This document shows positions 1-64,000 of a stretch of DNA of 64,000 nucleotides, piece after piece. The position numbers and the translations under genes are program-made. Under the pieces are notes generated by a model. The model did no database searches. It worked only from the letters and a program-made list of their open reading frames with translations, and was not told the DNA's origin. Every line of letters starts with the position of its first letter. Within the stretch, counting starts at the first letter, position 1. Source of the stretch: Bryoerythrophyllum caledonicum (lineage: Eukaryota; Streptophyta; Bryopsida; Pottiales; Pottiaceae); assembly GCA_963971425.1 (NCBI GenBank), contig OZ020515.1:22192637-22256636 (forward strand), written 5' to 3'.

Positions 1-306
1 AATGGTTTCCAACACAATGTACCATAAAAACTAGAAGATATGCTTAGTCAAAGTGAGCTGACTTTGTCGGGCAAGAGGGGAAAAAAACTACTTCTTGCAC
101 TTCAAAAACTATAATCTTCACATCCGTGCAGTGGATTGCAACTAAAATTTTACAGGAGTATTATACATGAGTCTAGTTTTAGATCTTACGGTTAAAAGTT
201 GAGAATTCTTCTAAAAAATGTGATTATTGCGGCTATGTTTGACTATAGCAGTTTTGGACTAGTTTTGGACTAGTTTTGGACAGAAATTGTCAAGGAACTT
301 TAGGGG

Positions 307-390
307 TTAATCAAACTATGGAGTAGGTGAGATTTGGTGCGTCCTTTGCCGAATGCCAATAAATGAGTGAGTAAAAAGAGAGAAGATATG
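307..390 (+). repeat. dispersed repeat, copy 1 (partner 5131-5216)
   Basis: This ~84 bp block recurs in the same orientation at 5131-5216 with scattered substitutions; both contain GTAGGTGAGATTTGGTG. Its left part (from about 296) also resembles the right end of the MITE-like element at 16973-17822, sharing AGGGGTTAAT and an ACTATGG motif. Sequence near 1130-1180 resembles the interior of that element near 17140. It is probably a relic of the same family. Confidence 0.6.
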
Positions 391-625
391 CCATGAATAA
401 CCAACTCATGGAGGTTTCCAATGTTGATCGGCCTTGTTTGACTTTTGAGGCAACGCCACAAATGAGAGCTCAATTGAGGTGGAGGAACCCAAAATTGCAC
501 ACTTTGTGGCCCAATGCCTATAATGACTGGAATTTTCAAATTTGAGTTATCGATTTTGGGTCGCTTTTTGCACCATTTCATGCATTTACCAATTTTATGC
601 ACCATTCCATGCATACTCTATTGAT

Positions 626-644
626 CGGAATTGGGTGCCTCTAC
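626..644 (+). repeat. 19-bp inverted repeat, left arm
   Basis: CGGAATTGGGTGCCTCTAC at 626-644 is the exact reverse complement of 4951-4969. The match does not extend clearly on either side. A perfect 19-mer pair is unlikely by chance in 64 kb, so this may mark the ends of an old 4.3 kb element or two copies of a short repeat. Confidence 0.55.
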
Positions 645-2490
645 CTTACTTCGGATATCATTAGATTGTTGTGTGTTTAATATTCTTGTGTCTACTTACA
701 TCGTCTACTCTAGGTATTGTTTCTACACTCATCCCTCCTACAACTTATACCTCTACTTCAACTAAATCCATAGGCTCTATAGTTTGGTATTTTGATTAAA
801 TCTATTAGTATTTTAACTTCTAAGTCCTTACCACCTTCGTCTACTCTTGTCATATTTTGCTATGGCTTATGGAAGGGGTGAGTGTGTATTTTGGTGTGCC
901 AAGATATGCACGACTTATAGGAGGGGGGTGATTGTAAATTTTGGTCTGTCGAAAGTCTGGTTGAATGTAAACGATGTAACTTTTGGGGAAGTGAAGATAC
1001 ACAATAGGACAAATTGCACCTTCTAAACTTCAAAATTTCTAGAATTAAGAGTTCAAAAGGAAGAACTTTGTTTTTAAATTTAATCATAAGATGTCGGAGT
1101 TACTGAAATAACATGCTCACAAAATTTTATAAACTTTGACCGCATGGATTGGAGGGTTACAATTTTTGGAGTGAAGAAGGTTCTTCTTGGCTTTGTTGAG
1201 AGGATTAGTAGACCCGACGTCATAAGGTATCAAATTTTTGTAGTACACAAGGTCCAAATGATAAGCCATCATATTAACTTGTTGTACACCAATTTTTAGG
1301 GGTTGACAAAGGATGTAGCATATTCAAAACAATTGTAGTGGTTCAAAACTTGCCTTTACCACATCTTGTAATAGGACAAATAAAATCCTAAGGTCTCTAG
1401 GTTATAGGTTGAAAAGTAGAAATTTTTGGTACCTTTGTCTAAGATCGTGTAAAAAAGTTTAACTTGTGTTCAAATTGAATTTTTATAAAAAAGACATAAT
1501 TTTTCTTGACAATTTTTCAAGAAAAAATACTTAGGGTCTATTTGCACTTAAAGGTACGTACTTGCCACTTGTGGTCCCTATCTTCATAAAATAGTGAAAC
1601 TCACAAATCTATTTACACTGGTTAACTGAGAGTTGGATTAAGTTGTTTCCATCCTTTGCTGTAAGGTGTGGTAGGAATGATCGCTTTTGCAGCTCGACCA
1701 CTATTTGCCCGCTCAATAGCTATTTTCATCTACTGAATAGATTTGAATTTTTGGGCAGATGGTGGCCTCAACGTAAAGTCTATAGGCCACACCTTAGACG
1801 TCTTGTCCTTCTCCCTACTCTGATCTTATTGCCATGTCTCCTCCATGCCCCAAACCCTAAATCTAACTAGAGCGAAAGTATGTGAAGGAGCTGAATCTAC
1901 AATGGGAGGTGCCATTGTTCAAGACAAGTCGAAGGGTAAGGAGGAGGCGTAGATTGTAGAGGAGGATGAGAGGTTAAAGTCAGAGCACAACGAGGAGGAG
2001 CAACTGTAGCTAGTGAGGAGTAGATTTCTTCAGCAATTTGGGTTAAGTTTTGGGGTGGAGATGCGGATCGTAACGGGGATGGCTAGGAGAGGTTTAGAAT
2101 GCATTTTTTTTTGTTGGAGCTAAATACTTGTGGAGGAGAAGAGATTTGAGTCTTGGAACTGACGATACAATGTGATTTGTGTAGGGTTTGGTCGAATTTG
2201 GTAACAGACAACACTAACGCCATCTTTGACGTGAAGTTGCGTGCGTTGCGACCGAACCACTATTAGAAAACCAGGGATAATCAACTACAACACAAATAAC
2301 GAGCCAAGAAACAATTACTCAACAATTACTCTAAAATTGCTAAGCTATCTGTTTCCGGCTGCAAAATTGCTCAAGTAATTATGCAATTATTGAATTTTTG
2401 CGGACAAGGGGGAGATGAAAGCCACATGATTTCCAATATGATTTGTATTGTCATCCCTAGGTTTTCATCCAAGTATTTTCTGGTAGTGCT

Positions 2491-2700
2491 GATGTAGCAA
2501 GTATGTTGGTGACGTGAATTGTGCCTTAGTAATCTTATAGTAATATATTCAAGAATAACTAATCAACAACTGTACAATATTTTTACATAATTGCTGATGT
2601 GGATGGCTACCTATTTACCTCTGGTGGTGGTGATGTGGCATGTACGTTGTGACGTGGATTGTACCTTAGTAATTCATCTGTAATACATTCAAGAATAACT
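2491..2700 (+). repeat. 70-bp direct duplication
   Basis: 2491-2560 and 2632-2700 are diverged direct copies. Both begin GATGT, share GACGTG and a CCTTAGTAAT core, and end AAGAATAACT. A shorter echo of the middle part lies near 2757-2780. Confidence 0.6.
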
Positions 2701-3260
2701 ACTATATAATAGTAAAATAACTTAGGCAATAATATTGTTTATGACTTAAAAATAACTTGTGGATTGTGCCTTAGTAAATTATTTGTACTAAATTGGACAG
2801 TGGACAGTGGATGAAATTAGAGTTGTGGATGAAAACTAGGTTAGAATTATGGCAGCTAGGGTTTTAAGGGGATGAGGGCAAACGCCCTTATTCGCTCAAT
2901 CTCTCTTGTTGTGGGGGGTGTGTGGAGTAAGACCTAGAAGGTGGAAGTGTAGAGTTGTTGGAGTGGCTAAATTGGTTGTTAAGAATAGGAGAATGCACAC
3001 CAAGTACTTTGTGAAGTTTTGTGAAGTAATGACACTCTTTTAAAACCCTAATGTGTTTGAAGGCAAAGGCGAGTGTATGGACACGAGATCTTGTTCTTAG
3101 AGGTGTGGTTTTGTGTAGGATACCTTTCGGATTCACTAGATTGGGTTACATTTCACTAGATTTGATCTAGATTTAGTCAATCTACCCACCTTGATCCATT
3201 TTTGAGCTTTTTTGAGGCCTCCATTTGAAGAGGAAGAACACAAAGGACAACTCAAATTTT

Positions 3261-3425
3261 GGTCCGGTGAGCGCTACTTCCATTAAATTCTATAAGTTAT
3301 ATTAGTTGTCATTTTGATCCGGTGAGCGCCACTTCCATTAAATTCTATAAGTTATATTAGTTGTCATTTTGATCCAGTGAGCGCCACTTCCATTAAATTC
3401 TGTAAGTTATATCAATTGTCATTTT
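3261..3425 (+). repeat. tandem repeat, 55 bp x 3
   Basis: Three nearly identical 55-bp units start at 3261, 3316 and 3371. Each contains TCCATTAAATTCT. Low divergence suggests recent amplification. Confidence 0.9.
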
Positions 3426-3426
3426 G

Positions 3427-3765
3427 TAGTTGTTTTTGACTAAATATATGGTTATTGTATAGTGATTATATAGTCATTTCACAGTGATACTTTTTCTTTG
3501 GTTTGTCATTCTGCAGTCATGTCAAAGTCATTCTATAGTTGTTTATGAGTAAATATATAGTTATTGTGTAGTAATTATTTAGTCATTCCAAAGTGATACA
3601 CTTCTGTTTTGTTGAGTCATTCTGTAGTTATATAAAAGTCATTTTGTAGTTGTTTTGAGTAAGTATAGTTATTGTGTAGTAATTATTTAGTCATTTCAAA
3701 GTGATACTTCTGCTTTAATCTATCATTCTGTAGTTGTGTCATAGTCATTGTATAGTTATAGTGTT
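3427..3765 (+). repeat. tandem repeat, about 110 bp x 3
   Basis: Units begin at TAGTTGTTTTTGAC-like sites near 3427, 3536 and 3647. Each carries an AATTATTTAGTCATT-like core and a GTGATAC motif. The array directly abuts the 55-bp array and is more diverged than it. Confidence 0.75.
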
Positions 3766-4950
3766 ATTAATATGCATGTGGATGGATTGTATATGTATTG
3801 TATATATGCATTGTATATGTCATTGTATAGTTATAGTGTTATTAATATAGTTATAGTAATGCATGTGGATGGATTGTTTAATTACGATTTGTGTATGGTG
3901 GTTCGTGAGATTCAGTAATACCATGTAGAAGATTTAATACCAAATGGGAGATTTAGAGATTTAGTGATATTTTAGAAAATCCAACCCCTGAAGGTCAACC
4001 ATGACTGAGATTTGGATTGTGATTAGGCATGTAATTTTTGGCATTAGTAATGATTTTGGTACTATGTTTTGGCTTGGACTGTGGAGCATTTTCTTGAACA
4101 TGACAATACATCACTATTTATTTACTAATGTACTTGTAAACTAAACACAATGCATGTGACTATGGATTTTTGGGCGCATGTTGTCTACGCAATCCCTATA
4201 TACAAGTAATAACTAATAAATTCACTTCAAAATAAATCCATGATCACTATATAATCACTAGAAGGTAATTATTTAATTATTAGATAATTACTCCATAATT
4301 ACTTATTTGAAAACTAATAATTGAGTCTAATTAAATAAAAAATAACTAGAGAATAACTTTTCATTAACTGTGTAATATATGAACAATCACTAGAAAATAA
4401 CTCTGGAATAAATATGAAACAACTTTAGAACAATTATATAGTAAGAAGAGAATAATTGTGACGTAACTTTACAAGTGCATGTAATCTCTAATAAGAAAAT
4501 ACATACTACACAAATAGGTTATAAATGACTATGGTTACACTGCAAAATAACTACAAAATGACTATATAGTGTGCTTATAGATTGCATCCAATTAAAACGC
4601 CTCCACGTAATAGTAAGTGGTTCCTAGAAGAAGTAACACGTAAGCTGCCACATATGATTACACATCATCAAGGAAAATAAGTCATCATCCACGTCAATGG
4701 CCACCTCAAATTCTACCTCATCGCGAAATCCACATCAATATCCACCACAAATTCTACGTAACACTCAAATCTATGTCATCACCTACCTCATCATTTTTCC
4801 ATGATGATGTTCCATGTTAGCAAATGGATGAGAAATCCATGTGACAAAAAAGAATAACTACAAAAGTTAATAACTCATAATATTAATTGTGCCCGTTTCC
4901 AAAATTTATGTAGTTGTTCCTTTGGTTTTGCCTTTTTGTTTAGTTATAAA

Positions 4951-4969
4951 GTAGAGGCACCCAATTCCG
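4951..4969 (-). repeat. 19-bp inverted repeat, right arm
   Basis: Exact reverse complement of 626-644. No target-site duplication is evident outside the two arms. Confidence 0.55.
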
Positions 4970-5130
4970 ACCACTTGACCCAGTTCGGGACTTAAATGAC
5001 ATTGTATGTCAAAAACATTTATGTAGAAAGATGCAGAATTAGGAATGAAACTCAACAAATATTTTTTCAAACTTAATCACAAAGATTTGGAATTGATATA
5101 GAATTTACAAGCCAAAAACCACTGGAGCCC

Positions 5131-5216
5131 ATAATCAAACTCTAGAGTAGGTGAGATTTGGTGCCCTCCTTCACCCAATGCCAATAAGTGAGTGTGAGTA
5201 CAAGAGAGAAGACATG
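5131..5216 (+). repeat. dispersed repeat, copy 2 (partner 307-390)
   Basis: Second copy of the block at 307-390, same orientation, about 4.8 kb away. The pair brackets the gene-free DNA between them, including the 19-bp inverted repeat. Confidence 0.6.
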
Positions 5217-5885
5217 AAATAGGACGGGGGAAAAGGACGGGGGAGGACTCTGCCAAAACCTACTCAAAGACATTTGGCTCCTTGTCTTCATAGTCGAAGT
5301 CAACGTCCTCCAAGACCTGGAACTCCAACATAACTAAGTTTAAGAAGAATAGCGCCGGTCCCCGGAGGGAGCTAGGCATGAATGAAGTGTCTGTTCATTC
5401 CACTCCTAAGACCTTGCCCACCCTAAGTTCAAGACAACTATATCAAAGACGTTGGCCTCATTCTACTCTCCAAGCAACACCATGAATTTCTCGGAAACAA
5501 AAAAATTGGAGGGGGAATGGGAATTCCAGCTCCAAAATGACGGACTTTAGCACCGAGTCCTTGTCGGGGGAGAATTGTTGTGGACATGCATTTTTTTGTT
5601 TTTTTTTTAAATTTGCATGCAAAACACTATGCTCAGACTATCACTAGGCGGGTTTGTTTTTTTTGTTTTTTTGTTTTTTTTTCAAATTTCTTTTAGTAAT
5701 TCATTGAATACAATATCGTAGATGGGGATTTGGGCCTCAAGGACGTCGCTTGATTTGAACTGAAACGTTACTTGTACGAGGAGGTGGACGTGGAGGAATG
5801 AGTAGCAATGATGTTGTAGAAGTATTAGTTTTTGATGACTATGTTCGAATAGAGCTCTTCGTGCAGGCTCTCGATCAGGGTTGTC

Positions 5886-6155
5886 TACATAGACGGACAG
5901 GGGCCAAAAGACAGCAGACAGACGGACAGTCGGACAGACGGACATGACGAACATCACCCTTACCGGACAGATGCCTAGAATATTCTAGAAAATATCCTCC
6001 AAATCTATAGGAATATTCCAAAATATTCTGTAATATTCTAGAATATTCTGGAATATTTTCTATTGGACGGACAACTAGAATATTCTGGAATATTTCTATC
6101 GGACAGATAGCCGGACAGACGGACACTATCGGACGGACGGACGCCGGAACAACCA
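5886..6155 (+). repeat. GGAC/GACA arrays flanking GAATATTC array
   Basis: A GGACAGACGGACA-type tetranucleotide array (about 5886-5945) is followed by repeated GAATATTCTAGAATATTCTG-like units (about 5977-6095). A second GGAC array follows (about 6100-6150). The centre matches the nGAAnnTTCn heat-shock-element consensus many times, but so would any AATATTC microsatellite. No gene start lies near it. Confidence 0.75.
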
Positions 6156-6618
6156 TGCTCTCGATTTGCAGAATAAGAGATGGTTTGATGTGGTTCGTTA
6201 ACCTCTAAGTTGATGCCATATTGTTCACAAATACTAGTATATTTGTTCATGTTCAGAGTTAGAGATCATAATTTGTCTTACGAACATCGTTACTATTGTA
6301 CTTGTGGTTGATAATAAGTGCCTCATGTTGAATTGCATTAGGAAAAAGTGAGCATGTGAGTATGTGGTTAAAGTAGCATTGATGAAGGATGTAGATGAAA
6401 AAACTTAATTCATTTTGCTTTTCTACTCTTCGCAATAAACTGAAGAATTGAGCAGTTTTGAGGTGGTTTTGGTGAAACATGGTCATGGTACAAAATGTAA
6501 TTCTCTTGAAAATACTTTTGGGCACTACAATAAAATTGATGATTAGTGCAGTGGGTATAAATAGTGTACTTACCCTACTACATTATTTGTCAATTCACAA
6601 TCAATTGGTGTTAGTTTA

Positions 6619-6863
6619 TGTTAAGATACATCGGGTGATACGCCCATTAGTCAACTCCAGGGTTTACAATTAGGTGAACTACCGTATCAACCGTATCTGT
6701 ACTACTTGATCCTGACATTAACACTAACCTATCTACAGTTAAAGGTTAGTGGCGGCTCCACCCCGGAGTACGGACTCCTGCCCTTTAACGAGCACGAGCA
6801 CGAGCACTCCTCTAACTATATCTGAACCCCTCTTGACAAGGGCCCTAGTTCATTCCCTCAACA
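6619..6863 (+). repeat. copia-1 5' LTR (rearranged)
   Basis: The first ~80 bp align with the 3' LTR (TGTTAAGATACATCG, CTCCAGGGTTTAC, CCGTATCAACCGTATC). After that the two ends differ. The right limit is guessed from an ...AACA end followed by CGTTATCAACACC, a possible tRNA primer-binding site. The mismatch between LTRs means one end has been deleted or replaced. Confidence 0.5.
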
Positions 6864-7365
6864 CGTTATCAACACCAATCTCATTGCAACTGATTTTTTT
6901 TTAACCTACTCCACGTCTGACCTTCGATAGTCAGACACATGCATTTTTTTTTTCAATCTATATGATCTCTGATTTCACTACCACACGGTTCTATTCTTGA
7001 TGCATTCACGGCTCATGCTCATAGCTTTTGACAGTAGGACACTGTTCAATCACATGACCATGTCAACTCACTGTAGAACATAGACAGAGATGCACACACA
7101 AGGAGATACGGAGAGAGTAGTTATGGTCACACATGGGCGCACACGAGAGTCGCGCACACAACCATTGCTATTCGACCCACTCAAACCTGATAGATCGAGC
7201 TATCTCGAGTAGCACAATGACGTTAAAGCATACATGTCTACGGAGGAACTGGACAGAGCTCTTGACCCCGTCGCCGCGGTCGACCTTCTCACACCTTATC
7301 ACTAGGAGGCGGTATTAATCCTCCGCCGACACCTTGACCTATCACTACGACAATAGTACATCCAA

Positions 7366-7728
7366 GTGGACGAGCCGGCAGACCTGTGGGGCCAACTTCG
7401 AGCGCGCTTCCACCACGAAGCCACCATCTTTCTCCCACAGGCTCGGAGGGACTGGATAAACTTAAGAGTGCTGGATCACCCAGACATTTTGTCGTTCAAC
7501 GCCGAGCTTCACCGAATCACCGCACGACTCAAGCTCTTCAACGACAGGGTCACCGATGCCGAACTGATCGATAAGACCCTCTCAACTTTTCCTCCTGCTT
7601 GCGCTATTCTTGCACAGCAATATAGAAATATGAGATTTGAGACACACTCACAACTAATGTCGTACCTACTCTTAGCCGAGAAGCAGCAGCAGCTGCTACG
7701 AAAGAACGCGGAATCCAGGCCACCATAG
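7366..7728 (+). pseudogene. copia-1 Gag (UBN2-type) fragment
   Basis: About 120 residues resemble the copia gag polypeptide (UBN2 family): a helical region with SFNAELHRI, a PPACAILAQQ segment where the family has its conserved hydrophobic stretch, and a C-terminal glutamine-rich helix. The apparent first codon is GTG, with a TAG four codons upstream. It is a fragment of a longer frame rather than an intact gene. The capsid protein would package element RNA in the cytoplasm. Confidence 0.8.
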
Positions 7729-7794
7729 GAGACGCATGCGACAGAAGCACCACGATCAGGCAAACACGATGATGCCGACTCACCAAGTGCGACC

Positions 7795-8220
7795 TTGGAT
7801 AAGGCGCAACCGCGCGAAGCACACTACGCGGAGGCGTCCAAACGACGACAAAAGAGAGACAGAAGTAAGCCCTCTCTTCATCTTCAAAGGAGCACTCAGA
7901 AACCTAAATCAGATAAGTCCAACTCATCTAATAAGAAGAGCGTAAAAGGATCATGTCATAAATGTGGACGTGAGGGCCACTACGCAAAGGAATGTAGGAC
8001 CCCTACATACTTCGTAGAGTTGTATAAAGAACTTCAGAAGTTAAAGGGCGAGAAGAGGGAAACGCACACCCTCGATGCTCCGTCTTTCACAAAATTAGAT
8101 CCGGAGAATTACATGACTGTAAATGAGCGGCAGACAACCAAGGTTAAAATCGCCTTGTTTGACAACGTCTCAACCCACATGATTCTTCAGGATCCGAATT
8201 TCTTTGAGTTTAAAACTTAG
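7795..8220 (+). pseudogene. copia-1 zinc knuckle and protease fragment
   Basis: A CCHC knuckle CHKCGREGHYAKEC (near 7951-7995) identifies the nucleocapsid. Further on, LFDNVSTHMILQD occupies the place of the copia aspartic protease active site, with the usual Ser of D-S-G replaced by Asn and the Gly by Val. The frame differs from that of the gag fragment, so at least one frameshift separates them. It ends at a TAG. Confidence 0.82.
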
Positions 8221-8527
8221 AATGAACCCTAGCAATCATGTGACATAGTCACCATTGCTGGAAGTTGAAACTTTCGGTTTCGAGAGGGCCAGGCAACAAT
8301 AATATTGCCCGGAGGATTCCCCCTCAAGTGTGAAAGGGCTATGTACGCCCCTAGTGCCCCCTGTAGCCTGATTAGCTACAGGGATATAAGAGCAAATGAC
8401 ATCCACATCTCCACCGCGGTGGGGAAAGATGAAGAGACGTTAGAACTCCAGCAAGGGCTGAAGATCCTTGTCACCGCTCACGCGGGAGTCAACGGTCTCT
8501 ATGAACTCCAAATAATGGGGAATAGCT

Positions 8528-9180
8528 ATGTCTCAAAACGAGATGATAATGAACGAGGCAGACCCGCCCGAGCACACCAGCTTACGGCAAGGGACTGCAA
8601 CCTTGGAACAAAAAGGAACATCGTTCTTCACAGCATTGCTCAAGGCAGACCTATGGCATAGACACCTGGGCCATCCAGGAACCACGATATTTAGACGGAT
8701 GCTGCCAACGCTAATGAGACACATGTCTACGAGCGAGGCAGAGAAGGTTGCCTAATGCCCCGCCTGTATTAAGAGGAAGCTGATCAGGCACCCCTCCCGA
8801 TGGAAGCTTCCAACAAAGCTCCCGGCAGCACTCTACAGACTCCAAGGAGAGGTGTGCGGCCGAATCAACCCGCCATCAGGTAAGTTTTAGTACTTTCTAG
8901 TCTTGGTCGCTGCTTCAGGGAGGCACGCGGAAGTATCCCTATTAACCACGAGGAACATGGTGTTCCCGAAACTCCTAGCTATGGTCCTCAAATTTAGAAA
9001 TCATTTCCCTGATTTTCCCATTCGTTTCTTGAGAATGGATAATGCGCAAGAGTTTAGATCTCATGCATTTGAGAACTACTGCATAGCCTTAAGAATCGAA
9101 CTAATGTATTTAGTTCCCTACGAGCATTCTTAGAATGGGTTAGCCAAGGCCTATATAAAGAGAATCCAATTAGTTACAAG
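8528..9180 (+). pseudogene. copia-1 integrase region, broken
   Basis: 8528-8755 contains LWHRHLGHPG, the signature of the GAG_pre-integrase zinc-binding segment. 8903-9133 carries part of the catalytic core (FLRMDNAQEF, the region of the second aspartate). A TAG follows at 9131-9133, after which NGLAKAYIKRIQ continues in frame, so the codon before NG was probably CAG. No intact DDE triad can be assembled. Confidence 0.8.
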
Positions 9181-9879
9181 ACCTCATCCTACAATCTAAG
9201 CTACCATCCACCATGTGGGGACCAGCTGTACTACATGCAACTATGCTCCTAAGGCTACGCCTTACACTATTAAATAGTCAATCACCACTAAATCTGATGT
9301 CGGGTAGAACCCCAAACATTGCCCATCCGCGCGCATTTGGCAGCCAAGTATGGATTTTTGTTCCAGAACCACAGTAGAAAACAATATGTGCCCATAGGAA
9401 ACAAGCCATATACCTAGGCTACGACTCTCCTAGCATCATCAGATATGTATTTCCGGACTCGGAAGAGACACACAAGGCTCGCTTTGAGAACTACAGGTTC
9501 ATAGAAACCATTCTCCCCCATGCAGTTAAGTCACACCAGTCCACCAAACTAAACTTCAAAGCCGCGGAAACTTTCACGATGAACCCAGACCCGAGAACAA
9601 CCCTAGCTGACACTGAAGTCAAGAAAATTCTAGACACGTGAGTCCTGGCCGATAAAATCCGAGACGGCCAAAGTACAGGCCCAAGATCATTAGAAATCCC
9701 CTACCCGGAACATGAAACCAACTAGTTCCATCTCCAACGAAAAAAAAGAAGTCGTAGGCTACACCCTCAACCCCAAAACTGAGTCGCACTAACCAACGAC
9801 ACTACACACTGACTGTATAAATAGAGAGTTCACATCAGAGATCCTACCCGATGAGCTAGAAACTCCAGGAGGAGCACTA

Positions 9880-11111
9880 GTGGCCATGTTCATTTCACAG
9901 CTAGCAAGCTTGAAACATGAACCAGTCATCTTGGAGCAGGCGAAGGCCAGCTCTGAATGGCCTCAATGGAAGGCAGCCGTCTACGCCGAATATGCGTCGC
10001 TGAGAAAGCGCGGAGCATTTGGACCCTTGATCACAAATCCCCCTACAAAACCTATCGGCCACAAGCTGATTTTTACTCGTAAGAGAAACGAGCACGAGGC
10101 GGTCGTCAGATTTAAAGTAAGGTTAGTCGCCCAAGGGTTCACGCTGAGACCCACGATCGATTTCAAGCAAACATTCTCTCCAGTGATGGAGAGCACCTCG
10201 TTCAATTACATATTAAGCCTAGTTATCCAGATGACACTGGAGACCCAACTACTTGACATAGTAACGGCGTACCTTTACGGGAGTTTGGACACCGACATAC
10301 ATATCCGGCCGCCACTGGATTTTTTCAACGAGAGCATACTCGCCGAACAAGGCAAGCACTCGGGGTTGAAGCTACACAAGGCCTTGTATGGCTTGAAACA
10401 AGCTGGGCATATGTGGTACCACCATCTTCGCACCTTCTTGCTTTCTCATGGCTTCACGAATCATCCAGCCCTTCCATGTGTGTTTGTTCTACGTGATAGC
10501 TCCGATTTTATCATACAAAGCTAGTATGATAAAATCAAAGCTATCACATAGAACAAACACATATGGATAACTCCGGTTTTATCATACTAGCTGTGTATGT
10601 GGATGATTTAAACCTAGTTGGTACGAAAAAACTTTGCTCTCACGTGGAGACTATACTAATATCTACATTCAAGATGAAACTACTCGGTAGAATCACTTTC
10701 TGTATTGGACCACAGATTCGTCACCTCCCAGATGGGAGTATTCTACTTCATCGGGAAGCCTATGTGAAGAAGCTTCTCCGGAGCTTTAACATGGATCAGG
10801 CCCATCCGCTGGCAACACCAATGATGGGCCGAAGTAAAACAAGCAAAGATCCCTACAGGCCATGCGAGGAGAGCAAAGAAGAAGTCGATTGGTCACGATA
10901 CCTGATGGCTCTCCGCGCTCGACTTTACCTCGCAACTCACACCAAGCCAGACATATCTTTTGCCACTAGCGTATTGGCAAGACACAGCCAGAAACCGGCA
11001 GCTCGGCATTGGAACGAAGTCAAGCACCTCCTACGCTACCTTCGGAGCACCGAAAACATGTCTGGTTTGTCTTCAAGAAAGACAAATCAGCCGAGATCAT
11101 TAGATACATAG
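9880..11111 (+). pseudogene. copia-1 reverse transcriptase, split by a palindrome
   Basis: 9880-10524 is the N-terminal part of an RVT_2 reverse transcriptase (VRLVAQGF, TFSPV, ALYGLKQAG). 10563-11111 continues with the catalytic AVYVDDLNLVG and later TKPDISFATSVLA. The two halves are separated by a 91-bp inverted duplication (10475-10565) that introduces the TAG at 10522-10524. Catalytic residues are retained on both sides, so the palindrome is the main lesion here. Confidence 0.9.
10475..10565 (+). repeat. palindromic duplication inside RT
   Basis: Arms 10475-10516 and 10524-10565 are reverse complements over 42 positions with about four mismatches and a 7-base spacer. The inner end is followed by a second copy of GATAACTCCGGTTTTATCA, matching the left arm. 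The structure looks like a template-switch event during reverse transcription or repair. Confidence 0.85.
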
Positions 11112-11166
11112 ACTTCGGGTTCAAAACAGACGACTATCAGGGTAGTCGCAAATAGGCTACATCTTC

Positions 11167-11480
11167 ATGAAGAACGGAGCACCAATCTCGTGGAAGTCAG
11201 TTAAGCAGACAATAATGGCAACGTCAACAAACCACGCGGAGCTCCTTGCATTTCACGAGGCCATGCGTGAGGTTGTGTGGTTACGGACCATGCATCCAAC
11301 CATAGCTCATCAATGCGGCCTGAACTCGGAGAAGAAACCAACAGTTATCTTCGAGGATAATGCCACCTCCGGCTTCATCAAAGTCAACGGAATCAAACAT
11401 ATCAGTCCTCACATCTTCGCATCTTCGGCTTCACACAGGATCTCACCGAATCAAGACAGATTGAAGGAAGATAGAGTCTA
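11167..11480 (+). pseudogene. copia-1 RNase H fragment
   Basis: The frame contains ISWKSVKQTIMATST, then NHAELLAFHEA and VIFEDNATSGFI, the usual copia RNase H landmarks (the serine run, catalytic Glu and catalytic Asp). It continues to 11667 but loses similarity after about 11430. It lies directly upstream of the polypurine tract and 3' LTR. Confidence 0.8.
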
Positions 11481-11684
11481 CTCGAAACATAGCAGACATG
11501 CTTACCTAGGCTCTACCTGCATACAAACACCGAAAGCTAATACGCGACACAGGCATGAGGACTATTTAGGAACTCCTAGGTACTTAAAAGGGTTACACTC
11601 TTCTCTTTTACTCGTTTCTTTTTCCCTTATCAGGGTTTTTCCCTTACAAAAGTTTTTAATGCGATAACCTAAATGGTTTAGGAG

Positions 11685-11897
11685 TGTTAAGATACATCGA
11701 GTAATACACCCATTAGTTAGCTCCAGGGTTTACTGTTAGGTAAATACCGTATCAACCGTATCAACCGTATCAACTGTATCAAATGATGTAGGAGGCATTT
11801 AGTGTACACTAAACGGCTTGTATGCATTATAAATATTACCCTCTACATCACTTGTATATTTTCAGTTCAATATTCGGAATACATGGAATTTGGAACA
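11685..11897 (+). repeat. copia-1 3' LTR
   Basis: It starts TGTTAAGATACATCG and may end ...GGAACA at 11897, giving TGTT...AACA ends. CCGTATCAA is tandemly repeated near 11745-11785. The right limit is inferred from the terminal bases only. Confidence 0.6.
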
Positions 11898-12406
11898 CTA
11901 GAATCCCTTGGCTGACAGGAAACAATGAAGCGATAAAAAATCACTACGATTTCTAAAAAATATAGGGACGACCAGAGATGAAAACCAGTGTCGGGAAGTA
12001 GAATCATGAAATCCACCGTTCCATAAGTTTAAAATACAAAAAATCATTGCGTTATCATCATCGCCTACAAGGTATAAAGAAGACTCAACTAGCCCTACTA
12101 TATCATTCAATTATCAAGAGCTAATTGGAATCGAATGACTAGAAAACAGCGATCACAACAAAATTGGACCAAAAATACTACTTCACTCATTGAAAAATCA
12201 AGAAAACAGCCTCATCAGAGACCTCTCCTTCCTTTGCATCCGACACCAGTTACTACGTCTACTGCTACATCCGGGAAATACTCTTCGACAGCAGTTCCAG
12301 TAAAAAAGAACAGCTGACCTCAAGTACAGCAGAAAGCAGAAAATGACAGATGCCGCAGAAGTCACTGCTTGATGTCCTCCCAATGACAACATAACTCACC
12401 ATTAGC
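11898..12406. other. intergenic region and eIF4A 3' flank
   Basis: No gene seen. The last ~200 bases before 12407 should be the 3' untranslated region of the eIF4A gene, which ends here on the - strand. No clear polyadenylation motif stood out. Confidence 0.5.
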
Positions 12407-14287
12407 TTACAGAAGATCCGCAACATTGGATGGCAGCTCCTCAACCACGGTGTTGTAGAACCTCTGGATGTCCTGAAGCATGCGCTCATCCTCCTTCGTC
12501 ACAAAGTTGATGGCTACTCCCTTGCGTCCGAATCGTCCACTGCGTCCAATACGGTGCAGATAGTTCTCTGGCTGCGTTGGCAGGTCGTAGTTGATCACCA
12601 ACGAAACCTGCTGCACGTCGATACCACGCGCCAACAGGTCGGTCGTAATCAGCACCCGGGACGACCCAGATCGGAACTCACGCATGATGATGTCGCGAGT
12701 GTTCTGGTCCATATCTCCATGAGTGGCAGACACCGTGTGGTCGCGGGCTGTAACACAAATCGTAGGGGAGGAATCAGAGCCATGAAAAGTACACGGTCAT
12801 CATCAGATCAGCAGACATATAAGACATGAACAAGTAGTACAGCATCCAAACCTGGTCATATGAAAGTCGAACAAAGAAAGCGAATAGAAACTTACCCCGC
12901 ATCTTGTCCGTCAGCCAGTCCACCTTCCGCCTGGTGTTGATGAAGATCACACTCTGCGTGATCGCCAGCGTCTCGTACAAATCGCACAACGTGTCCAACT
13001 TCCACTCCTCACGGTCCACATTCACGTAGAACTGCTTGATACCCTCCAGGGTCAACTCATCTCTCTTCACCAGGATCTTCACAGGCTTGTTCATGAACTT
13101 CCGCGTGATCTCCAGGGCTTCCGGGGGCATCGTCGCAGAGAACACGCCCACTTGCAGCTTCTGAGGAAGAAGCTGGAAGATGTCATAGATCTGCACCACC
13201 ACACCACCACACCACACCACTCAACTCGCCAACCAAACACACCGTCCTCACCATCACCCAACACCATATACACTCTCTCCTAAACCTCCACCAGAAACAA
13301 TTTCCCCTCCAGTCACAGCCCCATCCACATCACCACAAAACAACCCCCACCAACGCACCTGATCCTTGAATCCCCGAGAAAGCATCTCGTCGGCCTCGTC
13401 CAACACGAAGCACTTGATCGAGTCCGCACGCAGGGCGTTCCTCCGCAACATATCGTACACCCGCCCGGGCGTGCCCACCACCACGTGCACACCGGCCTGC
13501 AGGATCCTCTGGTCCTCCCGGACACTAGTCCCTCCCACACACGCGTGCACCTTCACCTGCAAGTAGTCGCCCAACGCGCGCATCACCTTCTCGATCTGCT
13601 GGGCCAGCTCCCGAGTCGGGGCCAGCACCAGGGCTTGGCATTCCAACAGCTGGTAGTCCAGCTGCTGCAGGATACCGGAGCAGAAAGTCGCCGTCTTCCC
13701 GGTACCCGACTGGGCTTGTTGGATCACATCCAGACCCTTCGTGAACGGCACGATTCCGCGCTGCTGGATCGCCGACGGCTTCTCGAAACCTGTAAAACTC
13801 AGTCAGATATGAGTTGGTATGATGGAAATTGAGCTTGGCTCGCTGTTGTGCGATATCACGGACACTTATCAAACTAAAACAACCATGACATCATGACAAA
13901 CTAACACCGCAGCAGACATGTGCCCACACATGTTTACATTACGAAGTACATCTACTTACTGGACATCTAACAGGATCTTACCGTAAGCGTAGATTCCTCT
14001 CAAAAGATTCTCGTGAAGTCCCATCACATCGAAGGTCTCGTGAACCTCTTCCCAAGTAGAGATGAAGTCATCACCCTCGCCGGACAAGCTGCGGAAAAGA
14101 GAACAACGAACTGTCAAATCCAGTTTATGGTTTTCAAAAAAAAACTATCCGTATCATCAACGGCCGCTCTCTTCTACCATTGATGGCAAACTGTAAGATC
14201 AGACGAGGACAATTCTTACATGTTCTCCATCTTGGCGTCATACTGGCGGGCATCGAACTGGGAACCTTCAGGTGCGGAACCAGCCAT
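12407..14287 (-). CDS. eIF4A: eukaryotic initiation factor 4A (DEAD-box helicase)
   Basis: Five exons (14287-14220, 14088-13982, 13789-13359, 13190-12896, 12747-12407) joined at GT..AG sites give exactly 1242 nt, 413 residues plus stop, the standard plant eIF4A length. All DEAD-box motifs are present: Q motif SAIQQRGI, Walker [33 protein letters not shown] and [11 protein letters not shown]. It is the ATP-dependent RNA helicase of the cytoplasmic eIF4F complex and unwinds mRNA 5' leaders for ribosome scanning. The start is fixed by the N-terminal [12 protein letters not shown]. Coding GC content is much higher than in the surrounding transposon DNA. It looks intact and functional. Confidence 0.97.
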
Positions 14288-15200
14288 ACTGTTTCAAAAC
14301 TGCACAAAGAAAGCCCGAAAGCGTAAGAGCGAGTCATGACGCAGAGAACACAATAGCACAGCGCTTGTCGAAGCATTATTTCTCGATCTCAAACAACTTC
14401 CCCTCATCCCACAAGAACATTACCAAACGGATGTCGACTCGCTGAAAAGGTAAGATAACTCGAGTGTAAAGAAAACTGCTCTTGAAACCAAGAAACTAGC
14501 TAAATAGCGAACTCTGAAACACATGCCACCTCCCCAAACGCCCAAAGAAACTAAAGACCATGGTACCACCACGGCGCCGCAAAAATCCGACCAACGGAAA
14601 CCCTAATAGTTTCATCTTCAAACAACACGGACCACATCAGATACTCACAGTCACCGAAGAACCTCCAGCAACCGCCACTATCAAACAGACGCCCACCAAG
14701 GAAGTACGAAACCCTGTCTTACCCTAATCGAGGCGACACAACACTAAAAGAGGCGCGAAAAAGCTCGAAAGAAAGCGGCGAGCAACACGACGAGGTAAGG
14801 GACAGTGACGACCGCGGGACTCACCGGATAGGGGCGCGAGAGAGGGTTGATGAAGGCGATGAAGACAACGGCGCAGCAGCGAACACAGAGAGAAGGACTC
14901 GGCTTCTCACACGCACCAGACTTGGTTTCGCTGTTTGAGGGCGACAACGGAGCCCTTGGAAGGAACGGTGCCCGTCCGATCTCGCAACTGAGACGGACGG
15001 CACGGATCTGATGGGAGGCGCGGGTGGGCCCGGGTGGTGATCCAGTTTTAGGTTGGAGGAGGCTCGGGAGAGGTTCGGGCGGGCTTGGGCTAGGTCAGGG
15101 GTCCGCCAACAGGGTCGGGAGGGAGGTTCGGAAAGCACGGGACACAAGAAGACGTCAAGGCCTTGCAGCCCGTTTATTTTTAGGGTTTACTGGAAGCGAC
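14288..15200 (-). promoter_or_regulatory. eIF4A leader and GC-rich promoter region
   Basis: A likely 5'-leader intron is suggested by a CCG|GTGAGT donor ending at 14825 and a TTTGTGCAG acceptor ending at 14300, just upstream of the start codon. Such leader introns are common in highly expressed plant genes. 14740-15170 is strikingly GC-rich for this window and has several overlapping open frames that I regard as by-products of composition. The transcription start is not determined. Confidence 0.55.
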
Positions 15201-16972
15201 TGGCGTGATTAGGGTTTATCGCAATAACTTTTCATTGTTCGTCTACTTTTTATTAAAGCATTAATTGGCCCGCACTCCTGAGCATGTTGCACAATGTTAA
15301 GATGGAGCTACATACCCTTAGGAAATAGAGCTACAGATTCCAGGGAAACCAAAATATAAAAGAGAGAGCAAATATAAGGGAGTGAGAGCAAATAACACGA
15401 ATATGTTTGAAATATATTAGCTATGGAGAAGTGTGTTCAACTCTGTGGGAGAGTTGTCTTATGTAATTTCCTCCCACCATAGAAGGTGGAGTTACTACAA
15501 GCTCACTTTACTCTCAGCGGATATAGAAACATAAGCTCCTTTTGCCTTCTGTAGATATAGAAACATAAGCTCCTATTACCCTATGCGGATGTAGAAACTA
15601 CCGATCGTTTCTAGGTTGACTTTTACTTTAACACACAAGAATTTTTTTTCATAATATCCATTATCAATAGACAACTAGGTAATGTAAATTTGTTCCATAG
15701 TAATACATCCTACGCATTGGTCAGTTTTGTAAATAATTCTTTCACTTTGGAGAATGTCCAAAATAGTTGGAAATTTTGAGCATCTCCTTGGTGGCACGAG
15801 GTCCGAGCAGGATTGTTGAGGTGTTGTACAGTGCTCTCTGAAACCTTGCATTGTGGGGCGTCCTGATCCACTGGGTTGGCGGCGTATGCCAAGAAGATTA
15901 CCAAATTCCCAACTTATGCCGTCCCTATGATAATTTTCTTCACTCGCATTAGCGTGTAACTTGTCGCCACATACATAGCCGTGAGTGGCAACGACAACTT
16001 TTTGGTTTCACTTTTACATTTGCGTCGCAACGTTTATATTGCTTTCTTTGTTGCGTCACACCACATTCCCATCACGTTCTCCCCTTTTGCAATTCCGAGG
16101 CTTCCGTTTCCCTAGCAGCGCTAAGAGTTTTCTCCGGGAACCTTCCAACCATGCACGCTCCCCCCTTACGTCTCTAGCCTGGCATGGACCAGGTTGGTGA
16201 TTAGGAGTGGAGCTGCTCTTAAGAGATTTGTCTAAGCACTATGCATGTAATGCCAAGGTGATTCCCATGTAATGCCAAGGCAACATCCATGTAATGTCTA
16301 GGTGATATCCATTGTGTCGAAACCACTTCAATTTGAAAAAAAAACATTATTTGATAGGGAGGTGCAAAACTAATAGATGAGTATGGTAATATGGTTATTT
16401 AATATCAATTTTTAAAAATATGAATTATGTATAAATATAAATATAGAATAAAATTTTGATGATAGGAGAAAAATTAGCCATTCACCAATCAAAATAGAAA
16501 CTAATAAACTAAAGTTTCTGACTTGAGCAAAAATTGCAAAGCTCTAACTACATTTTTCAACACTAACATATTCAATTGACCAAGTTAGAGACTAGTAGTC
16601 CAAAAGTAGGCTGATAAGCCAAAATTCTTGATGTAGGACACAAAACCACAAAGATTTAAAAAGAACTTTGGATTCTTGCATGTCAAATTAATATGAATAG
16701 GGATTATTCAAGCAAATTTTGATACAAGCAGCTTCTCTACAAACATAGAACATGGAGGTCTTGGAAAAAACTTTGATCCCCAAAGGAATTGGCTTTAATA
16801 TAGTGCTTGTTGATTCTCTTCAAGAAGCATATGGCTATGGGACATTGGTTAATGTAATAAAATGGCTTCCCCTTTTTGAAGGTAAACACTTTCCTATACT
16901 AAGTGCCTTGGAGACAATCGACATGTCATTCCCTCCAAGGGCCTCGTGGACACTCATACAAGGAGGCATTGA
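15201..16972. other. intergenic, no gene seen
   Basis: There is no supportable gene. A 21-bp direct repeat (GATATAGAAACATAAGCTCCT) occurs near 15519 and 15553. GAGCATCTCC at about 15778 and GGAGTGGAGCTGCTCTTA at about 16204 echo the termini of the MITE at 22582-23259, but no matching target duplication was found. Confidence 0.5.
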
Positions 16973-17822
16973 GACCCCCCACCATAGTTTAACCCTAAAG
17001 GACCAAGACATTTTCCCCTCAAAATCACTCCAAAATTGCCATTTTTCACCGCATTCAACACGAAATGATACAAAATGTTTTTTCTGAAAATTTAACCGTA
17101 GGGTCTTGTACTAGATTTGTATGACAGTGTGGTGAATTTTTTGGTAAGTTTGACCGTACGGATTGAAAGATATCAGCCTTTGAAGTGAGACATAATCTCT
17201 TTTTCAGGTCATACTAAACACCTTCAACAAACTTCGACCACCTTCTATGGCAACTTTTTGCACTACGGGCCGTGAATTTATTATGTTAACTTGAAAAAGA
17301 TCATGCTAGGCACATGTGCACCAAATTTTAGAAGTAGAAGAGGTGTAGAAGATGTCTTAAAAAATCCTGCAATGCAACTATGTGCTGAGAATCAACTATT
17401 CACTTTATATTTTGCATATATCATATCCTTCTCAAATTTTTGAAGTTCATAAATCCGTACGGTAGATTCAAAGATCTCAATTTTCTTTCCAAGAAGACAT
17501 TTTATTTCTTTTAAATAGACAAAGACTCGAATTTCTATTGAATTTAGAAGTTATTCAAGTTTAGTGATAGTATTTGTGATATGTCACACTAAACTGCTGC
17601 ACTATTTGTACATGTAAGTGAAAATAAATTGTAACTTTTGAATCATAAGTCGGAATTCTACGAAATTTGTATCTACGCTAAGCTAATCAAAAGTTGTCCA
17701 TTCATTAAAAAATCTTAGAAAATAATACCTAGAATTGAGAATGTGGTACCTTACCCAAACTCAAAATGTCCCTTGAAGGAACTTTGGTCCTGTAGGGGTT
17801 AATAGACTATGGTGGTAGGGTC
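16973..17822. mobile_element. MITE-like element with about 35-bp inverted termini
   Basis: The left terminus (16973-17004: GACC run, ACCATAGT, TTAACCC, AGGACC) is mirrored by the right terminus (17785-17822) with small gaps. The 850-bp interior has no coding capacity; frames are short and AT-rich. Related terminal sequence occurs near 296-327. No transposase is visible, so it would depend on an autonomous relative. The superfamily cannot be assigned because the target duplication is unclear. Confidence 0.65.
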
Positions 17823-18917
17823 TTGGAAACAATAAGATAGATGCTTTCAAATTGTGCTGTAGGTTAGTACAAATTGCAAGTAAACCACTTGCATCCAAAA
17901 ATAACAAGATTTGAAGGCAAACGTAAACCAAAATGTCTCGACATACAAGCTTGATCAGGATGTTTTGATATTCACAAACTAGGGAGCATCTTTATATTTG
18001 TGCATGTAATGTGTGTAGAGTAGCATGTTAACCCTTTAACACCTAAGTGGACAACAAAAACTTGTGAGAATCTACGAGCATAATAGAATATGCATAATGT
18101 CATCTACACAACGGATACATTTCATCACAACCCCAATTCACAACAACCATTGTAGTTTGCCCTCGCTTGCATTGATTGGAGATAAGGAAGATCCGTTGGA
18201 AAGCCAACAAGTTGCCCTAAGTGTGTTACGGAGACCGCAACAACGGCCAGTTGTGGAAAAAGTTAACACCAAAATCAACCCTCCCAGGGCCTCGTAGGCG
18301 TTAACATTGATAGAGCTTGGTGAATCACTTGCTTACGTATCCCCTGTTGCATTTGTGCTCCCGATCATCACAATTTTATCCTCTCCAAACATTGTACAAA
18401 TGCAAGGCTTCTTGGATTTTATCCAGGGGAGTCTACAAAACATAGCAAAAAGAATTTCCACATCTACAACATTCCAGAGATAAACCTTGTCCCGATTGCT
18501 CCCTTGGGGCTGGAAGGTTTGGCACCAAAACCATGCCACCTAGGGCGACATGTAAGATGAAATGTAGTTCCGGCCGGCCCCAAGTATAAAGCTCTTGGGT
18601 TGGATTTTGAGAGATTGAAAGACCCTATTGGTTGAAACTTGGAGAGTTCCAGCTGGCCCTCAATCCGGCCCCAAGTATAAACCGGCCCTTAGATTCGCAG
18701 ATTGCACCACATTGTCAGACCTCACCTAAACCAATGACAACACCAAAAACCTGATACCTTCTGGCATAAAATTGATTGAACTAAGAGGATAAGTCCAACT
18801 TCACAAATCACAGAATCTAGCTTCAATACACATATGAAGTTTGTACTCAAGCTAAGTATGCGTATACTAATAGCTTCATATACTAACTTCACAGAGAGCT
18901 TGAATACAAACTTACCT
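17823..18917. other. intergenic, no gene seen
   Basis: No convincing exon. A 17-bp direct repeat CCGGCCCCAAGTATAAA lies near 18577 and 18672. This stretch is where the missing 3' exon(s) of the adjacent RBR gene would be expected, but I could not find the closing Cys/His residues of its last domain. Confidence 0.45.
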
Positions 18918-19810
18918 GCACTGAATGTGATAACAGCCTTGGCGGAGCTCAACGACGAGCCCACACTTCTCACAGCGCTGCCACTTCCGCTTGGAGGCGA
19001 CCTGCAGCAGCTTCTCGTCTCCGAGAAGAAGCCAGTTCCTAGCAGTAGCCTTGTGCTCAGCGCAGGTCATGTCCGCATGCCAGGCCACATTACACTGAGA
19101 GCAGAGCGCGCGGTGCGAATGTGCTTGATGTGAGTTTAGAGACCAGCAAGACAAGACAAAGCGAGGGGGCAAGGGATTGATCACCTTCCACAGAAACAAA
19201 TGAGCTTGGGGCTTCGAAGCAAATCTGACGAGTCCTCACATCATCATCTGAATCTGTCCGACCATCTTCAACCCCATCCTTGAAAGTTACAGCACTTTTG
19301 CTTAGGCTAGAAAGCAGAGAAGCTAGGTCGTCTTCCTGCAGGACCTTCTTCTTCCCTTTCTCTTCTAGCCGATCCATAACTCTTCTTGGCATCTCATGAA
19401 GCTTCTCTCCCACACCAGCACGTAGTCTTTTGCTGTGTAAGGAAGACGTGTCCCCGAACTGGCTCAGAACTGAATCGATTTCGTGGTCAACTTCGTTTTG
19501 AGCAGGGAGCTCATTTGGACCGAGAAAGTCATTGAAGGGGTCTTCGACTTCATCTCCAGTTGCGTCCCAATCTTCGGGTGGCATGTTCGCAATGAAGTGT
19601 GCGTCGTGTGCCTGAATGGCGTCTAGGTGGGCTACTCTGTTTGCCTCAAGCAGGGACAACTGCGTCTCGTCTGTCTCCTGGACAAGGTTTCGAAGCTCAT
19701 GCGCCGAAATGAGATTTATGGCAGGTGAACTACCTTTAAGCAGGCAAAAGTATTCAAAAGAGATGCAGATTCCAGAATGGTATCTTCCTCGACCATGGAT
19801 GCGCCTGAAG
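18918..19810 (-). pseudogene. RBR-type E3 ubiquitin ligase, partial
   Basis: The upstream exon (about 19805-19190) encodes an acidic region (NMPPEDWDATGDEVEDPF) and ends in RQICFEAP, which looks like the start of a first RING. The next exon, ending at 18918 with a CAG|GTAAGT donor, encodes CSQCNVAWHADMTC (end of an IBR domain) and KWQRCEKCGLVVE with GCYHIQC (start of the last RING). RBR ligases pass ubiquitin through a cysteine in the last RING. Most of RING1, the first half of IBR and the end of RING2 are not visible between or after these exons. The gene is either truncated or has exons I cannot recognise. It is transcribed toward and closest to PGAP3's 3' end. Confidence 0.6.
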
Positions 19811-19983
19811 TAAGGAGCTGGAATCGAAAAAGCTGAATAATATTGACTTGGGAAATTCAGTATACATCAAGGGTGAAGAGCACTGTCAAGTTCAATTTCT
19901 ACAAGGCAAATGGCGGGCTATAACTGAGACTAAAACTGGAGCATAGACTTAAGGGTGGTACTGTACTTCCATCAAGGATATGC

Positions 19984-21745
19984 TCATTGAATTTTCTTCA
20001 TTTCCTCGAAGTCCGGCGCCTGGATGATATTCTTCTTCATCAACGTTTCTGTTCTGAACGTTGCGTCGTCCTTGATAAAGCTCCACCATAAGTATGCAAT
20101 GGGAAGAGTCACAGCATGCCACAGCGCATGTGCGTCAAAAATCCCCCACAGAGGTGGAAAATCGAAGATCTCCAAGAGCGAGGCAAGCGCAGCTCCGAGC
20201 ACTACAGTCCACAGTTTGAATCGCGCTGGGTGACTAGTCACAAACCCCCATGTTGCCCATATAAAAAGCTGGGCCACGACTAACACCGCGCACACAATCA
20301 TATTCAAATCTGCAGTTTCGTCACCAGGAATTAGAACTAGCTCCCAGGCATCTTCTTTATGGATCAGCACAAAATTATAGAACGCATATTGAAGACAAAG
20401 CTTACCATAGTCAAACTTGTAAAGGTTGAGATACAGGATATGGGTCGAGATGAAGGCGATTATGGGAGCTGCCACCATCACCCGAGGCGCCTCAGCCCGC
20501 AAGTTTCCCGTTCGAATGATGGCCAGCATCAAAGAGAACCCCAGCAACGCAATCGCTGATGAATAGTCGACCATCTCAGTGAACGTCATGTCTCTGAAAT
20601 GACAGACCAATTTCACATGTCAAATCACAAAAGAGCATCCGACATTTGAAGAAATGCCAAATTATCCAGTCCAGGTCCATATACGGTTCACCGATCAACA
20701 AAATACTGGTAGTAGAGCAGTAACAAGAAATTACTCTACAAAAATTCTTGAAACAGCAGAATTGGGTGCTTGCTCACCGAGAGTGGAAGACGGTGCTCCA
20801 GATCCAACTGTTCATGGACAGGAGGCCATAAATGGTCCAGAGCCCCACATACTCGTAATAGGGGCCCTTGCGGCGGGAAGGCAGCTTATAGTACACGAGC
20901 ACCAGAAACGAGGAGAGTCCTTGAAAGTGCACCAGCAGGTTCAACACGGAGAACGCCACAGACGCTGGTTCCTAAAATCACACCATCACACAACAACAAT
21001 TAGTCGTTCGCCAGTATTCCTTCACCGAATGCTACAATGGAACATCAGATGCTAAAGCATTGGGACATATGATATACCTGCAGGCTGAAGGAGCGGACCA
21101 GTGGCCATCTGCCGTGATACTTGACTGGAGCCTCGAGATTTGCCTGTCGACCGAGCTCCTCACGAACCATACAGTGGTAGCGGCACTCGCTGATGCAATC
21201 CCACTTCTTCCAACGCAGGTATAACGGCTCCTCCAGGAACTTCTCGTGGGGAGAATTCAGTGCCTTCTTAGGGAGAATGTTGCCCTCTAAATCAACATTC
21301 ACTGGGAAGTTGCAGCTGTTGTAGCACTGGCCATCTACACATCCTGTCTGCTCACAGCCTCGTACACATGCCCTACAGCGCCAACATCAAATTAATCACA
21401 TCACACGAGTGCAAACAAAAGGATGAACTCGTCCATTAGCATCTACATGCACACGGTCGCTACATTGCCAAACTTTAAACTGGCCGACCCCAGCTTCACA
21501 AAACTGAACCAGTTCGTAAGATGTAAAATTTCTGGGACTCAAAATGCACACCATGTGTCCACGCAACAAAGTGCATCAAAACACTTGCCCATGGAAACTA
21601 AAAATTTCACATACAGAAAAGGGGGGTTAACGAAGTACCTGTAACCAGGTCGCTCGTCGCCATCGCTGCCTTCGCACACAAGCACAAGCGAACCCACCAG
21701 AGCTACCAACAGGAAGCTCCGCCAAAACACCTTCCCCCCACTCAT
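19984..21745 (-). CDS. PGAP3: GPI-anchor phospholipase PGAP3/Per1-like
   Basis: Five exons (21745-21639, 21372-21078, 20971-20778, 20593-20406, 20309-19984) splice to 1110 nt, 369 residues. It opens with a signal peptide (hydrophobic FLLVALVGSLVLVC), then a cysteine-rich lumenal part (CVRGCEQTGCVDGQCYNSC), then about seven membrane segments. Conserved family residues are visible: WSTVFHSRDMTFTE and DAHALWHA with its two histidines, as in the CREST hydrolase superfamily. The enzyme removes the sn-2 acyl chain from GPI anchors during lipid remodelling in the secretory pathway. An in-frame ATG at 21818-21820 could add 25 residues; I chose 21745 because it gives a standard signal peptide. Confidence 0.95.
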
Positions 21746-22581
21746 CGTAAGCCCCTCCGCAACAACAAAAGACAGGCTAAGATGCAACTTCCACAGAAGA
21801 AGAAAGAGAAAACCTCTCAATCAAACAGGGGGCAACCACATGCTCTCAAAATATCCCTCGATCCTAACCTTCTCAGCTCTCGAATCTCAGAATCTTGCAT
21901 ACCCTAGAAATTGTGCACCTCAGTCCATGTCTCTCTTCCCCACATGCACCTGATCCCAATACCAACTCAAAGAAAAGATTCCCGTCACCCGCAAACAGTC
22001 CCCAAGATCAATGCCGTCGCAGCACCTCTCTCGCCCACCTCACCCAAACCCTAAAGCTTTACAACATGGGTGGTCTCCAAGCTTGAAGATGCAAAACCCG
22101 AACCGATTCTTCGTATGTGTAGCGATGCAGCACCATGCAGGTGTGATGTTAGGTCGATTCTGTGACGTTGTGTGTGTGTGCGTGTGTAAATGTGTGTGTG
22201 TATCTTGAGATTGTTATTGCAGAGCTGATGGTGCGACTTGCTTGATGACTGTAGCGAAGCCGATCATCATCCGATCCGCTACACAGTCGCTCGGTGGAAG
22301 AAGCGAATCCTCGCTCCAGACGGACCGCCGCTGCCGCTGCCGCTGACGGCCGCGGTCTGGGACGAGGTGTATGAGTGCGGGCAGACTTTTCAAAATTTTG
22401 AGAGATGCCACTTCTGTGGATGAGTAAAAAAATGGCGCGGGCAGCCTCTGCGGAAAAGGAAGAGGTGCGGGCAGCTCCTACGGAAAAGGAACGGGTGGGG
22501 GCCGCATTCTTTGAACAGGAATGTGCGGGCAGCTTCTGTGGAAGTCAAATGGAGGAGTAATTTGGGTTTCCTGTAAGGTAA
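21746..22581. other. PGAP3 upstream region
   Basis: This region contains the presumed PGAP3 promoter and leader. It also has a (GT)n microsatellite (about 22170-22203) and a degenerate ~40-bp repeat built around GCGGGCAGC...GGAAAAGGAA (about 22436-22540, with an echo near 22377). No gene seen. Confidence 0.5.
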
Positions 22582-23259
22582 GAGCATCTCCACTCGGAGA
22601 CGGCGCGGACAGGACATCCCCACGCTCGGACTTACCCGAGGTGGGTCCCCATCTTACTTGCATGGGCTCATTTTTCTGGCCCTCCCATTTTGGGGGGTCA
22701 GAGGCTTTTTTTGGGTTTTTTTTTACAAAATTGGTACCTGCGGCCCCATTTTAGTCTGGAAGTCTCCCATTGGCTAAATTTAGGGCGTCATTCAAAAACA
22801 AAATAGGGGCCAGGTTTTGGCCCCACCACCTTGTCCCCCACCCAGTAAGTCTGAGCATGGAGGGTGTCCTGTCAAATCGCTCGGAGACAAAGAACCACCA
22901 GATTGGAGTTTTGTGAGGTCAAAAAGTTGCACCCAACACCTCGAAACGGGGAAACTTTATAAAATTTTAGAAGTTTTGGTGCATGGCACACCAAAATCTC
23001 CTTGGATGGGGGGAGTGCACCATTTTTTGATGTTGGCGACACACCCATACCCTCGCGACACGTGGCGCCATGTCATTGATGGCGACACATGGCGCCGTAT
23101 CATTGGTGGTTTGAGGTGAAAGGTGAACGCGTTTTTTTGGGTTGAAAAATTTGGAGCTTGAGGTGGAGCTCTTGTGACGCCAAACCCTAAATCACTCCTA
23201 GCGTGGAGTAGATTTTCCGACCTAGCGTGGAAAATTCCACGCCAGGAGTGGAGATGCTC
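22582..23259. mobile_element. Tourist-like MITE with TAA target duplication
   Basis: Perfect 14-bp inverted termini GAGCATCTCCACTC (22582-22595) and its complement (23246-23259) enclose 678 bp without coding capacity. TAA flanks the element on both sides (22579-22581 and 23260-23262). A 3-bp TAA/TTA duplication is the hallmark of PIF/Harbinger-type (Tourist) elements. The interior includes an inverted GCGTGGAA/TTCCACGC pair near the right end. Confidence 0.85.
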
Positions 23260-23262
23260 TAA

Positions 23263-26200
23263 GCCCCCCTATAACCGACAAGTTAAGGAATGTGCATATG
23301 TGGAGAGAGGAGATAATTATACTATTCTTTTCCAGTGATAGCCAACAGAATTACAATTCCAACCCAAGTGATTTCATGTTTTTTTAATGAGAACTGAATT
23401 AGTTATGAATTTTCAAACTATGTAGCCATGCTTTGTGGGTGGCTAGCAGTAGGTACTCCCCATAACTAACGACCAAAAGTAAGGTTCTTGACTAACAGCA
23501 AACCTCCATTTGGAGCTCAGTTGGTGGTAATGGGATGGAAGAGGGTTGGATATACCCCAATTTTACAGGCATTGGCTATGGATTTTTGTTGGTCATGGGG
23601 AGGCTTACCTTAATCTATCTTTGGATAGTGTGTGTGACACAAATTCCCAAAGCCTTCTCTATTTTGTAAAATCTCAAAATTAGTGAGAGCTTCAATTTTA
23701 TTTAGTAGAACTAGGAGAGAAATACCTTTAACCCTTCACCCCAGACCCGATTTTGGTTGTCTCTAACAGTTTCAGCCTATAGCCGGCGGAAAGATTCTGG
23801 CATCATGGTGAGAAGCAAAGTACACTCCCTAATTCTAATGGTGCAATTTGTTTATAAGATTTTCTCAAGTAGTGCCCTAAAATATCAGTATTGGAATTAC
23901 TTGATAGTGCATCTTTGAATTCATTCTCAGTTGGCATTTTTGAAAATACTATGTTTAAGGTGTAAAAACCTTGAATACCTACTAGTATTATCAAATATAA
24001 TTTGGAGCTGAAAGAAACAATATCTCTTGTTTGAGCATTATGGATTGTGAGAGCTTAACACAATTCCTCCTAACGCATTTGATGGATGAAACTAGCCGCG
24101 AAAAGAGAAAAGACCAAAGGAAATATATACATAATTACACCTTCATCTCAATACAACCTCTAGAGTAGAATAAGAGGATAATGGAGAGGCCATGTAGAAA
24201 AGGCCAAAGTTTGCTATTGACTAGCTAAGGCCAAGCAACATGTCAAGGACAATACCATAGTTCTCCAATTACAAATGAAAAGGTATGAGCTTGATAATTG
24301 AGGATTCAAATGACAACAACTTAAAAATTGTTATTCTCACAGCTATGTTCCAGAAGCATTGATAGAGGCATCAATGTCAATGCTAGCTTGTCTAGGCTCT
24401 ATCAATGCATTAGATGAAGCCGAGATATAAGCCAAGATGTAAGCCAAGATGTAAGCCAAGATTTAAAGCTATGGAAAAGTTCTACTTAATTGGCCATGGT
24501 GCTCCCTCATGTTTGTCTCGTGACCATGCATCACAAGCCTCAACTTGGAATCATTTGTCCTACAAGACCCATCAACTCCTTTGCAGTCATATTAGTGACC
24601 TTTTCCGAACCGCCCTATGAAGTGGTTTTAGAAAGGGAACATTGAAAAGGAAAAAATTCAGAATGTAATCACAGTGTTCCCTTTCTAAAAAAAATTCAAC
24701 AACTTTTCTGCAACAATTGTTTTTCCAACATTAATGGTTGGGCACCAAAATCCAATAAAATGCAAAATAAGATGTAACTCTTCCATAGAGGATCCATCAA
24801 CTAGAAGAGGCCCTTAGTGATGGACGACCATTAAATAGTAAGGCGTCGAGGTAAGAATGATGTCCTGGCAACAACCATTATGTGGGAATTGTCAGCTACA
24901 ATTTGAGGCTCTTCAAAGCCGATAGCAGTAGAAGCCACTTTTCCATGTTGGGCTTGACACAACATGGCAGTTTGGTCAAGGATTGTTGCGGCGTTGAATT
25001 AGAAAGTGGTGATCATGTATGTCAACAATAATGTTATTTGACACAATTGGTGTATTGTTGCTTGTATGTTGTTAGTGAAGTGTACCAAATTGGGCATATT
25101 GACGGTTTGAGGAGCTGGACTTGTAAAGGATTGTGTAGGTGACATTACCATATTTGTGAGCATAGGCTCATAACTCCTACAATCAACAGGAGAACTAATA
25201 AAGAAGGTGATTCCAAACCAAGTCTTTCACCTTATGATCCTTGAAATCATTAGTAGTTGGTTCTTTTAATTTTGGGGCTCTGCTTGTTTTTGTTCCGCTT
25301 CTGTCTTGGAGCTATTTTTTGGCATAATTTATGGGATAGGGGTGTTGTTGATGTTGTTACTCAGTAGTGACAAGAGATGAATAGTAGTAATAATTGAAGT
25401 AATAGTACTAGCAAACAACTCACATAGATGTTGTGGTTTAGAATTTTGGAAGGTCGGCACTTCTCATCGCACATGTGCCACCATGTATACCAACGTCTTT
25501 TGCATTGTAGAAAATTCATCTCTAGTTTTTATGGAATTTTTGGGAGTTCTTTTGGTTTTGGAATTGGTATACCGAACAAATACTAGAAGTGGAGAATTTG
25601 TGTACTAGATGAGAGAGGGCGTCTATAGAATTAATTTGCATCAAATTAGCTTTGGAGGTAGAAAATGGTGCTTTTCAGGAGATTTGGTGGATTGTGTGCA
25701 GGGAGGATTGCTGCAAGTGTCATGGTTTAATTTTTCTCAGAGTCTTTCTAGAAATTTTGAGAAGAGAAAGAGGTCACAACAAGAGCAACATGTGGCGGCA
25801 ATGCAAGTCATGAGAGCGCACATGTGGCTCAAGACTATGGAAATTTGAGCAGCTGGACGGTTTCAGGTAGCTAGGATTTTTGTTTCAAGTGTGGAATAGT
25901 TGTAACTAGATTCTAGAAGTGTGTTTTTTTTCCTTCATTGATTAAACTGTATAATTTCATAGGCGGTGTGTAGATGACAAAGTAAACCGTTGACTTTCTT
26001 TATCTAGACAACACAACAATCTCAATCCTTTAGTATAACGGACCATTTCTGGTCTAATAGGTCAAAGACACTTTAATAACGTAATCAAGTACCTCAAATG
26101 GGGTTTTAAAATACATTTTAGCTCTTAAGTATTTTTATTTTTGGCTTACTTTCCATTGTCCTACAACTCTTGGCATAAGACATTGTTAATTGCAAATCAC

Positions 26201-27270
26201 CAAACACGTCAGCATAATTGGGGAAGTGATACTCTTTCCAAGCACATTTTATTGATGCGTATTGGTGCTCAAAGTTAGTGTTATCTTGTATGGATATGGA
26301 CATCCTGGCAACGGTGTTTTAGTAGGAACCACGCAATGTAGCAAACTTCAATTTGACAATGACTAAGGGCATTTGGAAGGAGTGGCTACCTCTCTTCAAC
26401 AAAAGAATATATCTCAACAATTGTAGAATTTAGTTGATGCCAGAGCAAGGACTTGTTGTTGTCGTTATGGTGTGGCAAGGCTTCTAGTTGAGTTGGGCAA
26501 ATATTGTCTACTCCCAAATGAAGTTGGAGATGACAAAGTTGAGCATAGGACAAAAATAAAAGCTCTTTTGTGTCATTCACCTATCTATTTTGACAAAACT
26601 ACCACAAGCTTTAGACGTGACAATTACTCTGTCTATTAGAATGATAGAGGCTAGGGTAGTAGGGTGGTGCAATAAATGGTGCCTACATTAAATCAATTGG
26701 CGGAAGCAAGTTCCTTGTCTGTGAGGCCTAAAGTATTGGAGACCCCAAAGACGAGGAACTTGCTTCAAGTATTGGAGACCCCAAAGGATGAAGATTAAGT
26801 TGAACCAAAGTTGGACACAGTTCAGGAGAAACAAGAGACAAAGATTGCTCTTTTGAAGAATACAATACTAGGTGTGAAGCAATTCAACCGACAGATATTT
26901 AGGGACAATTGCTTTGTGGTGCTACTAGTGGAGTTAGAATACTTGAAGAATAAACTAAAACAAGCTCAAGTTGAGGCCCATACTACAAGTGAGAACTTCC
27001 ATATGGTTCCAAAATTGCGAAAGGATATGGGAGAAACAATGCATATGGGAGAAAAAAAAATGCATCAAGTTAAATGCAGAGTAGATAGCTATGATGAATA
27101 AGAGGATAATGGAGTTTGTTGCCCATGACAACAAGGTTATTTGGTTGCCAGTTCAACATCCAGCCTTGAAATCCAGTAAAATAAGGAAAATTAAAAAAAA
27201 ATTTAGTGAATAGAATAGCGCAGAATAATACAACTAGGTAGAAATAAGAAATAAGGACTATTGGCCTAAT
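23263..27270. other. intergenic, no gene seen
   Basis: 4 kb of AT-rich DNA without a supportable gene. A 12-bp tandem (AGATGTAAGCCA, about five units) lies at 24412-24470. A frame at 26811-27101 is lysine/glutamate-rich and could be a coiled-coil relic. It is preceded by a direct repeat of GTATTGGAGACCCCAAAG near 26733 and 26770. I cannot tie it to a family. Confidence 0.45.
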
Positions 27271-27607
27271 CGGAATTGTTAAACAGTGTTATCTAAGCAC
27301 TTTTCCGGAAATTGGATGTTCGGAGTTTCCGGAGAAGTCCGGAATATTTCGGATAACATCCGGATCTAGAACCGAGATCATGAGCCCGGCATCATGGATG
27401 GATGTCCACACGTCGTGTCATATATAAAAGGGGTTAGAAAAAGGAAGGTGTCACCATTCTTCTTTGTCGTCTTTTGCGCTTTTTCTCTTCTTCCCAGCTT
27501 TCTGGCTTCTGCTTTATTTAGTCCGAAAGTATTCCGATAGCAAAGAACTATTATGAGGACAGTGCGTGCAGGTGCAAGAAGAGATTATAAGTAGCTAGTC
27601 CGGCACC

Positions 27608-28449
27608 ATGGCTAGAGCAGGAGACCCGGTTGCTAGGGAGCTGAAGACCACTAGTGCCACTGCTGGAGCTCCCACCATATAAGAGGTGATGCTGGCCTAC
27701 CTAACGGATGACGAGGATATCAAGATCTTGGCCAACAACCTGGAGATTATGGGGTGTGTTGGTCTGATGCAGGTGCCTTGGGGGATCAAGGATGAGCACC
27801 TGGTAACGGAGTTAATGGGAACTTTAGACAACCAGTTTTGACGGCATCCTCAGAGCACATCTGGAGTACTAGGTGGTACTAGAATGGCAACAAACCTACA
27901 ACTTCCGGGACGGGGAGGTGAAAATAGCGGAGATGAGAGACGAGTTGCTCCCATGCCCGGTTAGTTATCGGGTTTCTAAACTCCATCTTCGACCCGGAGA
28001 AGCCAAAGAGGGTCATCTCCGAATGGGCATGTACAGTTTTCGGGACAATGAGTGGGAAGCTCTTAGTAGAATAGGCCTCTCTAATAAGTGACCTGGTCAA
28101 CCAGATGCTCAAGAACCTTCGGAAGGCAAAGAAGGCTGGAACACCGCTCCCCTAATACTTAACGCATTTATATGCGAAGCATGAGATCCTCACTCCTACG
28201 GAACATGTCATGTACAAGGAACTCGTGAGCATTCAGGAGTACGGAGGAATGGAGGTTGACTCCAAAGAGGATCCTCTCACACCCAACTCTCCACCTCCCC
28301 CTCAAGCCGCCAATACACAGAAGAGGAGTAGGTCACTGACTAAGGAGCTGGAGCCGAAACTCGCCAATCCAAGCCAGTTGGAAGAGGAGCGCACCGATCC
28401 GGAACAAGGCTGTCCGGTAACTACACCCGCTCGAGTACCTCTGTCGTAG
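27608..28449 (+). pseudogene. gag-like retroelement relic
   Basis: The + strand frame from the ATG at 27608 is interrupted by TAA and TGA but otherwise protein-like (EVMLAYLTDDEDIKILANN). It shifts frame into 27873-28091 (FRDGEVKIAEMRDELLPCP) and then 28210-28449, which ends in a charged, proline-rich tail (TQKRSRSLTKELEPK). The architecture resembles retroelement gag. I recognise no specific family, and there is no adjacent pol. Upstream DNA (27290-27370) is rich in CCGGA motifs shared with 56 kb and 49 kb. Confidence 0.4.
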
Positions 28450-29619
28450 TCTAGTGGTTCGTTATTCTCATAATTAACTGAAATTAACCTTAAGCAAGCC
28501 TACCTTACCAAATCGTTTCCAGGGATTTTTACCGTGCATCAAACTCTTTAAATCTTAACAATAGTTCACACATAATACCTCGGCACATCCCGGAGGATGG
28601 CTTCCCCGGTACGTTAGTCACCAGTAGCAAGTAACCACATGTGTTTCAGTTAAACTCTATTGAGCATCAGAATAGATTTCCGGTAAGTTTTTACAATGCC
28701 CGGAAAGTCATTGCCCTCCGTTCTCGCAGTCTAGAGGCCACAATACTACAATCTAACCCTACACCTTGAAAGAGTTAAAAAGGTCGCAGCCGGTTCACTG
28801 GTCTTCACAATCTACTGGGAAATTGTCCCGGTAAACCGGTCACGCAAGCCCGGGTTTCAACTACAACCACACCCAATGAAATAAACCAAGAAGATACAAG
28901 ACTCACAACAAGTTAGTACTAAGCAAATCATATGAGCAATACAACCTTCCGCGGGGATTGTCGGAACTCATCCACTACAAGGGTAATAATCCCAGAATTC
29001 TCTGGACTCAGGCTTAGCCGAGATGTCTCCCGGTGTACCGAGAGAAGGAGGATGTCACCCCCTACTCCCCACCAATCCAAATACTTCCCACTTAAGGGAG
29101 GCTATCATAAATAGCCGTGGGCTTCACGGATCCTATCTGGTAAAGCAACTCTTCCCGGTCCCATCGGTGAAAAGTCTAGAGCATAAGTCCCAGATCTCTC
29201 TCCCCGTATCTAACCAAGATATCCTAGCCCCTCGGGATGTCTCTATTCACACTCAATCACTTAACACAGAACAAGTCACAACCTTGCACACCTAGCAAAG
29301 ACCCACTAGGAGGACTCAACTCTCTCCCGGTCTACTCACGCAAGCTCAACAAAGACTCTAGACACAAGCAATGAAGGCAAGACACGAGCACATCAACAAA
29401 GAAAAGAGTACTTAATTCAAGAGCCCGAGGCCCTTAAGTACACAAAAGCCACTAGCTATCCTCCAAAAGTAGATCCTAAAAGGACAAAACGGCATCTAGA
29501 GAGTGCACTAAAGTCAATAGCTATCCTCTAAAAGTAGATCCACTAAAAGACAAAATGGCATCTAGATCCTAGAAATCAAGGATAGCCTAGTCACCGGCGG
29601 ATTACCAATAGACCGGTAA

Positions 29620-30605
29620 ACTAGAAGACTCCCGGTCCCGGGACCGATGAACCTTTCCCTAACAAAAGTAAGTAGCCGGAGAAACCACTCAAGTGGTGAC
29701 CGCATGCGCAATGGGGCCCCATCGACATCACTACTCTCACCCTAGTGTTTAATTCTAGCAACTTAAAACAACATCCCACCAACCGATGAGGTAAATCAAT
29801 ACATAACATATAACAAAGACTCAACCGGAAGACTCTTCCAATTGAGACGTATAGAGATTGGTACTACGTCTGGAAGTACCAACATGGTCAAGAGAATCCC
29901 CCGAGAGGTTGGATGTCTCAACCGGGAGGTCTACCGGTGGAGTGGCGGTATCCACCGGAAAGTTGGGTGTATCTATAGATACACGCGGAGTCTCCTTAAG
30001 CTCAATCAATATGGCTACAGAAGATTCCACCATGGACTCTGGGGTTGAGGAAGGGAGGTCTACCGGTTCCTTTCTGGTAGGGAGGTTTCTTTTTTTCTTT
30101 CGTAGACCTTCACACCTCATTTCTTTGAGGGTGGGAAATCTACCCGACTCATCAGTAGAGGTGCTGAATATAGGTGTCTCATACATCTATCAACATAATA
30201 ACAACACAAAGGCACATATAGTTGTAACTAGGAGAGGACTTTGGAGACAAGGATTTAGAAAGAGGTTCTTCCCGGTTGACTGGAAAGACTGGGAAAAAGA
30301 TAAGAATTGTGGGCAAGACCTAAAATGACAGGAGGAGGGAGACAACTCAAAATAACAACTTGCCACAAGGCTAGGGCAATCGACAACAACTACACATGTA
30401 AACAACACAATAAGGTCTAGATGAAGTCCCCCGGGGGACTTTTTCTCTAAACCGGGGAGGATGTTACCGGGGAGTCACCCCGGTAGAAAAGAGAGGAAAA
30501 GACTCACAAACAAGAAATTCGCACAAACGAAAGAAATCCAACATGGGCAAGAGTCACGTTTGTTGTTGCACCCGCAACCTCCTTCCTTTGTCTCTTTTAT
30601 CTTCT
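29620..30605 (-). repeat. 1-kb repeat, copy 1 (inverted partner 56450-57610)
   Basis: The reverse complement of this block matches 56450-57610 over most of its length. The match includes GTCGATGGGGCCCCATTG, CTCCCCGGT and a GGTCTTGCCCACA segment. It contains the proline/valine/aspartate-repeat frame listed separately. The two copies differ by many substitutions and small indels, so the duplication is not recent. Confidence 0.85.
29821..30186 (-). CDS. hypothetical PVD-repeat protein, copy 1
   Basis: A 121-residue frame with a polybasic patch (LRKKKRNL) followed by repeats of the form TPPVDLPVETS. It aligns with the frame at 57004-57420 from STDESG to the shared end EESSG, with conserved VESSVAILIELKET. 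Conservation of the frame in two diverged copies suggests past coding function, probably a transposon accessory or gag segment. The opposite strand is also open over much of both copies, so the coding strand is not certain. I do not recognise the family. Confidence 0.45.
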   Translation of the reverse strand: MYETPIFSTSTDESGRFPTLKEMRCEGLRKKKRNLPTRKEPVDLPSSTPESMVESSVAILIELKETPRVSIDTPNFPVDTATPPVDLPVETSNLSGDSLDHVGTSRRSTNLYTSQLEESSG

Positions 30606-31248
30606 CGCTTTGGCCACTAATCTCCTCTTCTTCCACAAATCCTAAAATTCTCCACCACCTTTTTCAAACCCTAGCTTGCGCTCCCTCCTCCAACAAATCT
30701 AGAAAGTGTGCCCCTCTTCCTCCAAACCCTAGCTTGCGCTACCTCCTCTTCAAACCTCCTTTTCTTGAAACTGTCGTGCACAACCGCATCGTGCCAAGAT
30801 AACATCGTACTAATCAGGTGAGAACGCACAGTCAGAGACAACTCGGAAGTAACGGTGACATAACCACCACACCATTACCTTTATCAAACAATAATACTAT
30901 ACACATTTACACACTTTCAGCAATCCAGACTTAGGGAAAAGAAATAAATGGCCCATAACCTCGTACACCAAAAAGTAGTAAGCGGTCTCCAAGTACCCCT
31001 TTACTCGCCCCCTTGGCCCGTGCTGAAGCCCCTTTCACACCGGTGAACCACACAGTTTATATGTAAACTGAACGATAATCGGGAATGAAAACCTCTCAGA
31101 ACCATAGAACCAATGTGATCCACATGAAAAGACGCTAAAAGATTTAACAAACAAAGGGTAGGCCGGGTGCAAGTAGAGCCCCATCGTTAATCGCCTGTAA
31201 CATATTTTTAATGCTAGACTCTGTCTACTCAGACCCTCAACCTGCTAA
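30606..31248. other. downstream flank of gypsy element, 3' LTR not resolved
   Basis: No gene seen. The gypsy 3' LTR should start in this interval on the - strand, but I could not find sequence here that repeats upstream of 41150. The LTR limits remain undetermined. Confidence 0.4.
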
Positions 31249-31626
31249 TCACTCAGGACAAGACCATCGACCCACTGGTACCTCCAAAAGAGGTGGAGTT
31301 AAGCATTCTAAATGTCACCCCATATAACATAAATCACAAATAACCATAGTGGCTGCCCGTTTGGCACTACCACACAGCCGACAACGTAATCCAGCAGAGA
31401 TGTGAGAGATACCAGGGTGCACTGTTTCATCAATGTGTGGCAAGTGGCAAGGCGCACAATTACGTGTATGATCCTTCCACATCTTACTATCACGACCCTC
31501 CAACACTAACTCCCCTGAGTCCTTCACCTCACGAACTCTCAAGATTATCCTTCCTGCTGTCACATCCAAAGTGGTGGACACTACTTGCTGCAAATACACA
31601 TAGTCTCTAGGCGTGAAATGCCGCAC
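31249..31626 (-). pseudogene. gypsy C-terminal domain with PHD finger
   Basis: The frame 31626-31318 has a beta-rich opening (RIILRVREVKDSGEL), then NCAPCHLPH, then RCRLCGSAKRAATMVICDLC. After a TGA at 31315-31317 it continues HLECLTPPL, then GRWSCPE and a second TGA at 31249-31251. The spacing Cys-x2-Cys, Cys-x2-Cys, His-x2-Cys, Cys-x2-(stop) is the C4HC3 plan of a PHD finger, with seven of eight ligands present. PHD fingers bind histone H3 tails. In chromoviruses a chromodomain occupies this position, so a targeting role is a reasonable inference. Confidence 0.85.
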
Positions 31627-32480
31627 CTACGGTCGATAACCACCTCCCCGTATTGTAGCATAGCGCAATGTATCCCGATGTTGAGCAATGGAGAGGTTCT
31701 CCAATGCCATAGGCATCACCCTTTTGAATAACTCTACACATTGCTCACACACTTGAGTCCATGTGTCTGGATTGTCCATGTTAGCCAACACAATGTCACC
31801 ATCTGCTTGAGTGGCCTTTGGTAAAATCGGGTGCTTTCGAAACAATAGATAGTAAGGTGAAACAAATGCCAAGGATGCCTATTTGCTGAACCGATAGCCC
31901 ATTGCTATCCATGGTAGTTGCAAATCTCAATCATGGTGATGTCCTTTCTTCAAGCTATACTTCCAGAGCCCCCTCTTGACAATTTGTACTATGCGCTCCG
32001 CCAATCCATCTGCTTTGGGGTGATCCCTCGAAGTAGTGCGATGATCAATCATCGTTTGCTCACACAACGTCTGAAACCCACCCAAAAATTCTCTACCTTG
32101 GTTTGTGAGTACCTCTGTTGGAGCTCCAAAGCGACTCAGAATACGGTCAAGAAACAAATAAGTGGCCCCCTCACTAAATTTATTAGGCAATGCCACTAAC
32201 TCTATCCATTTCGAGAAATGCTCGATGATTACCAATACATACTTGTTGTGTCGAGGTGTCACTGGCAATGGTCCTGCAAAATCCAAGCTTCATCTATATC
32301 CTGATTCCTAAGCCCATAATTGATAAAGGTTGTAACTGTGGCATTGGAGCGTTAAAAGACGCTCGTACCCGGTCACACACCATACACCTTGCCACCAAAG
32401 CTTGCACTTGGGATTGCATGCCACGCCACCAATAGTGAATCTGAAGTAGACTGTAAGTCATCCGCATTCCAAAGTGTCGA
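31627..32480 (-). pseudogene. gypsy integrase
   Basis: The zinc-binding domain is seen around 32480-32370 (RHFGMRMTY, QIHYWWRG, ARCMVC). The catalytic core at 32286-31927 has MDFAGPLP, then TNQGREF where TDQG is expected, then ADGLAERIVQ with the catalytic Glu. The second catalytic Asp is therefore Asn, which should abolish strand transfer. 31872-31627 continues as the C-terminal region (SPYYLLFRKHP). Several stops interrupt the chain. Confidence 0.9.
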
Positions 32481-32623
32481 AGGTCCTCCTATTTGTCTTT
32501 AATCAGTTTCACTCTTTCTATTGAAGCTGGTACTACCTTCTTAGTACCATCTGGCCACAGTCTCACTAGGTGAGTCCTCTCCTACACAAACCTCTTAGCT
32601 TGTTGTAGAATCCTATCTCTCTT

Positions 32624-33220
32624 CTAATGAGACCATGAAGCCAGTGTTTCTCCATCCTTCAAGAACTTCATAACATTCGTGTCTTCATGGATATCTCTGG
32701 CGCCCCCAGACTCATCACCTCCATCCTCATCTACAGTGGCCACAGTAGCTTCCCCGACGGTGTCTCCATTCAATGCCAATATTCCTAGAAAACCCGAACA
32801 ATGCCAACCTGGCAACGGGACGGTTTCACCCTTAGTATGCCACCTAGCACCTGTATCATCCTCTCGGTTTGGAATTGGATTGCGGCTAAGGCCATCAGCA
32901 TCGATGTTTATCAATCTTGTCCAATGAACCACCTTAAAGTCATACTCCATCAACATCAAGGCCCACCGTGCTAGTTTTCTTGTCAATTTGTCAGACTCCA
33001 TCAACCATTTCAAAGGCTGATGATCTGTGACTAACAGAAATTCATTACCATAAAAATAACACCGAAAATGAGCAATTGGCCATATTGCAGCCAAACATTC
33101 TCCCTCATACGAGCTATACTGAGCCTCAGCGTTGTTGTTGGACCGGCTGGCATACGCAATCACAAATTCTTTGCCATCATCATCCATTTGCGTCAATACT
33201 GCACCAATCCCCAACGAGCT
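32624..33220 (-). pseudogene. gypsy RNase H
   Basis: LGIGAVLTQ, AYASRS, EGECLAAIWPIAHFRCYF, VTDHQPLKWLM and NIDADGLSRNP are the standard gypsy RNase H landmarks. The domain is cut from the RT frame by a TAG at 33221-33223, directly after the LHID that holds the first catalytic Asp. An acidic linker of about 60 residues follows to 32624. Confidence 0.92.
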
Positions 33221-34735
33221 CTAATCTATGTGTAGCTGGTACGTCCTTCCTGCTATAGGCCTCCGAAGTATTGGTGTTGATGCCAAACGGTCTTTCAACT
33301 GTTGAAAGGCCGTCTCTTGCTCATCTCCCCAGATCCAAGGTTGATCATTCTTTGTCAACATGGTTAATGGCTTGGCAATAGCACTGAAAGTCTTGACAGA
33401 CTTTCTATAATAGTTACACAACCCCAGAAATGCTCTCAACCTACTAATATCTCGCCGTCTAGGAATAGACATCACTACTTCCACTTTGCTAGCTACCACA
33501 CCTAATCCACTTGGATAAATCATGTAGCCTAAATATTCAATGCGATCAAAGTAGAATTTGCACTTACCAGGGTGCAGTTTTAATCCATGAAGCCTCAATC
33601 TAGCAAAAACCTCGATTAAGTGTAGTCTATGTTGCTTTCGATTCCTACTAAAGACAATGATGTCATCAATATAGCATCTCACAAAATCCAACCCCGAGAA
33701 TACTCTGTCCATAACCCTTTGAAATTCTGCTGGAGTATTCTTCAATCCAAACGGTAGAAACTTCCATTGAAACAACCGGTCCTTCCCATCTCTGTCAATG
33801 CCTCAGAACGCGGTTTTCTCCTTGTCTTCCTCTCTCAATCCAATCTGGTGGTATCTAGAGCGTAAATCCAACGTACTAAATACCTTGGTATGCCCAATGG
33901 CCTCAAAGTTCTCCTCCGGAGTTGGCATGGCATAATGGTCTGACTTAGCGAATTTATTAACTCTCCTATAGTCACCACACATCATTTTCTCAGTCCAATT
34001 ACCATATATGTCCTTCTTGAATGGCATAACCGTTGCTGATGCATATTCACAATCTGGAGGAGCCAACTCCACCAACCCTGCAGCCATCAATTCTTCTCTG
34101 CGAGCACGAATCATCATTTGCTCGATGTCGCTATACTTGTATAGCTTTCGATAAATTGGTATTTCATCGGTTGAGTTAATACGCACTTCTTGCCCCTTCA
34201 ACACTCCCTAATCATGTATACTGAAAGCAAAACAATCTAGATACTCCTTCAGGAACTCATGTTCCTCTACCTCCACTACTCCATCCGCCAAGCCTACTCT
34301 TGGTTTCCAAGTGTCCTTAGTTACCACCTTTTTTGGTTCATTTGGAGCAGGATTTTCCACCCTTGGTTGCTATTGAATCTCCTGTGAAGGAGACTCACCT
34401 CCTTCCTCCTCAATAACGCTCCTAAGTCCTTCCAACTGACCAAGTTTGTCAATTTCTTCCATGTGAAGAGTTGTGTCTTCTTCCAAGAAGATCTTCTCCA
34501 CAACCTCCTCCAAATCTAACATTTGATGAGCCAATCTGCTTCCTTTACTCCAGTTCTCCCCTCCATAGTGAAGATCTGTTGTTGTGGAAGTCGCAAAAAT
34601 ATTTACGGTATCCCATATGTTCCATGGATGAGGTGCAGAGGCCCTCTCGCCCCCAACCACCTTGCTTGTTACCCTGACAGAGGCAAGTGGTTCTCCTGCC
34701 GTCCGCAACTCGTAATAACCCATGTAACTCGTCAA
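33221..34735 (-). pseudogene. gypsy reverse transcriptase
   Basis: 34735-34370 is an acidic linker after the methyltransferase. 34204-33803 carries the RT fingers and palm start (GNWTEKMMCGDYRRVN, TLDLRSRYHQI). 33775-33221 carries FLPFGLKNTPAEFQ and the catalytic CYIDDIIVFS. It then runs through the thumb (KCKFYFDRIEYLGYMI) into the RNase H connection. A TGA at 33803-33805 breaks the frame between the two halves, before GIDRDGKDR. Catalytic aspartates are retained. Confidence 0.93.
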
Positions 34736-34753
34736 ACTAGAAGCTAAACGCTT

Positions 34754-35418
34754 CTATTCAGCAACGACTAATGAAACAATCCAAGTGAGGCAATTTAAAT
34801 CCATTGCCTGACCAAGTAGAAACCGTCTCTGTGGTTCTGAAATTCCATGCACATTGGTGGTGCCAGTGGGAAAGCCCATGGTACTCTCCCTCTCATTTGC
34901 ATTGGGCTCTACCATCTCTTGAGACAATGAATCCCAAATAAGCCCAGGTCCATTATCCTTGAAAGCATAAGACCGTGCGAAACTAACCAACGTGGGTAAG
35001 GCTCTACGTGGTTCCCCTTTGCCGTTAACCACCGCTAATGGTACCTGGTCATCGTGATACACGCGCCGTGGTGTCCTGTGAAGATCTAAAATGTCACTCA
35101 CATACACATCTGGGCGTTTAATGCGACCCACCTCGGACTGTAGCAACTCTACTGGTGCCAGGTTTGTCCACCACAAGCGTGGTCTATGTGCCCTAGACCC
35201 TACTGCAGCCGCATCAATTAACACTGGCAAACCCAGAGTCTGATGGATTCCATGCATACTCTCGAGTGTCCTGGACCTCGAACTGCTCATCACGGGCACA
35301 TTCTCTACAATATAACCAAGCGGTTGCTTCTGAGAAGTCTGAAGCAACGGAAGCACTCGAATCATGTCAAAGAATCTGGAAGAACGGGAATCCTTTAACC
35401 CATTCTGATTGCCTGCCA
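34754..35418 (-). pseudogene. retrotransposon C5-DNA methyltransferase, C-terminal part
   Basis: Downstream of the insertion, the frame starts with NGLKDSRSSRFFDMI, the segment that normally follows motif IV. GYIVENVPV (motif VI, catalytic Glu codon at 35303-35305) comes next, then AHRPRLWWTNL (motif VIII) and EPQRRFLLGQAMDL (motif X region), ending at TAG. The AHRPR..W form is closer to DNMT3/DRM-like enzymes than to DNMT1 in my judgement; a tree would be needed. The first ~13 residues of this open frame come from the transposon. Confidence 0.92.
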
Positions 35419-37437
35419 AAACAACGACGCTAGGATGTGAGCAGTGAGCGGTGAGCACTGAGCAGTGAGCAGTGAGGAGGGAGGATAAAAATGGACTTGG
35501 ATATTCTAATTATAGGAATTTTCTATAAATTGTATTTGGAATTTTCTAAAAAAAGTAAAATTTTGCAACCTGTTACCATGGTTTACAAATGTCTTCTGTG
35601 ATTTTTTACTTACAAATGGGCTAAGAAATTGCTTCACATAAAAAATAAATGTTGAATTTTAGGGACAAACCTACTCAAACTTTAATATGGAGTTGACTAT
35701 TTCTCGTCATTAAATGGATGAATAAGTTTGGATGATACATTTCATGGATGAACAGAGTTTATGGATGAATGAAGTTTAGGGCATCCATTCAAAATCTCAT
35801 CTAGTTTTACGAAAATCTCTCTATGAGCGACATGAAATTTATTGGGAAACAAAAATTCTGTTAGTTTACAGTGGTTCAAAATTCATGCCGCATTAAAAAA
35901 TATACCTTTCAAGAGTGAAGATGAATCACTGAACTACAAGATTTTAAAGAAGTCAAAAGAGGTTCTTCTGTGCCAAAGAGCCTACTAGGCCCATTTTAAT
36001 TTTATTCTTTTGTCTAATTTATTTGATTTTTTTTCCCATTCCCAACAACGGGTAGAACATGTTTCAAAAATGTTTTCCTCAACAAATTCTACTATTTCTA
36101 CAAGTGAAAATTGTTGAACTTCACAAGTTTTTTGTGAAGCCCAAAAGGATTCCTCGGTACCAAGGAGCCATTTTGGCCCTCCAAAGTTTTGTGTAGTTTT
36201 CAAAGTTAAACTACAAAAGAGGCATAACTTGCCATAACTACTATGACCAAAATAAGAAAAACTTAGAGATTACTATTGCGGAGTAGGAGCTGTACTTCAT
36301 TGAAACTAAGACTTGGTGCATGTATTTACTTGTCGTCTTCTAGGTTTGCGTTGCACAAGAATCTGTATACATGTAACATAATACAAGTGTTTGCAATTCA
36401 CCCTCGGTTTGCATTGGCCTAATGCTCCACTGCAATGAAGATTATAGTGGAAGCAAGAATTTTAGTGTTCAAAATTACATAAAATTTTGGAGTGCCAAAT
36501 GGGCACTTTGGTACCGAGGTGCCATTTTTCCCCTCATTCAAACTATGTAAAGTTATAGTGGAAGCAAGAATTTTAGTGTTCAAATCTTCATGGAGTGCCA
36601 AATGGGCATTTTGGTACCAAGGTGCCATTTTTCCCCTCACTCAAATTGTAGTGGAAGCAAGAATTGTAAAACTATGTAAAATTGTAGTGAAAGCAAAAAA
36701 TTTTGTATTCAAATATACGGAGAAGTTTGAAGTGCCAAATAAGCAATTTGAATAACCCTTAAGGAGAATTTTTTATAATGGGCGGTAATTAATTTTATTT
36801 TATTTTATTATATTTTTATACTCTCTTTTTGGTTTTCCTTGGTTTCGCCCTCAGGGCACTCTTCGGTATTGAAGAGCCCCTCGGCTTGTTTTTTTTTTTA
36901 ATTTTTTTTTGTTTCGCCGTCATGACCCTCTTCGGTAGCAAGGAACCCTTTGACTGGTTTTTTTGTTTTTTTTGTTTTAAATTTTTTTAAATTAATTAAT
37001 TAATTATTGGTTTTGCCCTCATGACCCTGCTTGGTACCGAGAAGCCCTTCGACTGGTTTTTTTGTTTTTTTTTGGTTTCGCCCTCAAGGCCCTCCTCGGT
37101 ACCGAGGAGCCTCTCAGCTGATTTTTTTTTTTAATAAATTTTTTTACTAATATTTTAGAAGTTGCTATATTTTTTCAAACTATAAGTTGAGCAATCATTC
37201 ATCTACATTCATCTATCTACATTCATCCATCTATCTACATTCATCCAAATATCCTCCAAATAGTTTATTTCCGAGTTTTTTAATCAAACTTTCTCCCATT
37301 TTGATCTTTTTTCATATCACATAAATAAGTCACAATGTAAAGTTGTTTCTTGTTAATCACCCCAAATCTATGGTTATAGGGTTCCCAACTGAAAAAAATA
37401 GATTGCTTACTACTCACTGCTCACATTCTAGCATTCC
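35419..37437. mobile_element. Mutator-like non-autonomous insertion in the DNMT
   Basis: A 2019-bp AT-rich block interrupts the methyltransferase. TGCCTGCCA occurs immediately outside on both sides (35410-35418 and 37438-37446), a 9-bp duplication as expected for Mutator-type elements. Removing the block and one copy restores continuity of the methyltransferase frame. Inverted repeats lie just inside the ends: 35429-35448 and 37413-37432 match at 19 of 20 positions. The outermost 5-10 bases do not match, which is unusual. There is no transposase. Confidence 0.78.
36841..37118 (+). repeat. CTCGGTACCGAG palindromic repeat modules
   Basis: Four ~45-bp modules (about 36841-36892, 36911-36958, 37012-37055, 37074-37118) read GGTTTCGCCCTC, then CCTC-TCGGTACCGAG-GAGCC, separated by T-rich spacers. 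Related GGTACCRAGG units occur near 36150, 36508 and 36610. They form short hairpins and lie inside the insertion at 35419-37437. Confidence 0.8.
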
Positions 37438-37750
37438 TGCCTGCCATAGATATGCCTTGGCAAAGTCATCCTGCAATGACAAGATCCACATGATCCACAC
37501 GATGAATGTCATCATCTAACAGCAAGGAAATATCGCCCACAAGTGTAGAGAAAGAAGTTTTGATGGCACTAGTGACCAACAATTCTGGAAATTGTGTCCT
37601 CAGTCTCCGTGTGTGACGTTTGGCCACATGCCTTGCTGCTTCATCCACATCCACGTAAATGTAGCGCTTAACTTTGATCCCAACTTATAAAACAATTGCC
37701 AACCTTGTGCCAATTCCTCCAAAGAGCTCCAACAATACAATGCCATCTGT
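37438..37750 (-). pseudogene. retrotransposon C5-DNA methyltransferase, N-terminal part
   Basis: Motif I (LLELFGGIGT, about 37745-37710) binds S-adenosylmethionine. After a stop, YIYVDVDEAARHVA matches motif II and VDHVDLVIAG leads to motif IV. The catalytic Cys codon is retained at 37460-37462 in an LCQG context; families usually read PCQ preceded by Gly-Trp or Gly-Gly. Here a TGA stands at 37466-37468, where I infer an original TGG. The frame then runs into the inserted transposon. These enzymes methylate cytosine at C5. Confidence 0.92.
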
Positions 37751-38620
37751 TGGTGCCTTCCAATGGATGGTGGCAATGTCTAATGGAGGCCCTAGGTCTT
37801 GGTCAGTTCCAAGCTCCTGTTGCATCTGTGGTTGTATAGAATGTTGCCATGCCTCTTCCTCTACTAACTCTACGGCCTCCCTCAACTCGGTGGTGTTACT
37901 CCACGTCGCCTGAATCCCAGGTTGGTATCCTTCCTCCTCTCCACCACTCGTGTTGCCCATATAGACATCCACCTTGTCTGAAGTGTGGTGAGCAATGGAA
38001 GGATCCTCAAAACCTGTCTGAAACCATGAAGGCTTCATATTCAAACATCCAGAGAAGGCAAACACGTCAGCAAAGTTACCAGTAAGAACTCGAACAAATC
38101 GAGCTGGCAGCTGAGCCTTCCGCCCATCTCCTACTTGCCATCCTGGTCTATAGCTTGCTGACTCATCCCAAAAATCCAAAGTGAATCCCATAGGGTATAG
38201 CACCGCCGAGCCCATCAAGACATCATACGACTTGGCCTCCGTGACTATTGCCTTCACCTTCATGGAACTTGCATCTGCTACATCACTTTGATTGAGTTGT
38301 AACACCAACTCAACACTTGTGATCCCTTTAGCGTGCTTTGTACCCCCCATGGATGTGCTAATGGTCCAGGGACACTTCTCCAAAGTATCCCCAGTTAAAC
38401 CCAACCTTTCAATAGCGGACGCTCCCAACATCAACGGTTGAGCTCCTAAATCCATAAGCACACGTTGAGGTACAAAAACCTTCCCCTTAGGCCCAACGAG
38501 TTGAAAAATGCATTGGAAATTATCAACCACTACCACACCAGGGGTAATGGATGATCTCTCAATCGCAGGTCTAGCGGCCATTGTCTTCACACGCATGGCT
38601 GCTAAAAGTAGCCCCTCCAC
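37750..38620 (-). pseudogene. gypsy aspartic protease and linker
   Basis: VLMDLGAQPLMLGAS near residue 55 is the retropepsin active-site region, with Leu where D-S-G or D-T-G is usual. SYDVLMGSAVLYPMG further on matches the second conserved block. About 120 residues of acidic linker (VELVEEEAWQH) lead without a stop into the methyltransferase. The protease would process the polyprotein. 38630-39205 upstream holds two short linker frames separated by stops. Confidence 0.8.
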
Positions 38621-39280
38621 GTTGTCACTCTAGCTCTCCTCTGACTTGATTTTCTCTGTCTTCAACACATTAAGCTCCGTGGAGTTATCCAACTCATACA
38701 TTGAGGCTATAGTCTTGAATACCTCTGCCACACTGAAGCCACCTTGTGACAACATCTTAGCAGAAAATAAAGAGGCTTCCCACACGGAAGTTGTTGCCTC
38801 CATAAGTGCTCCAGAACCTCCTGTGAGTCCTCCAGCTCGTGGTGAGGCTCGTGTGGGTGTTGCCACTGGTCATGGTGGAGGCACCATCGACGACGTGGGC
38901 ACCATCTCTTCTAATGTGAAGGATTGAGGCAACCTTACTTGTCGATTATCCTTTCCATGGTGAGGATCCAAAGTTGGACTAGCTCCACGTGGAACATCCT
39001 TGGAACTTGGAGTATGACTCCGTGTGAGGGCATAGGCCTCCTGTGTGCCATCCCTGATGGCAAGTGCCATGCCACTCAACATGAAGTCTTCAAACTCATC
39101 ATCCACGGAACTAAAACCGCCCCCAGCATGGAAACTGGGAGTAACATGAGGTTTGTTACCTACCACAGTAGTATTGGCACTCATTGCTTTCATTTTGGCC
39201 TCCAACTCTGCAAATTAGGCTTTCCAGCTCTTCTTCTCCCCTCCAGTGGTCTTGGACTCCTTCTCCTTGCCTCCTTTAGC

Positions 39281-41129
39281 TCATTTGTTCCCCGTACGCT
39301 TCAACTCTGGATGGAGCTTCCAGCAACTGGCCTCTGCATACCATTTGGCACCGCAACCTGAGCAAAAACCTCTAGTCTGAGGTGTGGAAGTCTTACCTTC
39401 CTTGCAATTCTTCCTCTGATGTTCTGGCTTCGTACATTTGAAGCACAAGGCACCACAGTCTGCAGTATACGAAGGGATAGCCACCTTGGCCACCTTAACC
39501 TTCTCTGGGACCTTCTCTTCACGTTTGAAAAATCTCATGGCCGCCTTCTCTTCCAGTATATTTATCTCAATCCGCTCTGAGGTCTCAAAAACAAACCGTA
39601 GTGTCGTGGGTACTCCCAATCGCAACGCCTCATTGCGAACCAAGGATTTTAACTCCTTGTCCAGGATACTGTACCAATGTTGCACTGCCCGTTGTTCTGT
39701 AACTCCGTAAGTGGCTGAGATTAGTCTCTTTAATCTTGCATGAGCCTCTCTCAGAGACTCGTCACCTCCACATGTGAAGGAACAAAGGGCCTTCATCTTA
39801 TCCGCCGTCTATCCTTGGTAGTCTCTATGGAGTTGCACGAAGAATCCCACGGTGGGATTGAATGGAGGTGGATGATTTACCAGTACCTCTGGCTACTCCA
39901 CATCCTCTATTGTGCTCGTGCCTTCGTCTATCTTCCCCTTGGACAAGAGTGGGGGTGTCATCCTCGGTGCTCCACCGAACACGTCCACGTAGTTCGGTGC
40001 GTAGAAGTCTCTCAAGGCCATAATTTTGGTGAAATGAGCCGCCTCGAACTCTCCGTAGTCCGCCACTGGAGCTCCCTCCATACACCAAACAATGCCTCAC
40101 ACCATGTACGGATTAAAATTGAGGTTACGAGACTTCTGAAGTTCACACCACATGGTGAACTCCCTCTTGAAGTCATCGACTTTGTTGGTGCCCGTGGCCC
40201 CCGAAAATCTTCGTACCCCTCTTTCTCCACCTCCATATGGTGAAGCCATCTCCTCCCAATCAAAGTATGATTGGTAGGGTTTTATGGGTAAAACTGGGAC
40301 TTGAACACTCGCCTGTGGCCTTTCAAGAAATTCCTCCTCTTCTACTAGTGGCAAAGCACTGTCCTTTGCCTCTTCTGGTTGACCACAAATTTCTGTCAAC
40401 ATTCTTTTACTAGCATCTACTGAGAAGGGGTGTTTCTACGTGTAAAACCGAGACCCTTCTAGTTATCCGGATTGCTACTTGGGTGCTCTACTCGAACAAT
40501 CGCCAGGCCTCATGGGTTCCTCTCATCTCTGGAGCATAAATCGTAGGTGTCACTACCTAATCCAGCAACTCTAAGGTAAGAATATCCCACACACTCAAGG
40601 CACGCTCTTGCCACGTATTAACCTCCCACTGCCAGGTAGTGTGGAATAAGAACCCTTCACTCTCGAACTCGGTGAAAATGAGGGAGAAGGTGAGTAGTTG
40701 GATGCCTGAAGAGAAATCCTCTATCTTTACACCATACCTTGATCCAGAATTTGGTAGGACCACGGCCGTACCTTCAATCACCAAATCCTCCACCCTGACT
40801 TGCCCACGAGCGCGGCATAGAGGTGCTGGAATTCCCTCCTTCACCTGAAATGAGCGGATCTTCTGCACCCTACCTAGTGAAGTCCAATACTTCACTGATT
40901 CCGCACTCAATACCTTCGTGCCTGGTTTACACAAGTTCTAGGGCCTCGTGCGAGATTTGGCTATAAGAGAAAATTCAAAGTCCCCGTGGCTACTACTTGT
41001 TGTGGAGGGAGAGCCTCTCACTTGCAAGTTCTGCAAGCAGGTGATTAAGGTGTCCAACACCTCTCCATTAATTTCCACTTTAGGCCCACTAGCCTTCTCA
41101 GGTTTCTGAGACTTACCTCTTCCCTCCAT
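39281..41129 (-). pseudogene. gypsy Gag with N-terminal extension
   Basis: The pieces are 41129-40938, 40934-40557, 40402-40097, 40081-39893 and 39796-39281, separated by stops or frame changes. The last piece contains the helical gag core (TYGVTEQRAVQHWYSILDKE) and CFKCTKPEHQRKNC, a CCHC knuckle. A second Cys cluster follows (CSGCGAKWYAEASCW), an atypical knuckle. Gag forms the particle and packages RNA. The N-terminal ~250 residues, including an SRYGVKIEDFSSGIQLL segment, match nothing I know and may be family-specific. Confidence 0.8.
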
Positions 41130-41399
41130 AGTCCATAATTTTGAATTCCAAATACCCTTGAATCACCTTATACCATGTCACTAATGTTCCCACAAGCTTC
41201 CAAGCGTCCACTTTATCCTCCTCCAAGCGCTATGAGTATGTAATCACCTTTGAACCTCCTCATAATCAACCTTGATACTCGGGTAATCTCATACGCAGAG
41301 CCTCTTTAAACTTCATACACGTATGGCTACCGAAGATATGGTCCCGATGCGGATACAGAGAAAACCGAATACCTTACGATGTGGGTACCCTTGCCATAT

Positions 41400-42310
41400 A
41401 CGAATAAGAGCTGTGGGGAACGGGCTTCAACATCCAGGTATCGATACTTTAACAGGGTATCAACATATCGGCAGGGTTTCAATACATTAGTAGGATAACA
41501 AAGCGCATGCGGGTATGAGTATCAAACCGGGTATAAAAAAAGAACCGGATATCAGCCCTAACCCGAGTATAAGCACACTCAACCGGGTATCAGCAGAACC
41601 AAGGTATCAACTCGAACCAAGGTATCACTCGAACCAGGGTATCAAAACTAATGCTAGGTAACCACACCTATGTAGATTATCAATCCCGACTGCCGGTCAT
41701 CAACCCGACAGCCGTTCATCAAACCGCACGTTAGGTTATCAACCCGCATTCCAGGTTATCAATCCGACTGCCGGTCATCAACCCGACATCCCGGATATCA
41801 AACTGTGTCCAGCCTATCAACCTCTCACTCGGGTATAGGTATCAGATACCGGATATCAGGTGGAAGCCCAGGTACCAGGCTTACGGTGGGTATCAATTTC
41901 AAAATCCGGGTGTTATTAGCCAACCAGGGTACCAGCGGCGGACATGATATCAATAGACACCGGGTATCAGACCCACGAGGGTATCAAGCCCAAACCAGGG
42001 TATTAAACCAACATCAAGGTATCAATCCATGCTAGGGTATCAATTGCGGTCCAGGTATCAATATGATAACCGGGTATCGACAACACAATCAGGGTATCCG
42101 CTCTCACTCCCGGGTATACACCCACTGCTGGGCATCAACCAACTGCCTGGGTGTCACTAACAGAACCGGGTACCAACTAAAGAATTGGGTACCAGTAGAG
42201 AACCGGGTATCAGTAGTCAACCTGGGTACCCGCTAAACAGGAGGATATAATACACGGGCATGGTTTCAGAAACGGGCAGGGATCAGTAGCAAGTTGGGTA
42301 TATGTGCCAT
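41400..42310 (+). repeat. degenerate GGTATCA-rich array
   Basis: Dozens of units built on (A/C)CCGGGTATCA, spaced roughly 20-30 bp apart but not in strict phase, fill about 900 bp. Variants include GGTACCA, GGTTATCAA and CCGGTCATCAACCCG. The same motif reappears at 44040-44110 and 55440-55530 inside the LTR-like pair. No coding frame is apparent. Confidence 0.8.
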
Positions 42311-43689
42311 GCGGGTATCAGTGCCGTTCCTGTGGACGCTGTGCACACTCCCGCGTTCTGTCTGTGCACACCCTCGTTGTACACACTCTCATGTCTGTCT
42401 AGGTGCACACTCCCGCTGAACACACTCCCGCGTTTGCGCTTCTCCCTCGCTGCCTCACACACTCGGTCCTCACACACTCGCCCCAGGAGCGTTCCCACCT
42501 GCTACTGCCGGCTTCACGTGAATAACTGAACAGAGTCCCTGGTGGATAAAGCCCTTTCAAGTAAGATCCTCGTCGTACACAATGTACGCCGTGTTTACAA
42601 ACATTTGCAGCGGGATCACCACCGAAAACCGCACATTGGATCCCCAATCTCCGAAATGAACTCCCCTGCAAGAAGCAAAAACAACACTTCCTCGTCACGT
42701 GCGTACCGCTAGCGCCTCAGCTTCGTCGCGACCACGTGCGTCAGCGGCATCAACTCCTCCGTCTCGCAAACACGGCTGCTATGAATGGGCGGTCTCGGCA
42801 CAACACTTCCTCCTCAAGTACTACCGAAAATCTTCCTTCTACGATGAAGCCGCCAGCTCCCGCCCTCCTCGTTCGTAAACGGCCACGCCAACACAACACG
42901 CCTCCATTGCAATCAGTCCGCTCGACACTTCCATCACAGATCGCTCGCGCTCCTGCGCGCGCATAGATCGCCGTGCCCACACCACTCCTGCAAGCACCAG
43001 TTCGACCGCTTCTACAAGCGACAACAACACTCTCGAACGAGACAGACACTGCCGCACGTAGCGGATCTACAGATCCTCACACAAAGTATGGATAAAGACG
43101 AAGGTCAACGGACTATCATCCACTTGGATTGGCTTAGAGTTGAAATCCGCCACTCATTCTCACCCTTATCCAATGGATTTCATCCACTTAGCTAAGCACA
43201 CTTGAGGTTTTGCAACAAAATTTCAGCACTAAAACATTGTTCAAAAACACCCTAAACACAACATTTTGAAGGTTTTAAGTATCACTAAATCACTAGGAAT
43301 ACACTCATATCTTAGCGATGATCTTTTTCAAGTAATAAAGAAGTAGAAAATACTCATAAACTACACATAGTCAAGCCAATGCCATTCTTAAAGAATGGTC
43401 GCATAATAACAATGAAGTTAAAGAAGTGCACGCACGCACGCACTCTCTCACTCCATCACGTGGGAGACTCAACTTGAGAAAGATGAGTCTCCCCACACTA
43501 CACGTGGAGGTCATTTGGACTCCAAGTCCCAAATGAGGTGTCAAAAGACACCACCAAGGCCCTAAAAGTCAAAAGACTCTAATACTAACTCTAATTAATA
43601 ACTAAAGCTAGCATCTAGGTCTTCCTTGAGCCGTTTAACCTCCTAGTTGGTTTATAACGCGTAAACCAACCTCCACAAACCCTCCAACG
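42311..43689. other. low-complexity region, no gene seen
   Basis: A CACACTCCCGC-type degenerate repeat occupies 42338-42484. 42500-43060 is moderately GC-rich with open frames on both strands but no motifs. A (GCAC)n run lies at 43425-43440. This may be internal or LTR sequence of the element whose LTR-like part starts at 44505. Confidence 0.4.
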
Positions 43690-44505
43690 CGTCGAACCTG
43701 ACAAAACCCTAGTTGTAACTCCTTGTCTTCTTCTTGAAACCCCAACTCCCAAAAGATATAGAACTAAACTTGTTGAGAAAGAAGAACTAGGAGCAAGAGG
43801 GAAAGAGAAAAGAGAGAGAGAGAGAGTTAAAAACTATGGGGGAATATTTGGGAGAGAGAGAGTTGTGGCGGTAGGGAGGGAGAGAGCTGAGAGAAAATAA
43901 AAAAATAGGGCGGTAGGGTTCGGGGTCGGCGAGGACGTATTGAGTTGGCGGAGTTGGCAGGGGCTGACGGGGGGATCGCCTCCCTCCCGACCAGTTGGCC
44001 CCCCGGTCAGGGCCCGCGGTCGGCTAAGGCCCGGCCCTGGTAGCCAGGACCCTGGCCCTGTTGGTTTCCGGGTAGGTATCCGGGACAATACCCGGTCCTG
44101 CCCGGGTATCAGCCATATTTTAATTTTTAATTTTTAATTTTCTAATAATTCTCTTATTATTTTCTTTTCTTCTATTTTTTCTTTCTACCACTACTACTAA
44201 CTACCTTCTAAACTAAACTAGTTAATTTAGATTTAAGTGGTGATTTTAGACTTACGTCCCAGGATCTCTCCCAGGAGTCTTTTGAAATTGTTTCCTAGGA
44301 CCTAAATCAATGATTTTAAGACCCGGTTTTATCACCACTATAAATCTAATTAACTACTTAAGCATTTTCCTATTTTCTCTATCCGCTATCTAATCTAATT
44401 TCACACAATACTAACTACTTTTCTAGTTAACTAATACTAAAAACCCTATTTTAACTATTTTTTTGGTAGAGGCGACCAAGTGGGAGTTTTATACTCCCTA
44501 ACCTC
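43690..44505 (-). repeat. LTR-like sequence, copy B (inverted partner 54979-55760)
   Basis: The reverse complement matches 54979-55760: an AAACTCCCACTTGG-like start, ACTTAAGCATTTTCC-type AT-rich body, CCGGGTATC units, a CT-rich tract and GGAGTTGGGGTTT. (GA)n runs at 43810-43862 correspond to the CT tract of the partner. It is probably the LTR of one retroelement family present twice in opposite orientation. Confidence 0.75.
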
Positions 44506-44550
44506 CGACTGAGCTTCTGGAACTCACCGGACGACCCGGAATAGATATTA

Positions 44551-45583
44551 TGGAGCTGCTGACTCATGTGGCGTGGCGAGCCGTCCTACTGAATGAGACA
44601 AATGCGGATAGCGTCGAGGTTAACAAGTAGGTTCTACACAACGTAGGAGTCAAGGAGATTGCCGACATCTTTCCACGGCTGAAGGAGCTCCGAACCAACG
44701 AGGTCCGGTTGAAGGTGTTGGAGGACCAGTAAGCTTCCTCATCCGGGATCGGACAAGACTCCAGGAGAAGCTCGAGGAGACGAATGCAACCTTGGCAGAA
44801 GCGCAAGTGGCATAGAAGGAGGCCGAGGAGCAGGCAGACACCTCTGCCGGAGCATTAATGGAAGTCCCGACAACGCTCAACTTTTTAGTCAACACGGTCA
44901 ACCGGAGCCTCCTCTTTAGGGAGATTCTAGAGAATGAGAAAAAGATCAATCGTAGACTGATTATCTGGTTCCTCCTTGACCACGGCCAGAAGATGGAGAA
45001 GAGTTGGGGACGAATGCAGGAGCTGGTGAGTAACCTTATTCGAGAAGGACCAGAGACTCAGGAAACCCAGACTACCAAAGATCTAGCAACTCCGGTAAGA
45101 ATCACCACAATTTCGGAGGTAGCCGGATCATTTGGGAATGTGGAGAGTTCCGAGCAGTAGGAGCGACATTGGAAACTTCTAATCTTGCCTCTCCCATGAG
45201 CTGGAGCAAGATGCCCCTCCCGAGCACGGAAATGCTCAAGACCTGGAAGAGCTTGCTTCCGGAGGGACTCTCGGAAGAAACTCGTCCGATCTTCCGGCTC
45301 CCCTCGTTATCACCCCCTGAAGTTTGTCGGAGGTAAACTTCACCGATAATGGTGCGATCCATGGAGGAGGCCCCCAACCCAAGTGGAAGATTCATGGACC
45401 TGATTGAAAGGCAGATCGGAGCAACCAGAGAACCGGCAACAAAAGCTGTGTAGTCACCAGACGAACAAGCGGCACAAGCTTCCGGATCCGGATCACGGCA
45501 GCCAAAGCCGACCAGAAAGGAGATAGAGGAGTCTCCTAGGCGTAGGAGTCCTAGGCTCAAAGGTGTTCAAGTCACTCTGTGAG
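44551..45583 (+). pseudogene. gag-like retroelement relic with coiled coil
   Basis: A + strand frame from 44551 reads MELLTHVAWRAVLLNETNAD. It continues past a TAG into a helical stretch (IADIFPRLKELRTNEV), shifts frame (LIRDRTRLQEKLEETNATL) and runs to 45160. A second frame, 45197-45583, has TAA and TAG interruptions and ends in a basic RRRSPRLKGVQVTL tail. Long amphipathic helices plus a basic tail suggest a gag. It abuts the LTR-like copy B but points the other way, so they need not belong together. Confidence 0.45.
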
Positions 45584-45599
45584 ATGAAATAACTCCTCT

Positions 45600-48500
45600 C
45601 AAATTCTGGAGGGGATATCGCTTACAAGGTCCTAGTCATGAGCGTAATTCCAGCCCTAATATGTGCAAGATGTAGTGTAGCAATTGTCCGATCTAACCCT
45701 ACTAGGGTTGACAATAGTTGCTTAGTTAGGGTTGAATTAATTTGACTCAACTTGAGTCGAATTAACCCTAATTGTTTTGCTACTTCGTTCCTTGTTGTTT
45801 CCTGAATTTTTATGCTTAACTTGATGAGGCATGTAACAATTCAAACTGGACGACAGAATTGGTCCAAACAGGACGACCAACAGACACTTAGGTCACGCGA
45901 CTTCAAGCAACTATAACTTTTCGACCGTAACCGAGAATTGAATTATTGTTTTGCCTAACGATACTAGCTTCTTATGATCAACTTTACTACGCATTAAGAG
46001 TCCAGATCAAACTCATGGACCGCCCTCAATTGTAATGACCAGCAGTGAATCAACATACACAGTCCACAACAAGGCACTCGGTGTCACCACACCCCATCAG
46101 CTACCCATCCCATCATTGATATTCATAAATCCAGCTCATGCATGTGGTAAAGATCACAACACCATCGACGGGGTCATTCATTAACTTGGGGTTGAAATTC
46201 GCACTGTCCACAATCGTGGTCAGATACATGGCTCACACCGCACGATAAACTGTGGCTAGCATGATTGCATGCAATCAAGATTCACTTAGGAACCCTAAAC
46301 CTAAAGCTAGGCCAATTTGGACAACGCTTCTGTGCAATTAATTCTACCAGACGAATTCATCACATGTGGCATGACTCTGGCACTACAACAACCATCATTC
46401 ATGGCAAGATCATTGGAAGGAAATTGGGCATTCAAGGCAAGATTGTTTCATACTTCCGGTTGCCCTTGTCTTCGTGAATTGTGGTGTGCTGCCAGCCCAC
46501 CTCCGCATCACTGCCACCGGCTCGGCTCCAGCCTCTACGCCATGCCATTCCGCTCCTGTGGATCAACTTTGATTCTCCTTCCGCCGACGTCACCAACGTA
46601 CGATGCAACCTCCACCTTCCGTTGCTTTAGCCCCGGTCTCACGGCCAAGCCTCTACCATTTTGCAGTCACCTCGCCTTCATCCAGCTCTCATCAGAGACC
46701 TACATCGGACTCCTCTTCACAGGCAAACTAGGTCTCTTCCTCCGAGAGGTGCCATCGGTGCTGCTCGTCGTCGATTGCCAATACCACTCCCCAGATCCAG
46801 CAACACAGCTTCCACCCTCTAAGGTGCTTCCCGGCGGGATCCATTTTTGATCTCTTGAACGCTCACGCCTCACTTCCTCTCGGAACCTCTTCTCTCAACG
46901 TTAAAAAAACATTGATCGCAAGAGCTCAATCCTGCGCCTACTCGCGGCTCGCAGCTCGCTCCCGTGTGAAGCCACTTCCAAAGCCACGCCGCTCCACCAG
47001 CTCTCGCTCTAGCTTGCATTCCTTAACTCATCCTTGCAACCGCTCCCCACGCGCAGCGCTCGATGCCAGCCGCTAGCTCTGACACAACCTCCGGGGCGCT
47101 CCTCCGAGTCCGATCTCCTCAGGGCTCTTCCCGTACGGACTCACACGGGGCTCTTCCCCGGTCTTTCTTGATGTCTCTTCTCTCCGCATAGAGAGCTCTC
47201 TTCTTTCCCCCAGGCACTCTCACCGGGGCTCTGGGTCTCATAGGTACCCTCTAACCTCTCTCTCCCGTCATCTCGAGCTCCGGCCACGACCCCCTTCGCT
47301 ACTCGGCTGAGACCCCTTCTTTGCAGCCACTGATCCTTGGTGGCTCACGAAATCTTGGAATAGAATAATCAAAATATAAAAATTCACAAAGAATTAAAAT
47401 AGTAATTATGGTTGGGCGATTATGGCCAGCCCATGATCGCCCTTAATTCTATCTTTAACATTTCTTTTAGTGTTTTTTTTATGCCACCTATTTTCTTCCG
47501 GGGCCGCATGCTTCCGGCTCATGCATGAGTTTTAGAGTAGCAGTAGTGGCCTCATCATGGCCGTCACTCCAAGAATTTTCCTTTTTATTATTTTGTTTTT
47601 TATATTTTTTAATGTTTGATTTTTTATCTCCTTATTTTGCGTTATTTTACTTCCATTCTTTTAGTCCTCATCCCTTTGCCGCCATTTGGCAGCTTCTTTT
47701 ATTCTCTTTTATTCAATTTCTTTTTCCATCCTTTAACGAGGCCTCATTTCATTGTGTTAAAAACACATGAGGTTGGCGATGTTTTTGTTTTAGTTTGGTG
47801 AGGGTCCTATTTCTATTTGTTTTATTTTTGGTTTTAATGATGTCTAATCCCACTTGAGCATGATGAATCCCTTGTTACCCAGGAAATAGACTTAATGAGG
47901 CCTGTTTGACGTAGTTAGCTACTAATTAATGGTTTTTCCTAGACTAATGGTACGACTTATTGCTCCTTAATGCTAATTAATGAATGTTTAGGCGTGAATG
48001 ACACCGAAAGCCGCTTTTTGGGCTCACACACCCCCTTGTTAGATTTAGGATTAGAGTTAGCTAAATTCTTAGTTACTCAGGTTTAGTAGCAATTTACAAC
48101 AGGGCTCAGAATTGCACCCGGCTACTAGTCCATAGACTAAGAAAATTTTGTACATACCTTAGAATTAGAAGACGGTGAGTCCGGTTCTCAGATCCAAAAA
48201 TTTCATATTTGATCTAGGAATTATCGGACTTCTAGAAGACTTAGTAGAGTTCTAGGACCTTTTGGCCGTCAGGATAAGATTTTCTGGATTACTTGCGGAT
48301 AAGGTAGAACTGAAACTTGGAACTTAACTTGTATTTCGTGGATGAATTTTACAAACCCATCATCTTGTTTTCTCTCGCTGAGAAAGTTTCAACCTCTCAC
48401 TATATTGGCTGTCTAGACATTGTCGTGTTGAGTGTTTTCTTGTGAGGAACATATCCATTGTGGTGATTAAGTTCTTTCGTGGTGAGCATTATTGTGCTTG

Positions 48501-49725
48501 CATTTAAAGTAACCGGATGAGGTTGGCATCTGGAGAATGCCCGGAAGAGCTGGAGAAGAGTTCAAGGAGAGGCCTGATACTTTTCAGGGTCCGGAGGTAG
48601 TCAGGAGAGGAAGAGACTTATTGCAGAGGTGTGCCTGGTAGTCTCTAGGACGGAGAAGCTCCATGTGGACCTGGACTCCTATTGAGGCCGGAATCTATCC
48701 CTGCGATAGGAAAAAAAATCTGATGCGTATGCCTAGAAGGAGTCCTCTTTGAAAACGGTACAATCCACTCGGTAGAATCACACCAGTACTCGCCGGAATG
48801 TCATCGTAGTCTGAACTTTTCTCTCCGTGACCACATCCGGATGGCCATCAGGATGTTGTGAGAGTGCTGGTTCAACTGCAACAATCATCCACCGGTTAGT
48901 GGAGTAGGAAGAGTGGATGTCCAACCACTTTAAGTTACGGGGCAGTGGGTGTCTAGCCACTTTAAATCATGAGACAGTGGGGAATCTGGCCACTTACACA
49001 CACATGATCAGTGGGCTTCTGGTCACTCGTTTAAACCGTCCGGAAGACTCTCTGAGGAAAGATAGAGATAAATAAAACTCCCTTTCAGTTGTCTGGAAAT
49101 TAGTTCCGGAAGCCATTGTAAGGAGTCCAAAATCCGGAAGGATTCGGATTTTTAGCAACCAAATGAATAGGAAAGCTAACCAATGGAGTATTGTTTAGTA
49201 ATTTTAGTTTTTGTAGTATATTTTGAAAGGAACAATAGGTCTCTGTGGGAACAAAACCGGAGCGGTTACTTTGGAAGCATTTAATGACAATTGAGTGCCT
49301 TCCGGAGGAATACTGACCCAACAATTTGCATCAAGAATGCATAATTGCTTTTAAGTATGATAAATAGAACTTAGGGTAGGAGGTGATTCTCAGCAACGAT
49401 TTCAAATTGATGACAATACAAAGATCATCACCCATATTGGACAAGTTGGATCTCGAGTCCAACTGTTATACATAAAACTAAAGAGACAACTACATGCTTG
49501 ACGTCAACTTGATATACCATCAATTGTTCTACGACAGGTGTCATATCCAATTGCGACTATTAATTGGATGGAAGCTATAGCAAGATTCTTCAAAGTTGAA
49601 CACTAGACTTTCAAGGACTCTCTTAAAGATTTATGTGATGAATTTGATGACAAGCACAAGCTAATGATGGTTATCGCGTAGTTATGAAGGAAATTCTTCC
49701 ATCATGTAAATATTAATATTATTGA
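45600..49725. other. gene-poor region
   Basis: No supportable gene. 46310-47080 has CT-rich open frames of up to 177 codons without motifs, which I do not accept. 48520-48700 reads as a protein-like relic (PDEVGIWRMPGRAGEEFKE) in a CCGGA-rich context like that of the 27 kb and 56 kb relics. A loose CAGTGGG...CCACTT repeat lies at 48916-49035. Confidence 0.4.
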
Positions 49726-50105
49726 TGTTAAAAGAAGTAAAGAGACGATTGCACAAGCAAGTGAAAGACACACAAGGCAATACAAACAATGCTTGGAGTT
49801 AGATGTTGTCTTCTTTCAATGGCCTTTACTTATACTACGACATAGTGGCATCTTATATATCTTGCAAGTGGCTTCTCAAGCAACTTGCAAATCCCTCTAT
49901 GTCAGCTCATGGCCACCCACTTGTCCTTCCTTATCCCATGCAAGACATATGGGTTGGTCCTACCTCTTTTACCTTGCGCCATACATATACATCTCAAGTT
50001 TCTTTCACCTCTCATCTTTTTCTCCTCATTTACTTTCCTCTCTAAATCTACCTCAGTAACCATTTACAATGTCGTAATAACTAGAAGCAACTCTTAACTC
50101 CAACA
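49726..50105 (-). repeat. copia-2 3' LTR
   Basis: 380 bp with TGTT/AACA termini. On the - strand it starts TGTTGGAGTTAAGAG right after the purine tract. The + strand start TGTTAAAAGAAG is shared with the 5' LTR fragment at 54887. Confidence 0.85.
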
Positions 50106-50164
50106 CTCCCACTTTACCAGTAGCTACCATCTCACAATCCCATCGCCATAGCAAATCTTTGATG

Positions 50165-51800
50165 CTACTCTCTCGTAAGTGTCTTTGTCAACACATCAGC
50201 CACCGTGTCTTCCGTTGGGCAATACTTGAAGCTTATCTCGCCGCTCTCCAACTTCTCAGGAATGAAGTGATGTTGCACATTAATGTGCTTCGCACGTGAG
50301 TGGTGTGTAGGGTTCTTTGCGAGGGCTATGCTCCCTTGATTATCACACATGATGATCAATGCTTCTTCTTGAACAAACTCCATATCCGCCAAGAGCTTGC
50401 GAAGTCAAATGGTCTCTTTTGTACTTTGGCTACTTGCCATATAATCCGCCACCGTTGTGAGTAAGACAATGGTGGGTTGCCTCTTGCAATTCCAAGAGAT
50501 GGCACAATCTCCAACAAAGAACACATATCCTAATGAAAAACAACGTTCAATTGCATCTACAGCCCAATCTGCATTGCAATAGCCCTTGAAAGCAATGTCT
50601 TTACCGCCAAGCCACAATTTGTAGTCTTTGGTACCTTGCAAATACCGTATGTTGCAATCGCCGCACTCCATCGAAATGGTTTAACCCTAGACATGAATTG
50701 GCTCACCATGCTCACCACAAAACAAGGTCAACCCATGTGGCCACCATGGCATCCATCAATGATCCAACTCCACTCTTGTATGTCACGCTTTCCATTTCAC
50801 CTTGAATGACTTGAAACTCTTCCTCTGAGATCTTCAATAACTTGGCATTCGTACCAAGTGGTATTCTGATAGGCCTCTACTCTTCCTTGTTGAAGCGCTT
50901 AAGCACCTCTTCAATAAACTCTTTTGGCTCATGGTGATGGTGCGTGCCTTACAGCCCCTCGCAAATTCCACACCAAGGCAATACTTCAATTTGTCAAGAT
51001 CAGTCATGTCAAACTCGGCGTCGAGCTTGCCTTGAGCCACGTCAACTTGGCTAAAAGACTAGCCAAGATAATCAAAACATCCACATCGATGAGCACTATT
51101 AACAAGTACTCACCTGTTCTTTGCTTGATGTATAATGAGTGATCTGCTTCACTTCTTGTAAAGCCCTCTTTGATGAAAAATGAGGCGATTCATTGGCACC
51201 AAGCCCTTGGTGATTGATTGAGTCCGTACAACGACTTCTTGAGCTCGCACATAAGATGCTCAAATTCTCTCATATCAAAACCTTGGGGTTGGCTCATGTG
51301 GATGTCCTCTTCCAAATTGCCATTAAAAAATGCGGTCTTCACATCCATTTTATGGATCTCCAAATCCAATGCGGCTCCAAGCACAAGGATGCACCAAATG
51401 GTGTTGAATTTTGCAACGGAAACAAGGTCTCAAGGAAGTCCATTTCTTCAACTTGAGAGTATCCCTTTGCCACCAACAACGCCTTGTGGCGCACAACTTA
51501 ACTCGAAACATCCTTCTTCGTGCAAAACATCTACTTGCATCCGACGCTCTTGCGACCATTTTGAAACGAGCCAAGTTTCATTTTCTATGAGCGAGTCATA
51601 CTCTTCTTGCATGGCCGCCTCCCACTTGCTCGCATCCTCGGATCGCATGGCTTCACACACGTTCAATGGATCCTCGATAGTGGCCACATTGGCCGGCTCC
51701 ACTTCATGTTGTGGCAAGATGTGGTTCATCAACCACTCTCTAGGCGGCCGCCGCTCCCTCCTAAGATATCGTGGCTCTTCAGTGTTCATAATATCCTAAT
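50165..51800 (-). pseudogene. copia-2 reverse transcriptase and RNase H
   Basis: 51789-51448 (KWEAAMQEEYDSL) starts the RVT_2 domain. 51384-51190 continues (MDVKTAFFNGNLEEDI, KKSLYGLNQSPRAW). The catalytic YVDD region near 51110 reads LIDVDVLI, so the motif is degraded. 50671-50405 and 50392-50165 are RNase H (KDYKLWLGGKDI, CDNQGSIALAKNP, ADVLTKTL). Stops and frameshifts lie between all pieces. Confidence 0.88.
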
Positions 51801-52946
51801 CACCACTTCGTATTGATGTAGGTGTTGTTGAAGGCCCTATGGTTGCATCTTGCACCTTCTGCTTCACCATCCTCCGTCTTCTCTTTCTTGGAATCACTAT
51901 CATCCGTGGTATTTTGTTTAGAAGATTCGTCCACGAGAACCAACGAAGGCGTCTCACTACTCCCAGTTGGACTCATCTCCAAATTATAACCAACACTTGA
52001 GCTATCTTCAACAAACACCACATCACGACTCTGAATGATATTCTTTGTCTCAACACACATGAGGCAATATGCCTTGGTGCCCTCGCAATAATCAAGAAAC
52101 AAACATTTTGTGCCTTCCAAATCAGGCTTATCCCTCTTTGCACCCGGCATCATTGCATATGCAATGCATCAAAATCACGCATCTGTGCAATGCATGGCTT
52201 GCGGCGGTTCCAAGCATTTTGTGGTGTGATGGTGACAAGCGCCCTAGTCGGACACCGATTGCGGATATACACAACAATGATCACTACTTCTGCCCAAAAA
52301 ACAAGCTTGAGCCGTCAAGCATGGATCGTGCTCCTTGCCATCTCCACAATGGTACGCTTAGCTCGCTTGGCCACTCCATTTTACTCGGGCATATACGGTG
52401 TTGATGGTTGCCTCTTGATGCCGTGTTGCTTCAAGTAGCCTCGAAATGCCTTAGAGATGAACTCTCGACCATTGTCTATCCAAAACACCTTGATCTTCTA
52501 CTCCGATTGCTTCTCCGCAAGCGCCTTGAACTCCTTGAACTTCTCAAGGCACTCCCCTTTTGTCTTCAACGTGTAGAACCATACCTTCCTTGAAAAGTTA
52601 TCAAGAAAGGTTACAAAGTACCTTGCACCGCCAGTGGACATGGTCCTCATGGGGCCGCACACATCTGAATGTATAGTCTCCAAAGGCTTTGTGGCACGAG
52701 TCTTTGGAGACTATACATCTGAATGTATAGTCTCCAAAGGCTTTGTGGCCCTCCATCCTTTGGAAATGGTGCCCTATGTTGCTTGCCTTGCACACACCAT
52801 TCACAAAATGACATAGATGACTCATCTTTGCCAATGATCATGCCACTTACCATGCTTTGAAGAAAATGCACACTTCCCACATTCAAATGACCAAGTCGAC
52901 AATGCCAAAGCTCTGTGGCGCCAATCTTGCTTGATGATTCTGCCAA
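51800..52946 (-). pseudogene. copia-2 integrase
   Basis: 52946-52647 has ELWHCRLGHLN and CEWCVQGKQH (zinc-binding pre-integrase). 52683-52498 has METIHSDVCGP and FLDNFSRKVWFY. After a TAG the frame continues WIDNGREFISKAF, then PYMPE, TAA, NGVAKRAKRTI, where I would expect a Gln codon. 52153-51800 is the C-terminal region (GTKCLFLDYCEGTKAY). A local direct and inverted duplication at 52661-52749 disrupts the start of the core. Confidence 0.85.
52661..52749 (-). repeat. direct plus inverted duplication in copia-2 integrase
   Basis: A 35-bp direct duplication (52661-52695 and 52715-52749) brackets an inverted copy of part of the same sequence. 52671-52685 and 52702-52716 are exact reverse complements of 15 bp. 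Confidence 0.9.
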
Positions 52947-53890
52947 ATTGGCCGCATCCGCTTATATACCTTGGCGAAGGCCACTTGGTACAAGTTGTCT
53001 TCATGAGGAGCAACCGCAAGTACATCTCCATTAAATGCCTTCATTGAACACCAATCTATATTGAATTGCACCTTCATACCTCTTGACACAAGTTTACTCA
53101 CCAAGAGCAAGTCCGCTTGCAACTTAAGCACATGGAGGACGTCCTTGATTCTCATCCTCTTCAAACGCCCCCTTACGAATACTTCGACAACAATGGCATC
53201 GACTATAATGGCATTGACAAGACTATCATCACCTAAGTGCACGTTGCGTAATAGAATTACCTCATATGCATGAAATGCTGCCCGATGCAGTGTCATGTGT
53301 TTTTTGACGCCCGAATCCAAAATCCACTTACAAATGGATTTGGAATGAGGTCGATCTTGAGTTGCAAATGCATAGTCATCGTCCTCCTTGGCATGGTTGG
53401 CATTCTCCTTCTCTTTTGCTTGATTGGCGTTCTCCCGCTTCTCTATTTTCAGCTTAAAACAATTTCGTACAAAATGGCCCGGTTTGCCACAATTGTAGCT
53501 AACCTTGGGCTCGCCACGTGAGGATTAGTTGCCCCCTTTGTTTTGCCTAGATACGAAGGCCACATCAGTGCCATGCGCCTCCTTCTCCATGCGATAAGAC
53601 ATTTCGTGCATCATCTGTACAACTACAAACTCTATGGTGAGGTCTTTCATATGCAACGTCTCCAAGGCGGTGATCAAGTGCTCAAACGAGGGCGGCAAGC
53701 TCTCAAGTAAGGTCATCACCACATCTTCATCTTTGATGGGTACCTCCAAGCAATTGAGTTGATTCGCAAGTGCCTTAACTTGGTTGATATGGGTCAACAA
53801 GTCATCACCTTTTTGCATCTTGATTGTGAAGAACTTGCAACAAATGAAGAGGATGTTGGACAAGCTCTTTGTTTCGTGAATGTTGCACAA
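52883..53890 (-). pseudogene. copia-2 Gag, zinc knuckle and protease
   Basis: 53890-53525 is a UBN2-type gag core (LTHINQVKALANQL, LLESLPPSFEHL). A knuckle near 53490 reads SYNCGKPGHFVRNC, with Ser in place of the first Cys. The protease site near 53320 reads WILDSGVKKHMT, the D-S-G retained. Frame changes separate gag from the knuckle. Confidence 0.87.
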
Positions 53891-54886
53891 AGTCTTCTAT
53901 GCTTCCGCTAGTCCTTTAGAACTCTTGATGTGGGCAGGTTGGTTGTCCACCAAATTGAGTCCAATGACGCACATGGCCTTCTTCACACGCCGATTATAGT
54001 CCTTTATCACCTTTGGATCATCGCCGGAGGATGGAAGTTCCTTGAAGTCCTCAACAATCTCTCAAAGGTCCATGAGCTCCAATATCATCTCCATCTCGAA
54101 CTTCCAAAGGTTGAAGTTGTCCCCCTTGAACTTGTCAATGACCCTAGGACTTTCATTGTCGAATGTGGTAATGATGACACTTAAATAGCCAAGATTGATC
54201 CTACTAAGCTCCTAATGTGCACCAACACAGCTCAATCACTCAACTGAGGCCTTTCAATCTCTCAAATGAACAACTAAGCACCTTATACACTTAAATCAAT
54301 CTCTTCAAGGCTCTAATGTGCAAGAACAACCAATTGAGTCACCTCTAAGCTCAAATGTGCAAAGATACTACTCAAACATTCAAGGCGTCTCCTTCTAAAC
54401 TCAAATGTACACCTTTGCACGTCATTCAAATATATCAGCCCTTTCATTACTCAAAGATCCAAATATGGACTTTAATGGCTCCAATGAGCTTCTCGTAGAT
54501 TCCTATGTGCAACTATGCACCTCAATCACTCAAATCAACACCTTTACATATCAAACAAGCACATCCACTATGAATGAACACTTTCAAGGTTCAAAAGCTT
54601 GAATGTGTACAACCGCCGCTCTTTGCAACTCCTTGTGCCTTCACAAATCGCCTCCAATGCTCCAAATGAGCATTTTTTACCTCGTAAGCTTCAAATGAGC
54701 ATTTGTGCATCACCAAAACTCCAAAGCCTTTCTTGTAAAGTACTGAAGCTCCAAAGCCTTCCTTATGCACCTTCAAAGCTCAAAATCAGCCCTTGTGCAC
54801 TCAAACACTCTCAAGACCTTTTCCAAACAACTTAGCAACGAAACTTCACACTCGCAACTCACATGAGTGGGCCCATAACGTATTGA

Positions 54887-54978
54887 TGTTAAAAGAAACA
54901 AGTAGACAGATGGTTGCATAAGCAAGTGAAAGACACACAAGGTAGTACAAATAATTCTTGCAGTTAGATGTTGCCTTC
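54887..54978 (-). repeat. copia-2 5' LTR, truncated
   Basis: 92 bp matching the + strand start of the 3' LTR (TGTTAAAAGAA, CAAGCAAGTGAAAGACACAC, AGTTAGATGTTG). It stops at 54978, where TGTGGGAGTCTAAAACTCCC begins. Confidence 0.85.
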
Positions 54979-55384
54979 TGTGGGAGTCTAAAACTCCCAC
55001 TTGGTTGCCCCTATCAAAAAAATTAGTTAAAATAGGGTTTTTAGTATTAATTAACTAGAAAAGTAGTCAATATTGTATAGAATTAGATTAGATAGCGGAT
55101 AGCAAAATGAGGAAAATGCTTAAGTAGTTAATTAGGTTTATAGTGGTCATAAAACCGGGTCTTAAAATCACTAGTTTAAGTCCCGAAAAACAATTTCAAA
55201 AGACTCTCGGAAGAGATCTTGGGATATTTAAGTCTAAAATCACCACTTAACCTAAATTAACTAGTTAAGTTTAGGAGGTAGTTAGAAAGAGTTTAGATCT
55301 TCTAGATACTAATTCTTGTTTGAAAGAATTAGTAGTTAGTTATAGGATTAAAAGAGAAGACAAAAAAAAAAGCCAAAGGAAAAA

Positions 55385-55427
<43 letters not shown>

Positions 55428-55760
55428 ATGAAATACATATCCAGGTATCAACCCGGGTACGAACAAGCCCAGGTACCAACCCGGGTATAGGCTGATACTG
55501 GGGTACCCGGGTATCACCTGGGCAGTAGCCCGGGTAGCTCCAGCCGCCCTCAAAGTCCCCTCTCTCGAAATACTCATCTGCCGAATTTTCCCTCTTTCCA
55601 AAACTTTTGTTTCTCCTCCAGAAACTCTCCTCTCTGTCCCTCCTTCTCTAAAATCTCCCCCCCCTCAAATTTTCTTCTCTATCTCCCTCTCTAGTTCTCT
55701 CTCTCTCATAAGTTCTTCCTCTGTCTCTCTATTTGGTCTTTTTTTGGAGTTGGGGTTTTG
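54979..55760 (+). repeat. LTR-like sequence, copy A, inserted in copia-2 LTR
   Basis: It begins TGTGGGAGTCTAAAACTCCC, itself a short inverted repeat typical of LTR ends. It continues with the AT-rich body, an (AAAT)n microsatellite (about 55380-55430), GGGTATC units and a CT-rich tract. It matches 44505-43690 in reverse. Its position shows it arrived after the copia-2 element. Confidence 0.75.
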
Positions 55761-56087
55761 AAGAGGTAGTCAAAGAAGTGAAGAAGAGGTGGTGTAACTA
55801 GGAGGAAGAAGAAGAAGAAGAGGAGGCTTTTCAAGTGTCTTGAAGGTGGTAGAAGAGGTGCGCGGAAGCTAGGATTTGGCAGTGGTGGAGATTCCTAGAG
55901 TTTGAAGGTAGAACAGTGTTGCAGTTTGCAGAGTCAGTATTCCTTCGGAATGCACCTAATCGTCATTAAGTACTTCCAAAGTAAACCGCTCCCAGTTCGT
56001 TCCCACAAAGACCTGTTAATTCTTCTAGAAGCACTAAATAATCCATAAACACCAAGCACCAATCCACCGGATCCTCACAGTAGTTTC

Positions 56088-56410
56088 CGGGTCCTTCCAG
56101 ATTCTGGATTCTAATAATAGTTTCAGAATCCTTCCGGATTCCGGATTCTAGTGATAGATTCCGGATCCATCCGGATTCCGAGTTCTAATAATAGATTCCG
56201 GATCCTTCCGGATTCCGGGTTCTAATAATAGATTCCGGATCCTTTCGGAGTCCGGGTTTTAATAATAGATTCCGGATCTTTTCGGATTCCGGGTTCTAAT
56301 ATTAGATTTCGGATCCTTCTGGACTCCGGATTCTAATAATAGTTTTGGATCCTTCCGGATTTCGGACTTGTTACTCTAGTTTCCGAATCCTTCCGGATTC
56401 CGGATAACTT
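56088..56410 (+). repeat. minisatellite, about 38 bp x 8
   Basis: Units of the form GATTCCGGATCCTTCCGGAT plus a TCCGGGTTCTAATAATA tail repeat about eight times with increasing divergence at both ends. Each unit holds several CCGG sites and a dyad around GGATCC. Confidence 0.85.
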
Positions 56411-56449
56411 CTGATGGAGCCTAGGCGAGAAGATAAACGAGTCAAAGAG

Positions 56450-57610
56450 AGGAGGTTGCAGGTGCACTTAGAAGTGGGAAAACAAAGGTGATTCTTACCC
56501 ATGTTGGGTTTTTCTTGTTTGTACAAATTTCTTGTTTGTAAGTCTTTTTCTCTCTTTTCTTCGGCGGTGATCCCCTCAGTAAAATCCTCCCCGGTCTAGA
56601 GAAAAAGTTCCCCGGTGGACTCTATCTAGACCATATTATGACCTAGTATACATGTGAGTCTACATTAGTGTCACATTAATTGTTGTCTATTATCCTAGCC
56701 TTACGGCAAGTTATTCTTTTAAGTTTTCTCTATCTTCCTATCATTTTTAGGTCTTGCCCACATTTTCTATTTTTTTCCAGGTCTTCCCGGTCAACCGGGA
56801 AAACCTCTTTCTAAGTCCTTGTCTCCCTAGTCCTTTCCTTACGATGATTTTTTGTGACCTTGTGTTGTTAGTATGTTACTAGATACGTGAGACACCTATT
56901 CTAGCAAAGTGTTCCGGAGTTGTCCACCGGTTGACCGGTAGATTTGTGTTTCCGGGCCGGACCGGAGTTCGTGACAAGTTAATAGGGAGATTGGTGGAAG
57001 TACATGCATTTCAAGGATTTTGTCCACCCCGGACAACATGGCTCTACCGGTGAGTCGGGTGGATTCTTCATCCTCCAAGGAGTGGGGCGTGAAGGTCAAC
57101 AAAAGAAAAAGAAACCTCCCGGAAACTTCAACCGGGAAGGAATCGGTAGACCTCCCGTCCTCAACCCTGGAGTCCTGGTAGAGTCCTCTGTGGCCATACT
57201 AATTGAGCTTAAGGAGACTCTGCATGTATCTATAGATACACCCAACCTTCCGGTGGATATCTCCACTCCACCGGTAGACCTCCCGGTAGATATTTCCAAT
57301 CCACCGATAGACCTCCCGGTTGAGACATCCGACCTCCCGGTGGATCCTCTCGACCATGTGAGTACTTCCAACCGTAATGACAATCCTTATATGTATCAAT
57401 CGGAAGAGTCTTCCGGTTGAGTCTTTGTTATATGTTATGTGTTATTGTTGGTTTACCCCACCGGTTGGTGGGAAGTTGTTTTAATTTGCTAGATTTAAAC
57501 ACTAAGGTGAGAGTAGTGATGTCGATGGGGCCCCATTGCACACCCGGTCACTAATACTTGAGTGGTTTCTCCGGCTACTTATTATTGTTAGATGCCCAAT
57601 TCAACTATTT
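56450..57610 (+). repeat. 1-kb repeat, copy 2 (inverted partner 29620-30605)
   Basis: It matches the reverse complement of 29620-30605 from the AGGAGGTTGC region to CTCCGGCTACTTA. Small insertions in this copy lengthen the PVD-coding part by extra repeat units. Confidence 0.85.
57004..57420 (+). CDS. hypothetical PVD-repeat protein, copy 2
   Basis: A 138-residue frame with a polybasic stretch (QQKKKKPPGNF) and a longer run of PVD-type repeats (TPPVDLPVDISNPPIDLP), ending EESSG. It is homologous to the - strand frame at 29821-30186. The extra repeat units compared with copy 1 indicate unit gain or loss. Family unknown; likely part of a mobile element. Confidence 0.45.
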   Translation: MHFKDFVHPGQHGSTGESGGFFILQGVGREGQQKKKKPPGNFNREGIGRPPVLNPGVLVESSVAILIELKETLHVSIDTPNLPVDISTPPVDLPVDISNPPIDLPVETSDLPVDPLDHVSTSNRNDNPYMYQSEESSG

Positions 57611-58114
57611 CTGGACTATGAGGTGAATTCTGGACTAAGGACTAAAAGAAAGATCCGGAGGTGTGCCTCATAAAAGATAGTGAAGCATAAAAGTCGAGGA
57701 GTTTAGAGTACTTTTTAAACATTAAATGCATCACCAATGACACTTATGAAAGAAGAAATGGCCAGAGCGACCAAATTTGAATTTAGACAATACGTGAGTC
57801 CGGAACATGCAGCCGGATATCTCTGAGTGAATATCAAAGTGGAAACTAGAAAAAGAACCGAGTCCTGAAAACAGAAATTGATGGACATACTGTACATCAC
57901 AAATGTGTGGTTGGGAAAAATGTGGTAGGGAAAAATGGGACAGAGATGCGGATAGAAATTACTCGCAATTGATAGAACATACAACTGGATATCTCCGGAT
58001 GAAATCAGAGTAAGAGTCTAGTACTAAACTGTTTCATTATACGAAAGTATCATACAATATATAAAGGGTGGTCGTTGATAAGAGGCGCGTGTAATCTACG
58101 GAGAATCAATTCAG
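57611..58114. other. intergenic, no gene seen
   Basis: No exon recognised. Two of the four YGGAKATCTC motifs lie here (57811 and 57983). Confidence 0.4.
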
Positions 58115-58568
58115 CTATTCTAATTTTAGTGTTTTACAGATGCCCTCTATCCGTCCTATATGGTGTCTCCCAAATGTTAGATAATGGACTATAGCCTTTC
58201 TAGGATTCTTGAATGGATCTAGATCTGCAACAACAACATATTTAGGCCACAAATAATGCCTTGTTCTAGGATTAAATGAGGCCTTTTTAAAGATGTGGAG
58301 AAACCTAACATAGCTAGGCCTTCGAGTCTGTTTGCTGGCACAGCAAAAAAGAATATCTGATAAGATGTCTGGGGGCAATAACACTTGGGCTGCCTCCATG
58401 AGCCTATCTGGACGCATAGGAGACCAGATCCCGACATTGAAATACCGCAGTAGTATTCGAATAACATCTGCCGTGTCATCAAAGGAAGGCAGCTGCGCGG
58501 ATCGGGACTTGGCCGAGTCAAGGACCTCGTCCGAGCAGAGAGGACCGCGGAGAGATATGATTATGACC
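58115..58568 (-). CDS. degenerate FCP1/NIF (HAD) domain exon
   Basis: A TTTTTCGCAG acceptor precedes VIIISLRGPLCSDEV. The exon runs to a stop at 58115. LLRYFNVGIWSPMRPDRL and LLPPDILSDILFC resemble the FCP1-homology (NIF) fold of HAD phosphatases, and VVADLDPFKNP sits where VDDSPYKNP is usual. The aspartate-rich motif is altered, so activity is doubtful. The 5' exon with motif I was not found. Its neighbour at 61054-61727 has the same domain, suggesting a local family. Confidence 0.55.
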
Positions 58569-60335
58569 TGCGAAAAAGATGGCACGACCATAGAATTAGA
58601 AATTGAACATTGAAAAGAAGAGAAAATATGGTAGAAAGAATTCAAGTGACATCCTCAACTGGAGATCTCCGGGTGCCCCTCCCAGACCAACGTTCCGTAG
58701 TCGAAATGGTCAGGAGAATACTCAATAGTGTTCACAGATATTGAAGGGTGAAGTTTGGGGGCGAGACACTGTAGTCAGATTAATAGGCAGAATTTTCCGT
58801 TTGGTAGAAATTTGGGTTAAAATGCGTGTATTTACCAATAGGATCAGTTTTGTGATGTAAATAGATTCTGTTAGTAATATCTTTCCCGATTGGGGCGTTA
58901 GTAAGAGCAGATCCCGGTAGGTGAGTGAAAGAACATGGTTGAAAAGCCACATCTGATGGGAGAGGTACAAGGGTTAGGAAGGAACTGATTGATTTTTAGT
59001 TTTTGTGCCTGCAGTGCCAAAGCTCCTTCCTGGTGATAGGAAGTTTTGTTGAGTTGGTGCTCTGGAGATCAATTTGGTGTTGTGTCCTCGTTTGGAAAAC
59101 TTGTTGAAACTCGTGTGAACTAATTGGAGAATACCTACAAATATTAATATGATAAGTATATTTTGGAAATTGTGAACTTTGTGTGACTGTGTTTGTAATT
59201 GGTGTTTGCCAATTGTATGTGTACCAATTGGAGAATCAGTGATGCTAAATTGAGTGAATGTTGCAGTAAATGGGATATGATGTGAGTAGAACAATATATG
59301 TTACCAAATTTGTGGAGTTGAAAACAGTGAAAAGTACTTGAAAGATTGACTAATTTTCTTTATTGGAGAATCAGAAGTTGTGTACTTGTGTGCATGTTGT
59401 GGAGGTTGAGTAACCATTGATGTAATTGATGTGACCTGTGGTGAAAGTTGTGTATTACCACTGAGGTGGTAAGGTGACTAATTGGGGACTGTGACCATTG
59501 TGATTAAAGTGCAAATTGGAGGAACTGTGGTGATTGTGTGTGTGGATATTACCCATGGGAAATTGTGATCCATCAGGGAGAGACTGACTTGGGAAAAGAG
59601 CATAATCAGACTTGACAATTCTGATTGTGGGTAGAACCCCTTTTATACTCTGTGATGGAGAATTTACCAATTGGTGATTGAGTTAACGTATGAACGCATG
59701 GAGATAATCCCCATTGGTGAGAGTAATTGAGCTTTGAGTTCTGAACCGATTGGAGTGGAAATACCTATGGGAGAGTAATCAAACCTGCGTTTGATTAAAA
59801 GAATAGAAAATAAGAAAAATAATAAAAATGAATAAAATAGATAAATAAAATATAAAAGGAGTAAAGATCAAAGAATGAAAATAGATTGAAATAGAAAAGA
59901 ATAATGGAAATAAGAATTTAAACTCATGATGTTTGATTACCAATTGTAATGTGAGACGATTGTATTAATGGAAAAGATTTGGAACCAATTGGAATGAAAG
60001 AACCACCATGGGTGCATGCCATGATCTAGATGCCAATTGGTGATGTATGCTGTCTGTGAGTTAAGATCCATGGGAATCTATATTATCCATTGGAAGGAGA
60101 AGTGATTCAGAAAATAAACCGATTGGAGCGTGATCAGACCTGTGTCTGTTAATAGAAAATTATAAATAAATAAATAAAAATTAATGTGATCATGGAATAG
60201 AAGATGTGATTGAAATCAATTGGAGAATATTGATAAATTACAAACCAATTGGATCAGCTGAGAAAGGAGTGTCATTGTAGAATGAATTAGTAAATACCAA
60301 TGAGGAAGTAATGCCAAGAGATTTAGTTAGAGATT
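58569..60335. other. intron or intergenic DNA with CCAATTGG motif series
   Basis: No exon recognised. Between 59121 and 60250 more than a dozen CCAATTGG-like sites (several exact, others TAATTGG, CCGATTGG, CCATTGG) recur every 30-150 bp, often followed by AGAA or TGA. Two longer diverged copies lie near 59740-59800 and 60105-60160. Confidence 0.5.
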
Positions 60336-60698
60336 ATGCCACGTGTGAGATTAACCAATAGGGAGTTGATTGATAAATTGCAGAATTTGTTAAGCCAGAA
60401 GTATGGGAGAGCACACTATTTGGGAAGACAAATCCATACGGTGGATTTAGAGACAAAGCGGAAGATTTGTGAAGAAATCTACATATTGTTGAGGACCAAC
60501 AAAAATACACCAATCGGTGTTGTGTTAAGAGAAGAAGACTATCAATGGCTGATTAAGTTTGAGCCCGAGTAAACTTGGACTGGAATTATTCGGGAACCCT
60601 GCAGTGTTGAGGCTGCTATGTATTGGCAGCTTGGTGAATATCATGAGAATGAAGAACTCAATTTGGAGCTTGAGGAGCTATCAATAGTTGAAGACTAA
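60336..60698 (+). pseudogene. small unknown ORF with one internal stop
   Basis: MPRVRLTNRELIDKLQNLLS opens a 78-codon frame ending at TAA 60570-60572. The same frame then stays open for 41 codons (TWTGIIREPCSVEAAMYWQL) to TAA 60696-60698, ending in an acidic ELNLELEELSIVED tail. The codon pattern looks protein-coding throughout. I do not recognise the family; the small charged product and repeat-rich setting suggest a transposon-borne gene. Confidence 0.45.
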
Positions 60699-61053
60699 TT
60701 GCTTGTAGGTAAGTTAATTGTAGTTTTTATATGTACTATGATATTGTGAATAAGGCCATTAATCAATGGGGAAAATAAAACTGGAATTAAAAGACTAAAT
60801 TGTGACATCCTAAAGTATTTAAGAATTTCCTACTTCCTCGAGAACGAATCCATACGGTCGGTTGTAGAAAGCCAATCGTAAAAATACTTATTCTACAGAC
60901 ACCAACAATAACAAATCAAAAGAAGGACCTCAACAAATAACGTTACTGACAACAACATTTGTCATCAAAATTGAAAGGTCGAAATCCCACAGACATTCTT
61001 GACGTAACATTTACAAAGCATAGAGTTTATACTATCCAGTATATTTCATTGTT
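60699..61053. other. intergenic, no gene seen
   Basis: It contains the presumed 3' flank of the - strand gene ending at 61054. No feature recognised. Confidence 0.4.
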
Positions 61054-61727
61054 CTAAGGCGCCAAAATTATGCCCTTCACCACGGAGCAGGCCTCAGGGG
61101 AATTTTTGTCTACTGGATCACTGGCAAACCTCAATGGATTTCGTCTAACAAAGTCGGGAACATCTGCATTTGACGCTAGCAGTCCGGAGAGCCATGGGAG
61201 AAACATGGTGGTCAACCAGATTTCATTCGAAAACCCAGTCCATGATGGCGGATGAACTGCGCTGAAGGGATCGTTAAGGATGTTCTTTAGTGGTGTATCA
61301 TCCACAAGCAAGACATCCTTGGGAGATGTGGGCGACGCCTTGCTGTTATAAAGTGTTAGGTCCTTAAGAAAAATAGGCTTCTTTGGATGGGATGTGAGCA
61401 TATATGATGTTTTTGTGCAATCAGTCTGCGTCAGGACTCTGACACCTTCCGGAATGACAACACCTTTCTTGCGCAATTCCTTGATGATATCCACAATATT
61501 TTTTTCCATCACATTGCTCCAGAATGAGATAGTAGCCTTCTCTCCCACGAAGTTCAGGAGTTCAGTGGAACCAGGCCTTACTTTGATGTCTCTCGGTTGT
61601 CCCTGCTTAAATTCCACCCTGTAGACAAGAACTCCATTTAAGCCAAACACGACATGATAAACCCGTTGTTTTGTTACCTGATCCTCGGTTGGAGGCTCTC
61701 GGATGATCGTAGTAAACTTCTTCGGAC
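61054..61727 (-). CDS. FCP1/NIF-domain protein with altered catalytic motif
   Basis: The exon starts after GGGTTCAG and has HVVFGLNGVLVYRVEF, RPGSTELLNFV, SFWSNVMEKNIVDII, QTDCTKTSYML, FLKDLTLY and VLLVDDTPLKNI. This is the full order of the FCP1-homology domain (Mg-dependent serine/threonine phosphatase fold). The nucleophilic Asp of motif I is Gly, while the DD of the last motif is kept, so this is probably a pseudophosphatase or protein-binding module. A preceding exon at 62007-61896 (AQTAQVAGVAQTSRNTPP) may join it. Whether it belongs to the gene further upstream is unresolved. Confidence 0.7.
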
Positions 61728-62070
61728 CTGAACCCAAAATATGAGTACGTAGGCTGAGATGAGGAACTTGTACAGCTTAGAGAAATTGCAAATATACATA
61801 TAAAAGTGTTCTACACCCACAATCCTGAAATGCTCGATGGAAGAATGAGCACTATATAGATGATGGCACATAAGTATGAATGCACATATTAGGCACCTGG
61901 GACAGTAGGTGGAGTATTCCTAGAAGTCTGAGCTACACCAGCGACTTGAGCAGTCTGTGCGAGGTTTCTGTCACTGACATCCTTCGATTGTGTTGATCCA
62001 GTTACACCTGAATACCAGTAATGAAGTGGTAAAAATACGGTCTACATAGAGTGAACTGTCCTGAGAACAA

Positions 62071-64000
62071 TCAAGAAGGTTTGATGGACAAGTAATTGTC
62101 CACCTTATCTTTCTGGGCCCTTCTCTGAACTATAGGCGGAGGAGGAGGAACTTTCGGCAGAGGATTCTTCGCGATTGCCTTCTTCATCTCTTTCTGAGCC
62201 AGCTGCCCGTGGCTCCGCGGAGGGCTGCGCGGAGGGCTCATAACATGTAATTCACGCAATGTTTGTTGCGCCGATGCCTCATCCATCATGTGATCGGTGT
62301 CACGCAAAGTCACATCCTCGGCACTCTTGGACACAACCTCCACTTCAAGACGCGTCGTCAAAGGGTTGGCCAGCGGAAGATCTCTGAGTGCTCTGTGGGT
62401 GTCGTCGAACTCCAGGCGATCGAACATTGCCGTGTCATCGTCCAGATCTGGCGGAGGAGAACGTTGCCTATTGGAATGCGAATTGGTTTCCATTTGAGAG
62501 GTACGCCGTCTAGCGTCCGGAGTAGAGTCACTTGTCGAACTGGGAGAGTCACTTCTCGAACTAGGCGAGGCACGCCTGATAGGAAGAGGTGGTTCATCAT
62601 CATTTACCTGCAAGGGGTTGATTGGGGTGCCCGCACCAATGATCCGCGCGGCTGTGGCCAAGGACTGGAGTCTAAGGTTGGAAACCGCTGATGAACTCGG
62701 TTCAAACCGCACATCAACATCAAGCATCCTGGCATCAGTTGTCTGTGTCACATTGACGAAGTCAGTGTGGAAAACATTAAGACGGAATACATAAGAAAAC
62801 GGTATCATATACCCGAAGATCTCCGGTTCAAAGTTGTCCTTGTCTACCGGACGAACTAAAATTGAACATGGCAATGATAAAGAAGAGCCCTGAAGAATGG
62901 AGGGCATCCGAATCGAATGAACAGCCGGAGATCTCCAGATAAGGTAGTTTCCGTAGGCGTTATACCTCGCCGGTGTAATTCATCCTCGACATAGCCCGTG
63001 TTTGAACCCCAGCGCATGGGGTCGACCCAGTGATGTCAGTCTCCACTGCCTCCTCGGGAACGGCGTCGGTAACGTCGGCTAAGATATTCAAGTGGAATTT
63101 GAATATTTGTTCTGCGCAGGATTCGGCCTTGACTTTGGCATCTTCGCTATTCACAATCTCGAGGACCCGCGCGTCGTGAGTCTGCAAACAGAAAAAAACT
63201 TGAGTAAGGCGTCATCCAATACATATAACTGTATCTGGACCGGAAATCTTTGACGTTGGATTGCTTGGGAAGGATGTCCTGCTTACCAAGCTGAGGTATG
63301 TTAAATGTGGTCCTCCATGAACATTGACGACCACCATACCCTCTCTGATGTATCCCGTGAACAACGAATCGAGGACAGAGATCCTCAGTTGTGGGACACC
63401 GGTTTGCTTCTAGCGCTCGATGGTATCTTTATGTTGAGCGGCTAAAAAGAAGGTCGGCATTTTCTTGGAATGGCCTTTGAAGAGCCTCTTGAATGACTGA
63501 GCAGGCGTCTCGCTCGAATAGCATTCATATAGGAATACGCAGTATACTGTCTCCTTGATCCCAATTACTGGAATCGGAATCCCATCACGAGGGTGGGGGA
63601 AGTAGTAGACGACATGCGTTGCCCACAATTTTACCTTGCCTCTGGACTCTCTCTGCCGAAGAGTGATGTACCTCTTCAATTCAACAAATCCTGCAACGTT
63701 AGTGATAAGAATCGACGGTGATCTGACCCTTATTCGCCCGTCCTTCGTGTCCACCTCGAGATGGTCAAAAATGGTTCTGAAGTCAAACGCATCTAGGACC
63801 TGTGCACGACATATGTCGTCTTTTACGCGATAGAGGAAAATGAAGTAAAAGTGAAGGTCAATGACGTTACGCCACTGCTGAATGTCCGGCATGATAAGTA
63901 CTTCAGCGATCTCGCCCTCTCTGTCAGGCATAACCCTGCAGGTGTATTTGGAGTCGAACAGGGACGTGTCATCCGTGGGTGTGGCCTTGGCAGCATCTTC
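62071..64000 (-). CDS. unknown multi-exon gene, 5' end outside window
   Basis: Three exons join in phase 0: beyond 64000 to 63287, 63181-62967, 62890 to about 62071, with GT..AG introns of 105 and 76 bp. Exon 1 has WATHVVYYFPHPRDGIPIP and FLYECYSSETPAQSF, then ISVLDSLFTGYI. Exon 2 has RVLEIVNSEDAKVKAE. Exon 3 has a globular start (FEPEIFGYMIPFSYVF), a Ser/Arg/Pro-rich disordered region and KVPPPPPIV near its end. A single in-frame TAG (63410-63412) lies in exon 1. I know no family with this combination. It either ends at 62071 or splices at AAG|GTGGAC toward the FCP1 exon. Confidence 0.6.

What the first reader, a model, noticed from the sequence alone, without database searches (positions are those of the whole stretch)
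31249..41129. Ty3/gypsy element carrying both a DNA methyltransferase and a PHD finger
Seen: gypsy protease, C5-MTase motifs I, II, IV, VI, VIII and X, RT, RNase H, integrase and a C4HC3 finger in one - strand order. Known: DNMTs in retrotransposons have, to my recollection, been reported in charophytes and dinoflagellates. Inference: such an element could methylate its own or target DNA and use the PHD finger to choose chromatin for integration, a self-contained epigenetic writer/reader package.
Basis: partly seen in the sequence, partly recalled or inferred. Interest (0 to 1): 0.92.

Follow-up and report, generated by a model that had tools for sequence, protein, structure and literature searches.

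The report
Retrotransposon carrying methyltransferase and PHD finger
A decayed jumping gene here belongs to a large family, with many well-preserved copies in the same genome, whose members carry their own DNA-methylating enzyme and a protein finger of a kind that reads histone tails, so it may mark its own DNA and choose where to insert.

Summary
Confirmed and extended. The window holds a dead Ty3/gypsy-type element (30772-43703, minus strand, TSD GTTT). Its DNMT3-type methyltransferase (MT), between protease and RT, is split by a nested 2,019-bp insertion; a PHD finger ends the integrase. In the same unnamed 437-Mb genome, 10 of 10 copies chosen for long frames read PR-MT-RT-RH-IN-PHD, and 9 of 10 evenly sampled copies show the PHD. 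MT and PHD look to be under purifying selection. In 18 of 20 copies an in-frame UAG-CARYYA, a plant-virus-type readthrough signal, separates gag-PR-MT from RT-RH-IN-PHD. The ends are DIRS-like split repeats with 4-bp TSDs, despite a DDE integrase. MT-bearing relatives occur in Marchantia, Sphagnum, Closterium and Mesostigma; in Volvox and Chlamydomonas eustigma, where the PHD is also seen, the MT sits before the integrase. A gypsy DNMT3 element with DIRS-like repeats is published (KnitGypsy-Dnmt3, 2018); the PHD, the readthrough signal and the MT relocation did not turn up in the open papers searched. Function (cDNA methylation, unmodified-H3 reading) is inferred, not shown.

The parts
30772..43703 (-). 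whole element, TGTC...GACA termini (12,932 bp including the nested insertion), 'short' form B...A
43704..43707 (-). target site duplication GTTT, 5' side
30768..30771 (-). target site duplication GTTT, 3' side
43333..43703 (-). terminal repeat B (about 370 bp), 94.9% identical to B of own-genome copy L045
40491..41129 (-). place of upstream ORF0 (213 aa in family-1 copies L045 and L053); 41129 is the place of its ATG
34373..40509 (-). ORF1: gag (place of the first ATG of the frame 40249) - protease - MTase, interrupted by stops and by the nested insertion
39281..39808 (-). gag segment with a CCHC zinc knuckle (PF00098 E 0.03, below cut-off)
38174..38509 (-). aspartyl protease
37438..37744 (-). 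DNMT3-type MTase, N-terminal part (motifs I to IV; motif IV damaged)
35419..37437 (.). nested insertion (2,019 bp, AT-rich, subterminal inverted repeats TGTGAGCAGTGAG), 9-bp TSD TGGCAGGCA at 37438-37446 and 35410-35418; MULE-like by TSD length only
34778..35418 (-). DNMT3-type MTase, C-terminal part (motifs VI, VIII, IX, X)
34370..34372 (-). UAG in the context CAA-UAG-CAACCA: conserved readthrough-type stop between MT and RT
33518..34039 (-). reverse transcriptase
32942..33253 (-). RNase H
31870..32529 (-). integrase (H2C2 zinc-binding plus DDE core; upper bound approximate; change of frame near 32300)
31243..31386 (-). PHD finger at the integrase C-terminus (C4HC3; last cysteine lost in this copy)
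30772..31005 (-). terminal repeat A (about 233 bp), preceded by a purine-rich tract in the relatives

Best explanation
The window holds a dead copy of a Ty3/gypsy-type retroelement with two captured chromatin domains. ORF1 encodes gag, protease and a DNMT3-type C5-cytosine MTase. ORF2 follows in the same frame after a UAG-CARYYA stop and encodes RT, RNase H and a DDE integrase that ends in a PHD finger. Shown here: architecture, conservation, repeat structure, TSDs and a signal of purifying selection. Inferred mechanism: (a) most ribosomes stop at the UAG, so the MTase is made and packaged in Gag-like amounts while RT and integrase come from occasional readthrough; (b) the RT yields a circular or 2-repeat DNA whose A-GC-B junction (palindrome GACAGCTGTC) is cut by the integrase next to CA, giving B...A-gc-B-A or B...A insertions with 4-bp TSDs; (c) the MTase methylates the cDNA before or at insertion; (d) the PHD, which resembles fingers that bind the unmodified H3 tail (K4me0), tethers the integrase to H3K4-unmethylated chromatin, in the place that a chromodomain takes in chromoviruses (recalled). 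I put (a) at about 0.7, (b) at about 0.5, (c) at about 0.5 and (d) at about 0.45.
For: Architecture in copies of the same genome: 10 of 10 chosen for long MT frames; MT/RT/RH in 10 of 10 and IN+PHD in 9 of 10 copies taken at about every 11th row of the MT list. Genome-wide spacing and the reverse test. Database proteins with MT and PHD in one polyprotein. MT is DNMT3-like: PDB profile best DNMT3A 3e-22, then 4onj 9e-13 (recalled as a tobacco DRM) and DRM2 8e-10, DNMT1 only about 0.8; model pLDDT 92, pTM 0.91, Foldseek best DNMT3A-DNMT3L 1.3e-21; catalytic Cys in 68 of 70 domains, motif VI Glu in 69 of 70. PHD: full C4HC3 pattern in 73 of 75 database and 15 of 19 own domains, no Trp at H-2 in any of these 88; best PDB sequence matches include CHD4, KMT2D, KDM5, MLL3, DPF3, WSTF, PHF12, ATXR5, UHRF1 and BAZ2 fingers. 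dN/dS medians MT 0.18 (47 of 136 pairs), RT 0.047 (105 of 171), IN 0.036 (106 of 153), PHD 0.086 (99 of 171), pairs with dS 0.05-1.5. UAG-CARYYA in 18 of 20 copies of two divergent families with different flanking codons. Split repeats with a palindromic junction, and a TSD in 9 of 9 copies with both ends found.
Against: No enzymatic, histone-binding or readthrough measurement was possible. The published assay found no de novo activity for the K. nitens gypsy DNMT3 (PMC5890265, passage). 2 of 11 MT-selected database proteins that run at least 100 aa past the integrase gave no PHD match (P0011, P0015), though P0011 ends in a Cys-rich stretch. None of the named streptophyte proteins shows the PHD; 11 of the 12 listed Marchantia and Sphagnum rows and the Closterium and Mesostigma rows end before or inside the integrase, so they do not test it. 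One own copy has a sense codon at the UAG (L061) and one lacks that region (L063); P0011, P0015, P0036, P0038 and P0039 read from MT to RT without a stop, so readthrough is not universal. 2 of 11 sampled unpaired PHD matches had no MT at the expected place (L080, L084). Whole-model confidence for the integrase C-terminal region plus PHD is low (pTM 0.37), although most PHD blocks score 81-88. MT dN/dS is higher than that of RT or IN; the one family-2 pair gave a PHD ratio of 0.87 at dS 0.03, and 17 cross-family pairs a PHD ratio of 0.25 at saturated dS.
Confidence: 0.65

Rival explanations
1. The MTase and/or the PHD belong to host genes or other elements that happened to insert into or beside an ordinary gypsy element.
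For: The window alone is ambiguous: the MTase is split by an insertion and the frames are broken.
Against: The same order and spacing recur in dozens of copies, within TSD-bounded elements and in the same open frames where these were examined, and in proteins of other species.
Confidence: 0.02
2. MT and PHD are passive cargo: captured once, kept by hitch-hiking, with no role in the element's cycle.
For: MT dN/dS (0.18) is higher than that of RT and IN; the K. nitens MT was inactive in a published assay (passage).
Against: Median dN/dS far below 1 for both; catalytic Cys and motif VI Glu kept in 68 and 69 of 70 MT domains; zinc ligands kept in 73 of 75 database PHDs.
Confidence: 0.12
3. The MTase acts on RNA, or serves the host by silencing new copies (self-restraint), rather than protecting or marking the cDNA for the element's benefit.
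For: Both ideas are raised for retrotransposon DNMTs in PMC5890265 (Discussion; the RNA idea there concerns the LINE elements). The window copy shows more C-to-T at CG and CHG than at CHH sites (11.7, 11.5 and 7.2%), as expected if copies become methylated and silenced.
Against: Profile and fold are DNMT3-like, with DNMT2 far behind in the profile search. The deamination pattern does not say which enzyme methylated.
Confidence: 0.25
4. The PHD is a structural or protein-protein zinc finger (for example for particle assembly or nuclear import) and does not read histones.
For: No binding data; two MT-bearing database proteins reach well past the integrase without a recognisable PHD.
Against: Close match to PHDs that include several solved with unmodified H3 (BAZ2A, ATXR5, UHRF1); it takes the place that a chromodomain takes in chromoviruses (recalled).
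Confidence: 0.3

Closest known systems
KnitGypsy-Dnmt3 of Klebsormidium nitens (de Mendoza et al. 2018, PMC5890265)
   Same: Dnmt3-type MTase in the coding region of a gypsy element; repeats described as those of a DIRS element with gypsy domains (Fig. 4 legend); purifying selection on the MTase.
   Different: The word PHD does not occur in that main text (figures and supplements not seen). Not mentioned in the parts I read: a MT|UAG|RT split, a palindromic A-gc-B junction with 4-bp TSDs, a second arrangement with the MT before the integrase.
SymbioDIRS-Dnmt3 of Symbiodinium (same paper)
   Same: Retroelement with a Dnmt3 MTase and A-coding-B-A-B split repeats.
   Different: It uses a tyrosine recombinase; here the integrase is of the DDE type with an H2C2 zinc-binding domain and 4-bp TSDs.
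Chromoviruses (Ty3/gypsy with a chromodomain at the integrase C-terminus; recalled)
   Same: A histone-reader-type module at the integrase C-terminus.
   Different: PHD instead of chromodomain; a MTase is also present; split terminal repeats.
RIRE2 of rice and type I readthrough viruses such as TMV (passages of PMC2754532)
   Same: Gypsy-type elements of rice are cited there as readthrough candidates; UAG-CARYYA is the TMV-type motif.
   Different: Here the stop lies after the MTase, so the MTase is on the Gag side. Where the stop lies in RIRE2 was not looked up.

Membership tests
Ty3/gypsy retrotransposon | PR-RT-RNase H-DDE integrase in that order | tested here: met
Ty3/gypsy retrotransposon | TG...CA termini with a short TSD made by a DDE integrase | tested here: met
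   TGTC...GACA and a 4-bp TSD in 9 of 9 copies with both ends found (of 10 looked at), and in the window
Ty3/gypsy retrotransposon | Two identical LTRs, one at each end | tested here: not met
   B at the 5' end, A-gc-B-A (or A alone) at the 3' end; so 'gypsy-type pol', not a standard LTR element
Ty3/gypsy retrotransposon | tRNA primer-binding site next to the 5' repeat | tested here: inconclusive
   no TGG directly after 5' B in 7 of 7 copies examined; tRNA genes not searched
KnitGypsy-Dnmt3 type | Dnmt3-type MTase in the coding region of a gypsy element | tested here: met
KnitGypsy-Dnmt3 type | DIRS-like repeat arrangement | tested here: met
   against the Fig. 4 legend; the figure itself was not seen
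KnitGypsy-Dnmt3 type | Common descent with the K. nitens elements | not testable with these tools
   no K. nitens sequence obtained
DIRS / tyrosine-recombinase retroelement | Tyrosine recombinase | tested here: not met
   DDE integrase (PF00665, PF17921) present; PF00589 not listed in the Pfam scans of the window pieces and of 14 database proteins
DIRS / tyrosine-recombinase retroelement | Split direct repeats | tested here: met
Chromovirus | Chromodomain at the integrase C-terminus | tested here: not met
   PHD found there; no chromodomain listed in the Pfam scans
DNMT3 family MTase | Best profile and fold match to DNMT3, unpermuted motif order I-IV-VI-VIII-X | tested here: met
DNMT3 family MTase | De novo CpG methylation activity | not testable with these tools
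   needs an assay
PHD finger | C4HC3 zinc ligands | tested here: met
   73 of 75 database and 15 of 19 own domains; the window's own copy has lost the last Cys
PHD finger | Histone H3 tail binding | not testable with these tools
   inferred from solved relatives
Type I stop-codon readthrough | UAG followed by CARYYA | tested here: met
   18 of 20 copies and the window
Type I stop-codon readthrough | Measured readthrough | not testable with these tools
   needs a reporter assay

The most novel reading that the evidence does not exclude
An ancient green-lineage class of retroelements carries a writer/reader pair. A DNMT3 made in Gag amounts by UAG readthrough methylates the element's own circular cDNA, and an integrase with an H3K4me0-type PHD (the chromatin state that DNMT3 enzymes themselves read through their ADD domain; recalled) cuts the palindromic circle junction and inserts it into matching chromatin. 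Kept since before or near the chlorophyte-streptophyte split, with the MTase relocated once within pol, this is a mode of self-marking integration intermediate between gypsy and DIRS elements.
Probability: 0.3. Interest if true: 0.88.

Novelty: new variant of a known kind. Interest (0 to 1): 0.74.

Why it matters
Transposons are usually the targets of DNA methylation. A widespread, recently active family that carries both a de novo-type methyltransferase and a histone-reader-type finger makes it directly testable whether an element can write and read chromatin to decide where and how it lives. Many long-open copies in one genome, plus MT-bearing relatives in Marchantia and MT+PHD relatives in Volvox, make experiments feasible in lab organisms. 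The DDE integrase with DIRS-like split repeats also raises an unsolved question of how such an element replicates.

Tried and rejected
Intron in the MTase: rejected. The 2,019-bp interruption has a perfect 9-bp TSD. In 17 of 20 own copies the MT domain is found in one unbroken reading of 939-942 nt (one of the 17, L067, has an in-frame stop); in the other 3 (L065, L070, L072) the match is split by a change of frame, not by an insertion of that size. Ordinary LTRs: first taken as such, then resolved as split repeats. The inverted repeat 29659-30564 / 56481-57591 was first suspected to be the element's LTR: rejected, because the element ends at 30772 and its terminal repeats lie elsewhere. Viral carriers: an IMG/VR scan with the MT profile gave 36 loci, in which tblastn with P0029 found no RT-IN relative and P0039 matched only around its MT; a scan with the RT-IN-PHD profile gave none. 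Klebsormidium relatives: none named in the third protein search. Single origin of the MT capture: trees agree with one clade of retro-MTs beside DNMT3A and one MT-before-integrase clade (holding the latter together is not rejected, p-AU 0.385), but plant host DNMT3s were not in the tree, so independent captures from close host genes are not excluded. On the RT-RH-IN tree all 60 MT/PHD rows group against 6 gypsy outgroups, but the rows were picked by MT or PHD similarity.


Full report
1. What is in the window. On the minus strand the window encodes a broken gypsy-type polyprotein. Pfam finds rve (1e-09), RNase H (1e-30) and RVT_1 (4e-22), and weak protease, C5-MTase and PHD signals below cut-off. 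Alignment to intact relatives covers gag, protease, both MTase halves, RT, RNase H, integrase and PHD in one order. An own-genome copy (L045) maps the landmarks. The element runs from 43703 to 30772 and is flanked by GTTT on both sides. The MTase is interrupted at 37437/35419 by a 2,019-bp insertion with a 9-bp TSD TGGCAGGCA and subterminal inverted repeats; by TSD length it may be a Mutator-like non-autonomous element.

2. Copies in the same genome. The window lies in G000, contig 2, of a 437-Mb assembly that is not named. PF00145 gave 123 scored matches of 1054 candidates. One (L037) matches the whole profile and looks like a host C5-MTase; the other 122 I treat as the retro-MT, 20 of them examined by sequence. 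Ten copies chosen for long MT frames have PR-MT-RT-RH-IN-PHD in 10 of 10, at similar spacing. Ten more, taken at about every 11th row of the list, have MT, RT and RH in 10 of 10 and IN and PHD in 9 of 10. The tenth (L074) follows family 2 to about 30 nt past the point where my reference stretch ends, then runs into foreign sequence to the end of the 4.7-kb stretch, so an integrase beyond it was not looked for.

3. Do MT and PHD co-occur? Searching the genome with an integrase-C-terminal plus PHD piece gave 150 scored of 2426 candidates. Of the 122 MT rows, 79 have such a match on the same strand within 20 kb downstream, 74 of them at 3.3-4.2 kb; none has one upstream on the same strand or on the opposite strand within 20 kb. 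From the other side, 76 of 150 PHD rows have a listed MT 3-6 kb upstream. Both lists are capped, so I fetched the expected MT place for 11 of the 74 unpaired PHD rows, evenly spaced: 9 have the MT there, one has RT sequence there instead, one has none. In database proteins found by MT similarity, 9 of the 11 that extend at least 100 aa past the integrase carry a PHD. In those found by integrase-PHD similarity 62 of 63 have it, but that search was scored on the PHD itself.

4. Expression layout. In 8 of 10 chosen and 10 of 10 sampled copies an in-frame TAG separates gag-PR-MT from RT-RH-IN-PHD. All 18 are followed by CAACCA (15) or CAATCA (3), which fits UAG-CARYYA. Chance for six such bases is 1 in 512 with equal base frequencies (my arithmetic); the copies within a family are not independent. 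The two families differ in the flanking codons, and only 2 of their MT pairs gave a synonymous distance at all, median 3.0, that is saturated. CARYYA after UAG is described as essential for TMV readthrough in PMC2754532 (passages). One copy has a sense codon there (L061), one lacks the region (L063), and database proteins P0011, P0015, P0036, P0038 and P0039 read straight through. The window's own stop at 34370-34372 has the motif. Consequence, inferred: the MTase sits on the Gag side. A further 213-codon ORF lies upstream in the two family-1 copies looked at (L045, L053) and overlaps the open frame of ORF1 by 19 nt in L045, upstream of ORF1's first ATG.

5. Ends and insertion. Each long-form copy is B - leader - coding - A - gc - B - A, with A about 233 bp (about 107 bp in family 2), B about 370 bp, and the internal junction reading GACAGCTGTC. 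Of the nine copies with both ends found seven are long form and two (L059, L061) are short form (B...A), like the window; all nine and the window have perfect 4-bp TSDs. For the tenth (L049) no 5' end was found in the stretch. The B or A repeats of one copy differ by 0 to a few bases, so these insertions look recent. Both forms are what one expects if a circle with one or two repeat units is opened at the A-gc-B junction, but short forms could also arise by recombination between the two A repeats; I cannot tell which. A purine-rich tract precedes A. No TGG primer-binding motif follows B directly in 7 of 7 copies.

6. What the captured domains are. MT: the PDB profile search puts DNMT3A and 3B first, then 4onj (recalled as a tobacco DRM) and DRM2, with DNMT1 at noise; the model of an own copy has pLDDT 92 and matches DNMT3A-DNMT3L best. 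Catalytic residues are kept in nearly all of 70 domains: 53 database and 17 own. PHD: its PDB neighbours include fingers of CHD4, KMT2D, KDM5, MLL3, DPF3, WSTF, ATXR5, UHRF1 and BAZ2, several solved with unmodified H3. The Trp two residues before the zinc-binding His, part of the H3K4me3 cage in ING, BPTF and TAF3 (recalled), is absent in 88 of 88 domains that fit the pattern. Hence the inference of an unmodified-H3 reader. DNMT3 enzymes' own ADD domain also reads H3K4me0 (recalled); pairing the two is my suggestion.

7. Selection and decay. Pairwise dN/dS medians are 0.18 (MT, 47 of 136 pairs), 0.047 (RT, 105 of 171), 0.036 (IN, 106 of 153) and 0.086 (PHD, 99 of 171) over pairs with dS 0.05-1.5; pairs are not independent and include decayed copies. 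The one family-2 PHD pair gives 0.87 at dS 0.03, too few changes to weigh. Against L045 the window copy shows C-to-T at 11.7% of CG, 11.5% of CHG and 7.2% of CHH sites, versus 4.4% transitions at A/T sites: it looks as if it was methylated in CG and CHG, with L045 standing in for the ancestor.

8. Spread and history. Proteins named as Marchantia polymorpha, Sphagnum fallax, Closterium and (by the identifier Mesvir1) Mesostigma viride carry the MT after the protease, before RT where RT is included. They end before or inside the integrase, so whether they have the PHD is open. Volvox reticuliferus (P0068) and Chlamydomonas eustigma (P0070) carry the MT before the integrase, and a PHD. On an RT-RH-IN tree of 66 rows all 60 MT/PHD rows form one group against 6 other gypsy elements, and the MT-before-integrase rows need 2 label changes with one clade not rejected. 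On the MT tree 57 retro-MTs group together (support 96) and the 38 MT-before-integrase rows are one clade (98); rows without RT were labelled by their neighbours, protease or integrase. Both are quick trees without bootstrap. Nineteen rows without MT in the same protein may be second ORFs behind a stop, as in this genome; that was not checked for them.

9. What is known. PMC5890265 (read: first part of the text with abstract, introduction and first results, the K. nitens section, the Discussion, and found passages) reports DNMTs in dinoflagellate LINE and DIRS elements and a gypsy-DNMT3 element with DIRS-like repeats in K. nitens. PMC12344493 (passages) says that some DNMT3 members are embedded in retrotransposons, as reported in streptophytes and dinoflagellates. 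The combination with a PHD on the integrase, the readthrough stop and the second arrangement did not turn up in ten searches of the open-licence library. Of the listed papers I opened four; subscription papers, supplements and figures were not seen. So the MTase capture is known; what looks new is the PHD partner, the layout, the spread and the counted co-occurrence.

10. Verdict. Its function remains an inference. New variant of a known kind.

Noticed in passing
window 29659-30564 and 56481-57591: An inverted pair of about 0.9-1.1 kb, 78-85% identical, just beyond the element's 3' end; not the element's terminal repeat.
   Followed up: partly
window 7729-11111 (+) and 52883-53524 (-): Ty1/copia-type remnants: CCHC knuckle and RVT_2 pieces; CCHC and Pol_BBD piece.
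   Followed up: partly
window 13254-13802, 19984-20619, 61054-61776 (-): Likely host gene exons: DEAD-box helicase, Per1-like, NIF-type phosphatase.
   Followed up: partly
window 44197-44498 and 54982-55285: Inverted repeat pair, 88% identical, about 300 bp; nature unknown.
   Followed up: no
L045 3417-4055, L053 3414-4052, window 41129-40491: Conserved 213-codon ORF upstream of gag, overlapping the open frame of ORF1 by 19 nt in another frame in L045: possible frameshift or separate protein.
   Followed up: partly
L002 3152-3670 (IMG/VR contig): A C5-MTase that groups with DNMT3A (support 98) rather than with the other viral-contig MTases on the MT tree.
   Followed up: no
P0028 residues 2122-2177; P0020 residues 701-735: A weak Tudor-type match (PF21743, E 0.004) after the PHD in P0028, and a G-patch (PF01585) between MT and integrase in P0020, members of the MT-before-integrase lineage; P0048 and P0084 also list a G-patch.
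   Followed up: no
window 36826-37143: Four copies of an 85-nt repeat (67-81% alike) inside the nested insertion.
   Followed up: no
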